64,000 nt of DNA from Liolophura sinensis (lineage: Eukaryota > Mollusca > Polyplacophora > Chitonida > Chitonidae): the NCBI RefSeq assembly GCF_032854445.1, contig NC_088305.1:18401717-18465716 (forward strand), given 5' to 3'. The translations under genes were made by a program, and so were the position numbers. Below are positions 1 through 64,000 of the stretch, piece by piece. A model generated the notes under the pieces. The model was not told the origin of the DNA and did not search any database. It worked only from the letters and a program-made list of their open reading frames with translations. Within the stretch, counting starts at the first letter, position 1. Each line of letters opens with the position of its first letter.

Positions 1-440
1 ATTAAGAGTTAAGAGTCAATTTGTGCATGTCGCAGATTGGCCTATTATTTGCATAAAAAAATGTTGATGTATATCTTATTTTGCACTCCCTACCTATGCG
101 AAAGTAACATAGTGGTCCATTATTTGCATGGACATAGGGCCTATTTGTTGTAAGATCTATACTCTGATCTAGAAACGATATGTGTACGTTATATTTTTGC
201 CTATGTCTGTGCAGTAATGTATGTTCAAGTGTGATCCGATATGTGCCAAACACGGTATATGTGTAAGTTACTGACTGATGTATTATTAGCATGGTACAGG
301 TAATATGTGTTGAGATGCATTACCTCATGTGACAAAACCAGATATTTGTAAGTTACAGACTTGCCTATTATCTGTGCAGTAATATATGTTAAGACGTTCT
401 CTGCTGTGTGCCAAAACAGTTAGGACTAATTTACAACTTT
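1..440. repeat. Diverged tandem repeat, unit about 80 bp
   Basis: At least three degenerate units share phrases such as GTAAGTTAC, TGCCTAT, TGTGCAGTAAT, ATATGTT and TGTGCCAAA in the same order (near 190-260, 265-345 and 350-415). The left end is cut by the window. No coding sequence is evident. Confidence 0.4.
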
Positions 441-622
441 GTCCGTCATTTGTATGTGATGTATGTTATAAGCCAAACGGGAAAGATTCTACCTATGGAA
501 GGAGACGGGTAAATATAGAAATGGAAACTTTGATTGGATAAAATAATATTCTTTCAATTTATAACTATCTAGTTTTATTAAGTGTCTCACATTGATGTCT
601 TATATGATTTTCTCATATTAGA

Positions 623-708
623 CTGACCAGCAACTTGCAGAGGGTCGTGGGTTTCCTCCGGGCTCTGTCCGGTTTCCTCCCACCGCAATGCTGGCCGCCG
701 TTGTGTAA
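623..708 (+). mobile_element. SINE family A, 3' fragment
   Basis: This matches the central part of the most abundant SINE here, including the GGTCGTGGGTTTCC, CCGGTTTCCTCCCACC and ATGCTGGCCGCCGT segments. The tRNA-like head is missing. Confidence 0.65.
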
Positions 709-1808
709 ATTAGATATCCTAATCAAAATGATTTGTCCACTAACATACAGTTTATTCGTAAGATGTGTTTACGTTCTACGTATACTTAACACGGTATGTT
801 TTTTTTACTTAAAGCTACCGATTTAAATATTATATGTGTAATCATATGTGCTAAGGTGCTATTTGATTTTGTTATACTGGTTGATAGGCTATACTATACT
901 CGATTATTTTGTTATGTTGCCATGGAGACACGTGTTTAAGCACTGCATACTGTATGAATTGACCGATTGTTATCACAATATTGGTATGTTTGCAGATCAT
1001 TGCATTTGTAATATTCAAACAGTTCAAAATCTGAGCTCATTTGAAATTAACAATCTGTTATTTGATGTTATTTTTTAAATGACGCTGATCTACATTTATT
1101 TTCTAACTGAATACCGAAATAAATATCGCACGTTGATCGTGACTCAATATATTAATTTGCGAATTAGTTTTATATCCACTTTAAGTTAAATTTATTTTTA
1201 GTGAATGAAATTATAAATTTGGCATTTTCCAAGCCCTGAAAAGGGATGATGCCTTCATTTCTTTGTTTATTTATTTATTTATTTGTATATTTGATTGTTT
1301 GGTTATCGCCATACTCAGGAATGTTTCACTTAAATAACATGGCAGTCAGTTTTATGGATGAAGGGAACCACGGTGTCCCATCATTTTTCTTGAAATACAT
1401 ACATAAAAAGTTACTCTCCTGCGCTCTCTTAAAGATATGACCTAACATTTCGCCCAAGAAAGTGCAGGTTCAGCAGCAAATAAAAATCATAAAATATTAC
1501 CTGTGGTGCTAAAACCTAAATATCTCCACTAGAAAATCATCCTACACCCCCCCCCCCACTCCCAAATAAACCTGAAAACCAATTTCTAAGATCAACAAAA
1601 CTCTTAGAATTAAGCAAAATGTACAACATAGCCATTGGCGCAGTTTTTATACTTCATTTACTGTACGTTTGGTTAATGTAATACTCTAGACGCCTATTTA
1701 ACAGTAATCTGATCAAATGCAGACTAAGGGCATCAATTCAATTCACCTAAGCGGCACGATGCAAAAATGTTAACGGGTTGGTTATTGTCATCGTCAATGT
1801 ACACAAGC
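709..1808. other. Non-coding AT-rich stretch
   Basis: No gene is recognisable. The stretch contains a short TTTA run near 1263-1285 and a C-tract near 1546-1557. Open frames here are short and AT-driven. Confidence 0.6.
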
Positions 1809-1886
1809 TGGGTTTGAACCTGTGCCTCACGTCTCCTTCTGGTTACAGGACAACAACCTTTAACCATTCGGCCAAGACCCGCTACC
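1809..1886 (-). mobile_element. tRNA-derived SINE head (family E type)
   Basis: Read on the minus strand, the segment has an A-box-like TGGCCGAATGGTTAAAGG and a B-box-like GGTTCAAACCC at tRNA spacing. The body does not fold as a complete tRNA gene by eye. A related head occurs near 59,390. Confidence 0.45.
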
Positions 1887-2060
1887 TCTGATAACTGAGG
1901 TTACCGTGCTGCGCAGCACGATGACCCATCAGCCTTTCATCTATGCGGTCGCCGTGAGTTCAAGTCCAGTTCATGCTGGAGTTGTCGCTTCCTCTTCGGT
2001 CTGTCGAATGTCTGCCAGCAGCCTCCGGATAGGCGTGGGTTTCCCCTCGCAGATACCCGA
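1887..2060 (+). mobile_element. SINE family A, diverged copy
   Basis: It retains the ATGCGGTCGCCGTGAGTTCA (B-box) region, CATGCTGG, a copy of the CTTCCTCT segment and GTGGGTTTCCCC, but is strongly diverged and lacks the 3' end. Confidence 0.5.
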
Positions 2061-2909
2061 CATTCCTGTCCAATCTCTCAATGGTGAAGAATCGTTTAAA
2101 AAAATTCTGACTCTCCATCCAGTTTCTCACTGCTAACTCGAATGTATTGGGTTGGTGTTTGAGTTCCAACAGACAGAAATATACGCCTCCAACAATACAA
2201 CCATCGCAGGTAACAAATCTAGCCTCGACGAGTTACCATTTATTAATTTTATTTATTTATAAACACTGGTGTTTTACGCAGTTACACAGTACAAATATTT
2301 GACTTAGTCAACACTCACTAAGCCACACGAGCAGCTAGATCCGAACAAGCTTAAAGTATACGATGAATGGTGATTTCTCTTCAGCACCACAGAAAATAGC
2401 TCACAGATCTTCAGATAAAACTCATTAACTCGTTTATTTATTGATTTGATTCATGTTTTACGCCGTATTCAAGAATATTTCACTTATCCCTGCTACGTGT
2501 TTATTTATTTCCTCATTTATTTATTTACTTGTCGTCGGTCCTTAGATTCATTGTAAACAATGCGGACAATGTAAACCCGAACAAGAAAACGACAAAGTGA
2601 GGCAGAAGAAGACTTGTGCTTCACCTGTGTCTGTTATCCATAACACACAAGTCCCCGACATCGGAAAAAGACAAAGTTATCGACAGATTTTGTTCAAGCC
2701 AGCAAGCTCACTATTTTATTTGTTTTTTCATTCATTTTTTTTAAACTTACACAAACCAGCGCCATATTCACACAAAGCACACGAGGATTACAAGGTTTGT
2801 CTTACACATGTGCTTGTATAATTTATTTATTTGTTGATTTATTTATTTATTTGTTGATTTATTTATTTTTTGATTATTTATTCATTTGTTGATTTATTTA
2901 TTAATTTGA
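2061..2909. other. Non-coding, TTTATTTA-rich stretch with a SINE scrap
   Basis: Several (TTTA)n and TTGATTTATTTA runs are present (2240-2262, 2820-2905). A minus-strand SINE A tail fragment lies at about 2431-2488 (GTTTTACGCCGTATTCAAGA). No gene is seen. Confidence 0.55.
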
Positions 2910-3056
2910 TTTTTATTTATTCGATCGGTGTTTACGCCGTACTCAAGAATTTGTCACTAATACGACGTCCGCCATCATTGTAGTGGGAGGAAATCGGTTA
3001 GAGCCTGGGAGAAGCCCACGACCATCCTCAGTTTGCTGCCAGACCTTCCCACGTAC
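2910..3056 (-). mobile_element. SINE family A, 3' half, antisense
   Basis: It reads, in reverse, through the family A tail (TTTACGCCGTACTCAAGA), the GTGGGAGGAAATCGG block and CCACGACCATCC, up to the CTTCCCACGTAC segment. The head is absent. Confidence 0.75.
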
Positions 3057-3510
3057 TACTTGTGCAATAATTATAAAGAGCTTACCATCAGTAGATCAAG
3101 AAGGACTTCTTTAATTACATTACTAACTAAACAATTTCTGCGTCAAGGCAGACATTCGTATACCAGTCGTCAACCAAAATGGACGTCCCCGAGTCAGTAA
3201 TCGTATTGGGGAGGCCCTAAAACTTAATTGGGGGTGGTAAGCCTCAGGCAACTGTCCTCAAGCAATTGCAAGAGATATCTCAACAATAAAAAAAATTTAA
3301 AAGCTAAATCAAATAAATTTTTCTTCTTCTGTCTTTTACGCATTCTCATGTAAATTAATGCCACAGCTTTTACAAAAGATTTATTTCTGTATTTATAATG
3401 ACCAGAAAGAAGAAAAACTAAGTGTGTGCAAATCCTATTTTCATATACCATACTTCAATAGCCACAACAGTTATCTACCACTGTTATTGAAATGTTCACT
3501 CTGTTCACAG

Positions 3511-4265
3511 GTTGTGGTCAGTCTGAGCTGAACAACTATCTGACCATGTCAGCCGCCATTTCACGTATAGATCAGCTGATTGAGGTGACCCAGAACTTCA
3601 CGCTTTTGTCGGTAAGTATGAGATAAACAATATTAAACAGATACGTTTTATTACTATAAAATAGCATAAATGTCTTTTAATGGCAAAATATAAAGAGAAA
3701 AAGTTGATTATAATCCCATGGATAATGTAGCAAATCATTGAGGCAAGCAAAGTATCCAGATCACAAGTTAAGCCGTCAACTTGTAAAACGATATCTAAAG
3801 TCAGATTCCCAGAGAATAGTTGCATTATTAAAATTTGAGTGAATGAATGATTATGGCTTAACGCCATAATAAAATGTGAATGGTAAACTCTGATATCATT
3901 AAGTTAAACGGAAGATTGTTACGTGGAAGTAGCCAGTCGCTTCCAGATATGTCGACAAGCGAAGGGCACTTTTGGAACAGGATATATACCTAAATAATAT
4001 TGAAAGTCTCTATTCTTTGATAATTTCAAATACTGTGAAAATATGATTAAAACTGTAAGCTGTTATTTTTTTCCAGAACAAATTCAATTTGGCTGTGTCC
4101 AATGATAACGGCTATGCAGAAGTGTTGTTTGAGTACGGAATGGTCATCGCCAATATCTCTCTGGCCGCCAGTAAGTCTATTAATCCTAATGTATCAGACG
4201 TCGCCGGACCGGTCATCGCCCAAGACGTGTTCAACAACGAGTTACCGACAGCCGCTCAAATATAA
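3511..4265 (+). CDS. Unrecognised gene, two probable terminal exons
   Basis: Exon a (3511-3611) follows a TCTGTTCACAG acceptor and ends at a consensus GTAAGT donor. Exon b (4077-4265) follows a pyrimidine tract ending TTTTTTCCAG. They join in phase (exon a is entered with two bases of a split codon and ends on a codon boundary) and give about 95 residues ending at TAA 4263-4265. The predicted peptide is hydrophilic, with stretches such as AAISRIDQLIEVTQNFTLLS and EYGMVIANISLA, and two NxT/NxS glycosylation sequons (NFT, NIS). I see no recognisable domain. A second strong donor (GTAAGTCT at 4171) lies inside exon b, so the last 31 codons may be intronic. Upstream exons, if any, were not identified and may lie left of the window. 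Confidence 0.45.
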
Positions 4266-4705
4266 TACCTTATAATATAATCCTACACGTTGTGATAACT
4301 ACTAAACTCAACCTGTGGCAATCTCACTGATGTCCTATTTTAAGTCAAAATAATTGCTACAGCAAGAGATGAAATCTTCTATATATCGTCCATTTAGGCG
4401 ATCGAAACTGATTTGCTTCGCCAGAAGAAACTGAGTTGCTTGACGAGAAGAAACTGATTTGCATGACCAAAAGAAACCAAGTCAATTTTTTTCTAGCTCA
4501 AAGACGAGTCCTTTAGGAAAATGCTAGGCCTAGATATACTGGCTGGACATGATGGACTTCACAACCTTAGTCGCGATGTACACAAATATTCATCTCTATT
4601 GCACGCCTCACATTAGCCTCCGTGAGTCCAATTTGCCATGAAAACAAGTTTTCCTACATTTTTAACATGCCTCAACAGCGTCTGCGCTGACTGATCTCAT
4701 TTTAT
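4266..4705. other. Non-coding, no feature seen
   Basis: This separates the putative terminal exon at 4265 from the 71-bp array. Only a short near-repeat is visible: AAGAAACTGA and AAGAAACTGATTTGC around 4423-4460. Confidence 0.5.
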
Positions 4706-5478
4706 TGACAGCGAGTTTTGCAACTGTTCCAGCGTCAAGCATCTTTCATCATAGTGAGCCTTTAGGGTTTTCCACGAGAACAGCGAGTTTGAAACTGTTC
4801 CAACATCACACATGTTTCAACATCGTGAGCCCATAGTGTTTTCCACAAGAACAGCGAGTGTGAAACTGTTCAATCATCAAACATGTTTCAACATCGTGAG
4901 CCTATAGGGTTTTCCACGAGAACAGCGAGTTTGAAACTGTTTCAATATCAAACATGTTTCAACATCGTGAGCTTTTAGGGTTTTCTGCGAGAACAGCGAG
5001 TTTGAAACTGTTCCATCATCAAACATGTTTCAACATCGTGAGCCCATAGTGTTTTCCACAAGAACAGCGAGTGTGAAACTGTTCCAGCATCACACATGTT
5101 TCAACATCGTGAGCTTTTAGGGTTTTCCACGAGAACAGCGAGTTTGAAACTGTTCCAACATCACACATGTTTCAACATCGTGAGCCTATAGTGTTTTCCA
5201 CGAGAGCAGCGAGTTTGAAACTGTTCCATCATCAAACATGTTTCAAAATCGTGAGCCTATAGGGTTTTCCACGAGAACAGCGAGTTTAAAACTGTTCCAA
5301 CATCAAATATGTTTCATCACAGTGAGCCTTTAGGGTTTTCCACAAGAACAGCGAGTTTGAAACTGTTCCAACATCAAACATGTTTCAACACCATGAGTCT
5401 ATAGGGGTTCTCCACGAGAGCAGCGAGTTTGAAACTGTGCCAACATCCAGACTGTTTCAGAATCATGTGGGTTTTCCA
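4706..5478. repeat. 71-bp tandem satellite, about 11 copies
   Basis: The marker CAGCGAG recurs at 4708, 4780, 4851, 4922, 4993, 5064, 5135, 5206, 5277, 5347 and 5418, giving a period of 71 bp with one-base slips. Units contain GTTTGAAACTGTTCCA, CATGTTTCAACATCGTGAG and GGGTTTTCCACGAGAA. The edge copies are the most diverged. It is not coding. Confidence 0.93.
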
Positions 5479-5711
5479 CGAAAATTTGTACCTTTTATCC
5501 GTTTCCGTATACTCATAAGCAAAGAGTTATCCCTAAGTAATTGTTTTAATCATAATACCATAGTTAATGTCTTCGACTGGAACTGTCTTGAATTTACAAC
5601 TTCCCCATATAACTGTTTTTTGTGCAAAATTTCCTCACCTTGGGCAGCGTATTTACATGTTTTTTATGTATCGCAATAGCATAATATCGTCATACCATAT
5701 GCTTTTATGCC

Positions 5712-5949
5712 TACTCTCAAAAAAATAATCGATAAATTTAACACAAAGCTTGTTGTTTGGGTGATGCTAGAATGTATAAATGTTAAATATAGCACACTCA
5801 TTCTATTAATTCAACACAAAGATGGTGATAGACTAACAGGATATCAAGTTGAATATGACAAAATATGACATAATAACTGAATACATTCTAGCATCACACT
5901 GACAACAGACTTTAGGTTAAAATTAACAGATTATTTTTTTTTTTGAGTA
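5712..5949. mobile_element. MITE-like element with about 66-bp terminal inverted repeats
   Basis: The left end (TACTCTCAAAAAAATAAT, continuing to GTGATGCTAGAATGTA near 5777) is repeated as its reverse complement at 5884-5949 (TACATTCTAGCATCAC through ATTATTTTTTTTTTGAGTA). The element begins and ends at TA, consistent with a TA target-site duplication as in Tc1/mariner-type non-autonomous elements. The interior of about 100 bp carries no gene. Confidence 0.75.
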
Positions 5950-6394
5950 TACGTTCACATGTTGTCAGAATGGGAGATATCGTTTGTTTGTCAACTTATC
6001 ATTTGCTTGAAAGATGTGCCAAATGTTATCCCATTTGTTAATACTAGGAACAAATTATTCTTACATTATTCAATATTCATTTGGGATGGCGTGTTCCAAT
6101 TAAGAAATATTGCTTGATCTCATCAACAATAAGTTTTAACTTTTTATTGCTTGACTTTATTGCTACGGTTCGTTAACTGTTTGTACCAAGTGATATAGTA
6201 AGCGTTGATATCATGGTCAATAACATGGTCAATAATTTTTTTCTTGATCATACATCGTAAACCTTCTCGATATTGTTTCTTCCTTTCTTTGGAGCCAATT
6301 AAACAAAACCCTCTCAGACTGAAGTCAGAATTTAAAACTTGGTCACCTTAATACTGAAAGTTGAATATAGTGATCATAATATCGTGATAATGTC
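5950..6394. other. Non-coding stretch
   Basis: AT-rich and without recognisable genes. Confidence 0.5.
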
Positions 6395-6480
6395 TACTCT
6401 CAGAAAAATAATCTGATAAATTTAACAGAAAGCTTGTTGTTTGTGTGATGCTAGAATGTATAAATGTTAAATATTATTAT
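6395..6480. mobile_element. Solo end of the same MITE family
   Basis: TACTCTCAGAAAAATAATCT through GTGTGATGCTAGAATGTA and TAAATGTTAAATAT matches the left end of the element at 5712. There is no matching inverted arm downstream, so this is a truncated copy. Confidence 0.75.
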
Positions 6481-6973
6481 ATTATTATATCGTGATCACA
6501 TTAATACTGAAAGTTGAATGCTTGGCATGTTTGTTTTAAACGATGTTCACCTTAATGAAGTGGTCACAATATTAAGCGTATATGTTATCAAGAATATGTA
6601 AGGGTCCGACCCTTGAGGCACGAGGTAAGGGGACGAGGACGGTCCCGTTCTCGTGCCGCAGGCTGCGACCTGTAGGAAAACTTACGCGATGTAGGCTTAC
6701 GCGTTGTATGGAATCCGGAGCGCATCCCACTTACAGGAACTGACCTGTTTCATTTGGAGAATCTTGCAGGGGTTACCAATAAAAAGTATCTATGTTCAGA
6801 ACCCTTAAATATCTTCAGAGTAGACAATACGTAGAACTTATGTATAAATATCCCATTGACAAAGATCATCAATGGGATATGCAGACATAGTTAGGGACAA
6901 TATCACTGAAGCTCAGATAAATAACACAGAAAATATTCGAAAGCATGCACTATCTGTAGTGCAATAAAATCCC
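6481..6973. other. Non-coding stretch with a GC-rich island
   Basis: A GC-rich segment near 6601-6680 contains GAGGCACGAGG and its approximate inverted partner around TCTCGTGCCGCAGG. No gene or known repeat is recognised. Confidence 0.45.
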
Positions 6974-7120
6974 GTATTTATTTCTTTATTTGATTTGTGT
7001 TTTGCGCCGCACTTAAGAATATTTCACTTGGACGACGGTGACCAGTACTGTGGTCCCTCGCGCGGCTAGAGAAGAAGTCAGCATGATCCCGTGGTCTGGT
7101 CATATATACCAAAGACTTTC
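6974..7120 (-). mobile_element. SINE family A, diverged antisense fragment
   Basis: It starts with TTTATTTGATTTGTGTTTTG and GCGCCGCACTTAAGAATATT, which match the family A tail in reverse. The rest is strongly diverged. Confidence 0.5.
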
Positions 7121-7159
7121 AAAATGGTACTTGTTGCTGCCTCATTTGGAGCTCAGCAC

Positions 7160-7436
7160 TGATTAGTTAGAGCGTGGAAACACGACTGGTTGGTCCGGTG
7201 TCAGTATGATGTGAATGGGTGGGGTATCGTATCTGGTGTCTTCGGCACAATACTTTAGTGCCGGTATAACTTTGGCGGCATAGACTCGCCGTGTCACAAG
7301 AGCACACAATATACGTACTCACATCTCATGACTCCTCGTCGTCATATGACTGAATAACTGTTGAGTACGAATAAAGGAATGAATGAATTTTTGGGGTTTT
7401 ACGTCGTACTTGTTGAGTGCGACGTAAAATCCCAAC
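7160..7436 (+). mobile_element. SINE family C copy with inverted tail
   Basis: The core (GACTGGTTGGTCCGGTGTCA, GGTGTCTTCGGCA, CTCCTCGTCGTCATATGACT) matches the family also seen at 23,580. After an AATGAATGAA tail, a further tail segment in reverse orientation follows (TTTTACGTCGTACTTGTTGA against GTGCGACGTAAAATCCCAA), so two copies abut tail to tail. Confidence 0.6.
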
Positions 7437-8235
7437 AATACATGTACATACACCATCGAGGATACAGCTCTCAGTGTGTAAATTAAACACATACAGTTCG
7501 GCTACATTGTTAAATGTACAGAATGAAATTGGTCACTAATTTCACCATTAACCTAATGGGAACGATTATACAGTGACCATTCTTGACGGAAAAAATTTCA
7601 CCCCAGACGTGGATTGAATGACCTATGAACGGATTTTGGCACTGAACTTATCTATAATTTATCAACTTGAGGCCCATATTGGAATTGTTATGGCATACAC
7701 ATGCGTGAAAATGCATACTCTTTTCAACGGTTTTTGTCTAATTTTTTAAATTGTAATTTTTTTGAATTTTCTTCTCCTTTACTTGATATCGGTTCTATAC
7801 ATGGAATTTCACCCATATCTATCTCATCACCTATGAACAATATCTTGCATGTGGACATTTAACGATACACAGGGTTCTGTTGTTCCATGTTTGCTTTTTC
7901 CTGGTAAGACACAAATCAACTGTTTTTCACTTCTCACAATCTTTATGCTTTAATAATGATTATTATTGAGTTGAAATAAAAATTCTTACCAATATGGCCT
8001 TCCCTTGGTAGAAAACTGAAACATAGATATCATCTTCCATTTGTAGTTCATCTGTTTTTATTATCCCTTAAGAAGCTAAGTGATAAGCACCTTGGGGGAA
8101 ATCTTTCTTAGCGAACACACCTCAACCTATAAACCGAAAGTAATATAACGAAAAATAAGCATCTTGGAACTGCCTGTGGATTTACTTTTTTAGAAAATTC
8201 CACAGGAATTTCATTCCATGTAGGTATACATGGCG
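7437..8235. other. Non-coding stretch
   Basis: AT-rich, with poly-T runs. No gene or repeat is recognised. Confidence 0.5.
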
Positions 8236-8318
8236 GTAGATATTTTTAGATGATCACTGTAGTATTTGTCAATATGTTCTAAGGGCTTTGACTTGATATA
8301 AACTGGAATATCAAATTT
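8236..8318. repeat. Dispersed repeat, also at 13,993-14,070
   Basis: The segment TTTTTAGATGATCACTGTAG followed by TATTTGTCAATATGTT and GGGCTTTGACTTGATAT recurs nearly identically at 13,993-14,070, where it sits at the left edge of the second helicase-type duplicate. Confidence 0.8.
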
Positions 8319-8968
8319 AGAAATACATGTGGAGTGCGGTGTGTATCAGTGGAGTAACCAAAAACCACGGCGGTTGTTGTTGTTGGGTGATTTCTGGCGG
8401 CTTTGGTAGGAAAATGTCGTAGCAGTGTGTGAATATGGTGTCCTATTGGAGCATATTTTATATCGGCTGGCCCTTAGATTTCTATGTACATGTATATCCT
8501 GTGTGGGAAAGGTGACATGTGCTCAGACACTGCATGGCTTCCTGGATCGGCTTAGCGCCCCTATTCGGCCGCCCCAACCCACACTCCTTACTTCAACTGC
8601 CACTCTTTTCGGTCTGTTCCCACCTCTCCCCACCCCCCTCCCAACCCCCGCAGAGTTCTTTTTAGCAGTGATCATCACTGATGTCACTGCTGCAAGCTAC
8701 TTATTTTCCGCACTGAACACTTGGACCCTGAGGCAATTGAAACTCAACTTCGAAGCCATTCATCGCCACCCCCCCCCCCCTCCTCCACCCCCATCCCCAC
8801 AAAAACAAACAAAGGCTGGGACAAATTGAGTACTGCATGTGATATCTTATTACACGTTCTAAACTCCACATTAAGAAATAAAACAAGAGCGTGTCTAGAA
8901 TAATGAACTATACGCTATATGCTTATTGTGCAACCGTTAACATACAATGCCAAATTCATTAATTACGA
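8319..8968. other. Non-coding stretch with C-rich low complexity
   Basis: Holds C-rich segments near 8620-8650 and 8768-8800. The long open frame here is proline and low-complexity sequence with no domain, so no gene is called. Confidence 0.5.
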
Positions 8969-9347
8969 CCGGTCCCGATAGCACAATTGGTAGAGCGTAC
9001 GCTTCGGGATAGGGACAATCCTGGGTCGAATGACACCTTGTAAAGACCTTGCAAAAGGAAGTTGTAACTCCCTAGCTTGGCGTTCAGCATAAAGGGGATA
9101 GTACAACGACTGGTTGACCCGTATCAGTATAATGGCTTAAATAACATAAATAATAGCAGAATAATGAGGGCAGTTTACTTGCCTTCGGTAAGGCGTATCA
9201 GTGAAGCAGCACTAGGTAAAAGAGCGGTGGAAATCCGTCCTGCAACAAGGAGGCACATTACATGCACTCTAATGATTCTTTCGTCGTCATTTGACTGAAA
9301 AATTGTCAACTACGACGTTAAACCCCAACCACTCACTCACTCACTCA
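8969..9347 (+). mobile_element. SINE family B, near full length
   Basis: The tRNA-like head has an A box (GATAGCACAATTGGTAGAGC) and a B-box remnant (GGGTCGAATGACACC). The body contains CTTGCCTTCGGTAAGGCGT, AAAGAGCGGTGGAAATCCG and TTCGTCGTCATTTGACTGA. It ends ACGACGTTAAACCCC followed by a CACT/CTCA repeat tail. A second copy lies at 29,037. Confidence 0.85.
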
Positions 9348-10380
9348 AATTCATTACGCTAAAGCGTTTCGTGTATCCTATCACAAACTTGAGCTTATCT
9401 CCCAGTACGATGGCTGATTTTTTTGTACTGTTATATCTCATTTGCACATCCTTAACTGCACATTACGAAATAAAACTAAAGCGATTCGCGCATCCTTAAA
9501 ACACCCAACGATCTAATGATCTGATTTATCAGGTAGAAGAACACACTATGTTTCAAACTGAAGCCAGGCAACGTTATTTTAGCTGCAGGATACCAACTTT
9601 GGCAGACATGTTCATTTTATTCGTATTTAAAACTGGCAAGAGAGGTTCGTGTGGTCGTCGCACAGCAATGGAGAGGTTGACTTGGTGAGCTACACGAGTC
9701 TGTTGCCTGCAATACATTTACACAATGGCCACCTGAGTAAGGTAGTATGTGACTAAAGGACAACTTTAATTCACAGGTAATTCGATCTGATCGGCTCTAT
9801 GTTGGGCTCTCAGACATGACTTCGCGCATGCGTCCTCCGACTCTCTTTTGTAATTTCAAATCACTTTCACGCCACCAGGAACACTGGGGATCGTGCTGTT
9901 TTAAGCAATACACGAGTAGTGTAACTCCAAAGAAAGACTTCGTTGTGACACAGTATTTCAGCATTTTATTTAGCCGCAATCAGGAGAGTGCTCACGTGCT
10001 GTTTTTATTGCACATATGCTCTTGGACGACGATTAGATAACGCTGGCCTGTCATATCTTCATGGCTGTAGAGTGCAGAGTTATTTGAACGGCTAACTGTC
10101 GTAGATGTACGTATGGATTCAGTTTTTAGCAAAAGCCCTGCAATCACTTCGAGTTTAAATGCCATGTCGGCAAGTTGAACTTGAATGAGGGATATCTTAC
10201 GAGTCTACACGGCCTTTGAACCGTTCAGGTAAGTGTGGTAACAAGATTGTTGTGGGAGGTGGGTGGATGGGGGTGGGGGGAGTTGTATGTCATATTTATA
10301 TTGACTTGTTAGACACTTTATTGGTGAGTCAATTTCCAGGCAGATAGTTCATCGCCCGAACCCCAAATATAAGACGGGTC
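9348..10380. other. Non-coding stretch
   Basis: No gene is recognised. A G-rich tract (GGGGGTGGGGGGAG) lies near 10,268-10,282. Confidence 0.5.
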
Positions 10381-11156
10381 CAAAGTTGGGGGTCACGTGA
10401 CCACCCTTTCGTGTCTAAAACAAAATGGCCGCCCAGTTGTACAGAAGAAAAGGTCACTTTTTGCCACTTCGCTAGAGACCAGTAGATATCACGAAAGCTC
10501 TACAGAAATACTCAGACTACATCTGGAAAGTGAAAATTATACAAATCCAACGGATACAAGATCGCTGACAGCGAGTCAAAAATTAGCATTTTCCTATGCA
10601 ATAACGTTGGAAGGACCGTTTTCTTCACCCACGTCGTTTGTTAGGCCTACTAAGGAGATCACGTGGTCTCTAGCTTCCGATCCGTCTTACAGAATAGTGC
10701 TGACCCACGCCCAAAACGAGCGCCAATCAAAGAACTTGCAAAAGCGAGTATGGTACCTACAGTCATTCTGGGCCAGTGTGAGCGAGCCTTTACAAACATT
10801 AATGTGAAATAGGCAAAGGTTAAAACCGAACCACAGGCACTCGAAGTTATCCCCCTTTTTAGTCAATGAAAATACTAATAAATCACGCGCCTTTCTATGT
10901 GATCCTACGGCTCCGAGACAAGGCTCGTGAACAGATGAGCGCCATCAGCACAGTGATTTGCCCCAACATTTGGGCATAATTGTGGATAGAGGGGTATCAG
11001 ATATTTAAAAAAGTATTTTCAGATTCTTTGAGTTTAAACCTGTACCAGTGGTACAAAAACCAAGTAACTACCTGCATCTGAATTCATCAAAACCATCCAA
11101 AAATAAAAATGAACTACTTACTCATGTATAAGCTTATGAATATTAAGTTATTCAAC
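10381..11156. other. Unassigned stretch with one 136-codon open frame
   Basis: A frame open from 10,397 to 10,807 on the plus strand has no domain I recognise. Its position just upstream of the RecQ-like helicase relic suggests it may belong to the same repeated element; this is inference. Confidence 0.3.
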
Positions 11157-11460
11157 ATGGCGGCGCCCACCAAAGACGGCATGAAAACTGAGTTCGAAGA
11201 AGTAATCGCGTACGCCAAGGCAAGCGGTGGTTTTTCAGTAGAGTTAAAGGCAAATCTTCGCTCTTCGTAAGGCATATAAGCAACATGATGTCATTGCAGT
11301 CTTACCGACTGAATATGGTAAAAAGTCTTGAATATCAGCTTATGCACAGGGTCATCCAGCGTCGAGAACACAGTGAAGAACCCACGATAACTAATTTTGT
11401 GTCCCCTGTTAATTCTATTGGTAAATCAAGTGGTAAGTGTGTAAATATATTTAAATTGTT
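11157..11460 (+). pseudogene. RecQ-like SF2 DNA helicase N-terminal relic
   Basis: From ATG 11,157 the frame starts MAAPTKDGMKTEFEEVIAYA. It continues, after frameshifts near 11,255 and 11,325, to a helicase motif I region (around 11,283-11,345) whose residues DVIAVLPTEYGKK resemble the RecQ-type Walker A (xxPTGYGKS). The glycine before Tyr is Glu here, and an extra base splits the motif. SF2 helicases of this type unwind DNA using ATP. The copy is broken and cannot encode an enzyme. Such genes are multicopy in some invertebrate genomes and may travel with transposons; that association is inferred. Confidence 0.55.
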
Positions 11461-11650
11461 ATGGTTCAGCTTGAGCACCGACGGAGATGATAATAATACC
11501 CACGAAGCCTGTAAATAGCCCACTGCTCAACAGTTCGGTACGTTCGCCACCACGTACAGTTGTGCACAGAAGGCGAAAGTAGTCATCTCGGACCAGGTGG
11601 CGTAATGCACGAGCCTCGCTTTCGATGTAGCTATTGTAAAAAGTATGGCA

Positions 11651-12060
11651 CCTAAGTATTTTAGAGATGTCAACTCAACGGAGGCAGTAGGTACATCTGT
11701 ATTTTAGAATGGGACAGGCGCGAAACACCGTTGACAAGAAATCACGAAACCTTTCTTTCTCGATTGTTATCATACCTGCTCGCATTGGACCCATACCTTT
11801 CCTAATCCCAGCCCAGTAAACGGCTAGAATTCCATATGAATATTACTTTTGATGGAAATGTCCAAAATCCATCGTTTACCCCGGCTCTCCGGCATTTATA
11901 GCACCTTCGGCTCGCCTTCTGGAGCCGCAGGAGATTCAAGAACTAGCGTCCAAGCGCGTCATACTTGACACTGATACCAACCGGCTCTGTATTCCAGTAT
12001 TGCAAATCCAAAGCAGAATTTACCACGGAACTGACAGCGAAAAAAGAATTGTTAACGGGT
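11651..12060 (+). pseudogene. Decayed coding fragment related to the PIF1-like relic at 15,267-15,899
   Basis: In shifting frames it encodes peptides matching the minus-strand relic: a block with KRLEF.MN.TF.GNVQ (near 11,820-11,870), then an EIQELA...RVILDT block near 11,930-11,980. Stops and frameshifts break it throughout. Confidence 0.55.
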
Positions 12061-12117
12061 AAGAATTATAAGGAAAACTGGTATCGTAAGATAATCATAA
12101 TGAGTTTGTGAATGGTA

Positions 12118-12175
12118 TAATTTATTTACTTGATTGGTGTTTTATGCCGTACTCACAAAATGTCTTAACCATGGA
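12118..12175 (-). mobile_element. SINE family A tail fragment
   Basis: TTGATTGGTGTTTTATGCCG and TACTCACAAAATGTCTTAA match the family A 3' end in reverse. The sequence then diverges. Confidence 0.6.
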
Positions 12176-12276
12176 TCTGAGGCAGTACACTTAACTAGTG
12201 GGTTTAGTAAATTGGTTTGCTGATCTCCCACCTGTTTGAAAAAGTCTGAACACAATAGAAAAAAAGAAGAAATAAA

Positions 12277-12546
12277 TCTATTTATTTATTTGATTGGTGT
12301 TTCACGCCGTACTCAAGAATATTTCATTTATGACACGGCAGCCAGCATTATGGTTGGAGGAAACCGGACAGAGCCTGGCGGAAACCCAAGACCATCCGCA
12401 GGTTGCTGCTAGACCTTCCCACGTTCGGGCGGAGAGGAAGCCAGCATGAGCTGGACTTGAACTCACAACGACCGCATTGGTCAGAGGCTCCTGGTCCATT
12501 ACACTGCGCTTGCGCGCTAACCAACTGAGCCACGGAGGGCCCCCGA
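12277..12546 (-). mobile_element. SINE family A, full-length antisense copy
   Basis: It runs from the TTTATTTATTTGATTGGTGT tail through the conserved body to the tRNA-like head, ending GCTAACCAACTGAGCCACGG (A box in reverse). The B-box complement (GGACTTGAACTCACA) is near 12,452. About 270 bp. Confidence 0.92.
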
Positions 12547-12815
12547 AGAAGTAAAGGACTGATTTAAATTCCCACGGTAGCACCTATTGTGTGGCCAGAT
12601 GTATTTGGTCACACTAAGTGCATCCAGAGTTCAATTAATTATCAGTCAGAATTGTGTAACTGTTTTATAGTGAAAAATATGTCTGACAAATGTCTAAATA
12701 CTCAACAAAAGGGAAATCCCATGCACATTTGCTGACAATCCTGTCTTTAATCCTCTCAGTAATTTTTTAATTTATTATTAATCGTTTTCCCTTTGTCTGT
12801 TTTTTTCAAATGTCG

Positions 12816-13465
12816 GCCAAGGATGTCCCCAAATCACATCAGGACATGCTACATGTAATAAACCCGTTGCAGTTGCGGTGGCAGTTTATCAGGGCGTTCA
12901 AAAATTACTAATGAAATGAATCTCCACAGCGTGAAGTTTGTGGACATTTATGTTCCTTAGCTTTTCGCCTGTTGATTTAGAGAAACCTTGACAAATTTGA
13001 CAAATGCAGGTAACTGCATCAAGTTCTTAAATGGAGCACCCACTGGCATTGGTTTTTGGCCATCTTTCGCTGAACAAAATTTTGCCAAATCTAATGTTCA
13101 AACAATCTCTGACTACTGTTGGGTATGTGCAAACGAACAAAAAGTCAACATTTTCTCCGTAACTTAGTGACTAGTGATGATGTTACATAAAAAATTATTG
13201 CTAAAAGTACTGCACGTACCGTTTACTTCTTCCACTTCTTGTACACATAAATTGTTCCTGTCCCAATCAAAGTTAGACGCTTGTAGACTTCTTGTCTTTA
13301 TTCTTGAGGCTCTTCTTCCATGCCTGACACCCGAAAGGCACAAAAACCATCTTTATCATAATAAAATATGCCTTAAGCTACTGTGGCAAGCAGGAAGTCT
13401 AAGAGTATTTCTGTATGTGTGAAGAGGTCTTTACTACAAATATCCAACGTACATTTTCTTTTAAA
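12816..13465. other. Non-coding stretch with a dispersed repeat
   Basis: Segment 13,005-13,100 (GTAACTGCATCAAGTTCTTA, AAATGGAGCACCC, CAAAATTTTGCCAAATCTA) resembles parts of 45,600-45,960 and 54,495-54,640, so it belongs to a dispersed repeat family. No gene is seen. Confidence 0.5.
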
Positions 13466-13611
13466 GGTTGTAGTCTGACAGCAACCTGCGGATGGTCGTG
13501 GGTTTCCCCCGGGCTCTACCCCGTTTCCTCCCACCATAATGCTGGCCTCCGTCGCATAAGTGAAATATTCTTGAGTACGGCGTAAAGCACCAATCAAATA
13601 AATAAATAAAT
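13466..13611 (+). mobile_element. SINE family A, 3' half
   Basis: From CTGACAGCAACCTGCGGATG to the ACACCAATCAAATAAATAAA-type tail. The tRNA-like head is absent. Confidence 0.85.
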
Positions 13612-13677
13612 TTTAAATGTTGCAAGTCCAAGTCCAAATTAAAGGAAGTCCATTATGATAAAGCTCAAGAGTCTTAA

Positions 13678-13788
13678 ACAATATACTGAGGACAATATAC
13701 TGAGGACAATATACTGAGGACAATATACTGAGAACAATATACTGAGGACAATATACTGAGGACAATATACTGAGGACAATATACTGCA
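13678..13788. repeat. 14-bp microsatellite, about 8 copies
   Basis: ACAATATACTGAGG is repeated head to tail with one G-to-A variant. The minus-strand translation of this array is low-complexity and not a gene. Confidence 0.97.
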
Positions 13789-13992
13789 ATAGAAATCAAT
13801 GCTCCAACAATTAAAGTGCGTTGTGCCTTTCATTAAAATATAATAGACACTGAATTTCCAAGAGATGAGATAATTTACTGATTGAAAGATACTTCAAATC
13901 AAGTCGGTTGGGGAGTTTGTAATTCTTAACTACGTTTAGTTCCGGTATTACAAATGTTGATCCTGTAAGACCCTGCACATTTTAGATCCGTC

Positions 13993-14070
13993 GGTATATA
14001 TTTTTAGATGATCACTGTAGTATTTGTCAATATGTTTTAAGGGCTTTGACTTGATATTAACTGGAAGATC
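13993..14070. repeat. Dispersed repeat, second copy of 8,236-8,318
   Basis: Near-identical to the segment at 8,236. It directly abuts the left edge of duplicate copy 2, so it may be the true end of a larger mobile unit. Confidence 0.8.
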
Positions 14071-14900
14071 ACGTATTTTAGAGATGTCAACTCAACGGAG
14101 GCAGTAGGTACATCTGTATGTTAGAATGGGACAGGCGCGAAACACCGTTGACAAGAAATCACGAAACCTTTCTGTCTCGATTGTTATCACACCTGCTCGT
14201 ATTGGACACATACCTTTCCTAATCCCAGTCCATTAAACGGCTAGAATTCCGTATGAATATCACTTTTGAAGGAATTGTCCAAAATCCATCGTTTACCCCG
14301 GCTCTCCGCCATTTATAGCCCCTTCGGCTCGCCTTCTGGAGCCGCAGGAGATTCAAGAACTAGCGTGCAAGCGCGTCATACTTGACACTGACACCAATCT
14401 GGTTTGTACTCCAGTATTACAAATCCACAGCAGAATTTACCACGGAACTGACAGCGAAAAAAGAATTGTAAGGAAAACTGGTATCGTAAGATAATCATAA
14501 AAAGTTTGTGAATGGTACAATTTATTCATTTGATTGGTGTTTTATGAACTCACAGCGACCGCATTGGTGAGAGGCGCCTGGGCCATTACACTGCGCTTGC
14601 GCGCTAACCAACTGAGCCACGGAGACCCCGGAAGAAATAAAGGACTGATTTAAATTCCCACGGTAGCACCTATTGTGTAGCCAGATGTATGTGGTCACAC
14701 TAAGTGCATCCAGAGTTCAATTAATTATCAGTCAGAATTGTGTAACTATTTTATAGTGAAAAGTATGTCTGACAAATGTCTAAATACTCAACAAAAGGGA
14801 AATCCCATGCACATATGCTGACAATCCTGTCTTTAATCCTCTCAGTAATTTTTAATTATTATTAATTGTTTTCTCTTTGTCTTTTTTTTTCTCAAATGTT
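14071..14900 (+). repeat. Direct segmental duplicate, copy 2
   Basis: Second copy of 11,648-12,815. It carries the same decayed helicase-type fragment (14,073-14,475). At 14,521-14,546 the first SINE A tail jumps straight into the middle of the second SINE (GGTGTTTTATGAACTCACAG), missing about 320 bases present in copy 1. This is consistent with deletion between the two like-oriented SINE tails. The shortened antisense SINE occupies 14,521-14,628. Confidence 0.9.
14521..14628 (-). mobile_element. SINE family A, internally deleted antisense copy
   Basis: The tail (TTGATTGGTGTTTTATG) is fused directly to the head half (AACTCACAGCGACCGCATTG through CCAACTGAGCCACGGAG). Confidence 0.85.
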
Positions 14901-15266
14901 AGCGGGATTACTTTTGAAAAGTTCCAAGGCCGTTTCCACAAAGCCATTTCTGACTGAAGTCAAAAACTGAAATACGATCATAAAACTTGTTTCGGCTTCA
15001 GAACTTAAAATTTTGCCACCCTCATCACAATTAGCTAAAAACAAATCTGACCAAATTTCTACTTGCAGAACCAAAAACTAAGCATTGTGAAGAGGTTTTA
15101 AACTTTTACTTAAGTCAGAGATGGCTTTGTGAAATCAACCCAAAATCATCTATTATAAGATTTTATTTATTTATTTTTTATTTTTTTAATTTTTTTTTTT
15201 TGTCTTATCTGATGTTGTGCATGTTATTACAACTGATTCTCCAAAGTTTTTCGTAGATTCTTGGAT
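14901..15266. other. Non-coding stretch with poly-T runs
   Basis: T-rich segment 15,160-15,200. No gene is recognised. Confidence 0.5.
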
Positions 15267-15899
15267 TTATTTAACTGTATACGTCTTCACTGTACCGGCT
15301 TGTCCAGTGAGGCAAATATTCTGGCCGTCCAGACAAATTTGGACAGCCTCTCGCTGCATCCTGCTACTAGCTGTCATTAACAGCTGCTTGGTGTTTGTGT
15401 CAAGTATGACTCGTATGCACGCCAGTTCGTGAATCTCCGTCGGCTCCCGAAGGCGAACCGAAGAGGCTATAAATGGCGGAGCGCCGGGGTGAGTAATACT
15501 GGGCAGCCGTATGAGATATACAGTGATATAATCCGTATGTCTTTTATGTGAACACAAGTGTGTAACTTTATCCCACTACTTTGCATTTCGCGCCATATGT
15601 TTGGTCAGGGGCTCTACACCGTCCTCCTCATGGGATGTCCGTTCCGCTGGTGAATGTACTTCCGGTCCCCTCGTGGATGTAGACTGACGAGCACTGTTGC
15701 CAGGGGTAAACGATGGCGTGGATAGAGTTTGGACATTTCCTTCAAACGTGACATTCATGCCGAATTCGAGCCGTTTAATGATCTGGAATTGGGAAAGGTA
15801 TGTGTCCAGTGCGAACAGGTGTGATAACAATCGAGAAACAACGGTTTTCTTTATTGCCGTGTCGTGATTTCTTGTCAACTGTGTTTTACATGTGCCCAT
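15267..15899 (-). pseudogene. PIF1-like helicase N-terminal relic
   Basis: Two minus-strand open segments (15,576-15,899 and 15,267-15,557) are separated by a short broken join. The second ends with ICLTGQAGTVKTYTVK (about 15,267-15,316), a Walker A loop of the PIF1 type (GxAGTGKT) in which the third glycine is valine. The upstream part shares blocks with the decayed fragments at 11,651 and 14,073. PIF1-family helicases are 5'-3' DNA helicases of SF1B and are also carried by Helitron-type elements. With its mutated P-loop and no helicase motifs beyond motif I, it is non-functional. Confidence 0.55.
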
Positions 15900-16075
15900 A
15901 TTTATTAGTATCAGTCAGACATAAGGGAGATAACCTCGCGTGCCTGTGACCGAATGCAATGTACATATACAAATATTGCAAATTAATGGAATTTGAAGTT
16001 GACGTTGCTATTACATGGTGACGTGACATCAATACATGTTCATTGAAGAACCAGCTGTTTACAGTGAGCATCTCG

Positions 16076-16345
16076 GGGTCTCCGTGGCCGAGATAGTTAG
16101 CCCAATGACCCAGTCCAGCTCATACTGGCTTCCTCTCCAGTCGTATGGGGAAGGTCATTTGGCAACCTGCGGATGGTCGTGACAGTCAGCCGCACCCTGC
16201 CCAGTTTCTCCCACTGGGTAAAATATTCTACCTCCATGGTCCTACCATATAATACTGGCGTGCGTCATGTAAGTGAAATATTATTGAGTAGAGTGTAAAC
16301 ATGTAGGCCTACCAATCAAAAAAATAAATAAATAAATAAATAGGC
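16076..16345 (+). mobile_element. SINE family A, diverged near-full copy
   Basis: Begins GGGTCTCCGTGGCCGAGATA and keeps GTCCAGCTCATACTGGCTTC, GCAACCTGCGGATGGTCGTG, GTAAGTGAAATATTATTGAG and an (AAAT)n tail. There is a deletion in the A-to-B box interval. Confidence 0.8.
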
Positions 16346-16961
16346 CTAAGCATCGGAGAATCGTTTTTTTTTCATTTAAAAAAAAGGGACATACCTAGTC
16401 TTTCGACCTTCCTAAAGACAGCAATATTGGATTTTCATGCACACTGTATTCTCATAAGATTGCTACATTTCACCATTCAACTCAGTGTATCAGTATTGTA
16501 AATTAATGCACACCAGGAATGGCCCATGAAACAATGTATATGAAGCCATTAACATAAGCAATATAACGTCATGTCACTGAAGCTTTTCTTAGTTCTTTTG
16601 CTTTTGTTTTTTGAAATGTTTGAAGATGGAAGGTGGGACGGAGGGAGGGAGGGGAGAGGGGCGGTATTTCAGACATTCAGATTCTGCTTTAGGTTTAGAC
16701 AGGTCAGAGGTCAGTATTTGAACGTATCACCTGACCTAAATGTTAGGCAATTTGACAAACTGCTCAATGAGATGAGCTACCAGTGTTCTCTGAATGTCTT
16801 GTTCTTTAATAGAGAAAAAAGACATTTGAGAATAATTTTGCATGGTGGGTTTTCGACACCATTTCTTGGTATACATGTATATTGTCTTTGTATAATAATG
16901 ATCTATATGAAGATGTAATGCATGTTTATTAAATATGTTTCTACTAGAATTTTGTCTTTTC
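16346..16961. other. Non-coding stretch with a dispersed repeat
   Basis: Segment 16,684-16,806 (AGAGGTCAGTATTTGAACGT and GTGTTCTCTGAATGTCTTGT) has a relative at 46,225-46,310 in MED24 intron 9. No gene is recognised. Confidence 0.5.
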
Positions 16962-17073
16962 AGCTTAGTTGGTTAGCGCGCTAGCGCAGCGTAATGACCT
17001 AGGAGCCTCTCACTAATGCAGTCACTATGAGTTCAAGTCCAGGTCATGCTGGCTTCCTCTTCCTCTTTTCTGC
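16962..17073 (+). mobile_element. SINE family A, 5' (tRNA-like) part
   Basis: A box region TTAGTTGGTTAGCGCGCTAG and B box GAGTTCAAGTCCAGG are present. The copy stops after CTTCCTCTTCCTC. Confidence 0.8.
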
Positions 17074-17320
17074 CAATATAGGGCTACAGCTTTATCCTGT
17101 GTTACATTGTAAATGTATTTACATTTTGTGTGTTTATCCTAATTAAAATTTATTTATTTACTTTCCTATGTATCTGTCGGCTTCATAATAACTATATCAT
17201 TTTGATGGACGGTATTCTAAATTCATACCTACATGTGTATGCGGTGACAAAAGCATGTTTATCGGCCTTCTGAATAGCCTTTGGTCTATATGCTGTTGTA
17301 CATAATATAAATACATAAGT

Positions 17321-17425
17321 GATTTATTGATTTATTGGATTGGTATTTTTGACTGTACTGAAGAATATTTCACTAATACGACTTATGTGGTGGGAGAAAA
17401 CCCACGACCGTCCACAGGTTCGTAA
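17321..17425 (-). mobile_element. SINE family A, antisense fragment
   Basis: TTGGATTGGTATTTTTGAC, GAAGAATATTTCACTAATAC and AACCCACGACCGTCC match the 3' half in reverse, with small deletions. Confidence 0.7.
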
Positions 17426-17580
17426 GTGGTTTAAACGTTGGCTATCTACTAGTTTTTAGTTCAGTTAAACTTCAGAGGTTTTTTTTGTACTGTTTCCTGT
17501 GTGTGTGGTTTTTTTTTTATGGATGGAAAAATGTATAAAACCAGCCTGATCACCGTCTAGTGATTTTAAGTGCCATACCG

Positions 17581-17733
17581 TACATGGGAAGGTCTGTCAG
17601 CAACCTGCGGATGGTCATGGGTTTCTCCCAGTCTGTGCCCGGTTTCCTCCCACCATAATGCTTGCCGCCGTCTTATAAGTGAAATATTCTTGAGTACGGC
17701 GTAAAACACCAATCAAATAAATTAAATAAATAA
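17581..17733 (+). mobile_element. SINE family A, 3' half
   Basis: From GTACATGGGAAGGTCTGTCA to the CACCAATCAAATAAATTAAA tail. Confidence 0.85.
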
Positions 17734-18164
17734 AGTGCCATATTACATGTATACTCAGATTAATGATCCTTTTGTCAATATTTATATGCTCAGTTTAAAA
17801 ACGTATACAGGAGTAACTAATCGTGAATAAATGATAAATCTGGACTCTAGTCCTTTAAGATATGCTGAGCGTTAAGTAAAGACCTCCTGCAAGGTGCGGG
17901 AAGGTAGTTGTACGTGATATATAGATTTAGCGGTAAACAAGTTCTAACGGTTGGAAACGACACACCTCCCAAGGTTGGATGTCGTTTAAAAAGTTTTGAT
18001 AGAAAAATTACTTTATATAGTGACTCAAACTATCTGGGTATAGAACCTTAGTTCAGTTGTGTTTGGTATTCATTGTTGGTATACTCATCTCATCTATGAC
18101 TTGATATGCATTTGTTTTCCACCGCTAATTTTTACTTTATTTTTTTTTTTAAGGTGAAGTCACC
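17734..18164. other. Upstream region of the galactosyltransferase gene
   Basis: A T-rich tract ending in AAG sits 10 bases before the ATG (18,138-18,154). It resembles a 3' splice site, so the gene probably has at least one upstream non-coding exon. No promoter element is recognised. Confidence 0.4.
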
Positions 18165-19217
18165 ATGGTTTCCTCTTTCATCAGGCGAGTGTTCCAGTTT
18201 TCTTACACGAACACACGACGACCAAAGAGGAAAGTCCTGGCTGTAACGGCTTTGCTTCTGACTGGTCTGTGGCTTCTGTGGAACATGTTACCCCAAAACT
18301 GTGAACGGGTGGTACCCGATCTTCTTCCAGTGTCGCAAAGCGTAGTAAATATTTCCAAGTTCATTATCCCTGCGAAGGAAATCTGTTCAAAAACCAACCC
18401 GTTCCTCTTGATCTTTGTTGCATCCGCAGTGAATCACGTGGAAGAAAGGAGTGCGATACGGGCCACATGGGGTAGCATCAGTCGCACTCAGGTCTGGGCA
18501 GATGGGACGCCGCTGACAGACATCGTCAAGGTCATCTTTGTCTTTGGCGTTAATCACGACAGTGGGAGCCAGGACGTCGTCACGCAGGAAAGCCAAAAAT
18601 ATGGCGATGTGGTGCAAGCAGAGTTCAGGGATACTTACAGGAATCTTACCATAAAGACTACTGCGGCCATCAAGTGGGTCAGCACATATTGTTCTTCGGC
18701 TAAGTTTGTGCTCAAAGCTGACGATGACGTGTTCTTGCACATTCCAAATTGGGTAGCAGCCTTAAAAACGATTCATGACGATCGTTTTTTTCTGGGCTAT
18801 CGTATGTGTGAGAATAAAGTCTATCGCAGTGGCTCAAACGGGATCAGTGAATCTGTGTACCCTTATGACGTTTTCCCAGTCCACAATTCGGGACCATTTT
18901 ATGCATTTCCAGCCAGAATGGCTGGGGAATTATTAGTGTTAGCGGAACATATGCCTTATTTCGTAATAGAAGATGCTTTTTTTACAGGTGTATTAAGGCA
19001 GATATTGAAAGCCAAGATTCCGGACAAAGGAGAGTTGTTTTGCTTCTCACTGACTTGGTGCAATTTTGCACTAGGGGACAAAGCTGGTGCTATGGGTGTG
19101 ACGCATAGCAATATGTATGAACTGTGGGGACACTTTCAGGGCAAAAAATCCAGATTTGACGAGATTTTCTTGAATTTAAAACTATCACTGGAGCACTTCT
19201 TCTTTAACAAAATGTGA
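18165..19217 (+). CDS. Beta-1,3-galactosyltransferase family (GT31), intronless coding region
   Basis: Predicted 350-residue type II Golgi glycosyltransferase. It likely transfers galactose or a related sugar from UDP-sugar to a glycan acceptor in the Golgi lumen. A short basic cytoplasmic tail (RRPKRK at 18-23) precedes one membrane anchor (about 24-41). Family landmarks are the RSAIRATW block (95-102), the metal and nucleotide-sugar binding ADDDVF motif (185-190, DxD type) and EDAFFTGV (269-276), the usual EDV-x-G position with Ala for Val. Possible N-glycosylation sites are N62 and N160. The start has a good context (ACCATGG) and length fits the family (about 310-400). The coding region has no intron, common in GT31 genes. 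It is isolated among repeats. Exact acceptor specificity (B3GALT versus B3GNT type) cannot be told from the sequence. Confidence 0.9.
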   Translation: MVSSFIRRVFQFSYTNTRRPKRKVLAVTALLLTGLWLLWNMLPQNCERVVPDLLPVSQSVVNISKFIIPAKEICSKTNPFLLIFVASAVNHVEERSAIRATWGSISRTQVWADGTPLTDIVKVIFVFGVNHDSGSQDVVTQESQKYGDVVQAEFRDTYRNLTIKTTAAIKWVSTYCSSAKFVLKADDDVFLHIPNWVAALKTIHDDRFFLGYRMCENKVYRSGSNGISESVYPYDVFPVHNSGPFYAFPARMAGELLVLAEHMPYFVIEDAFFTGVLRQILKAKIPDKGELFCFSLTWCNFALGDKAGAMGVTHSNMYELWGHFQGKKSRFDEIFLNLKLSLEHFFFNKM

Positions 19218-20018
19218 TGAAAGAGATTGAGCCGCTCTTTAGCATGGAGAGTAAAACCAGAGCAGCGTCGAGAGTGTGACCAACTGTCACACCTAGCCGG
19301 TGCAGTACTGCCTGTGGTCAATTTACCATAGTTAAAGTTTTGTTCTAACTGTTTATACAAATGCACAAATACTAGCAAACTACTTGCCCTCTAGCACCAT
19401 AACTGAAAGGACCTATGAAACCACTGGTTTTTATTTCTGAAAATAGGCTACTAGTATAGGATTTGCCCTATTACTTGTATACATCCACATGTTGGGTAAA
19501 AGTACAAAAAAGGCTTCTCATCTTTCATCTTGGCGTGGCAAAATGGCTTTCAACTATGGTTTTCCTAAGGTCAGTCTGGAAATTAACTAGCCTGCTCCGG
19601 TGTGGTGACGTCTGAATAGTGATAGTAGTAGATATCAACACAATTTATTCTGGGGGAGCGCCCGAGTAGGGGGCACCAAGCACACTGCATAAAGTAATGG
19701 GGTTAAGAATTGTAAAATATGTAGAATTTTATGATGTAACTTTTTTTCATTATTTTTAATACCATACAGTTTGTTTTACAGTACACTTTCATGTTTCCTT
19801 TTAAGCAGAATTAGTTTTAAAACATGCTGCAGTGTTACTTGCCAGTACATCAGACTTCGCTGGTCTGGAATGGCTTAAAATGTAGTACATGTATTCGTCA
19901 TGACATTTAGTAAACCATTCCACATGTAAATAATAAACCCTTGAGCTGTGGATTTGTCAATGAAAGTATATATATATATTCACAATATGCGATTGTGTCA
20001 ATATGATAACAAGTGAGA
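19218..20018. other. 3' flank / probable 3' UTR of the galactosyltransferase gene
   Basis: No other gene is seen. A canonical AATAAA lies at 19,932-19,937, about 715 bases after the stop, and is a plausible polyadenylation signal. A TATATATATA run is at 19,968. Confidence 0.4.
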
Positions 20019-20300
20019 AAGAATGAATGAATCAATCAATGCTTGTGTTTTAACGTCATACTTAACAAGTTTCCAGTCGCACAATGACGAAGTCATTAGG
20101 TGTGCATATTGTCTTCTTTTGGCAAGGCGACTCTATGGTGCCACTGAAGTCAGATTACCATGACATCATGCCAGTTAGCCACCTTGCTTTAACCTCTCAG
20201 CGCTGAGCGCCAAGGAAGGCAGCATCAAGTAACATTTTTAAAATCTTAGTATGACCCAACCGGGGTTTGATCCCTGGTCTTCTGACTTCGAGACAGATGT
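20019..20300 (-). mobile_element. SINE family D, antisense copy
   Basis: The head, read on the minus strand, includes a B-box-like GGGATCAAACCCCGGTTGGG (20,256-20,275). The tail side has AATGAATGAATCAATCAATG (20,021-20,041, plus-strand reading) followed by a GTTTTAACGTCATACTTAAC segment. It differs from families A, B and C in its body. Confidence 0.6.
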
Positions 20301-20540
20301 GAGATTTTTAGCACGTTATAATTGTTACAAATGTTACTTTAGGTGCCAAATAAATCCAGTACTAATCTTTCCAATCTTTCCGAACAAACCTCCAAAGTTT
20401 TTAGATCAATAGACCTCTCCGATATGTTGATGTATTCACTGATGATGGCTGGCATTTGTTTTCGGAACATTAAAAATTGTAAACGTAGTATTAAGGTCTT
20501 AACTGTTTTTGTGAACTCTAACAAACAAGCTGCCCCAATC

Positions 20541-20606
20541 TGGCATGGTAGCGCAGTGGGTCAAGGAACCCAAAGCTGTGAGTTCGAGTCTCACGAGTCC
20601 CACTTT
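20541..20606 (+). other. tRNA-like segment, probably a SINE head
   Basis: TGGCATGGTAGCGCAGTGGG (A-box-like) and GAGTTCGAGTCTCACGAG (B-box-like) are spaced as in a tRNA. The acceptor ends do not pair well by eye, so I do not call a functional tRNA gene. Confidence 0.4.
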
Positions 20607-20892
20607 TCACTGGTCTTCAGATAGTCATATATTTTAGTGTCAGAGATTCAATGTAGATCTCTTCCAATCAGACAAAAAAGTGCAATTTAGTCATGAGCGA
20701 AATCTTTAGTGAGGTCATACAAAGCGATTTATAGGTTTGAAATGTACATGTATATGTATTAGATTCCATTAATACTCAAAGAAAGTGGATTAAATACAAC
20801 AAGCAATCATTTATTGCGTCTGATAATGTATGAATTCTTGCATGGTACAAAAAAAAAATTGAGGTGCATGATCACTTAATTATAGTAAAAAA

Positions 20893-21110
20893 ACTCTCAA
20901 AGTTTCTAAGGTGTACCTGATGTACATCATTCATTTTGTTTTACTTTGAAAGTTTCTGAGGTGTACTTGAGGTACATCTCCTAAGTGTTGATTTTTTCAA
21001 AGTTGCTGCGGTTTATTTCAGGTGCATTATCTCAATATTAAAAAATTGCTCTAAGTTTCTGAGGTATATGGATATGACTGGGGTATACTTGATGTACAAT
21101 ACACCTCGGA
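20893..21110. repeat. Diverged tandem repeat, about 52-bp unit, 4 copies
   Basis: Copies begin near 20,893, 20,943, 20,995 and 21,047 with variants of CAAAGTTTCTGAGGTGTACT followed by TGATGTACAT. Confidence 0.65.
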
Positions 21111-21356
21111 TAATACAGATGGGGTGTGCAGTACCTCATCTATGCCTCACACTAAGGTGTCTGTCAATTCTGTAAGCCATTTTCGAATCACACATCTCTT
21201 TTTTTTTTTACAATAAGTACCGGTAGTTATTTATTGCTTCTGTTTGTTGTTAAAACAGTAAAGTAGGTTAAGACTTTTATGCTGTTAACCCTCAAGTTTT
21301 TCTCTTTTCGGACAATCAACGTTGACAGCGGCGACTGGGACAGACCACTTTTAATC

Positions 21357-22290
21357 ACTGCTACAACGAGCAAGACTTGTGCACAGATCTCAAGCAACGC
21401 CACGGTGATGATATTAAAATTGACATCAGAAAACACAAAAACTGTGTCTCAACCTTTGCTTCAAATAATGCATTTTCTTTATTTGACGTACAGTGTATAT
21501 GCACCACATGACTCTAACCAACAGGAGAAATAATTTTATGGCTGCTACAGCGAACAAGACTAATTGTGCACAGATCTCAAGCAACGCCGAGGTCACTGGG
21601 GACACTGTGATGATATTAGAAATGACATTAGGAAACACAAAAACTGTGTCTCAACCTTTGCTTCAAATAATGCATTTTCTTTATTTGACGTACAGTGTAT
21701 ATGCACCACATGACTCTAACCAACAGGAGCAAGACTAATTGTGCACAGATCTCAAGCAACGCCGAGGTCACTGGGGACACTGTGATGATATTAGAAATGA
21801 CATTAGGAAACACAAAAACTGTGTCTCAACCTTTGCTTCAAATAATGCATTTTCTTTATTTGACGTACAGTGTATATGCACCACATGACTCTAACCAACA
21901 GGAGAAATAATTTTATGGCTGCTACAGCGAGCAAGACTAATTGTGCACAGATCTCAAGCAACGCCGAGGTCACTGGGGACACTGTGATGATATTAGAAAT
22001 GACATTAGGAAACACAAAAACTGTATCTCAACCTTTGCTTCAAATAATGCATTTTCTTTATTTGACGTACAGTGTATATGCACCACATGACTCTAACCAA
22101 CAGGAGAAATAATTTTATGGCTGCTACAACGAGCAAGACTAATTGTGCACAGATCTCAAGCAACGCCGAGGTCACAGGGGACACTGTGATGATATTAGAA
22201 ATGACATTAGGAAACACAAAAACTGTGTCTCAACCTTTGCTTCTAATAATGCATTCTCTTTATTTGACGTACAGTGTAACCAACAGGTGA
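21357..22290. repeat. 202-bp satellite, about 5 units
   Basis: The marker TTTGACGTACAGTGTATATG starts at 21,482, 21,681, 21,856, 22,058 and 22,260. The unit is about 202 bp. The second full unit is 175 bp because it lacks the 27-bp block GAAATAATTTTATGGCTGCT plus seven more bases. The first (21,357) and last units are the most diverged. Each unit contains stops in all frames relevant to neighbours, so it is not coding. Confidence 0.95.
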
Positions 22291-22373
22291 AATAATTTTA
22301 TGGCTGAAGGCTTATTAAATAGCTCTGCTCCAGGACATCAGTCTTGAGGCTAAGCCTAAGCAAGCCTACGTGA

Positions 22374-22740
22374 ATCTGGAACTAATATAATCTGTTATAT
22401 TACTCCCAGCTTGAATAGAGTTGAAATAGAGTTATGGCCGTGTATGTGTGCGGCTTGGGCTCCAACAGTCAAGCTTTCTGTGGTTGACAGTGATATACAG
22501 CGAGCGTAGACAGCGACAAGGGTGGGGTGGGGGGGGGGGGAGATTTGGGGTGCTGACTTGAATATGGGACCAATATAACCTGTTAAATTATTCCTAGCTT
22601 GAATAGAGGTGAAATCAGGTTACGGCCATGTACATCTGTCGCTCGGGCTCCAACAGTCAAGCTTGTCTATTGTTGGCATTTATGTACAGCGAACGTAGAT
22701 AGCGACGCATGCGCTGTAAGGAGTACTGGGGCTGACTTGA
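22374..22740. repeat. Two tandem copies of an about 185-bp unit
   Basis: Both units share GCTTGAATAGAG, TTGGGCTCCAACAGTCAAGC (second copy TCGGGCTCCAACAGTCAAGC), TATACAGCGA-type and GTAGA(C/T)AGCGAC. A G-run interrupts copy 1 (22,524-22,541). Confidence 0.75.
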
Positions 22741-23333
22741 ATAGAGGTATTCAATAGAGGTATAACCTTATCACATACCCGTGCCACCTTACATATGTAT
22801 GTATGTATACATGTACATGTACTAATTTCACGTAACCGCATGGAATATGTCACTAATACACAAATTGTTGGGTTTCTGTATTATGTTGAACTCATTTGCT
22901 TACATTTTACAGGTTTTTACAGCTGCTATAATAAGTTTGTGTACTGGCTGTTCTATATTATATGCAAGTAGCTATAGCTAAATCATTATATATCTGTTCG
23001 ACACCCTGAAATCCTCTTCTTTCTAACTAATGGGTATACTTGCTATTCAACTTGCCCTTTACTCCTTTCTGCGCTCGCTTTACATCACTGCCACCACCGG
23101 GCAAGGTTGAGCTTTGGAGGCTGGGAGACGCATGTGGGCTTGTTTAACTAAGTCTCACCACTGCATGGTGTCGCCGCGCGGAACTATTTAACTAGCATTC
23201 TGTACAAATATGGTTCGGGTGTTGGTTAGAATGATCTTGTGAATGCTTTAGATGAAGAGAATGCGTGTGTTCATTGTATTATTATAACCGAAGCTAGGGA
23301 CAGTATTTTATTGCATTCTGATATCATTCTGAT
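22741..23333. other. Non-coding stretch
   Basis: No gene is recognised. A (TGTA)n-like run lies at 22,797-22,820. Confidence 0.5.
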
Positions 23334-23403
23334 ACGCATCGACCGACCTCATGAGTGATGGGGCAGGTAGTGGCCCCATCACTCATGAGGTCGGTCGATG
23401 CGT
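23334..23403. repeat. Perfect hairpin, 31-bp arms, 8-nt loop
   Basis: The left arm (23,334-23,364, starting ACGCATCGACCGACCTCATG) is exactly reverse-complementary to the right arm (23,373-23,403). The spacer is AGGTAGTG. Confidence 0.97.
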
Positions 23404-23579
23404 TGCATGTGTGTGATAAAAGAAACGGTATAGCCCACAGGAGTGATGACCTTTCGTTAAACTCGATGATCACAAATCTGTTTGAAATCTTCAGACTAAG
23501 AATGTACAGCTCAGTTAGTACGACAAAATTTAACCGCTGAAATAAACGTTAGAAATAGACGCTAAAAATAGTCAGTATA

Positions 23580-23785
23580 ATGGGAGTGGGTGGAGCGTCA
23601 TTTGGTACCTCAGTGGCGGGTAGCACTTTGTCATGGTATCGCCCTGCCCCAAAGACGACTCAGTATATGTACACACATCTGATGAATCATCGTCGTGATA
23701 TGACTGAAAAATTGCCAAGCACGACGTTAATCTCCATTCATTCATTCATTCATTCATTCATCCATTCATTCATCCACTCAAATTA
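23580..23785 (+). mobile_element. SINE family C, 3' part
   Basis: GTGGGTGGAGCGTCATTTGG, ATGAATCATCGTCGTGATAT and GACTGAAAAATTGCCAAGCA lead to an ACGACGTTAA end and an (ATTC)n tail at 23,735-23,775. Confidence 0.75.
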
Positions 23786-24500
23786 AACCATTATTTGGTG
23801 CGTAATAAATTCGGTGATCGGTGCATTTCCACAGTTTTCAAGATTTAAATGTAGTTTTTGCAAAACTTAATTTGTCCGAACGTGGTGTATCTTCATAAAG
23901 AATATCAGATTTATGCAAATTAACCGTTCTTGAGAAAAATACATCTAAATGTTTTTTATCCATGGCAATGTGGTGGCAAAAATTGATCACTCATCTATGC
24001 ATTTGCATACTGAATGCTGTTCCGCTCATGTCTCTAGTGTCATTTGTAAATGGTATATACGATTGCTTTGGCTTGGATCACGACGTCTCTGACATTACTG
24101 TTTCTGCCACGTTTCTAGGACTGTTTGTCACTTCCGATCCTTAAATGTGGCAATTCAGTCTATATCCGATTATTTAATAATTCAAAGTGTGCGTGTACAT
24201 TTTTGGGGGGGCGGGGGGGGGGGGGATTCTTTTTCGCCCTTCTCCTCCATTTGTTATACCATGATGTTTACAAACATTTGGGGTATTATTTTTTTAGTTG
24301 TGCTTTCGTATTTGACTAATTTTGGCCTTGTAACGCAAGCTCCCTTTTATACCTGTGTTCACAACTGATATGAAAATTAACGATGAGTGGATTTAAACTT
24401 ACACACATTAACACAGAAAAGTTCGTGATGCAGCAATTCGTCTCTGTGTAAGTATTTTTAGTAATAGTAATAACAAATATGAAGAAACTAAGAAAAGAAC
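23786..24500. other. Non-coding stretch
   Basis: Contains a G-rich run (24,203-24,226). No gene is recognised. Confidence 0.5.
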
Positions 24501-25600
24501 GCGGCCAAAAAACTTGGGACATTTGGTGAGTAAGGATGGTACTAAGCCTCATCCTGATAATGTTCAAGCCATAAAGGACCTAAACCCACCTACCGACGTT
24601 AAACAGCTCAGGGGGGCCTCCGTGGCTCAGTCGGTTAGCGCGCCAGCGCAGCGTAATGACCCAGGAGCCTCTCACCAATGCGGTCGCTGTGAGTTCAAGT
24701 CCATCTCATGCTGGCTTCCTCTCCGGCCGTACGTGGGAAGGTCTGGCAGCAACCTGCGTATGGTCGTGGGTTTCCCCCGGGCTGTGCCCGGTTTCCACTC
24801 ACCATAATGCTGGCCGCCGTCGTATAAGTGAAATATTCTTAGGTAAGGCGTAAAACACCAATCAAATAAATAAATAAATAAACAGGCAGGTAATTGGTAT
24901 GATAAACTATTTGGGGAAACATGTTCCTCAAATGGTCGAGATAGTAGTTCCGCTTAATGACTTGTTACAAAAACATACAGTATGGTTCTGGTATGAACCT
25001 TAGAGTGCGAGCGTTTGAGAAATTAAAGGACATGATTTCTGAGTCTCTGGTCCTAGCTTTTTATGATGTTAATAAGCCGACAACAGTGAGTGCTGGCGCT
25101 AGTCAGTACGGCATTGGAGCTGTGTTAATGCGACAACACAGTTGATGGGCTGAAACCCGTCGCTTATTGTTCTCGTGGACTGACCGTCGTCTAATGACGA
25201 TACGCCCAGATCGAGAAAGTGTGCTTGGCTAGCACTTGGGCATGTTAAAAATTCAACAAGTACATTTGTGGACTCGAACATTTCAGCTTGCTGACCGACC
25301 ACAAACCACTGGTTCCGTGGATCAATGATCGGAACATTGAGCAAGCTCCAGTTAGATGTCAAAGACTCTTACTTAGACTGATGCGGTATAATGTTAAGAC
25401 TCAGTATGTATCGGGGAAGAGTCTAGTCATAGCAGACTTATTGTCCAGATCTCCCATTGTTACGGTATTGAAAACAGCAACAGAAAACAGACTCAGTGAC
25501 TCAATATTACAATGTAAACAATGCTTTATATATAAAATGAGACGTACAGTTTTACAGACAGTTCAACAACATAAAAAAAACATACACATCAGTATTACCG
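24501..25600 (+). pseudogene. Ty3/gypsy pol fragment: reverse transcriptase end and RNase H
   Basis: Plus-strand relic of a retrotransposon polymerase. 24,514-24,613 encodes the C-terminal thumb side of reverse transcriptase (LGHLVSKDGTKPHPDNVQAI). The reading resumes after the SINE at about 24,885. The RNase H domain follows: a FYDVNKPTTVSAGASQYGIG block (25,060-25,120, an early domain segment), then a LLTDHKPLVPWINDRNIEQA block (25,285-25,345) and an ADLLSRSP end (25,434-25,457). A stop and frameshifts near 25,142-25,250 disable it. No flanking LTR was recognised. Confidence 0.85.
24615..24884 (+). mobile_element. SINE family A, full copy nested in gypsy RT
   Basis: Runs from GGGGCCTCCGTGGCTCAGTC (A box), through GTGAGTTCAAGTCCATCTCA (B box) and the body, to the CACCAATCAAATAAATAAAT tail. 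The flanks AAACAGCTCAGG (before) and AAACAGGCAGG (after) look like an imperfect or partial target duplication. Removing it restores the reading frame of the surrounding relic. Confidence 0.93.
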
Positions 25601-26166
25601 GTCTTTAAAAGTTTCCAGTTCACCTTTGCATCCCAAGGAACGTATTCCAGGAGATCCAACGTAAAGTTTTTTTGTGAAAACGTATGGCATCAAGCATGTA
25701 TCTAGTAGCTCTCAATTTCACCAGTCAAACGGTAAGGTAAAAAGAGCTGCGCAGACAGCAAAGAACATTGTCCGTTAGAAGGATCAATTCCTTGCATTAC
25801 TGTCGTTTAGAGATACGCTTATACCTAGTTTAGGCCACAGCCCGAATGAATTGATGTTGTCAAGGAAAGTTTGGACGACTGTTCTTGCCTTGCCCAGTAT
25901 GTTACAGCCTAAATGGCCTAACAGAGGCGAGATCCAGCATGATGATAGCCGAGCCAAATCTGACCAGGCCTATCATTTCAACAAGAGGCATGGTGCTAGA
26001 GACTAGCCTGTGTTAGAGCCCGGAGACAACAGTCGCATGAAACTTGACAACGACAAACAGTAGAGCCCTGCCGGTACTGTTGTTAAAGAGTCGGGATATC
26101 CGAAATCCTACATTATACGTGGCGAAAATGTTGGATTGTACCGCCGAAAACCTCCCCAGCTTAACT
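25601..26166 (+). pseudogene. Ty3/gypsy integrase C-terminal fragment
   Basis: Frame-shifted plus-strand relic. It contains an integrase core end (SSSQFHQSNGKVKRAAQTA, around 25,697-25,750), a PNELMLSRK-type block (about 25,833-25,870) and the chromatin-proximal C-terminal end (GYPKSYIIRGENVG, 26,094-26,135). The zinc-binding N-terminus and most of the catalytic core are missing between 25,500 and 25,680. It is continuous with the upstream RT/RNase H relic. Confidence 0.75.
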
Positions 26167-26408
26167 GAACTTGAACTGCACACTTAAAAGGAAGAGATGT
26201 TGTTATATGTCATTGCATTGTGCATGGAACAAAACTAGACTAATCCAGTTGTCACGACAATTTACGTCACTGTACCGCTTGTTGGTAATAAACACTTCTG
26301 TGTCACCCCATCGACGAGTACATGTGGTCATGACAAATATGTCAGTCTTTAAATGTTGTGAAACGCAATGACTAGGATGAGTTATATGCTTAGCTGATCA
26401 TAATCAAA

Positions 26409-26850
26409 TCAGGCAGTCAAAACAACCCATAATGTTAACCATGAACCATACATGAAGAGAACATAGTTGCACTGACTGTATGAGCTTTGGACATCCGATC
26501 TGGTACAATATAGATTGGTGTCGGGTACTCTTTGTACATCATCATTTGGTGGGAAAATGGTATGAGATGTATCGATTGTTTGACCGACATTCTCACTTTC
26601 TGGCTTATGAACGTCTGGTGGATCCAACCGGTTGTGTACAATTTGAGCTTCTTTCGTTTTGATCAAGTGAAAGCGGTTACGACGGTAATTTGTCTCGTCC
26701 TGGGTTGTTACAACATAAGATCTGTGGTTATGTTTTCAAGATATAACAGCTGGTTTCCATGATTTGTCCTGCCGTTGCACCCTAACAGAATGGCCTATAC
26801 ACTCATCTCTGGCAATGGTTTCGTTTTCACATCGTAATACCCTTTAGATC
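26409..26850 (-). pseudogene. Gypsy pol C-terminal tail relic
   Basis: Contains a segment RVQRQDKSWKPAVILKT (about 26,740-26,790), typical of the small beta domain after integrase in gypsy elements, then a polar tail in another frame ending near 26,409. Stops interrupt it near 26,680. Confidence 0.6.
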
Positions 26851-26859
26851 TAACTTTAT

Positions 26860-27740
26860 AGTCAGGCATTTTGTTATATATATCTGAGCGTGGTGGCAAC
26901 TGAGGTACTAACCTGTGATATAATTGTTGGGACTACGGAACGGAGTTTCCTCCCATTTGGGAGTTCAGAAGGGGAGTGACCCATGTCCAGTGGAGTGGTT
27001 CTGTATACTCCACCAGGGCAATACGCAGGTCTGGGCTATCAGATCTAGCCTTTGTGGAAATGCGCTTAACTGTCTGAGCAGGTTTCTCGGCTAGTCCACC
27101 TGAGCGGGGGCAATATGGACTAGAGGTTGAATTGCAAAATGTATCAGAATTTTATACTGATCTGATTTCTTCAATCTTACGATCATTTACAGGTAATGCG
27201 CTTAGAACAAAGTTACATGAGCTTCTACACCGGCGTTTAGATCAGACCAAATTTCTCTGAGAAATGCAAAATCTGCGAAATCCTGCGAAAAAATATTGCG
27301 GGTCATTGTCAGAAATTACCTTAGAGGGTATTCGAGAGTCTTGAGAACATAGTGTTCATTTTGTCAATGACATTTGAACTTCTGGAGTTAGTTAGCTTCT
27401 CTACTTCAAAATAACGACTAAGTATTCTTCAGCATTTCATAAGAACAAATCGTTGCCAACAACTTGCCACGGAATCTCCGGAACAGCATGGGAAACAATG
27501 GGTTTTCTTGTATCAGAATTACGGCGTTCCAAGCACGTTGGGCAATGGTGGATTAACTCAAACCCTGAAGATAGTTTAGGCCAAAAGACAGAATCACGAG
27601 CGCGACTTAAGCATTTTTCAACTCCCATATGCCCACTGTGTAGTGCATTGAATAGATTATGTGTGAGTGATCTCCGTTTCACAAGTCTCATGCCCTTCGT
27701 TACAATTCTGTCAGCTAGGGATAGTTGGTCACGAAATGTC
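26860..27740 (-). pseudogene. Gypsy integrase relic
   Basis: The HHCC zinc-binding domain is intact (27,437-27,691: HSGHMGVEKCLSRA, then HHCPTCLERR). The catalytic core is in other frames: a DN-containing catalytic block near 27,300-27,320 and a SPYCPRSGGLAEKPAQTVKR block near 27,060-27,120. Between these two lies an unrelated about 100-bp segment duplicated from 27,828-27,945. Confidence 0.75.
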
Positions 27741-27921
27741 CGAAATTCATGGATTTCAGTTGGACGTTCTCTTACGTTTCCAATCCAACCTTTAAGGATT
27801 GTGGTCTTCAGTGTAACAAATTGTGGATCAGAATTTGATACTTATTTGATTTCTTCAATCTTACGATCATTTTACAGGTAATGCGCTTAGGGCAAAGTGA
27901 CATGAGCCTCTACACCGGCGT

Positions 27922-28602
27922 TTAGATCAGGCCAAGTTTTTTTTTTCTGAGAAATTTACGAAAAACTGTATCGGCCACATTATTTTCTGTCCTTGCAAGG
28001 TGTATGATGCTTGTCTGGTACCTCTGAAGCTGTAACATCATAGGCAGTAGTCGGTGCAGTGTAGACTGGTTTCTTTGTAACAAACACGCGGGGTTTGGGG
28101 TCACTTTCTACAGAAACCTGTCTTCCGTACACGTATTGATGAAATCATTTACACCCAAACACAATTGCACGCATTTCTTTTTCAATTTGGGCATAAATGA
28201 TCTCGACTTATATCCAAATGCAACCGTTTGTCCCAGTAACAATACAGCGTATTTAGGCGCATCTGCTTGTAGGGTTAGGGTTTCGCTCGGCCCTGGTGAT
28301 CGCGATAGCAAGTCTTTGACTTTTTGACAGGCTACACATTGCCATGACATGTAATTTGCCATTTCAAGAACGGTTTCGAGTTCAGCTCGATTTTTGGGGG
28401 ACTCCATGTCTCCAACTGCATTAAGATTGATTTTCCTTGGGTCTGGTTTGATACCATCGAAGGTAAAGGTGTGATCGAAATATGGAAGTTCTGTTTGACC
28501 GACATACAATTTCTCCTCATTAAATCTTATTCCATATTCTCGCTCACGATCCAGCCTTTTTCTTAGATCTGTGTCGTGCTGGTTATGTGTCGACCCGAAC
28601 AC
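27922..28602 (-). pseudogene. Gypsy RT end plus RNase H relic
   Basis: The frame entered near 28,620 carries the polymerase active-site segment with two Asp (VDDVLVFG, 28,593-28,616), Leu replacing the usual Tyr before it. It continues through the RT thumb and, from about 28,340, into RNase H (ETLTLQADAPKYAVLLLGQT). The end is at about 27,925 with an ADTVFRKFL block. Frames shift near 28,105. Confidence 0.8.
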
Positions 28603-28624
28603 GAGGACGTCATCGACAAGACCG

Positions 28625-29036
28625 ACAACACCATCTAACCATTCAAACGCTTCCTCTGTTTTACTTAGTCTAATCTGGCGAAGTATTTGACATCTGATAA
28701 CTGCGGAAGTACATCTTCAAGTGTACGCATCGAATGATGTAGTCTCATGATTGCTCGATTTATGTGTTGTGGATCTACACACACACAAAGTTTGCCACTA
28801 TGTGGCTTTTCGACAGGAACTAAGGAATTTCCGCATTCGGTTGGCTGTTCTAGCTTTGTGAGTATTTCTGCGTTGTCCATTCGATTTAATTCGTCTCGGA
28901 GTTTCTCGCGTAGCACCACTGGTACCTTTCGAGGTGGGTGAACTACAGGCGCAACATTGGGATCTAGCTGTATGTTACATTCACCTGGTAAACTGCAAAT
29001 GCCTGCGAATACATCACTGTATTCATCCAGTAAAGC
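28625..29036 (-). pseudogene. Gypsy protease-RT linker and RT N-terminal relic
   Basis: The frame reads DEYSDVFAGICSLPGECNIQ at about 28,980-29,035. It continues through a PPRKVPVVLREKLRDELNRM block to VKYFARLD at 28,665, which holds the first catalytic Asp region. From there to the VDDV segment only about 45 bases remain, so most of the RT palm and fingers between the catalytic motifs is deleted. Confidence 0.8.
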
Positions 29037-29395
29037 CGGCCCTGATAGCACAGTTGGTAGAGCGTCCGCTTCGGGAGCGATAGATCTCTGGGTCAATCCT
29101 GGGTCGAGTCACACCTAAGACTTCAAAAGAGGAAGTTGTAACTTCCTCGCTGAAGCCTGAAGGGGATAGTGCAACGGTTGGTTGACTCATATAAGTGTAA
29201 TGGCTCGGGCGGAGCAGCTTACCTGCCTTCGGTAAGGCGTCTCACCGAAGCAGCACTAGATAAAAAAGCGGTGGAAATCCGCCCTGCGACAAGGAGGCAT
29301 ATTACATGCACTCTAAGGATTCCTTCGTGGTCATATGACTGAAAAATTGTTTACTACGACGTTAAACCCCAGGCATTCGCTCGCTCACTCTTCCA
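29037..29395 (+). mobile_element. SINE family B, full copy nested in the gypsy relic
   Basis: Head with A box (GATAGCACAGTTGGTAGAGC) and B box (GGGTCGAGTCACACC). Body with TGCCTTCGGTAAGGCGTCTC, AGCGGTGGAAATCCGCCCTG and TTCGTGGTCATATGACTGAA. It ends ACGACGTTAAACCCCAGGCA and a (TCGC/TCAC)n tail. It is inserted antisense to the element. Confidence 0.92.
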
Positions 29396-29399
29396 CTAC

Positions 29400-30345
29400 A
29401 GACTTTTGATCTAAGGGCTTGTGTTCATTTGTCGCTGATTTTACGTGCAAATTTGACTCATCTACTGAAAACACCAGTTTAATTAACTCAAATTCAATGC
29501 ATGATTTTATGTCCAAAATTGGAGGCGATTGTGTGTCCAGGATAAAGAAATCCTGTTGTCCTGTTGTATTCCCTTGTCACTTCATGATAAGCAGCTGTGA
29601 CCCTTTGTTTTAAGAACATTACCATAACAAGTTTAGAGCTTCCGTGTGGCTGGGCTATTATGAGAGCTTAATTTACTGAACATCTGGTATGGGAAAATGT
29701 GGACCTGTGAACCTGTGTGAACTTTGAATTTAACGGGGTATTAGGCCTACATACTAATAATTCAACAAATGTTTCATCATGTTGACAACTGGGGTTGTCA
29801 GTACTGTCTATGAAAAAGTCAGAGTCATTTAATTGTAGCCTGGCTGTCTTCCCCATTATGCTGAATATTCATTTCATGCGCAGCTTTTGAACATTACACG
29901 GGTGAGAAATGGCTCCATTTTTTGCAGGCATCACACTGGCTACCTTTAATTGGCTGGACAATGGTCACTGGTGGTATGATCGTATCAACATCGTGAACAG
30001 ACCGTCTTCTGTTTAGAGTTGGAATTGTTCTGTTTATTTGGCCTGTACTGTCTCTGTTTGAAATTTCCTCGTCCACGTCTGTTTGTAGAACGACCGTCAC
30101 GTCAGGTATTGTTACTCCTGTTATCTGCAGCATGAACGTGGGCCGCAGAGGCTCCCTCAGTGGTAGCGGGCTACTTTATGGTTGTAAACTCCTCTGGAGC
30201 GTATTCAAAACTTTGGATAATTTCAATAGCTTTGTCAAAGGTAAATTTCTCCCCCTCATTAATGAGTTTTTCTCTTATAGCTTGTGAACTGATGCCGGAC
30301 ACAAGAAGAATTGCAGGGCTCATGTTGGTTATTTCTCAGAACTTA
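29400..30345 (-). pseudogene. Gag-like region of the gypsy relic
   Basis: Minus-strand blocks include VSGISSQAIREKLINEGEKF (about 30,240-30,310), typical of gypsy gag capsid ends. A C-x2-C start of a zinc knuckle (CDACKKWSH) lies near 29,900-29,930, and a polar open frame at 29,668-29,856 may be protease-proximal. No intact protein remains. The gag assignment is by position and block resemblance. Confidence 0.55.
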
Positions 30346-31244
30346 AAGTGAATATGTATGTATGCCTGATCTACGGAGCCGTAAAAGTAACACTGAAAAA
30401 AAAAAATTAGAAGAGAAAATAAATATCAAATTTGCTTTCTTTCACCGTGTAGGCCTAATTTTTTTTCTCTTCCAAAATTTCTTTTTCGCACGATGTCACT
30501 TTTATGGCCCCGTAGTTTTAGATCTTGTCTATTTCATATTAAAACGATTATTTATACCGAGTTATATACAAAGGCAATACCTTTCCAAGTTGTAGACGAA
30601 GGCAATATTCGGGGGATTTTTGATTGATGTAAGCGACGACCAGTCCCGGCAAGGAGCGCCACGGTCTCAACAAAGAGGTCCCAGCAACGATGTGTACAGA
30701 GTGATGGGTACTGTTGTCGTTCTGTCGAAACTGATGTTCTTTTCAAGTTTGCTCCAGGTATAGATGTTGGCTATGGCGTGTGTTTCAGGAATTACACATG
30801 GACCAGGCTTGTCGCTGATCGCCACCAAGAGGAACAAGTGAGAAAACAGTGTACCGGTAGGTGTTTGAAATTGAGTGTCTTGCAACAACAACAACACGTC
30901 TATCTAAGTCAATTAGGATAGAGGAGTTCTGTTAGTCCGAATTTTCTGACTAGAACTTTAAGCAGGTATTCTGCAAATTCTAGTACGAAAATTGTAACAA
31001 GAGTTGTGCTCGTGTTTAATGAATGTTACTTACTTTCACATCACAGGGAGCGTGAGTCGATTATCAGCAATTTCCAAAAATGTGGGAAGGATGCCCTAGA
31101 GTTTTGTTTTGTGTCATAGTCTGTGTCATCAAGTTGAAAATTCTGCACACGCTCTTGTCCATTCCAAGATAATGCCATATAATTGTAAAAGATTTAATTA
31201 GATAGGTCTGTGGTGTGTGTACTCTATGTGTGGTACGTTATATT
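30346..31244. other. Non-coding stretch
   Basis: No gene or repeat is recognised between the gypsy relic and the next SINE. Confidence 0.5.
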
Positions 31245-31404
31245 TTGATTTATTTATTTATTTGATTGGTGTTTTACGCCGAACTCAGGAATATGTCACT
31301 TATACGACGGCGGCCAGCATTACACTGGGAGGAAACTGGGCAGACCTTCCCACGTACAGCCAGACAGGAAGCCAGCATGAACGCTGGACTTGAACTCACA
31401 GTGA
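31245..31404 (-). mobile_element. SINE family A, internally deleted antisense copy
   Basis: Tail TTTATTTGATTGGTGTTTTA, body through GGGAGGAAACTGGGCAG joined directly to ACCTTCCCACGTACAGCC, then the B-box complement GGACTTGAACTCACAGTGAC. The A-box end is missing. Confidence 0.85.
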
Positions 31405-31589
31405 CTCTATGTTTTGATGGGTTGTTTGTTGTGCTTTGTTTAATCAGTCAGGTATAGGTATTCAAATAATCTGATGAATGGCACATCAGGAAACCCTTAA
31501 GAAATTTTGGTAGAGTGATGTCAACTAAATGAAGAACCTGCTTTCACAGTGAACATCTGAGAAGGGATCCATAGTAGTTTAATATTCAG

Positions 31590-31745
31590 CAAAAATCTCT
31601 TGTCTTTCACCAATGTGATGTGCCTGTCGTGGAAAAGATCATCAGTAACTTGCCAGTGGTTGGTGGTTTACATTGGTCACTCCAGGTTTCCCCTTATTAA
31701 AACTCATTAGATTGATTTGTTGCTTATAGAAGGTTTAACATAGCA
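31590..31745 (+). repeat. Family E-type dispersed repeat fragment
   Basis: TTTCACCAATGTGATGTGCC, ATCATCAGTAACTTGCCAGT and the following CCTTATTAAAACTCATTAG match the interior of the element at 59,615-59,730 in the same order. Confidence 0.55.
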
Positions 31746-32332
31746 GCTGGATTATTGAACATGAAAGAAATGTGCAGATGTGTGAAACTTGTTGTGGATA
31801 CCTACTTGCAGATATGGCCCAATGTTCAAATTCAGATCCAGAATGTGTCATTTTCTTTAAAGAATAGTACCCTTTTCAGTGCCAAATACAAGCACATTTG
31901 CCCAGAATACAGCGTAGTGAGCACACCTTAAGAAGGCCTAAATTGTATGGTGTATTACCCTGATAAACTTAATTGATATGTTGGAAAAATTTACCTGTGT
32001 TGACTGTACCATAATTTTTTTTGATGCTGATTTTGATGCTGTGCTAAAATTTAGTATGTATGTAATACTTGTAAAGCATTAATTTCTGTTTACTTAATAT
32101 CAGAAATTAACTTAGCCCAAAATAACCCATTAAAATGCTGTTTGTCCCTGTTCTTAAAAGTTTCTTTTAAGCTTGTGAAACGATTCATATTGTTGATGTT
32201 GTCACTGTTTGTAAAATGGAAATACATTCTATAAATACTTTTTATAACCAGACATAAATTTGCATTTTTGAATTTGTTTTCTGTTTCAAAGAATGTGACT
32301 TTGAGTTGAATTGAAGCCGTTGTCGGGTAAAG
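31746..32332. other. Upstream region of MED24
   Basis: AT-rich flank containing the presumed promoter and 5' UTR. No TATA box or initiator could be assigned with confidence. An in-frame TGA at 32,312-32,314 precedes the start codon. Confidence 0.4.
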
Positions 32333-32498
32333 ATGGCAGTCTGCGTGGCATCCGTGAGTCAAAAGGAGCTGGTTGGTGTGGTGAAGTCAGCCCTAGTGAA
32401 GGCGTGGCGAGAACGGTGGTCGGACATGCACTGGGGTGTGCAACTACGCCAGATCCTCACTACCTTTCCACAAGCAGGGGAGACAACTGATCTAGCTG
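32333..32498 (+). CDS. MED24: MED24 exon 1 (coding part)
   Basis: Codons 1-55 plus one base. ATG is in AAAGATGG context. The donor is CTG/GTTAGT. It carries the conserved W-x-E/R-RWSD motif near residues 25-31. The N-terminus is about ten residues longer than in vertebrates. Confidence 0.92.
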
Positions 32499-35400
32499 GT
32501 TAGTTTACACATCTTTGCTACTGTCACGTGGGTATTCAGTTGTCAATAAATGTACAGAGGTATTTCCAGGGCTAATTGAAAAAAGTCTTTGATAAAGCTT
32601 GTTTGTAAGTCTTGAAAATTTTACAAATCCAGCTCAGTGTGCAAGTACATTAGATAAGTTTAAGTCATCCTTTAAAAACTGTGTGCTTGTCATAACCAAA
32701 CCCTAACCAAAATAAAAAGTATGGATGATTTTTTTTTGTCTTTTTCTGGCTCATGAATAAAGAAAATAAAGAAAAAAAGAAATCTTAATGAAAATTTAAA
32801 CAGTGTTTCCCTTGTTGGAGGTTCGGTTGGGTTTCTTGCGAACTTATTACTAATGGTGGCTGTATGATTGAAATTTCTTAAATTTGACGGCTACCTTTGA
32901 TGTAAAACTTTGTCCATGAACCATTTTTGCTGAATCTGATAGGCCGGTTGATCTTAAAAAGATCTTTTAAGGTTTGTTTGGAAGGTAGGACAATATCCTA
33001 ATACTGGGACAATGTTAGCACCAAAAGTAATATGATTGACATCTACATGTATATATTTCTAAAAACCCACTTTTAGGGGCAAAGTGTTTGATGATTTACT
33101 GTGTATGTAATGATAGAAAACTACGAAATCCAGTGTGTACTATGCATGTAATGATACTTCATCAACTAGGCCCATACTTGAACATATACCATCCTGGTGT
33201 TCTTGAACCTAGTGGCATGGTTTTTGAAACTGTGTTTTTATTGGTTGTCAGTACTTAATTAAGTGAAAGGACTGGATCACTGCAAATGTCCAGCTTTTGA
33301 CCAATGGGATGGCATGTTTGTATCCAGCTCAGACAGTTTTACACTGCCGGCTCTTGACCAATGGGATGGCATGTTTGTATCCAGCTCTGACAGTTTTCCA
33401 CTGCCGGCTCTTGACCAATGGGATGGCATGTTTGTATCCAGCTCTGACAGTTTTACACTGCCGGCTCTTGACCAATGGGGTGGCATGTTTGTATCCAGCT
33501 CTGACAGTTTTACACTGCCGGCTCTTGACCAATGGGATGGCATGTTTGTATCCAGCTCTGACAGTTTTACACTGCCGGCTCTTGACCAATGAGGTGGCAT
33601 GTTTGTATCCAGCTTTGACAGTTTTACACTGCCGGCTCTTGACCAATGGGATGGCATGTTTGTATCCAGCTCTGACAGTTTTACACTGCTGGCTCTTGAC
33701 CAATGGGGTGGCATGTTTGCATCCAGCTCTGACACTTTTTCCACTGCTGCTTTAATCAGAAGATTTGTCCGATACATTGCAGTGGTTTACTCCGAGCACT
33801 CAAATTTTCTCCACCAGCAAACCGGATTGCCAGCATATACACTTAAATGAGAACATTCTTAAGTACAACGTTGAAACAATGCTCAAATAAATAAATATTT
33901 TTGTCTGGCGCTCTTCGCATTATAAAACACCGCTTCCTGTTTATTTGCAGATGTTCTACTACAGCAGGCACTTGTGGGACCAAATCCTAACAAAATTGTG
34001 CTGTCCTTTCTGAGGCATGCAGTCTGCACTCATGTGAGTTACCGTAGTTCTTCTATAATTTCAGACTCTGTAATTATTTGGACACTCAAGAATGTCTCCC
34101 ACCCTCACACCTAGATGTCTGAACATATATTTATGTTTATGATGTTAGAAATTGCACAACCCAAGCCTCGCATGTAATATTTTGTGTATTGGAATCAGTC
34201 TTAAGGTAGTGAAAAAAAAAAAGAAAACTTTTCCCCACAAATCCCAATTCATACAATGTCAAAAATTGTCACCAGTAGATTACCAACTGCATAGTTAAAT
34301 AATTCAAGATGTTAAGTCATTGATTATTAATAATATTAGTTATTGTAAATACCCACCCGTGATAAAAATCGCTGATTGGCCTTTGCTTGCCATAAAGTAA
34401 CATTGCTAAGGCACAAAGAGACGTCAGCATGATGTCGAATCTTGAAACTCTACAAGCACTTCGTAAGGATTTTGTCCATTATGATAACAGCCAGGTATGA
34501 AGAAGAAAATACTTAGCGGAAAACAGTAATTTTAACAGACTAGCTGATCGTGGAATTTCCCAAATTTCTAAAATGTTAGTGATAGGTGGAGACATTTTTG
34601 AGCAGTAGAAGAAATGTGTAATATTCTAGCCCTTGTTTAAGTGCAGTTTTTAGTGGAGTGTTTCATGGAAAGGGTGTCAGAATAACTGTTCATGAAGCAG
34701 GCATGTCAGGGTGAAAATCTGAGGTTTGCAAACAGAAAATTTCGGGTAATAATTCAAGAGATACATGGAAAGCTACCATAAAGCGATGAGTATAGTTTTA
34801 CAGAAAAGGTCAGAAAGATACGGCTGAATTACCCAGCTGTTTTATACATATTTTCTGTCAGTGGTCAGAAATGACGTCATTGATGACCATACGTGGATGC
34901 TGAACCAGCTTTTCGCCCCCAGTATGGGCTCTCCCCCATTAAAGCTATTATGTCTTCACAGCAGGCTGCTTATACGTAATTTCCAGACTGACTGCTAGGG
35001 CTTGAGGAAAACCATACTTTTAAGCTATATATGCACTCCAACAATAAGGGTGAGAAGCTTATGTGTATTTTATTTTATGTCAGGCCACATCATATACTCG
35101 GTAGTAAGAAATAGAAACCAAGCATGTCATGTATCCGTTGTTTGTTTGAACAGGTTATCCGATACAGCGCTGTCTTTGACAGCATTGTCAAGTATGAAGA
35201 TATCAATAAACATTACTGCGTGGTCGGACTTATTGGGCTGGCCGAGGAATTCTTGGCCTCATTGAGGTAAGTAATGGTTCTCCCAACGCAGTATTTTGCT
35301 CTACTGTAAATGACCTAAAGTCCCTCTCATAGGTGCATTTTTAGGCAGGGTTAAAATTTTGCGTTTTTACGGGAATCCAGAGAATCCAGTCATAATTCAT

Positions 35401-38400
35401 CTATTCTAAAACTAACTGCCAAAGAAAAATAAAGAAATGAACGAACGAAACAAGCTGCAGTTATCTGTTTTATGCGTTGAATAAAGATTGCGTTCCTAAA
35501 CTGATAATTTATTGAGGTACGCCAACATAAATCATGTGCAGGAGTGAATGATCTGTGGCGGAGATCATTTGCGCACTGTCTTAGGAGTTTACAAATAAGA
35601 GCCTAAAGCTTTAATGTGACCAAGTTTCTGATTGGTTTAATCATCTTCCTCACATTATGAAAAGCCAGCAACTGATAGCTCAAGACTGTCCAATCATATC
35701 TGGCGATATAAATATGTTCGGCTGTACCACCCTAAACTGTTTACATGGACATCTCAGAATGACCTCACTTGTACAACAACAACGTCACAATTTACCGACC
35801 GTGTACACATTAAAGTGGACTTCAGGCTTGACATACATTGTACCATTTATTTTGCTAGTTTTTAGGAAGATCCACCTAGACTCCCGCAGAGGCTGTTTTG
35901 CGGGAACCTTTATGCGAAATTCCAAATCTGTTAGGGGCAAATAAGATGTTGAGAAATTACGCATTTGGTGCCGAGACTCACATTTTGCCCATACTATGTC
36001 ATATTACCATAGCTACCACTCAAGTCCCCGCTCTTTATCTGTCATGGCTTTTCACTGAAATCCATGCCCCCGAGACCACGATGTAATCTTAGACTTAAGT
36101 CAAAATTTCAAATCACTTTTCGTACATTACAAGGTCAGAATTTTGGTTGAAAACGTAAATTCTGGGTAAGTTATGGGACAACAAATTTCAACTAAAACAA
36201 GGTAAAGGAATATACCAAGTTTAATGGTTGAAGTTTTGACTTAAGTCTAAGATTACTTCATTATCCCAGGGCCATGTCTACTTAAAGCTTATTATTTAAG
36301 TGAAAAAAAAAAGCTGTAATAAACCTCATTTGATAGACATCTGAAAACTGTGCATAAAAATACTTTCATTTAGGTTTTGGGGGTTTCGTTTAAAACATAG
36401 TTAAATACCTTCAGATGTTTGAATTCTGTGGTTGGCTTTATGAACCATATGCACGTACATCTGGCTGGTTCTGGTTGTTTAGGGTCTGTTATAATAACTT
36501 TTTCCCCACACTAAAAAATCTTTTAATGACGTAATATCTCTTATTACCCGTGAGCACTTGCATTGATGAGGGAGCAGTGGTTGGTTGAGGATTACCAATT
36601 TGAATGTCACTACATGAACTAAATTTGCGCACAGCTTTGGCTGCCATTTAAACACAGGCTGTAATCTGTGAACTACTGGGCTTGTCATAAACTTTGCTTC
36701 AAAATGATCAAATTGTGGACCCTTAGTCCAGTAGTAAGATGTTATGATTGGGACAGGTAAACTTGAATATTCAGTGTTTACTACATCTTTAGCCTTATGA
36801 ACATGGTTTGATTTATTTATTTATTTGATTGGTGTTTTGTGCTGTGCTCAAGAATATTTCACTTATATGACAACGGCCAGCGTTAAGATGGGAGGAAAGC
36901 GGGCAGAGCCCGGCGGAAACCCACAACCATCCGCAGGTTGCTGGCAGACCTTCCCACGTGTGGCCGAAGAGGAAGACAGCATGAGCTGGACTTAAACTCA
37001 CAGCGACCAGCTTGATTTGAAGATCGCACTTTATGTAAATATGAAACAATATACATGTAAGGGTACATGAAGTTTTGTACTCTTCCATTATGCCTGTTGT
37101 TCAAGTTTGTAACAGTTAAGTGCACAAAGGTTAATGTGAGATTTCATGAGCAAAATCTTTCATCAACTACACTGTAATACAGGTTGCCATTTAAAGAGGC
37201 TATATCAGAGATTTTTGGCCCAAAAATTGATGAAAACAAAACTTAAACGAACTTTTAGCCTGTGTGTACAAAGTATAGGTGCAGTTTATGTCTGCGTAGG
37301 CGTCCAATAAGAGGGAAAGCAATATTAAACAAAATGTTAGGGCTGGTATCTCAAAAGGTATAGCATCTATTGACCCGAAGTTTTATAAGCATTTAAAGCA
37401 CAGTGACACAAGAGGATGTTTCATCGCTGATGCTCTGCATGCCTATTAATTACCGTAAATTACCAAATTCACGACTTCAGGACTCGGAGATGAAGTCCGA
37501 ATTGATTATCAAATATGAATTTTTGCACAAAGTTCCGATATAGCCTCTGTAAACTGAACCGTTAATCAGTGGGTTTGCCAGCAACCAGTGACTCTGGCCA
37601 GTTTCCTTCCCCCATAATGCTGGCCACTGTCGCATAAGTGAAATGTTCTTTAGTACGGCGTAAAAGATCAATTAAATAAATAAATAAATACTAATCATTG
37701 AGCTGCCAGGTAGCCTTTGTTTACCTTGCTTTACCTTACTTTCACTTTCAGTTTTGACTGCGGAGCTGAGGCAGCCCTGAACTTGGCCAAGTCTCTACAG
37801 TCTCTCTCGTACTGGTTCCTCACCTGCATACTCAAGCGTCTCCAGGACAATAAGCAGATGGCCGAGTCTCTGGAGGTGATGGAGTGCGCCGTGTCAGCGC
37901 TGCAGCGTGCACTGCAGCAGCCGTCCGTCTGCTCACTGCTCTATATAGCCAGGATGGAGGAGTCAGGTGTGCATAGTATATGTAACCCTAATTACTCAAC
38001 CTCAATTTTCGGTGCAGTTTAAATACGTGTGTGTACACTTTTGACTTCATTGGTTGGGTTGGTCAGTTTCATGACTTCGCGTACAGTAGACCTGCCATGT
38101 ATGATCCTCGGATTGTGCAAAATGAATGCTTTCGGCATGAGTGAGTGAGTGAGTGAGTGAGTGCTTGGGGTTTAACAATTTTTCAGTCATATGATGACAA
38201 AGGAGTCCTTAGAGTACATGTAATGTGCCTCCTTTTTGCAGGACGGATTTCCACCACTCTACCAACTGTGATCTTGGGGCCGGTAATTGCCGTCAGAATA
38301 TACTTAAATAAACGTCTTGCTAACACGCTGAAAGGTCGAAAGAATTACAGTGAATACTAACCCTCACACTTGATGTGGAAGCGTGCGTCAAGTCATCTTT

Positions 38401-41400
38401 GGATCATTTAGATTATTTCTTATCCAGTCACACCAGGATCAAATTTCAGTAAAATAACTTATAAAATAAGATCTGAGTTTTTGAGGCTTCTGATGATCAT
38501 ACTTTATCATATTATGATATTTATATCATATTTTTTATGAGGCTACGTTGAGTGAAATTTTGTCATACCTAAGATGTTAAAGGAGGAAGTTATAACTGTT
38601 TCCTTTTTTATTTTTTATATACATGTATAGTCACTGCAAGGGTCATGTGGGTATGTGGGAAGGTCTGCCAGCAACCTGCTGATGGTCGTGGGTTGCCGCC
38701 AGGCTCTGCCCGCTTTCCTCCCACCATAATGCTGGCCATCGTCGTGTAATTAAAATATTCTTGAGTACGGCGTAACACCAATCAAATAATGTGACTAGAA
38801 AGAAATTTGTTTTTAAAATTTGGCACATATAAATATTTTTGGGGAATGAGATTGGATAGTTGTGCCAGATACATGTGTCTGATATTTTGAGTGTACATCT
38901 TGTATATATAATTTTCTTAAAACCAACTTTTTTTCACATAACCCCATGGCAATGTTTTGTAATTTCAAACAAACTCGTCTTTTGAAACCATTAGTGTCGA
39001 TCAACCTCAATTTCATCTGGTCATGCTTCAGTGATTAAGACAGGCATTGTCATAAACACACATGACAAAACTGTGTACACGTCTATGATCATGTGACAAA
39101 ATTGATTCATATGATTGGTTGGCAGTCTGCATCGTTCAAAATCATGATCAACAGCCCGGTCTCACTAAACGACAGGTGAAGAAGATCAACTGGAGATTTT
39201 GATTTCAAAAATCAAGCATGGTCTGATACTCGCGATCAGTTCGACAACTGTTGTTCAGAATCGCAGTCACAAGACTGGGCAAACTACACAAGCATCCGGA
39301 GTGGCCTAGTGTACAAGTGTTCTGTGGGTGATGTGGTTTATTTCCTGATGCAATAAAAAATATATCAAGAATATATTTATTTTCTTCATTTTGTGAGCGA
39401 TTTATGGTTTTGCCTAAATGCATCAGTGTTGATTTTTTTCTGACAGACACGTATCGCCTACTGGAACAAGCTGAAGTGGATATCCGTGGGACACTCAGTC
39501 AGCTTCCCCAGGGCTACATTCCCAACCCTCTCAAGGAGAAGATTAGTGAAACGTTTTCTCTCATGGACAGGTAATTCTATTAAGATTCACTGCAGATTTT
39601 CTTTGATCCTGGTAAGCAGCACAGATGGTCAACAGTACAGATTGCTAGCTGTAGAGATGGTAAAGGGTACAGGTGGTAAGTGGCACAGATGGTCAACAGT
39701 ACAGATTGCTAGCTGTTCAGACGGTAAAGGGTACAGGCGGTAAGCGGTACAGATGGTAAATGGTAAAGATAAATTAATTTATTTATTTGGTGTTTTTATG
39801 TCGTGCTGAAGGATGTGACGACAGGAGTCCGAGAGAAACTCATGACCATAGATGAGTAAGGGCACCAATAGAAAGCAGTACAAGTAATAAGAGACAGGCG
39901 GTAAGACAGTAAGATGTACAAATTTAAGTCTCGCTTAAGGATATTTCACTTATGTGATTATGGTGAAAGGAAACCGGACAGAGCTAGAGAGAAACCCCAT
40001 GGCTACAGTAAAGGTGGCCTGAAGGTGGAGCAGATGGTAAACGGTAAAGATGGTAGTGTTTTCTTGGAAATTTTATGTATCTATAAATCAAAATTATGCA
40101 TTAATTTTTTTTTTTGCTGTGTTGGGTGGTTTCAGAGGGTTGCTTTTGTTTTGTTAAAAGAAGCCTGGAGTTCATAATTACCATAGGGGAACATCACCTC
40201 AAAGTTCACATACATGTAATTAATGAAGTCAAACTGTGAGAAATAACAAAAAGAAAAGGTCTTCATACAAGGTATTATTATTTTTTTTATTATTATGAAG
40301 AAAATAACGTTTTTATAACAACACTGAAACATGGAGAAATGATGGTAAGCATTTACATGTACCTGTGTTCATGTTGCAGTGTCCAGGAGATACAAGTGGA
40401 CAATAAGCCAGTACTTGATCTCTCCGACCAGCCTGTCTGCTCTTCCCTGAATGGTCTGGTCTCCCTGGAAGCTGTGCTCAACCCCACCAATAATATACAG
40501 CCTTTTGTAGAGCAGCTCTTTGTCATAAAGAAGCTACAGGTGAACTGAGTTTATATGTATACAGGTGTTAATGGCCTGTGTCAAATGATGCTTATTGTCT
40601 CATCTAGGCTTGAAACTTAAGTAGACATGAAACAGATTTCTTTTGTACTTTGACATGTTCTAACATATAGTGGCCTGTGCAGCCGAGTGGTTATCATGCT
40701 AGTTTAGCACAATGGCTCAGGCAGCTCTCACAAATGCAGTCGCTGTGAGTTCAAATCCAGCACACGCTGGCTTCCTTTCTGCAGTCCAATTTGGAAGGTC
40801 AGTGGCCAACTTGTGGATAGACCACCGTAGTGTGTTAAAGTAAAATATTCTTGAGTGTGGCCTTAAACACCAATCAAATAAATACTCACATCATGAGTGG
40901 TGATGAGATACATGATTTTGTTGCGAAAAGTCTCTTAAATATATACTCTTACTTAAAACAAGTTACACAAATAACTAAATAAATAAATTATTGCATGTAT
41001 TTTAGATGAAGATTTATTTTTTGGACAAGGCCACTGTGGCTCAATCGGTTAGAGTGCCAGCGCAGAATAATGACCCAGGAATCTCTCACCAATGCGATCG
41101 CTGTGAGTTCAAGTCCAGCTCATGCTGGCTTCCTCTCTGGCCGTACGTGGGAAGGTCCGACAGCAACCTGCAGATGGTCGTGGGTTTCCCCCGGGCTCTG
41201 CCCGGTTTCCTCCCACTGTAATGCTGACTGCCGTTGTACAAGTTAAATATTCTTGAGCGCAGCTTAAGACACCAATCAAATAAAAAAATAAATAAATTTT
41301 TTGGGCTACTGTTATTCTCTTCTTCCAGAAAATGTTTGACATTTCTTTCATGTGCCACTGTAGTTTCAGCAGTCTGGAAACATTGCTATTGGTGAAAAAA

Positions 41401-44400
41401 ATTTTCCAGTAGGAAATCACACTACCCTTACATTCTAAGGAAACTTCAAAACACCTTTCTAAAGATCAGTACAACTCTCAGAATTTGATCAAGTTTGTTT
41501 GCCTTTTTGATCTGTTCCTCCAGAAAATGTCTCGCAGTGACTTGTGTCGGGAGCTGTTCCGGGCTTGCTATATGGGTCTGATCGACTCGACAGGGAAACA
41601 CGAGGAGAGGAAATGGGCAGCATTTACCTTCCTTAAGGTATTCGCATATTTTAACAACTCCTGAAAAATTACAAACTGTTAGATATTGGATAGGCTGCTC
41701 ATTAGTATTTAGTGCTATTTTCTTTTTTTAAGAGAAACAGATCTGACATTGATTGCCATTTGCTGAAGAGAGGCCAGTGTAATCTGGACTATTAAATGTG
41801 TTAGTATCGTGTGTTATGTTTGTGTACCCAGATTTGTTAGAAGTGTACATTATGCAGAGGTATACCTACAGGGGCGGAGAAGTGTTTTAGGTGAGCTCGT
41901 GTAGGAATAAGAAACACCAGGTCCATAAGCTGGAAACTATACTGCTCTTTGAAAATCTTTATTTTAGGTTGATTTCCTGCATGAAACTAACAAATGTTAG
42001 TTGCTATGGCGAGGAAAACTGTTTCTCCTTCTATCTTAATTCATCAACAGTTATCGGTCAGTTTTTGCAATTGCAAACTTTGGAATAGGAACATTTTCAG
42101 TTAATTTTCCTAAACCCTACTAACTTTTATCTCGATCATTTCGATCTGAGTCCTTCAGCAGGTTGTAAGTGGTCCTTTATTGACTTACCTAAGTATGAAG
42201 TCAGCACTTGAACAACATTTGGATTAATGACTGCTTTCTTTGTACTCTGTATGAGCTGAGTGGCCAGTAGACTATTGCACAAATAAAATACTGGGCCGTC
42301 AATGCAGAGTAGGCTGTCAGTGTGTACCCTGATTTGGTTATAATGCCATTGATTATGCCCATGTGTACCCTGATGGGGTTATAATACCATAGATTGTGCC
42401 AGCATGTACCCTGATTTGGTTATAATGCCATAAATTGTCAGTGTGTACCCTGATTTGGTTATAATACCATAGATTATGTCAGTGTGTACCCTGGTGTGGT
42501 TATAATGCCATAGATTATGCCAGTGTGTACCCTGATGTGGTTGTAATGCCATAGATTATGTCAGTGTGTACCCTGATTTGGTTATAATACCATAGATTAT
42601 GCCAGTGTGTACGAGGGCCATATCTAGACAAAAAAAAACTTGGCCTGATCCCTAAACTTAAAAGGTCACATTGTAACAGTGCATAAAGAAATTTTATAAA
42701 ATGCAACTCAGAATGATGCTTTCTGAGAATTGGTGAAATTTGCTGTACTTACTGTGCTTACTGTGTTCAATGGACTTGTTAGTTTAATACATCTTGGCTA
42801 GCTAGTTTCAGCTTTAAACAGTTTGGAAACCCAAATGTTTGCCAGAACTAAAAATGCTTAAGATATGGCCCTGCGTATATGTAATTTGTTAAGAGCGTAC
42901 GCTTTGCCAATGGGTACCCTGATTTCATCAGATAACCAATCTTGTGTCTCGGACAGCCTTTCAACATCTGCTCACTTTACCTTTAAAGTGAGGAAAGTTT
43001 TTAGAATCTTAGGATCTGGTTTCTCATTGAAGGGGAGATAACTCAGATAGGATGAAGAGGATAATAGCTTTTTTGCAGAGGTCATCATCTGGGTTTTTAC
43101 TCAAGTTTTCATTGAATCTGTTTCAGCTACCGCAGGTCCTGATCCGTGTGAAAAACAGTTTTAATGGTCGTGATTTTTCTGAGGACCTGGAAAAAGGTAT
43201 AGATGACCTGCTGAACTATACCCCTATCTTGGACCTGACCGACACCAAGTGCAAGTGAGTCGTTTAGTTCTCATTCACCAGTGTTTCATCTGATTACAAA
43301 ATATTTATTCAAGCATATTCTGAGGGCATTATTCTGTGTAGACTTTTTGTGAAACCCTCAATTTGGCTAATTAATCCTACCATTGCATTTTTTTCTCCAA
43401 AATCAAATTAAAAGGTTCTTAACACTCATTGAATGTTGCTTCTTCACATGTGGAAAGGTTGAGGCATTCGGGTACTGTAAGGAAAAAGCAGTTCAGGCCT
43501 GTTGCACTTTAATCATTGAATGTTGCTTCTTCACATGTGGAAAGGTTGAGGCATTAGGGTACTGTAAGGAAAAAGCAGTTCGGGCCTGTTGCACTTTAAT
43601 CATTGAATGTTGCTTCTTCACATGTGGAAAGGATGAGGCATTAGGGTACTGTAAGGAAAAAGCAGTTCGGGCCTGTTGCACTTTAATCATTGAATGTTGC
43701 TTATTCACATGTGGAAAGGTTGAGGCATTGGGGTACTGTAAGGAAAAAGCAGTTCGGGCCTGTTGCACTTTAATCATTGAATGTTGCTTCTTCACATGTG
43801 GAAAAGTTGAGGCATTAGGGTACTGTAAGGAAAAAGCAGTTCAGGCCTGTTGCACTTTAATCATTGAATGTTGCTTCTTCACATGTGGAAAGGTTGAGGC
43901 ATTAGGGTACTGTAAGGAAAAAGCAGTTCAGGCCTGTTGCACTTTAATCATTGAACGTTGCTTCTTCACATGTGGAAAGGTTGAGGCATTAGTGTACTGT
44001 AAGGAAAAAGCAGTTCAGGCCTGTTGCACTTTAATCATTGAATGTTGCTTCTTCACATGTGGAAAGGTTGAGGCATTAGGGCACTGTAAGGAAAAAGCAG
44101 TTCAGGCCTGTTGCACTTTAATCATTGAATGTTGCTTCTTCACATGTGGAAAGGTTGAGGCATTAGTGTACTGTAAGGAAAAAGCAGTTCAGGCCTGTTG
44201 CACTTTAATCATTGAATGTTGCTTCTTCACATGTGGAAAGGTTGAGGCATTAGTGTACTGTAAGGAAAAAGCAGTTCAGGCCTGTTGCACTTTAAATCAG
44301 TAAAGTGTGAATTTGATATTAACCATTTTTTTTGTGCTTGTTTTAAATTTAAAATTTTTAGTCTGACAAAGCACACTAATTACTAAAATGACTTATGTTC

Positions 44401-47400
44401 GTTATCTTTAGTTTCTGAGGTGCTGTTCTTTCTGCAAATGAAAATCGTTTGACTTGTTGCTTAATTGTAGTCTCAAACCAAACTTGTGTTTCAGCTGTGA
44501 CTGTCTACAAATACTACTGGGCGAGTGTCATAAACATGGACTTCTGTCTGAGCTACAGTGGAAGAAGTTAATGCAGAGAAGGTGATATGCATGTAGCTGC
44601 CTGTTATGCTGTATGCCCTTGTCTTTGAAAAAGAGTGTATTTTGGTATAAATCCTTGGAAAGGGCCATCAAATTTTAAACATCATCTGCATAAATTTATG
44701 ACTTTCGGATGTCAACGGATATGTATCTGACTTTAAGTCGAGAATGGAATGTTCAGTTTTATTCAGGGTTTTCCTTTGATGATCAACACGCTCAAGAAAT
44801 ATGGCTAAATATTGACGTAACTCACCAGGTTACCTCCCCTTGTACTGTAGATGATGGAAGATGTTCAGTGCACTTCAAGTGTTAGTAATTGTGCTGTAAT
44901 TATGAAGCCTACTGTGTTCTGCTGTAGACATCGCTGGGAATTTTGAATACTTTATTATACATGGTCAGTAGAAAAGGAGATTGCATTTAGTTTGATAGAT
45001 ATATAATTTGCTTTCGCTCTGTCATATTGTTTGCACGTGTCATCCGCAAGCGAATGTTGCATTGTGGTAATCTTCGTTGTGTAGCCTTGTTTACATGTTA
45101 TTTCGTCGGGCGAGCAGTTTAGACCCGTGACAGATTTCCTCTTTGAATTCTTTTAATTTAGCTTTTTGCGAAAAATATATGCCCATTTAGTTTCGAGTCA
45201 GATGCAGCTCATTTCTGTATTTACCTGAACCAACTCCAAAATTCTGAATTTCTTTCTTCAATATGTCCCTTTAAAAGCACCTACACTGTAGGTATTATTT
45301 TAATATTGGTGAAATGTCAGAATTTCCTTCACTGACAAAGGTTTTATTTCACTTCAGTTATATATCAACTTTTCACACCCAAATGCCAGGACATCTGGAA
45401 TGAGACATTTTGTTTAGTCAGGGATGACATCATGATATAGCTTTATCACACGTACATGTATGTGATGCAACCAGACATGTATGGCCTCATGCTATATATA
45501 CACTCATCATAAAACTGTTCAAATACACAAAATTATCATATAGTTAAAATATGAATAATGAATAGAACGTTTGCCTCTCGTAGGTTATCATTTCCACCTG
45601 TGAAGAATATTGTAGTCCGAGCTGGCTCTGATGTTAGGTTTGGCAAATTTTGTTTAGCCACATTAACCTTGGCAAAGCAACGTCAGAGTGCACTACATTT
45701 TAAAACCTGGTGCAGTTATCGGCCCTTGTCGAGATTTGGCGAGGCTGTCTGTACACCCATTCGCTTTGAGCATCACCAAGGAATCTCGGGCAAACAGAGC
45801 CTGTGAAAGAACCGATCGACATCGTTCTTGTGATAAATCGACAGACGAAAAGATAAGGAACATCATTGTCCGCAAACTTATTAAAGGCCGTGAGAAGTAT
45901 TTAATGGGTAATTTTTGTCTCAAACGCCATGGCAACTGCATCAGGTTTTTAAATGGAGCAGTGGGGTCATCCATGTTGCCAAACCAGAGCAGTCTCAGAC
46001 TATACTGTATTCAACCTTCACTGTGCAATATTTGCTATCTATCTTTCATCGTTACAACTCTATCAATAATGTACGAAGTCACTGCTCTGCAATCTTTACC
46101 CAATCGGTAGCAGTCATAGGTGTGACAGTATAATTATTTTGGCCTTTCTGATCTTAGCGCTGTCTAATTATAGAATAATACCTGTGTATGACTGTGTCAA
46201 GCATTCTTCCTTATTTGGGATTAGAGGTCAGTATTTGAATGTATCACATGACTTGAACATTATGCAGTTTTACGATCGGCAAGTGTTCTCTGAATGCCTT
46301 GTTTTTCGTCGTCATGCACATGTGCAGCTATGAACTATTTACATGATTTATAGAGGACATTGGTCAGAGGACAACATCGGTTTTAGAGGTCACCAATGTT
46401 TTTTGAGGTCAACGTTGTTTTAGAGGACAACATTTTTTTTAGAGGACAGCATTGCCTTTAGAGGTCAACACTGCTTTTAGAGGTCAGCATTGTTTTAGAG
46501 GACAACATTGCCTTTAGAGGTCAACATTTCTTAGAGGACAACATTGTTTTTAGAGGTCAACATTGTTTTTAGAGGGTTTACAGATTTATGTATTAAGCTT
46601 CAGGAAAGAAATTGTTTTATTGTATACATACAGGACAATGGTACAAATGAACACCTGCATTTATGTCATATTCAGTGGCATAAATATTTTAGCCCAAATT
46701 ACCCTACTTAAAGTAAAAGAAAGCTAAAATATGAAGTAAAGTTCACCATATAGACAACTGAAAATGATGCGTAAAAATACTTTGATTTATTTTATCAGAT
46801 TTTTTTAAGAGTGTTGAAAGGCAATCAAATATTTGAATACTATGGTGGGCTTTATGTGCCATATAGACGGTATCTAGGAACTCTGACTTCACATCACCAT
46901 TTTTTCCTGATGTTCACCACAAGGAAGGGATTTTTAGAACCATTATTTCAGATGTCGTTATCGGTAAAAAGAGTTATACCAACATTCATTGTCATGATTA
47001 AAGTTGGAAAAACCTCCTGTGACTTCAGAGTTTCTAAACTCTGATAGTATGGTCCGTAAAGCCGACTTTAGAATTCATATGTTTGAACGCCTTTAACTCT
47101 CTTCACAAAGGTCTAAAAAAAACCAAATGAAAGTATATTTACGCATAGTTTTAAGTGGTCTATTTAGTGATGCCTATTTTGATTTTTAGAGGTCTTTACC
47201 TTTAAAGGGTGCCCAAATTTGAAAGCTATATACGGCTCAGGCATATGATCAGTGTCAGAGCAGCCATAAACTCATGAATCTAATGGGAACAATTTTTCAT
47301 ATCTCAGAACTTCAGAGAGTCAGAAGACCCACCCTGTAGAGCCGCCAATACAACAGCCTAGCGCAAGTCTAATCCTGAGAGCTGAACCCACAGTCACCAG

Positions 47401-50400
47401 TATCATGAAGGTATGGGAGGTTATTACCGTAACATGAACCCACAGTCCCCAGTATCATGAAGGTCTGAAAGGTTATTACAGTAACATGAACCCACAGTCA
47501 CCAGTATCATGAAGGTATGGGAGGTTATTACATTAACACGAACCCACAGCCCCCAGTATCATGAAGGTCTGAAAGGTTATTACAGTAACATGAACTAACA
47601 GTCACCAGTATCATGAAAGGCTGGAAGGTTATTACAGTAACACGAACCCACAGTCACCAGTATGATGAAGGTATGGGAGGTTACTACAGTAACATGAACC
47701 CACAGCCACCAGTATCATGAAGGTATGGGAGGTTATTACATTAACATGAACCCACAGTCACCAGTATCATGAAGGTATGGGAGGTTACTACAGTAACACG
47801 AACCCACCGTCACCAGTATGATGAAGGTATGGGAGGTTACTACAGTAACACGAACCCACCGTCACCAGTATGATGAAGGTATGGGAGGTTATTACCGTAA
47901 CATGAACCCACAGTCACCAGTATCATGAAGGTATGGGAGGTTATTACCGTAACATGAACCCACAGTCCCCAGTATGATGAAGGTATGGGAGGTTATTACA
48001 GTAACATGAACCCACAGTCACCAGTATCATGAAGGTATGGGAGGTTATTACATTAACACGAACCCACAGCCCCCAGTATCATGAAGGTCTGAAAGGTTAC
48101 TACAGTAACATGAACCCACAGCCACCAGTATCATGGAGGTCTGAAAGGTTACTACAGTAACACGAACCCACAGCCACCAGTATTATGAAGGCTTGGGAGG
48201 TTACTACAGTAACACGAACCCACCGTCACCAGTATGATGAAGGTATGGAAGGTTACTACAGTAACATGAACCCACAGCCACCAGTATCATGAAGGCTTGG
48301 GAGGTTACTACAGTAACACGAACCCACAGTCACCAGTATGATGAAGGGCTGGAAGGTTATTACAGTGACATGAACCCACAGTCACCAGTATGATGAAGGG
48401 CTGGAAGGTTATTACAGTAACAGGAACCCACAGTCACTAGTATTGTGAAGGTATGGGAGGTTACTACAGTAACACGAACCCACAGCCACCAGTATCATGA
48501 AGGTCTGAAAGGTTACTACAGTAACACGAACCCACCGTCACCAGTATGATGAAGGTATGGGAGGTTATTACCGTAACATGAACCCACAGTCACCAGTATC
48601 ATGAAGGTATGGGAGGTTATTACCGTAACATGAACCCACAGTCCCCAGTATGATGAAGGTATGGGAGGTTATTACAGTAACATGAACCCACAGTCACCAG
48701 TATCATGAAGGTATGGGAGGTTATTACATTAACACGAACCCACAGCCCCCAGTATCATGAAGGTCTGAAAGGTTACTACAGTAACATGAACCCACAGCCA
48801 CCAGTATCATGGAGGTCTGAAAGGTTATTACAGTAACACGAACCCACAGTCACCAGTATGATGAAGGTATGGGAGGTTATTACAGTAACATGAACCCACA
48901 GCCACCAGTATTATGAAGGCTTGGGAGGTTACTACAGTAACACGAACCCACCGTCACCAGTATGATGAAGGTATGGAAGGTTACTACAGTAACATGAACC
49001 CACAGCCACCAGTATCATGAAGGCTTGGGAGGTTACTACAGTAACACGAACCCACAGTCACCAGTATGATGAAGGGCTGGAAGGTTATTACAGTGACATG
49101 AACCCACAGTCACCAGTATGATGAAGGGCTGGAAGGTTATTACAGTAACAGGAACCCACAGTCACTAGTATTGTGAAGGTATGGGAGGTTACTACAGTAA
49201 CACGAACCCACAGCCACCAGTATCATGAAGGTCTGAAAGGTTATTACAGTGACATGAACCCACAGTCACCAGTATCATGAAGGGCTGGAAGGTTATTACA
49301 GTAACAGGAACCCACAGTCACTAGTATTGTGAAGGTATGGGAGGTTACTACAGTAACACGAACCCACAGCCACCAGTATCATGAAGGTCTGAAAGGTTAT
49401 TACAGTAACATGAACCCACAGTCACAAGTATCATGAAGGTATGGGTATTACATGTACAGTGTATTTAAGGATAAACTTAAAGGCTAAATTTTTTGTTTAA
49501 TGTCAATACTTCTATATCCTGTGATAAAATTGAACCATGGTACTCGTGTTGTGAAGAAATTAATTTACATGTATTTATTTGAATAGCTGTGTTACCTCTT
49601 CTCTGACAGTTCTTCGTTTTATATTTGTTTTGCCCAGACATTAGATGCAGATTTCTCTAAAAACCAGGATGCTTTGCTGGGGGTCCTGTCTCACATGTCT
49701 TGCGGGAAGAGCTTTGAGCTGATACTGGCAGCAGCGGCTGCCACGGGCAACCTGCAGGGCTTCTCTGTCAAACTAGTAAGGTGAGACATTTGTGTACTCT
49801 ACCCTAATGGTCAAGCTGATACTGTCAACACTGGCTGCCACGGGCAACCTGCAGGGCTTCTCTGTCAAACTACCAAGGTGGTTATTCAAGCCTGTTCTGA
49901 AGGAATTATTCTGTGTAGACTCGGAAACTTACGTTTATACTTCTCGTGAAACCCAGAAATTGATGAACCCAACTAACGTAGATTTGTCTCCAAAATCAGA
50001 TAAAAAAAGGGGCTTCATTCGCACTGAAAGTGGCTCCCATATGTAAAAAAAGGTTGAAGGTAAGGTAGCACGAATAGAGAATTGCATGTGTTTATACCTG
50101 TGCTTTTGTTTTCAGGTTGAACGAGTTTGCTAAGCAGTCTTCTGGGGAGACAGGAAAAGGAGCACTGAATCGCTCCTTGCTGTTTGACATTTCCTTCCTC
50201 ATGCTCTGTCACATTACGCAGATCTACGGCACTGAGGTACTCGCTCCTCTCTACCACACATGAGATACATGTACTACAGTTTTGCATTTATGTCTCACCT
50301 ACAGGCAGGCTCTTTGGTAGCCTTTTTTAGATGAACATTTTCTGCTGCCTCCACATAAATTTCACAAAACGCCACCCACCCCCTCCCTCTGAATCCCACC

Positions 50401-53400
50401 CTCCCCTGTTAACAAGGAATGCACTTACATCTATACAGTGGCATTCGGTTTCATGGGTGGAGGAAACTGGAGGGTAAACCATCGACCTTGAACAAGTTAT
50501 TGGCAACCTTATCCCATATGTGACTTACAAATGTGCATGCTGTATTGATGAAAGACAAATCCATGTAGTCTTCAACGAAAATTAGACCTACCACCATCGC
50601 TTGTCCGTGTTTTAAATTTGACACAAAATACTAAACGTTATTAGACTTTCTGTTTGCAGATCCTCTCATGCAGCGCAGACTGCATGGAGTCTTTTTTCGT
50701 GAAATGGGCGGTGCGCTGTCTGCCAGATGAGGGCAAGTACAAGTCAATAGACAACAGCGGTCCCACCGACTCCCTCAAGCTGGACAGTCTGCTGAGCCAG
50801 ATGTACGTGGGCGGGGAGATCAAGACTAGGTCAGTCACAGCCTCTATATAACCCAGTTGGTTGATTGATTAATTCATCAACCACTCACTTTCAAACCTCC
50901 TGATGAAAAGCTGCAGCCTTTAAATGTTTCTGATAAACTTAATCCATAACTAGCTGTGTGTTTCCCCTGGTTTCTGATCGGTTTTCTTCCACTATAACCA
51001 CCTTCGACCTGGCCGCTGACGTATATTAAGCGAAGTATTGTTGAGTAGGGCGTACAGGCAAATCAAGTCAATATTTATATCAAGTATTATGACATTTAAT
51101 TGTGATGGAAAAGGACTTTTAAATTTAAATTTAAATTTGAACAACATATTAATACTGATTGGCAAGCCCCTGAGCGGTGTCTGCCAAGCAACTTATTACT
51201 AAAGACTAAAGACATAAATTCCAAGGGATTAAAAAAACAAATCGAGAACAGAAAGTAATTCAATCTGTTCGTACATTGTTATGCAGTATAAAAGAATCTG
51301 TGTACAAATTTTAAACTTCCTGTAGCAAAACATTTTAATTGAAGTTGTGTTTGAAATTTTGACATATTAAAGATGTTTGATAAATATGGCCTTAGGTTGT
51401 CCACAGTTAACTATTATTATGAATGTGATGTACAAGCTTTTCGCCTCCCCCTAACCCGTTCCAAAAAAGAACACATTCTCATAAGAAGTGACATTACATT
51501 TTAAAGAGGTGAAGAAAGATAATGAGAGTTTGTTAGCCATGTTGTTAATCTCTGATAGCACTGGTATATATAGGACTGTTACTACTGGATATTCTAAAAA
51601 ACTAATAACAAAAAGGTTTATAAATTGTTCCAGAATACATGCAGAGGTCTTTGTGCGAGGCCAACGTTTTACCGTCATTTCTTACATGCAGTCCCTTATG
51701 TAGGAAGGCCTGCTAGCAAACTGCGGATGGTCGTGGGTTTCCCCCCGGGCTGGCCGCCGTTGTATAAGTGAAATACTCTTGAGTATGGCGTAAAACACCA
51801 ATCAAATAAATGAATACATACATGCAGTCAACTACAAAACAGTATGGGCGCCTTAGGGGCTGAGGTGGTTAGTGTACCTGACACAGTGACCCAGTAGGCT
51901 TTCATCGGTGCAGTGACTGAGTTCAGGTCCACTTCATTCTGGCTTCCTCTCTAGCATATGTGGGAAGGCCTTCTAGCAACCTGCAGATTGTCAAGGGTTT
52001 CCCCCGGGCTGTGCCTCCCACCATAGTGCTGGTGGCCATGGTATAAGTGAAACATTCTTGAATATTGCGGAAAATAAACAGTAAGTAAATAAAATAATTT
52101 AAAGGCAGATGAGTGGAAGCACATGTGTGTCATTAAATAAACAGGTTTGTTTATCTTCATCAGTACCCGTAAATTGTCTCTTCCACTTCAAATATATAAG
52201 AAAAAAATATTTCATAATATTCATATTAAAGTAGTAATGTCCATTTTCTTGAGTTTTTTTGTTTTTTTTTCTCACTGATTAGATGTAGGTGTTAATATTT
52301 AATTTTCTGTCTTTTCTGTGCAGCCTGCAGAAGTGGAATGAAGTGTGCATGAATGCTCCGTTTGCTGTTCAGGAGGTCTTGTTTGCATGGGAACAAGGAG
52401 TTATTCCTGCTGAGAATGTGAAGGTACAGTACTGCAGAATCATAAGACAGGTTTCTTACTGGATTTTTAAATCCTTCATTAAAGTACTTGAAATATTTTG
52501 AAAGGTGTTTAAAATGTTTTGGGAAATATCCTTGAGAGTACTTTTAAACATCAATTTATTTATTTATTTGATTGGTGTTTTACACCGTACTTTAGAATAT
52601 TTCACTTATACTACGATGACCAGCATTATGGTGTGAGGACACTGGCAGTGCCCAGGGGAAAGCAATGACCATCCACAGGTTGCTGGCAGACCTTCCCACG
52701 TACGGCAGGAGAGGAAGCCAGCATGGGCTGGACTTACGGCAACCACATTGGTGGGAAGCTGCAGGGTCATCGCACTGTGCTGGTGTGTGAACCCCTTCGG
52801 CCTCGAAGGCTGCCAAAAACTGAATACTTTCCAAGAAAAGACTACTGCCATGACAAAACAAACTCAGCCCCTGTCTAGTGATAAATTAAAAAAAAGTTTC
52901 ACTTTGAAATTGTCCCTATACGTGTGAAACACATGTACAAATAGGTAGTTGATTTAGATATGCATGACTCTGTGGATGTGTGATTATGGAGATGACCACG
53001 GGCGTCTCCGTGCCCCTAGGGGTGAGCACATAAGCACGGTGCATCTCACCAATGCGATCACTGTGAGTGCAAGTCCAGCTCATGCTGTCTTCCTCTCTGG
53101 CGCCTGCAAGAAGGCCTGTCAGCAACCTGCAGATGGTCATGGGTTTCCCCCAGGTTCAGTCTGGTTTACTCCCACTATAAATGCTGGCTAGCATCGTGTA
53201 AGTGAAATATTCTTGAGTGTGACGTAAAACAACAATCAAATAAATAAAACATCAGTCAAACAAATAAATCAATAAAGATGTCTGCTATTTTTTTAGGTGA
53301 CCTTGGACAATGTGAAGAGCCGAATGTGCTGCCTGCCCATTGTTGTGTCTGCCTGGCTGTGCAGTTACATCAACACTGTGGGGGAGGAGGGACGGGCCAA

Positions 53401-56400
53401 ACCCCTCAGCATGTTACAACAGCTCCTTAAGACCATTCAACCAGACCCCACAAACCAATACTACAATGAAAGGTAAGGATATAAATTATCTGAAGTTTAA
53501 AGGATACATGCAACGCTTGCTTTTTATTTCTTCGTGCAGAATATATGATATTGCGTACATGTATGAAATAGTTCCCTGTTTTCTTCTTGGGGCGTGCAAA
53601 AGGCTTTAAACTACAGTCTTCCCAAGGCCCCTGTAGTCAGGGTGGAATTTATTCAGCCTGCTGTGTTGATGTCAACGGTGATAGCTGCCAAGACAGTTTT
53701 GTCGGAGTTGGGGAGCCCAAATTGGGGTCGATAAGCTGGTTCTGTGTCCCCAGTAGGTTTATTGATGACATCATTTCTGAATATTTCCACCCATTTACAG
53801 AAAAGATGCATAAAGTATAGGCATTATTGAGAAATAATAAATCCATGTATGTATTTTACTCTTTTGCCATATCTTTTCCCATTTTCCTTAAAAGCATACT
53901 ATTGATTTTATAGTACCTTTTCATTGAAGACATACATGTATAATAGCTGTAGTTCACAGAAAATTCCGCATTGAAAATTTTTTCACTTTTCTTTGAAAAG
54001 CCTATTTTGAGTGTTTCTAAACCACTGGCAATCTAGGCTAAATTACAATCAGTATCGCAGCATTTTTTTTCTACCTAATTCTGCTTAAGCCATTGTGCCA
54101 GGGGGCATGTAATTGGTGGAAGTGGTCTTCAACGAACATTACTGCGCATGTGGTTCCATGCCAACCATTATAATCATCAGTTATCCATGTAATCCAGCCC
54201 TTCTCCGAGTCCATTAATCGGACGCTGCCGTTCTCTTACAGTGCCCTTTGCTTCAAGAAAAAAAAAATAAATAAATATAACCAGTGGAAGACAACAAAGC
54301 AGGGCTGGCTGGTCATAGTTGAGAATAGTTGAAGATTCTCGCGGCTGCGTGACGGCAAAAATAAACAATGGCCGTTGTGCATATATGTACCATAGGTTGA
54401 CACAGAGAAAGATAAGAAACATTTCTGACTGAAGCTCTATGGCCGCAGATTAGTTTATAAGGGCTAATTTTTGGTTCTGACGCCTCTTAAAAATTGCAAG
54501 GGGGTTGCACAGCATTTTTAAATGGAGCGCGCTCTGACGTTGATGTGGGGACATGCTATATGTATGTATAATGACCAATCAAAATTTTGCCAAACCTGAT
54601 GTCAGAGCCAACTCGGACTAAGTAAGGGCAGGTGTTGTGGTGTACACGTGTAGTGGAGGTCTCCTGTGGGGACTGAACCCCCTTAAAATATATGAGAATC
54701 AAAATATCTAACAAAGAGGTGCCCTTCACCTCTGGTTCCACCTCCCTGCCCTTCTGAGGCTGGATTAGGCCGTGGTCATCTAAGCATCCCCAAGGCCTCA
54801 TCAGCTTGCATTGTTTTTATGTTATTGTATGTTACATGTGTTGATTACTAACACAACATTTTGAGTAATTCTACTGCAGTGACATGTAATAAATTGCAAT
54901 TTACATCGCTGCATTTTTTATGTGGACTTCGGCTTAAGCCATGATGCTAGGTGGCGTGTAATTTACTACTATTTAAGCATTTATATGAACAGTTAAAATA
55001 AAACCTTAACTGAGGTAAAATTGACAAGAGGTCAGCTTTTCACCAGTTATGTGTAACCAGCTATTAGTCAGATATCTTTCGCGGATCTTCACCGAGTTTT
55101 TGGACAACTGATAAACGAAAATCAAACTTCAGCATAGAAACGTCAAGTAATAAAACAGCTCAAGCATTCAAGTAACAATGTTATCATTTAAACTTGTTTG
55201 TACCTGTCAGATGTGACAAAAATTCTATACAATACAGTAACTTGATCAGACAAAGGAAGTTAATCCTTCTAAGCTTTTAATCTTTTGAAGACTGTTAATC
55301 TGTATAAGACGAAGCCCTTACGCACTGTGTAAGCAAATATTAGTGTCACTCCGGGAGACGATGAGGGATTAAAATGTGATATAAATAAATCCCAGTTTAA
55401 TTCTCATGCATCAGCAAGTTAGTGAAAATATGACAGATTTGAGTAAATTTCTCAGAAATCGTCATTATGGAAAAGAAGTTTGAAGTGCGGAAACCCCCGA
55501 GCGTTGTATCGGGCGCATCGGAAAGGTGATCTGAAAGGAAGGCAAGTACAGTCGATAAAAAAACAGCCTCTCTCATCGTATGTATATTGTATCACGTACA
55601 CGTGCCCAGTACAAATTATTGATTTGTATGTCTCTAACCGCAGCAATAAATCAACAACAACAACGTCACATTGTGGCAATACTTAGACGGAGCTAACCCT
55701 CCTTAAAAGAAAGCAAGATTAACTGACGATCAGTTAAGCTGGATTTGTGAAAGCCGGAATACATCTAATTATTTCTTTCTAATTAACATATTTTGAAAAA
55801 GTATTTGTGCTTGTTAATGAATTTATAACTGTGTCGCATGCTACATTAATAAATTACTTACATGGGCTTTATATTCAGTGGTACTTATTTTCGCACATTT
55901 CCGCGAAATCCGCGAATCCAGGTCACACCTCATGGTGTCTACGTGTTGATTAATGTTTTCTGTTTTTCAGGTCACACCTGATGGTGTCTACGTGTTGACC
56001 AATGTTCTCTGTTTGCCAGTTCACACCTGGTGGTGTCTACTTACTGAAAAAAAGTTCTTTGTTTTTCAGGTCACACCTGATGGTCTCTGTACTGAGGAAG
56101 ATGACAAGCGATATCCTACCAGCAGCCCAGACTCTCTCCCAGGAGCACCTGATTCCAGCCAAGACTCTGCCCAATGATGCCTTGGCTCGCTGCCTCAGGA
56201 CAGTGTTCAGTCAGGGATGGTTAGATCTCACTTCTCTGCACACCCTGGAGCAGATCCTCAACCTCTGTGGCTCTGACTGGCTGTGCGACCAGCTTGTCAG
56301 AGTTAGTATCCAGTAAAATACTGTATTATGATGCTGGTATGGAAAAATACACACAAAGGCCTTTAAGAAAATAATACTTTTAATTCTGACACTAAAGTTT

Positions 56401-59400
56401 TAAAGTAATCTTAAAAAAAACCTACAAACTCGATGAAAAATGCAATAAGCTTAAGGTGAAATACAGGACTTTTGGTTGATATGGTGTGATTTGTTGAATA
56501 CAAGTTGCTACATGCATGTAAGCTCATGATAAAAGTCATGATAGTAGTCACATGATAATAGCACAAGCTATATTTCATATGATTTGCACCTCCAACCTGA
56601 AAGGAAAGGAAGCAGAAAAAATGAAGGACATGTACATGTAAGCTTCATCAGAGGGAGAGAGAAATACTGTAGTGCTATGCAAAAAATAAAGTTAAAGGAT
56701 ACATGAAAATGAACTCAGAAATAGAAAATATGATTTTCTTTATAGCAAGGCAATACTATGTTGGGCCTAAGAATTTGCTCCATAAAGTTTTTGCCATGTT
56801 ATGGCTGAAAAACATGGTCATTACATCTGCATGATGCCTTCATGAACAGTTGCAATCAAAGCATGACTGAGATACCTTGTTTAATTGTTATTTGACCTGG
56901 AACTCATTCATGGACTACGAATTTGAACTTTGATATGGAATTCCTGCCTGGATTATCCACAGTCTGCCCGGCATCATTGAAAACTGATGACCGCTTCTCT
57001 CTTGAGTGTTACAGGCTTTATTTCCTATTTGTATATTTTCTTACATACCTTTGTCTTTGGGAGTTAGTGTTAAACATTGTTTTGGAAATGGATCTTGCGA
57101 TTATCGACTTGGAATGCCCTTTACGTACGACGAATGGTATATGAATGTCAGACATGACTATTATATGTAATGCTGATGCGGCATGAAATTATTCATTCAT
57201 TCATTCATTTGCCTCAAAGCGTACATGTTTAGAGATACATGTAAACGAAGGTCATGAAATATTATGTTTGGTGCTGAAATCTACATTTCCAAGTCTCAAA
57301 ACCCCTTTTTGAAACCATTAGATCTCTCAAAATCAAATTAAAACTGTATTAAATCTTATATGTAGGCAAGGTTGAAATTTTAGATCAAGAGCCTAGCCTG
57401 TTGAAATAAAAAATAAAATAAAAAAATAAAAATAAAATCTTGTAAAGCATGTAATTTGTGGGAAATCTGGAAATAAATAAAAAGGTGGAATTTGAGTTTT
57501 ATTTTTATTCAGTTTTTGAATTTTTTGAGCGGTGGTTCTCCCGTTAAAACAGGAAATAAAATGGTTGTCGCCTAATCGTTCTTTCCCCAAAAAATGATAA
57601 AAATACACATTGGATGTGTTGATTGTTTTCAGCACATGCTTGAGGGTAAACAGCCAATAGACCTGACGAGAGCCCTCAGCATGGCGTTCTCAGCATTCCA
57701 CATAGACTTGGAGCCCCTGACCCTCAGTCTGCTGCTCCACACACTGCCCACACTCCTCCAGTCCTCCCACAGGATCCACCTGCTGATTGACCCACGGGGC
57801 TACACGCTCGCTAAGCTCTGTGTCATGTGTATTAGCTCGGCTTACACTGCTAAGACGGCTCATAAAGGTAAAAACCTCTGTGTGTGTGTGTGTACTTGTG
57901 TGCACACATGGTCTTAAGGGTGAAGTCACCTGTAGTTTGCATGCTGCCAAGATAGGTCATAAAGGCAAGAACACACAGAGTGTGCATACTGCCAAGATAG
58001 GTCATAAAGGCAAGAACACACAGAGTGTGCATGCTGCCAAGATAGGTCATAAAGGCAAGAACACACAGAGTGTGCATACTGCTAAGATAGGTCATAAAGG
58101 TAAAAGCACATGTAGTGTGCACACTGCCAAGACAAGTCATAAAGGCAAGAACACATGGAGTGTGCACACTGCTAAGGTAGGTCATAAAGGCAAGAAACGC
58201 AAGAACACACGTACTGTGTACATTGCCAGGATAAGTCCTTAAAGGTAAAAACACATGTAGTTTGCACACTGCAAGATATGTCATAAAGGTAAAAACACAT
58301 GCAGTGTGCACAATGCCAAGATAGGTCACATAGGCAAAATATAACTTTTGTTCACACTGCCAAGATAGGTCCCATAAGCAAACATACAACTTTTGTTCAC
58401 ACTGCAGAGATAGGTCACATAGGCACAAATATAACTTTTGTTCACACTGCCAAGATAGGTCACATAAGCAAACATACAACTTTTGTTCACACTGCAGAGA
58501 TAGGTCACATAGGCAAAAATATAACTTTTGTTCACACGGCAAAGATAGGTCACATAGGCAAAAATATAACTTTTGTTCACACTGCCAAGATGGGTCACAT
58601 AGGCAAAAATATAACTTTCGTTCACACAGCAAAGATAGGTCACATAGGCAAAAATATAGCTTTTGTTCACACTGCCAACATACTCTGTACACATATGCCA
58701 GTTAGCATAATGCATTCACCATTGTGATATTTTGTTTTATCTTATGCATCATTTGCATTTAGTCTGAATTGGACTGGTGATTTTCTTCTTTCTTTGCTTA
58801 GATTGTGTGGGATATGCGCGTCGTGGCAGGAAGCGATCCCGAAAAGATGTTGATCTAGAGGTAAGGCATTTAATAGATAATTGCTTGATTGGTCTTAGCT
58901 GACGTGCTGAAGACTTTTTCACTAACATGTACATATTCTTGATGGATACGACCGGTGAAAACTGGAGTGCTTGGTATAAACCACAGACCTCCAGCAGGTG
59001 TCTGACAAACCCCCTGACAAAGCTTTGGTAGACACAGCAAAATTTGAGCCAACTAGGCCGTGCAAGACATTTAAGATGAACTATTTCTAACTTAAAACAA
59101 TGGATAAATAAGAAAAAAAATGGCCACACAACCTATATTTTGCTGTTATCATACTTTTAGGGAATGTTTTGTGGCAATATACATTTACACATAAATTTCT
59201 GGATCTACTCATATCTTAAGTGTCCATTTCAGGATTTGTATTTGATCTGATTGATAGGACTTGGAAGAAAGTGAGAGTAGACCAAGTAAACAAAGACGGA
59301 TCCAGGATCCCGCGGAGATCACTTTCCACCTGGACGGATATAATCTAGGTGAGCTGCCTCATGATAAACCCCAAGGGAGAAGGCCACAGTCTAGTGGTTA

Positions 59401-62400
59401 AAGGTGGTTGTCTGTCAGTTGCTCGAGAACAGGAGATGCGGGCCCAAAACTGGACTTGGATAGGGAATTCGTAGATTTTTCCTTGCCCTCACTGTTTGTG
59501 GGGACTCGATAACAGAAAAATGATGTCTGTGTGGCGTCTTGAGCAGTCTCGCATTCTTTGAAAACCAAGAACAGTCTTCTTTAAACATTGTAACAATGTT
59601 GCAGCTTGTACGTTTTCACCAATATGATGTGCATATCTGTACATCTCTTGCAAAAAAGTGCATCAGTAACTTGCCAATGTCAGGGGTTTAAATCTCTCTG
59701 TCTCTTTATAAGAGCTCATAAGCCCTCTATTGGTGGTAACTAAGGTAACTGTCGATGTTCACCTCTTCTGTCAGTCTGCTTTAATCCTTGTCTCTCTGAC
59801 ACACCCTAAGTTTTTCGCACTTTTGCCTTTTACCATGTGAAATGTTCAATTGAAACTTTGCACATGTGTCCAGAGTTCTGTGATAAAACCTCAAGACAGG
59901 TACAAGATTTTGTTCATTGACTTAGGAAGTTTTGCTTATTGGATTTTATCAAGTTCAAATCCAGCTCATTCTGGCTTCCTCTTCGGTCATATGTGGGAAG
60001 GTTTGTCAGCAACGTGCGGATGGCCTTTGGTTTCCTATATGCTTTGCCTGGTTTCCAGTCCACCATAATGCTGGCCACTGTCATATTATTGAGTCTGCCG
60101 TAAAACACCAGTTAAAGGAAATAAATCATTACATGTATACGACTGCATGTGACAGGGGAGCTGATAGGTAGCTATGTGTTTGGCAGCAATACTTTCAGAA
60201 CGTTTTCTTCTAATGTTATTTTCCAAAATTGTGTTTTTCTTCATTCTACACTCCATTCCTCATTTCCAGATCTGATTTTCTTCTAATGTTATTGTCCAAA
60301 ATTGTGTTTTTCTTCATTCTAAACTCCATTCCTCATGTTCAGATCTGATTTTCTTCTAATGTTATTTTCCAAAATTGTGTTTTTCTTCATTCTAAACTCC
60401 ATTCCTCATTTTCAGATCTGATTTTCTTCTGTTATTTCCAAAATTGTGTTTTTCTTCATTCTAAACTCCATTCCTCATGTTCAGATCTGATTTTCTTCTA
60501 ATGTTATTTTCCAAAATTGTGTTTTTCTTCATTCTACACTCCATTCCTCATTTCCAGATCTGATTTTCTTCTAATGTTATTTTCCAAAATTGTGTCTTTC
60601 TTCATTCTAAACTCCATTCCTCATTTTCAGATCTGATTTTCTTCTAATGTTATTTTCCAAAATTGTGTTTTTCTTCATTCTAAACTCCATTCCTCATTTT
60701 CAGATCTGATTTTCTTCTGTTATTTCCAAAATTGTGTTTTTCTTCATTCTAAACTCCATTCCTCATGTTCAGATCTGATTTTCTTCTAATGTTATTTTCC
60801 AAAATTGTGTTTTTCTTCATTCTACACTCCATTCCTCATTTCCAGATCTGATTTTCTTCTGTTATTTCCAAAATTGTGTTTTTCTTCATTCTAAACTCCA
60901 TTCCTCATGTTCAGATCTGATTTTCTTCTAATGTTATTTTCCAAAATTGTGTTTTTCTCCATTCTACACTCCATTCCTCATTTCCAGATCTGATTTTCTT
61001 CTAATGTTATTTTCCAAAATTGTGTTTTTCTTCATTCTAAACTCCATTCCTCATTTTCAGATCTGATTTTCTTCTAATGTTATTTTCCAAAATTGTGTTT
61101 TTCTTCATTCTAAACTCCATTCCTCATTTTCAGATCTGATTTTCTTCTGTTATTTCCAAAATTGTGTTTTTCTTCATTCTAAACTCCATTCCTCATTTTC
61201 AGATCTGATTTTCTTGTTATTTTCCAAAATTGTGTTTTTCTTCATTCTAAACTCCATTCCTCATTTTCAGATCTGATTTTCTTCTGTTATTTCCAAAATT
61301 GTGTTTTTCTTCATTCTAAACTCCATTCCTCATTTTCAAATCTGATTTTCTTCTAATGTTATTTCCCAAAATTGTGTTTTTCTTCATTCTAAACTCCATT
61401 CCTCATTTTCAAATCTGATTTTCTTCTAATGTTATTTTCCAAAATTGTGTCTTTCTTCATTCTAAACTCCATTCCTCATTTTCAAATCTGATTTTCTTCT
61501 AATGTTATTTTCCAAAATTGTGTTTTTCTTCATTCCTCATTTTCAAATCTGATTTTCTTCTAATGTTATTTTCCAAAATTGTGTTTTTCTTCATTCCTCA
61601 TTTTCAAATCTGATTTTCTTCTAATGTTATTTTCCAAAATTGTGTTTTTCTTCATTCCTCATTTTCAAATCTGATTTTCTTCTAATGTTATTTTCCAAAA
61701 TTGTGTTTTTCTTCATTCTAAACTTCCCTCCTCATTTTCAGATCTGATAACACCGAAGGAAGATGGGGAGATGTCGCCCACATACGATACCAGGGACCCC
61801 TTAAATAAAGCTTTAGGTGAGTATTTGGCTCCATAATCAGGGATCACTTGAGTCCTTGACAACATTGAGAGGCCTACAGTGTAGAAGTAACTTTCCCAGG
61901 TCCTCCAAATCATTTGTTTTTTTTTTTGTTTTGCTTGTAGGATATGGAAGACCCTTAAAATTGATAGTGCAAATGCAATGTGAGGGTTGTTTCTCAACAG
62001 GGACTCTGTTTGGTCGTAGGTTTAGGCTCGTCTTAATTCAAAAAATTTACAGTGTCACAATTTGTCAAAATGAATTTACGTCCTCGACAGGTCACAAATT
62101 TTGCAAGGCAAAACCATTGAAGAATTCGAGCACATAATCGCCTTTTGTAAAATCTTACGCTGTTGTTGTTGTCTATACATTAGTGCGTATACATTTTTTA
62201 CCATTTTTTTTAATTGAGTTCCAGCTCTTCTCCAAAACTAGGTAGCTGATAGGTCGTAGAAGTTACGCCCAATGGAGAGATTTACGACACGATTTGAGAA
62301 TCCAACGTAGGAAAAAGTTCCGTCTGACATAAATACCCAACATTGTCATATAGCTAAGACACTTTTGAGAAAAAACCTGGCGAACAACACCTTTTTGGGG

Positions 62401-63910
62401 AAATTTGTTTCCCCAACATAGTTGAAAATACTTCATTTCTTGCTGTGTACAGTGAAAGACTGAGAGTTAAGCCAAAAAAAGCCTTGAAAAAAAACGTGAA
62501 AATTTGAAATGATTGACGCGTAGGAAGGCTGCATAATACTAGACGACATTGTGCATGTACACGAACGTTTAACACATGGAGCGTTGTTGGTGGAATGTGT
62601 GGTGGAGGTCCAGGGGAGAATGACTAAGTCAGTTAAGATTAAACTGTAGAACTTGTACCTACCGTAAATCACCTACAGTCTCAAGGCATTTTTCATCAAC
62701 TTATCATTCTGCTGTATTTATTTATTTATTTGTTTGATTTGGTGTTTTACGCCGTACTCAAGAATATTTCACTTATACGAAGGCGGCCAGCATTATGGTG
62801 GGGGGACCCCACGACCATCCACATGTTGCTGGCAGATCTTCCCACATATGGCCGGACATTCTGCTGTAATACGTGAAGTATTGTGCGATTTACAATAAAT
62901 CACATTTCACGACATGTACAGGAAGAGCTAAAAGGGTTAGGCCTCAAATAACAAATAGGGCAATGTTAAAGTGAACAACCATTAAATCTGAAGTCATTCT
63001 CTTGTAGGTGTTCTGAAAATATTTTTAAAATTCTGAAAAGGATGGTCACTCGGTGTACCCAATGATGTTTATACTTTGTGTTCACATTATTGCCTAGGGC
63101 GATATCTCAAAAGTACTGCATGTATTGAGCTGTGCTCAAGTACATGTAAGGCACAAGAATTATAATACAATGGGATTGTTTCATCATCCATGCCTTGTTT
63201 ATGTATGAATTACAAGGCATAATCTTTTGTGATTTCAAATCAGTGTTAGGGTGCGAGAATATTATTGGTTTGAATACGCGGGTTACTGAGTGACAGATTA
63301 CCGAAGTACATGGTGTCAGTAACCCTCTTATTAATGCAGAAGACCAATGTACAGGCAAATTAATTCAGCATCGTCATTGTTTTCACAACTGAACAAAGGT
63401 AGGTAACCTAGGAACAGCTACATGAATAGTATCGGCTGCAGGATATGGGTATTTACGTGTACACCTCCCTCACGTGACTGTTGATGTCTAACAAAAAGCG
63501 CAGTACGTGTATTTTGTCTGATACGGGATTTACTGATCAATACACTGGATACTAACGCTCATTGAAGAAGAATTGTGAGACAAACGTGCTTTGCAAATTT
63601 CAATGCTTCAAGTTCTGTGTGAGCGCCCCTCTTTCCAAGAATTGAATAAATTCTGCAGTAAGTGAAATAAGTAGATGAAGGCCTTGAGAAATTGTTCAGA
63701 ATAAATGAAGTTTCATTATAGTAAAAATTGCTTTGTAACGGTAACTAAATCTCATCTGTTTTAGTGAATCTCTTCCGGATGTTGAATGCTGTGTCCAAGG
63801 ACAGTCAGGTTGGCCCCAGGACAAGTTTTACTGTAGCCTTCATCGATGAGGCCATTCGATGTGGACCAAAGTTTGCTCGCTATATTTTACAGTTTATGCC
63901 TCCTCAGATG
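32333..63910 (+). CDS. MED24: MED24, Mediator complex subunit 24 (21 exons, 3' end off window)
   Basis: Subunit of the Mediator tail module, which bridges DNA-bound activators and RNA polymerase II in the nucleus. Exons: 32333-32498, 33951-34033, 35154-35266, 37752-37966, 39447-39570, 40380-40539, 41524-41637, 43127-43254, 44495-44581, 47308-47410, 49638-49780, 50116-50236, 50660-50829, 52324-52423, 53297-53472, 56070-56301, 57633-57867, 58802-58860, 59258-59348, 61742-61816, 63765-63910. All introns are GT-AG and all phases match, giving 947 codons; vertebrate MED24 has about 990, so only the C-terminal 40-odd residues are missing. Recognisable blocks include KAWRERWSD (residues 23-31), LILRAEPTVTSIMK (418-431), LLFDISFLMLCH (in exon 12), the basic linker RRGRKRSRKD (830-839) and the conserved C-terminal region from RDPLNKAL (891) to LQFMPPQ (about 940-946). 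An in-frame TGA 18 bases upstream supports the ATG. Five splice junctions are tandemly duplicated into introns. Confidence 0.95.
32499..33282. other. MED24 intron 1, 5' part
   Basis: No repeat or gene is recognised before the 57-bp array. Confidence 0.5.
33283..33745. repeat. 57-bp minisatellite in MED24 intron 1, 8 copies
   Basis: CCAATGG starts at 33,301, 33,358, 33,415, 33,472, 33,529, 33,586, 33,643 and 33,700, a strict 57-bp period. Because 57 is a multiple of three, long open frames appear on both strands; these are by-products of the array. Confidence 0.97.
33951..34033 (+). CDS. MED24: MED24 exon 2
   Basis: Acceptor TTATTTGCAG, donor CAT/GTGAGT. Residues 56-83, including LVGPNPNKIVLSFLRHAV, which matches the GPSPNPLILSYLKYAI block of vertebrate MED24. 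Confidence 0.93.
34034..35153. other. MED24 intron 2
   Basis: AT-rich. No repeat or gene is recognised. Confidence 0.5.
35154..35266 (+). CDS. MED24: MED24 exon 3
   Basis: Acceptor TTGTTTGAACAG, donor GAG/GTAAGT. Residues 84-120 plus two bases, starting VIRYSAVFDSIVKYEDINKH. Confidence 0.93.
35267..36809. other. MED24 intron 3, 5' part
   Basis: Contains a dispersed repeat (36,338-36,460) related to 46,755-46,870: both share GCATAAAAATACTTT-like and TTTGAAT, TGGGCTTTATG-like blocks in order. Confidence 0.5.
36810..37006 (-). mobile_element. SINE family A in MED24 intron 3, antisense
   Basis: Tail TTTATTTATTTGATTGGTGT, body with AACCCACAACCATCCGCAGG, ending at the B-box complement GGACTTAAACTCACAGCGAC. 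The A-box end is missing. Confidence 0.88.
37566..37691 (+). mobile_element. SINE family A in MED24 intron 3, 3' fragment
   Basis: GGGTTTGCCAGCAACC, CCCCATAATGCTGGCCACTG and TAAGTGAAATGTTCTTTAGT lead to an ATTAAATAAATAAATAAATA tail. Internal deletion. Confidence 0.8.
37752..37966 (+). CDS. MED24: MED24 exon 4
   Basis: Acceptor TTTCACTTTCAG, donor TCAG/GTGTGC. Codons 121-192, including LQSLSYWFLTCILKRLQDNK and SLLYIARMEES (vertebrate ALLHIAKLEEA block). Confidence 0.93.
38138..38265 (-). mobile_element. SINE family B tail in MED24 intron 4
   Basis: A (GAGT)n run at 38,141-38,162 is followed by GGGGTTTAACAATTTTTCAG, TCATATGATGACAAAGGAGT and GACGGATTTCCACCACTCTA, the reverse complement of the family B 3' half. 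Confidence 0.78.
38651..38790 (+). mobile_element. SINE family A in MED24 intron 4, 3' half
   Basis: GTATGTGGGAAGGTCTGCCA, GCAACCTGCTGATGGTCGTG and CTCCCACCATAATGCTGGCC, ending ACACCAATCAAATAATG. Confidence 0.88.
38791..39446. other. MED24 intron 4, 3' part
   Basis: No repeat or gene is recognised. Confidence 0.5.
39447..39570 (+). CDS. MED24: MED24 exon 5
   Basis: Acceptor TTCTGACAG, donor ACAG/GTAATT. Codons 193-233, including EVDIRGTLSQLPQGYIPNPL. Confidence 0.93.
39613..39770. repeat. Short tandem array in MED24 intron 5
   Basis: Two units of about 65 bp contain CACAGATGGTCAACAGTACA, GATTGCTAGCTGT and GGTAAAGGGTACAGG, followed by a partial third. Units repeatedly show ACAGGNGGTAAG, which resembles a donor site, but similarity to the exon 5 junction is too weak to claim derivation. 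Confidence 0.7.
39776..40010 (-). mobile_element. SINE family A, broken antisense copy in intron 5
   Basis: TTTATTTGGTGTTTTTATGT at 39,780 and TAAGGATATTTCACTTATGT with GGTGAAAGGAAACCGGACAG (39,937-39,981) are two diverged pieces of the family A 3' half. Confidence 0.5.
40380..40539 (+). CDS. MED24: MED24 exon 6
   Basis: Acceptor TTCATGTTGCAG, donor CAG/GTGAAC. Codons 234-287, ending with LNPTNNIQPFVEQLFVIKKL (vertebrate MNLTGETQSLVEQLTMVKRM block). Confidence 0.93.
40672..40887 (+). mobile_element. SINE family A, diverged copy in MED24 intron 6
   Basis: Head with GCCGAGTGGTTATCATGCTA and GTGAGTTCAAATCCAGC, tail CACCAATCAAATAAATA. The centre is partly deleted. Confidence 0.75.
41028..41298 (+). 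mobile_element. SINE family A, full copy in MED24 intron 6
   Basis: From CACTGTGGCTCAATCGGTTA (A box), GTGAGTTCAAGTCCAGCTCA (B box) and GCAACCTGCAGATGGTCGTG to the ATCAAATAAAAAAATAAATA tail. Confidence 0.92.
41524..41637 (+). CDS. MED24: MED24 exon 7
   Basis: Acceptor TCTGTTCCTCCAG, donor AAG/GTATTC. Codons 288-325, both ends in phase 0. Includes ELFRACYMGLIDSTGKHEER and WAAFTFLK (vertebrate WTAFTFLK). Confidence 0.94.
41638..42295. other. MED24 intron 7, 5' part
   Basis: No gene or repeat is recognised. Confidence 0.5.
42296..42615. repeat. 41-bp minisatellite in MED24 intron 7, about 8 copies
   Basis: TGTACCCTGAT-type markers recur at 42,323, 42,364, 42,405, 42,444, 42,486, 42,527, 42,568 and 42,608. 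Units also carry GGTTATAATGCCATAGATTA. Confidence 0.88.
43127..43254 (+). CDS. MED24: MED24 exon 8
   Basis: Acceptor GAATCTGTTTCAG, donor CAA/GTGAGT. Codons 326-367. LPQVLIRVKNSFNGRDFSED matches the conserved IPQVLVKLK block. Confidence 0.94.
43423..44298. repeat. 87-bp minisatellite in MED24 intron 8, 10 copies
   Basis: CATTGAATGTTGC starts at 43,427 and recurs every 87 bp with few substitutions. As 87 is a multiple of three, one plus-strand frame stays open for about 306 codons (a 29-residue Cys-rich repeat) and a minus-strand frame is also open. Placement inside an intron and absence of signals argue against a gene. Confidence 0.97.
44495..44581 (+). CDS. MED24: MED24 exon 9
   Basis: Acceptor CTTGTGTTTCAG, donor AGAAG/GTGATA. 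Codons 368-396. The CNCDC motif at the exon 8-9 join and GECHKHGLLSE match vertebrate CNCDC and ECGKQGLLSE. Confidence 0.94.
44582..45559. other. MED24 intron 9, 5' part
   Basis: AT-rich. No gene or repeat is recognised. Confidence 0.5.
45560..46374. repeat. Dispersed repeats in MED24 intron 9
   Basis: TAGTCCGAGCTGGCTCTGAT followed by GTTAGGTTTGGCAAATTTTG (45,612-45,651) is the near reverse complement of 54,580-54,625. AACTGCATCAGGTTTTTAAA with TGGAGCAG (45,933-45,962) matches 13,010-13,035. Segment 46,225-46,310 matches 16,684-16,806. They are probably non-autonomous transposon remnants. Confidence 0.6.
46375..46575. repeat. Short irregular repeat (about 20 bp) in MED24 intron 9
   Basis: TTTTAGAGGTCAACATTG and TTTTAGAGGACAACATTG alternate about nine times with small length changes. 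Confidence 0.85.
47308..47410 (+). CDS. MED24: MED24 exon 10
   Basis: Acceptor TTCATATCTCAG, donor ATGAAG/GTATGG. Codons 397-431. LILRAEPTVTSIMK matches vertebrate LILRAEPTVTNILK. The last 27 exon bases plus the donor are the founder unit of a 40-copy array in the following intron. Confidence 0.95.
47384..49447 (+). repeat. 52-bp array spanning the exon 10 donor, 40 units
   Basis: The first unit starts inside exon 10 (GAACCCACAGTCACCAGTAT at 47,384) and includes the donor. The last starts at 49,412, exactly 39 periods of 52 bp later. Each unit repeats 27 exonic and 25 intronic bases. About 30 units keep GT at the donor position (GAAG/GTATGG or GAAG/GTCTGA); about ten have GGCTTGG, GGGCTGG or AGGCTGG instead. 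A block of 13-14 units is itself duplicated (marker CACTAGTATTG at 48,435, 49,163 and 49,319). Reading on from exon 10 meets TGA at 47,435. Confidence 0.97.
49638..49780 (+). CDS. MED24: MED24 exon 11
   Basis: Acceptor TTTGTTTTGCCCAG, donor GTAAG/GTGAGA. Codons 432-478. Contains LGVLSHMSCGKSFELILAAA, matching vertebrate LGVLGHMLSGKSLDLLLAAA. Confidence 0.95.
49811..49878 (+). repeat. Duplicate of the exon 11 end and donor in intron 11
   Basis: TCAAGCTGATACTG followed by GGCTGCCACGGGCAACCTGC and AGGGCTTCTCTGTCAAACTA repeats exon 11 at an offset of 97 bp, including a donor-like AAG/GTGG. About 90% identical over the last 60 exon bases. Confidence 0.93.
49880..50040. repeat. Segment shared with MED24 intron 8
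   Basis: TTATTCAAGCCTGTTCTGAA with GGAATTATTCTGTGTAGACT and CTCCAAAATCAGATAAAA resembles 43,305-43,412 in the same order. It directly follows the exon 11 duplicate here and directly precedes the 87-bp array there. Confidence 0.65.
50116..50236 (+). CDS. MED24: MED24 exon 12
   Basis: Acceptor TTTTGTTTTCAG, donor GAG/GTACTC. Codons 479-519. LLFDISFLMLCHITQIYGTE matches vertebrate LLFDISFLMLCHVAQTYGSE. Confidence 0.95.
50660..50829 (+). CDS. MED24: MED24 exon 13
   Basis: Acceptor TTTCTGTTTGCAG, donor ACTAG/GTCAGT. Codons 520-575, with CLPDEGKYKSIDNSGPTDSL and a LDSLLSQM block. Confidence 0.93.
50961..51065 (+). mobile_element. SINE family A, degenerate 3' fragment in intron 13
   Basis: TTTCCCCTGGTTTCTGATCG, CTTCCACTATAACC and GAAGTATTGTTGAGTAGGGC are diverged family A segments in the right order. 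Confidence 0.5.
51066..51700. other. MED24 intron 13, middle
   Basis: No gene is recognised. A short AAATTTAAATTTAAATTT run lies near 51,120. Confidence 0.5.
51701..51812 (+). mobile_element. SINE family A, 3' part, in intron 13
   Basis: AACTGCGGATGGTCGTGGGT through GTATAAGTGAAATACTCTTG to the CACCAATCAAATAAATGAAT tail, with an internal deletion. Confidence 0.85.
51848..52092 (+). mobile_element. SINE family A, diverged near-full copy in intron 13
   Basis: GGGGCTGAGGTGGTTAGTGT (A-box area), GAGTTCAGGTCCACTTCATT (B-box area), CTCTCTAGCATATGTGGGAA and ATAAGTGAAACATTCTTGAA are in family order. Confidence 0.8.
52324..52423 (+). CDS. MED24: MED24 exon 14
   Basis: Acceptor CTTTTCTGTGCAG, donor AAG/GTACAG. 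Codons 576-609. QKWNEVCMNAPFAVQEVLFA and WEQGV match the vertebrate MKWHEACLSISAAILEILNA-WENGV region. Confidence 0.94.
52553..52800 (-). mobile_element. SINE family A, antisense copy in intron 14
   Basis: TTATTTATTTGATTGGTGTT tail, GACCATCCACAGGTTGCTGG body, and a diverged head region (GGTCATCGCACTGTGCTGGT). Confidence 0.88.
53003..53250 (+). mobile_element. SINE family A, copy in intron 14
   Basis: GGCGTCTCCGTGCCCCTAGG head, ACTGTGAGTGCAAGTCCAGC B-box region, GTCAGCAACCTGCAGATGGT body, AACAATCAAATAAATAAAAC tail. Confidence 0.85.
53297..53472 (+). CDS. MED24: MED24 exon 15
   Basis: Acceptor GCTATTTTTTTAG, donor AAAG/GTAAGG. Codons 610-667, including CLPIVVSAWLCSYINTVGEE and YYNER (completed in exon 16; vertebrate FYNER). 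Confidence 0.94.
53473..54494. other. MED24 intron 15, 5' part
   Basis: No gene is recognised. Confidence 0.5.
54495..54640. repeat. Dispersed repeat in MED24 intron 15
   Basis: TTTTTAAATGGAGCGCGCTC and CAAAATTTTGCCAAACCTGA-TGTCAGAGCCAACTCGGACT match, inverted or direct, segments near 45,612-45,651 and 13,010-13,100. Confidence 0.65.
54641..55921. other. MED24 intron 15, 3' part
   Basis: AT-rich. No gene or known repeat is recognised. Confidence 0.5.
55922..56069 (+). repeat. Three upstream copies of the exon 16 acceptor
   Basis: GTCACACCTSATGGTGTCTA-type exon starts, each after a pyrimidine-rich CAG, lie at 55,922, 55,971 and 56,020 (TTCACACCTGG). Then comes the real exon 16 start at 56,070. 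Spacing is 49, 49 and 50 bp. Using any of the three would bring an in-frame TGA within 25-28 bases (for example 55,996-55,998). Confidence 0.93.
56070..56301 (+). CDS. MED24: MED24 exon 16
   Basis: Acceptor CTTTGTTTTTCAG, donor AGA/GTTAGT. Codons 668-745. Includes SLHTLEQILNLCGSDWLCDQ, matching the vertebrate SIHIFDTLLHMGGVYWFCNN region. Confidence 0.94.
56302..57632. other. MED24 intron 16
   Basis: An (ATTC)n run lies at 57,190-57,210. No gene or known repeat is recognised. Confidence 0.5.
57633..57867 (+). CDS. MED24: MED24 exon 17
   Basis: Acceptor TTGATTGTTTTCAG, donor AAAG/GTAAAA. Codons 746-823. Includes LEPLTLSLLLHTLPTLLQSS and DPRGYTLAKLCVMCISSAYT (vertebrate DPPGTALAKLAVWCALSSYS). 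Confidence 0.95.
57846..58690 (+). repeat. 45-bp array spanning the exon 17 donor, about 18 units
   Basis: The exon end ACTGCTAAGACGGCTCATAA-AG/GTAAAAAC is echoed by intron units such as ACTGCTAAGATAGGTCATAA-AG/GTAAAAGC (58,079-58,110). CATAAAGG recurs at 57,861, 57,958, 58,003, 58,048, 58,093, 58,138 and 58,183, then again at about 58,281. From 58,327 a second subtype, CACATAGGCAAAAATATAAC, continues the 45-bp period to about 58,690. Most units have GGC rather than GGT at the donor position. A 15-residue frame (HTAKIGHKGKNTQSV) stays open in the array. Confidence 0.92.
58802..58860 (+). CDS. MED24: MED24 exon 18
   Basis: Acceptor TTCTTTGCTTAG, donor GAG/GTAAGG. Codons 824-843: the basic stretch RRGRKRSRKDVDLE corresponds to vertebrate RQKKRHREDIED, a putative nuclear-localisation-like linker. 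Confidence 0.92.
59258..59348 (+). CDS. MED24: MED24 exon 19
   Basis: Acceptor CTGATTGATAG, donor CTAG/GTGAGC. Codons 844-873, a charged, poorly conserved linker (ESESRPSKQRRIQDP-like). The acceptor is weak; the phase fit with both neighbours supports the exon. Confidence 0.82.
59383..59740 (+). mobile_element. SINE family E-like element in intron 19
   Basis: The tRNA-like head CACAGTCTAGTGGTTAAAGG is followed by a body whose interior (TTTCACCAATATGATGTGCA, CATCAGTAACTTGCCAATGT) recurs at 31,610-31,680. Confidence 0.55.
59945..60122 (+). mobile_element. SINE family A, partial copy in intron 19
   Basis: AAGTTCAAATCCAGCTCATT, CTTCGGTCATATGTGGGAAG, GTCAGCAACGTGCGGATGGC and CACCATAATGCTGGCCACTG, with a shortened tail GTAAAACACCAGTTAAAGGA. 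The A-box end is missing. Confidence 0.85.
60196..61748 (+). repeat. 73-bp array spanning the exon 20 acceptor, 22 junctions
   Basis: The unit runs from ATCTGATTTTCTTCTAATGT through TTCTTCATTCTAAACTCC to CATTCCTCATTTTCAG. Full units are 73 bp and a shorter form is about 68 bp. Twenty-two junctions are present. The last (61,741/61,742) is the real exon 20 acceptor. Fifteen distal copies read CAG/ATCTG, whereas the six nearest the exon (61,340-61,670) all read CAA/ATCTG, so their AG is lost. The three nearest also lack the TCTAAACTCC branch-point-like stretch. Confidence 0.97.
61742..61816 (+). CDS. MED24: MED24 exon 20
   Basis: Acceptor CTCATTTTCAG, donor TTAG/GTGAGT. Codons 874-898, ending TRDPLNKAL, which matches vertebrate MRDPLNRVL. 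Confidence 0.93.
61817..62712. other. MED24 intron 20, 5' part
   Basis: No gene or repeat is recognised. Confidence 0.5.
62713..62857 (-). mobile_element. SINE family A, antisense 3' part in intron 20
   Basis: TTTATTTATTTATTTGTTTG tail, GTTTTACGCCGTACTCAAGA, CCAGCATTATGGTGGGGG, CACGACCATCCACATGTTGC, ending at CTTCCCACATATGGCCGGA. Confidence 0.88.
62858..63764. other. MED24 intron 20, 3' part
   Basis: No gene or repeat is recognised. Confidence 0.5.
63765..63910 (+). CDS. MED24: MED24 exon 21
   Basis: Acceptor TCATCTGTTTTAG, donor CAGATG/GTAAGT. Codons 899-947, including NLFRMLNAVSKDSQVGPRTS and ARYILQFMPPQ (vertebrate LQFMPF). Ends in phase 0. The remaining C-terminal codons are beyond 64,000. 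Confidence 0.95.
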
Positions 63911-64000
63911 GTAAGTAAATAGTAATAAGCTGGTATATTACAGTAATAATAAGAGTTTATCAAGGGTACCTGTGTAAAGGAAAAAAATAAATTAAGGGCA

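Follow-up and report, generated by a model that had tools for sequence, protein, structure and literature searches.

Minisatellite-like repeats that lie across 5' and 3' exon-intron boundaries, with many of their copies carrying AG/GT, have been described in amphioxus as 'mirages', with examples in Adh3, the globins BflGb6 and BflGb9, troponin C and PGBD5 (accessible passages of PMC3087553 and PMC3902484). Tandem duplication of segments containing AG/GT had earlier been proposed as a route to intron gain (Rogers, 1989, as cited in passages of PMC3087553 and PMC2812944), and the internal tandem repeats of human segmental duplications also include minisatellites at exon-intron boundaries, which, in the part of that work consulted, change transcripts (PMC2812944). 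For molluscs, no report of mirages was found in the open-licence literature among the matches listed; the accessible part of one mollusc gene paper mentions simple repeats in introns (PMC3862624).

Here we describe arrays of this kind in MED24 of the chiton Liolophura sinensis, in a stretch of 64,000 nucleotides (the window; positions below are those of the window, all features on the + strand). As in amphioxus, the repeated unit spans the boundary, 5' and 3' boundaries are both affected, and many but not all copies keep AG/GT, such that there is a described equivalent, although the initial annotation knew of none. The phenomenon itself is known; what is new is the mollusc host, a frequency of about 4% of the junctions sampled, and array sizes that reach about 100 donor copies. 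For amphioxus, the accessible passages report length instability and normal splicing and give 6 and 3 copies for the two BflGb6 haplotypes, far fewer than in the largest chiton array (L019; PMC3087553, PMC3902484).

Junction-spanning arrays in MED24

The MED24 gene model comprises exons 1-21 (32333..63910) and apparently runs on beyond the end of the window. Joined at their exon-proximal junctions, the 21 exons give 947 codons of uninterrupted frame, and these junctions are supported because a single frame spans all of the joined exons. Exon-by-exon searches with PF11277 (Med24_N) returned 12 matches, 12/12 at the MED24 locus, and a hand-joined query of 450 residues from the first half of the gene matched PDB MED24 chains in three stretches (8t1i_S, E=2.1e-82).

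Scoring a junction as straddled when copies span the splice site with 7 or more bases in both the exon and the intron, TRF and self-alignment identified arrays of 0.2-2.1 kb at 4 of the 40 MED24 junctions scanned, namely the donors of exons 10 and 17 and the acceptors of exons 16 and 20. The largest (47383..49445) begins within exon 10 (47308..47410, authentic donor after 47410) and consists of 39.7 copies of a 52-bp unit with 27-28 exonic bases, found by both methods. Beyond the authentic donor lie 39 further copies, mutually divergent at many sites, of which 29 carry GT and 20 score within 0.5 of the authentic donor or better. The array at the exon 16 acceptor (55919..56088), also found by both methods, has 3.4 copies of a 49-bp unit with 19 exonic bases. 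At the exon 17 donor, aligned copies of a 45-bp unit with 22-24 exonic bases extend over 57844..58682; the TRF array begins about 65 bases beyond the donor, after a GT run, and GC stands in place of the donor GT in many copies. The exon 20 acceptor array (60203..61748) is built from a 73-bp unit with 7 exonic bases, present as 18.6 copies up to 61535, with 61-bp variants beyond. TRF reports the 61-bp unit as 4.1 copies with a 100% match, a pattern that may reflect concerted evolution. Among its 21 decoy acceptors, the 15 distal ones read CAG and the six nearest the exon CAA.

The initial annotation had listed five such junctions, adding the exon 11 donor. There, intron 11 holds a single extra copy of the exon end (49814..49880, aligned to 49717-49783), identical at 61/67 bases as counted by eye on the alignment, with 64 exonic bases, only 3 intronic ones, and AAG|GTG; this is a partial exon duplication with one diverged copy and not an array. 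That the copies always point away from the exon does not count as a separate observation: it is a consequence of tandem duplication of a straddling segment, provided that splicing uses the proximal site. Also in agreement with the initial annotation, self-alignment of the introns with ordinary minisatellites, namely intron 1 (33293..33747, eight copies of a 57-bp unit), intron 7 (42315..42612, 41-bp unit), intron 8 (43426..44295, ten copies of an 87-bp unit) and intron 9 (46366..46575, 19-bp unit), found no junction-crossing copies, nor did that of intron 5 (39610..39770, 32-bp unit), where the repeat starts 40 bases past the exon 5 donor.

The units searched appear to be of local origin. Genome searches with the exon 10 unit, the exon 20 unit and the exon 11 segment returned matches only at MED24, in a search that ignores very common words, such that absence elsewhere is not proof, and that covered these three sequences. 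The dispersed copies that would mark an introner or transposed element were thus not seen for these three sequences.

Frequency and placement of arrays in control genes

To place MED24 among other genes of the same genome, we surveyed 39 control gene pieces with 332 junctions in two samples, in a phylum, Mollusca, other than that of the amphioxus examples. The rule for straddling was drawn up after the TRF table of sample 1 was known, and sample 2 was drawn with the rule fixed. Array limits were taken from TRF boundaries, with stricter self-alignment scoring added in sample 2. Tried on 11 MED24 exons, the junction caller got their 21 true junctions right, and 77/127 consecutive control pairs were phase-compatible, a fraction that is low partly because unmatched exons can intervene.

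By the rule, 15/332 control junctions are straddled, and 13/332 after review, or about 4% (95% interval 2.1-6.6%). The review dropped the L013 donor at 729, a merged-exon call, and the L020 acceptor at 2038, a miscall with the true acceptor near 2085 and copies from the preceding exon. Three junctions indicated by self-alignment only were left uncounted (L003 donor 2589, L020 donor 1552, L026 acceptor 6310), and self-alignment at +1/-1 was discarded after it extended into unrelated sequence, giving exonic lengths of 500-1300 in L009, L013 and L020. A match at offset 484 of L001 resembled a duplicated alternative exon. Against the controls, the MED24 count of 4/40 is not significantly raised (Fisher P=0.10), and MED24 is not clearly special among the genes of its genome. 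Controls and MED24 together contribute 17 arrays, at 11 donors and 6 acceptors; a donor bias of 7:1 in the reviewed sample 1 is gone in this total (P=0.33).

Straddling is nonetheless somewhat more frequent than random placement predicts. The 13 control straddles compare with 4.6 (P=0.001) and 6.4 (P=0.015) expected under two placement nulls and 6.9 (P=0.025) expected from the density of arrays near exons; an earlier null, with 2.5 expected in sample 1, was too lenient and has been superseded by these stricter ones. The excess is thus 1.9-2.8 fold under three of four nulls (P 0.001-0.025), and the 15 by-rule straddles give P=0.0001, 0.003 and 0.005. Sample 2 alone yields 5 straddles against 1.8 or 2.3 expected (P=0.036 or 0.088). 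The fourth null, in which each array is kept in its own intron, gives 5 against 2.62 (P=0.13) in 77 control introns, a test that has little power with 42 arrays and leaves 8/13 straddles outside; for MED24 it gives 3 against 2.04 (P=0.33), and for both pooled 8 against 4.66 (P=0.10). The expectation that five cases exceed chance survives only weakly.

The position of the arrays offers little sign that duplication starts at the border itself, as had been proposed. Array edges fall in the last 50 bp of exons at 13/332 junctions and in the first 50 bp of introns at 13/332, with no spike at the junction, and in the interval of -50 to +200 bp around it edge density is 1.95 times that farther in, in a profile that predates the review and includes both dropped calls. 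Within the unit, the position of the junction shows no significant departure from a uniform distribution (KS P=0.84, 17 arrays). Together with the per-intron result, these data do not support the proposal, and a weaker form of it is kept open by the excess under three nulls.

Fate of the copied splice sites

Across 20 arrays, three of them doubtful, GT is kept in 190/220 donor copies and AG in 37/51 acceptor copies; the 17 undoubted arrays give 183/203 and 33/40. Judged by the copies' own consensus, GT/AG columns show no significant difference in variation to other columns (0.104 vs 0.091, P=1.0, 17 arrays; 0.060 vs 0.086, P=0.15, 14 undoubted arrays), with donors in undoubted arrays leaning to GT retention (0.057 vs 0.089, P=0.08). 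An apparent conservation of GT/AG at P=0.017 vanished with this reference, since it had arisen from using the constrained authentic copy as the reference, and a lean of acceptors to loss (0.175 vs 0.100, 5 arrays) was gone without two doubtful arrays (0.071 vs 0.077, 3 arrays). Splicing at a decoy would lead to a premature stop in every case tested: copies 1-4 beyond the authentic exon 10 donor (GT in three of them), 15/15 intact exon 20 decoys, and the exon 11 copy. Of the suggested tolerance or role for decoys, the sequences support the former, intact decoy sites being apparently tolerated; a role finds no backing in the GT/AG columns.

Origin of the arrays and alternative readings

The arrays are probably mirages of the amphioxus type, that is, minisatellites whose founding unit chanced to overlap an exon-intron border. 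Tandem duplication of an exon end (e) and the adjoining intron start (i), presumably by slippage or unequal exchange, would turn e-i into e-i-e-i, and at acceptors the order would be mirrored. The copy adjacent to the exon would stay coding and presumably remain the spliced site, as the frame indirectly suggests for the RNA. The remaining copies would be intronic and spliced out, free to grow, shrink and homogenise as other minisatellites do, their splice sites tolerated and drifting. The chiton copies share with the intron gain of Rogers (1989), as known from the citing passages, the tandem duplication of a splice-signal segment, but they lengthen existing introns, and they differ from the human repeats in that they can be argued to stay intronic because the open frame runs through the proximal junctions.

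Misassembly is a highly improbable source of the arrays. Tandem arrays are classic misassembly sites and the Liolophura japonica assembly paper gives a coverage of 14x; however, HiFi reads there average 8,347 bp, well beyond the MED24 arrays, the exon 10 units differ mutually, and the coding frame is intact. Functional decoys, for example in splicing regulation or as alternative exon ends, are very unlikely: site retention in many copies and the donor lean would fit such a role, and the lack of AG in each of the six exon 20 copies closest to the exon could be selected, but with the copies' own consensus as reference the GT/AG columns do not stand out significantly from the others, every decoy tested yields a premature stop, and a single mutation carried along with the 61-bp variant can account for the six CAA copies.

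It is also rather unlikely that tandem duplication has true hot spots at exon-intron borders or in the surrounding 200 bp, for instance because, in a heterozygous genome (1.24% according to the assembly paper), allelic homology peaks at exons and unequal pairing stops close to exon edges. The straddling excess and the denser edges near exons speak for this, while edge density at the junction no higher than in the first 50 bp of the intron, uniform-looking junction places, the per-intron null and the sample 2 values speak against it. A speculative extension, to which we give a similarly low probability, would make borders 2-3 fold hot spots of array birth in this genome and mirages a standing pool for new introns and exon ends, with the MED23 arrays (L019, L020) as steps. 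Ordinary repeat growth is most likely, with other genes of this genome likewise affected.

As mirages, these arrays add a mollusc to amphioxus among the hosts of the phenomenon, to the extent that the open-licence literature shows, with an estimate of its frequency. They also provide natural test objects in which dozens of donors with about equal score lie beyond a single authentic one (20/39 at MED24 exon 10, and 81/97 in MED23, L019), such that the choice of splice site should depend less on the sequence of the site than on position or exon context.

Junction-spanning copies in MED24

The gene in the window is MED24, for which we placed 21 exons at 32333-63910, with GT-AG boundaries at all 20 introns. 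Exon by exon, PF11277 (Med24_N) matched 12 times in the 609-Mb genome, always at this locus, and a hand-joined query of 450 residues aligned with MED24 chains in the PDB over three stretches (8t1i_S, E = 2.1e-82). Joining the exon-proximal junctions of the 21 exons yields a single open frame of 947 codons; the frame has no stop, and the gene therefore seems to continue past the end of the window. The published assembly of the chiton Liolophura japonica was built from HiFi reads with a mean length of 8,347 bp at 14x (PMC11068029).

We self-aligned the introns at 40 MED24 junctions, scoring any copy within the neighbouring intron that extended across the junction with 7 or more bases on both sides. 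Four junctions are straddled: the donors of exons 10 and 17 and the acceptors of exons 16 and 20. The initial annotation had counted five arrays, but exon 11 contributes a single extra copy, 67 bases long, of which 64 are exonic and 3 are intronic. The observation of junction arrays in MED24 stands; the same scan found no junction-crossing copy in the other minisatellites of the gene. Genome searches with the units of exons 10 and 20 and with the segment from exon 11 returned no second match, an absence that is not proof.

The copies extend away from the exon, as first described, a direction explained by tandem duplication together with use of the proximal splice site. Duplication of a donor-straddling segment would convert e-i to e-i-e-i, leaving the exon body still joined to a junction and the surplus copies intronic; at an acceptor the outcome would be the mirror image. 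The reading frame suggests that the proximal site is the one in use, since each decoy site tried would lead to an early stop: the first four further copies at exon 10 (three with GT), all 15 intact decoy acceptors at exon 20, and the exon 11 copy.

Frequency in control genes and expectation by chance

Two control samples were drawn from the same genome, with gene pieces picked by their density of HMM-matched exons. Sample 1 comprised 99 exons in 20 pieces from myosin, CCT and MED23 genes, and sample 2, drawn once the straddle rule was already fixed, 67 exons in 19 pieces from adaptin-type, class I tRNA synthetase and RNA polymerase genes. Control junctions were called by splice-site score, which was correct at 21/21 true junctions of 11 MED24 exons, and a straddle was a TRF array covering 6 bases each side of the junction. 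This rule marked 10/198 junctions in sample 1 and 5/134 in sample 2, or 13/332 after two were dropped at review. MED24 is not significantly higher, either at 4/40 (Fisher P=0.10) or at 3/40 under the TRF rule (binomial P=0.21). One control array is very long: in L019, a MED23 piece, a 46-bp unit spanning the donor of the exon at 4062-4286 is repeated in about 100 copies over 4.5 kb (4245-8788).

The claim that such arrays clearly exceed chance was not sustained. Against the 13 observed, 4.6 are expected when founding units are placed uniformly across non-exon DNA (P=0.001), 6.4 when the arrays' own length is taken out (P=0.015), and 6.9 from array density over the initial 200 bp of introns (P=0.025); for the 15 straddles that the rule gave before review, the corresponding values are P = 0.0001, 0.003 and 0.005. 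Sample 2 alone gives 5 observed versus 1.8 or 2.3 expected (P=0.036 or 0.088). A null in which each array is kept in its own intron has little power, and gives 5 versus 2.62 expected in controls (77 phase-compatible introns, 42 arrays; P=0.13), 3 versus 2.04 in MED24 (P=0.33) and 8 versus 4.66 pooled (P=0.10). The answer thus varies with the null chosen, and a modest excess of junction-straddling arrays is possible, not established.

Array edges, profiled on the control set before review, occur at 0.039 per junction per 50 bp both just inside the exon and in the first intronic 50 bp, and this equality speaks against duplication starting at the border itself. Further into the intron the values are 0.027, 0.024 and 0.037, then mostly lower, and density across the near zone (-50 to +200) is 1.95 times that deeper in. 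Where in the unit the junction falls is consistent with a uniform distribution (17 arrays, KS P=0.84).

Variation at decoy splice sites

Across 20 arrays, GT is kept in 190/220 donor copies and AG in 37/51 acceptor copies; without three doubtful control arrays (L003 donor, L020 acceptor and L026 acceptor 6310) the counts are 183/203 and 33/40. In the L019 array 97 copies were recognised, 92 with GT and 81 scoring within 0.5 of the authentic donor or better. Measured against the copies' own consensus in arrays of at least four copies, variation at splice dinucleotides does not differ from that in other columns (0.104 versus 0.091; 17 arrays, Wilcoxon P=1.0). Among the 14 undoubted arrays it is 0.060 versus 0.086 (P=0.15), with 0.057 versus 0.089 for donors alone (P=0.08) and 0.071 versus 0.077 for the three acceptor arrays. 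These values agree with neutral drift, donors leaning slightly towards retention. At exon 20 the six decoys closest to the exon (61337-61741) all read CAA and the 15 more distant CAG; the CAA copies include an identical 61-bp variant, and the group may therefore reflect a single mutation propagated through array growth.

Precedent and other features of the genome

The supposition that no equivalent had been described proved mistaken: minisatellite-like tandem repeats spanning exon-intron boundaries are already described in amphioxus as mirages, for which Canestro et al. (2002) is reportedly the original paper. No mollusc case was found in the open-licence literature among the matches listed, and we file the MED24 arrays as mirages, the phylum being new for them. 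What is new here is that phylum, the frequency estimate and some very long arrays. Troponin C and PGBD5 are further mirage genes (PMC3902484).

In the MED23 piece L020, the intron at 1454-2085 holds copies resembling the preceding exon in shortened form, an acceptor and a donor both being present (TTACAG|ATCAGACAAAC...CTCTATTACAG|GTGAGTT, as read from the sequence); new mini-exons or introns could plausibly arise from such copies. In the myosin piece L001, the myosin-head exon at 496-600 has an exon-like duplicate, 81% identical, 484 bp downstream; the two are perhaps mutually exclusive exons, as in muscle myosin genes.

A dispersed element, identified by eye on both strands, recurs in the window at about 51690-51820, 52550-52740, 53100-53260, 59970-60120 and 62700-62860; it ends in a 'GTAAAACACCAATCAAATAAAT'-like sequence and may resemble a mollusc SINE. 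An uninterrupted reading frame of 353 codons at 18156-19214 carries a Galactosyl_T domain (PF01762, E=1.6e-37), and 24948-25605, where fragments of a reverse-transcriptase RNase H domain lie (PF17919; PF17917 under cut-off), is probably a retroelement remnant. Tandem arrays beyond MED24, at 21401-22278 and 4708-5459 (202/377-bp units and a 71-bp unit), are in keeping with a minisatellite-rich genome.
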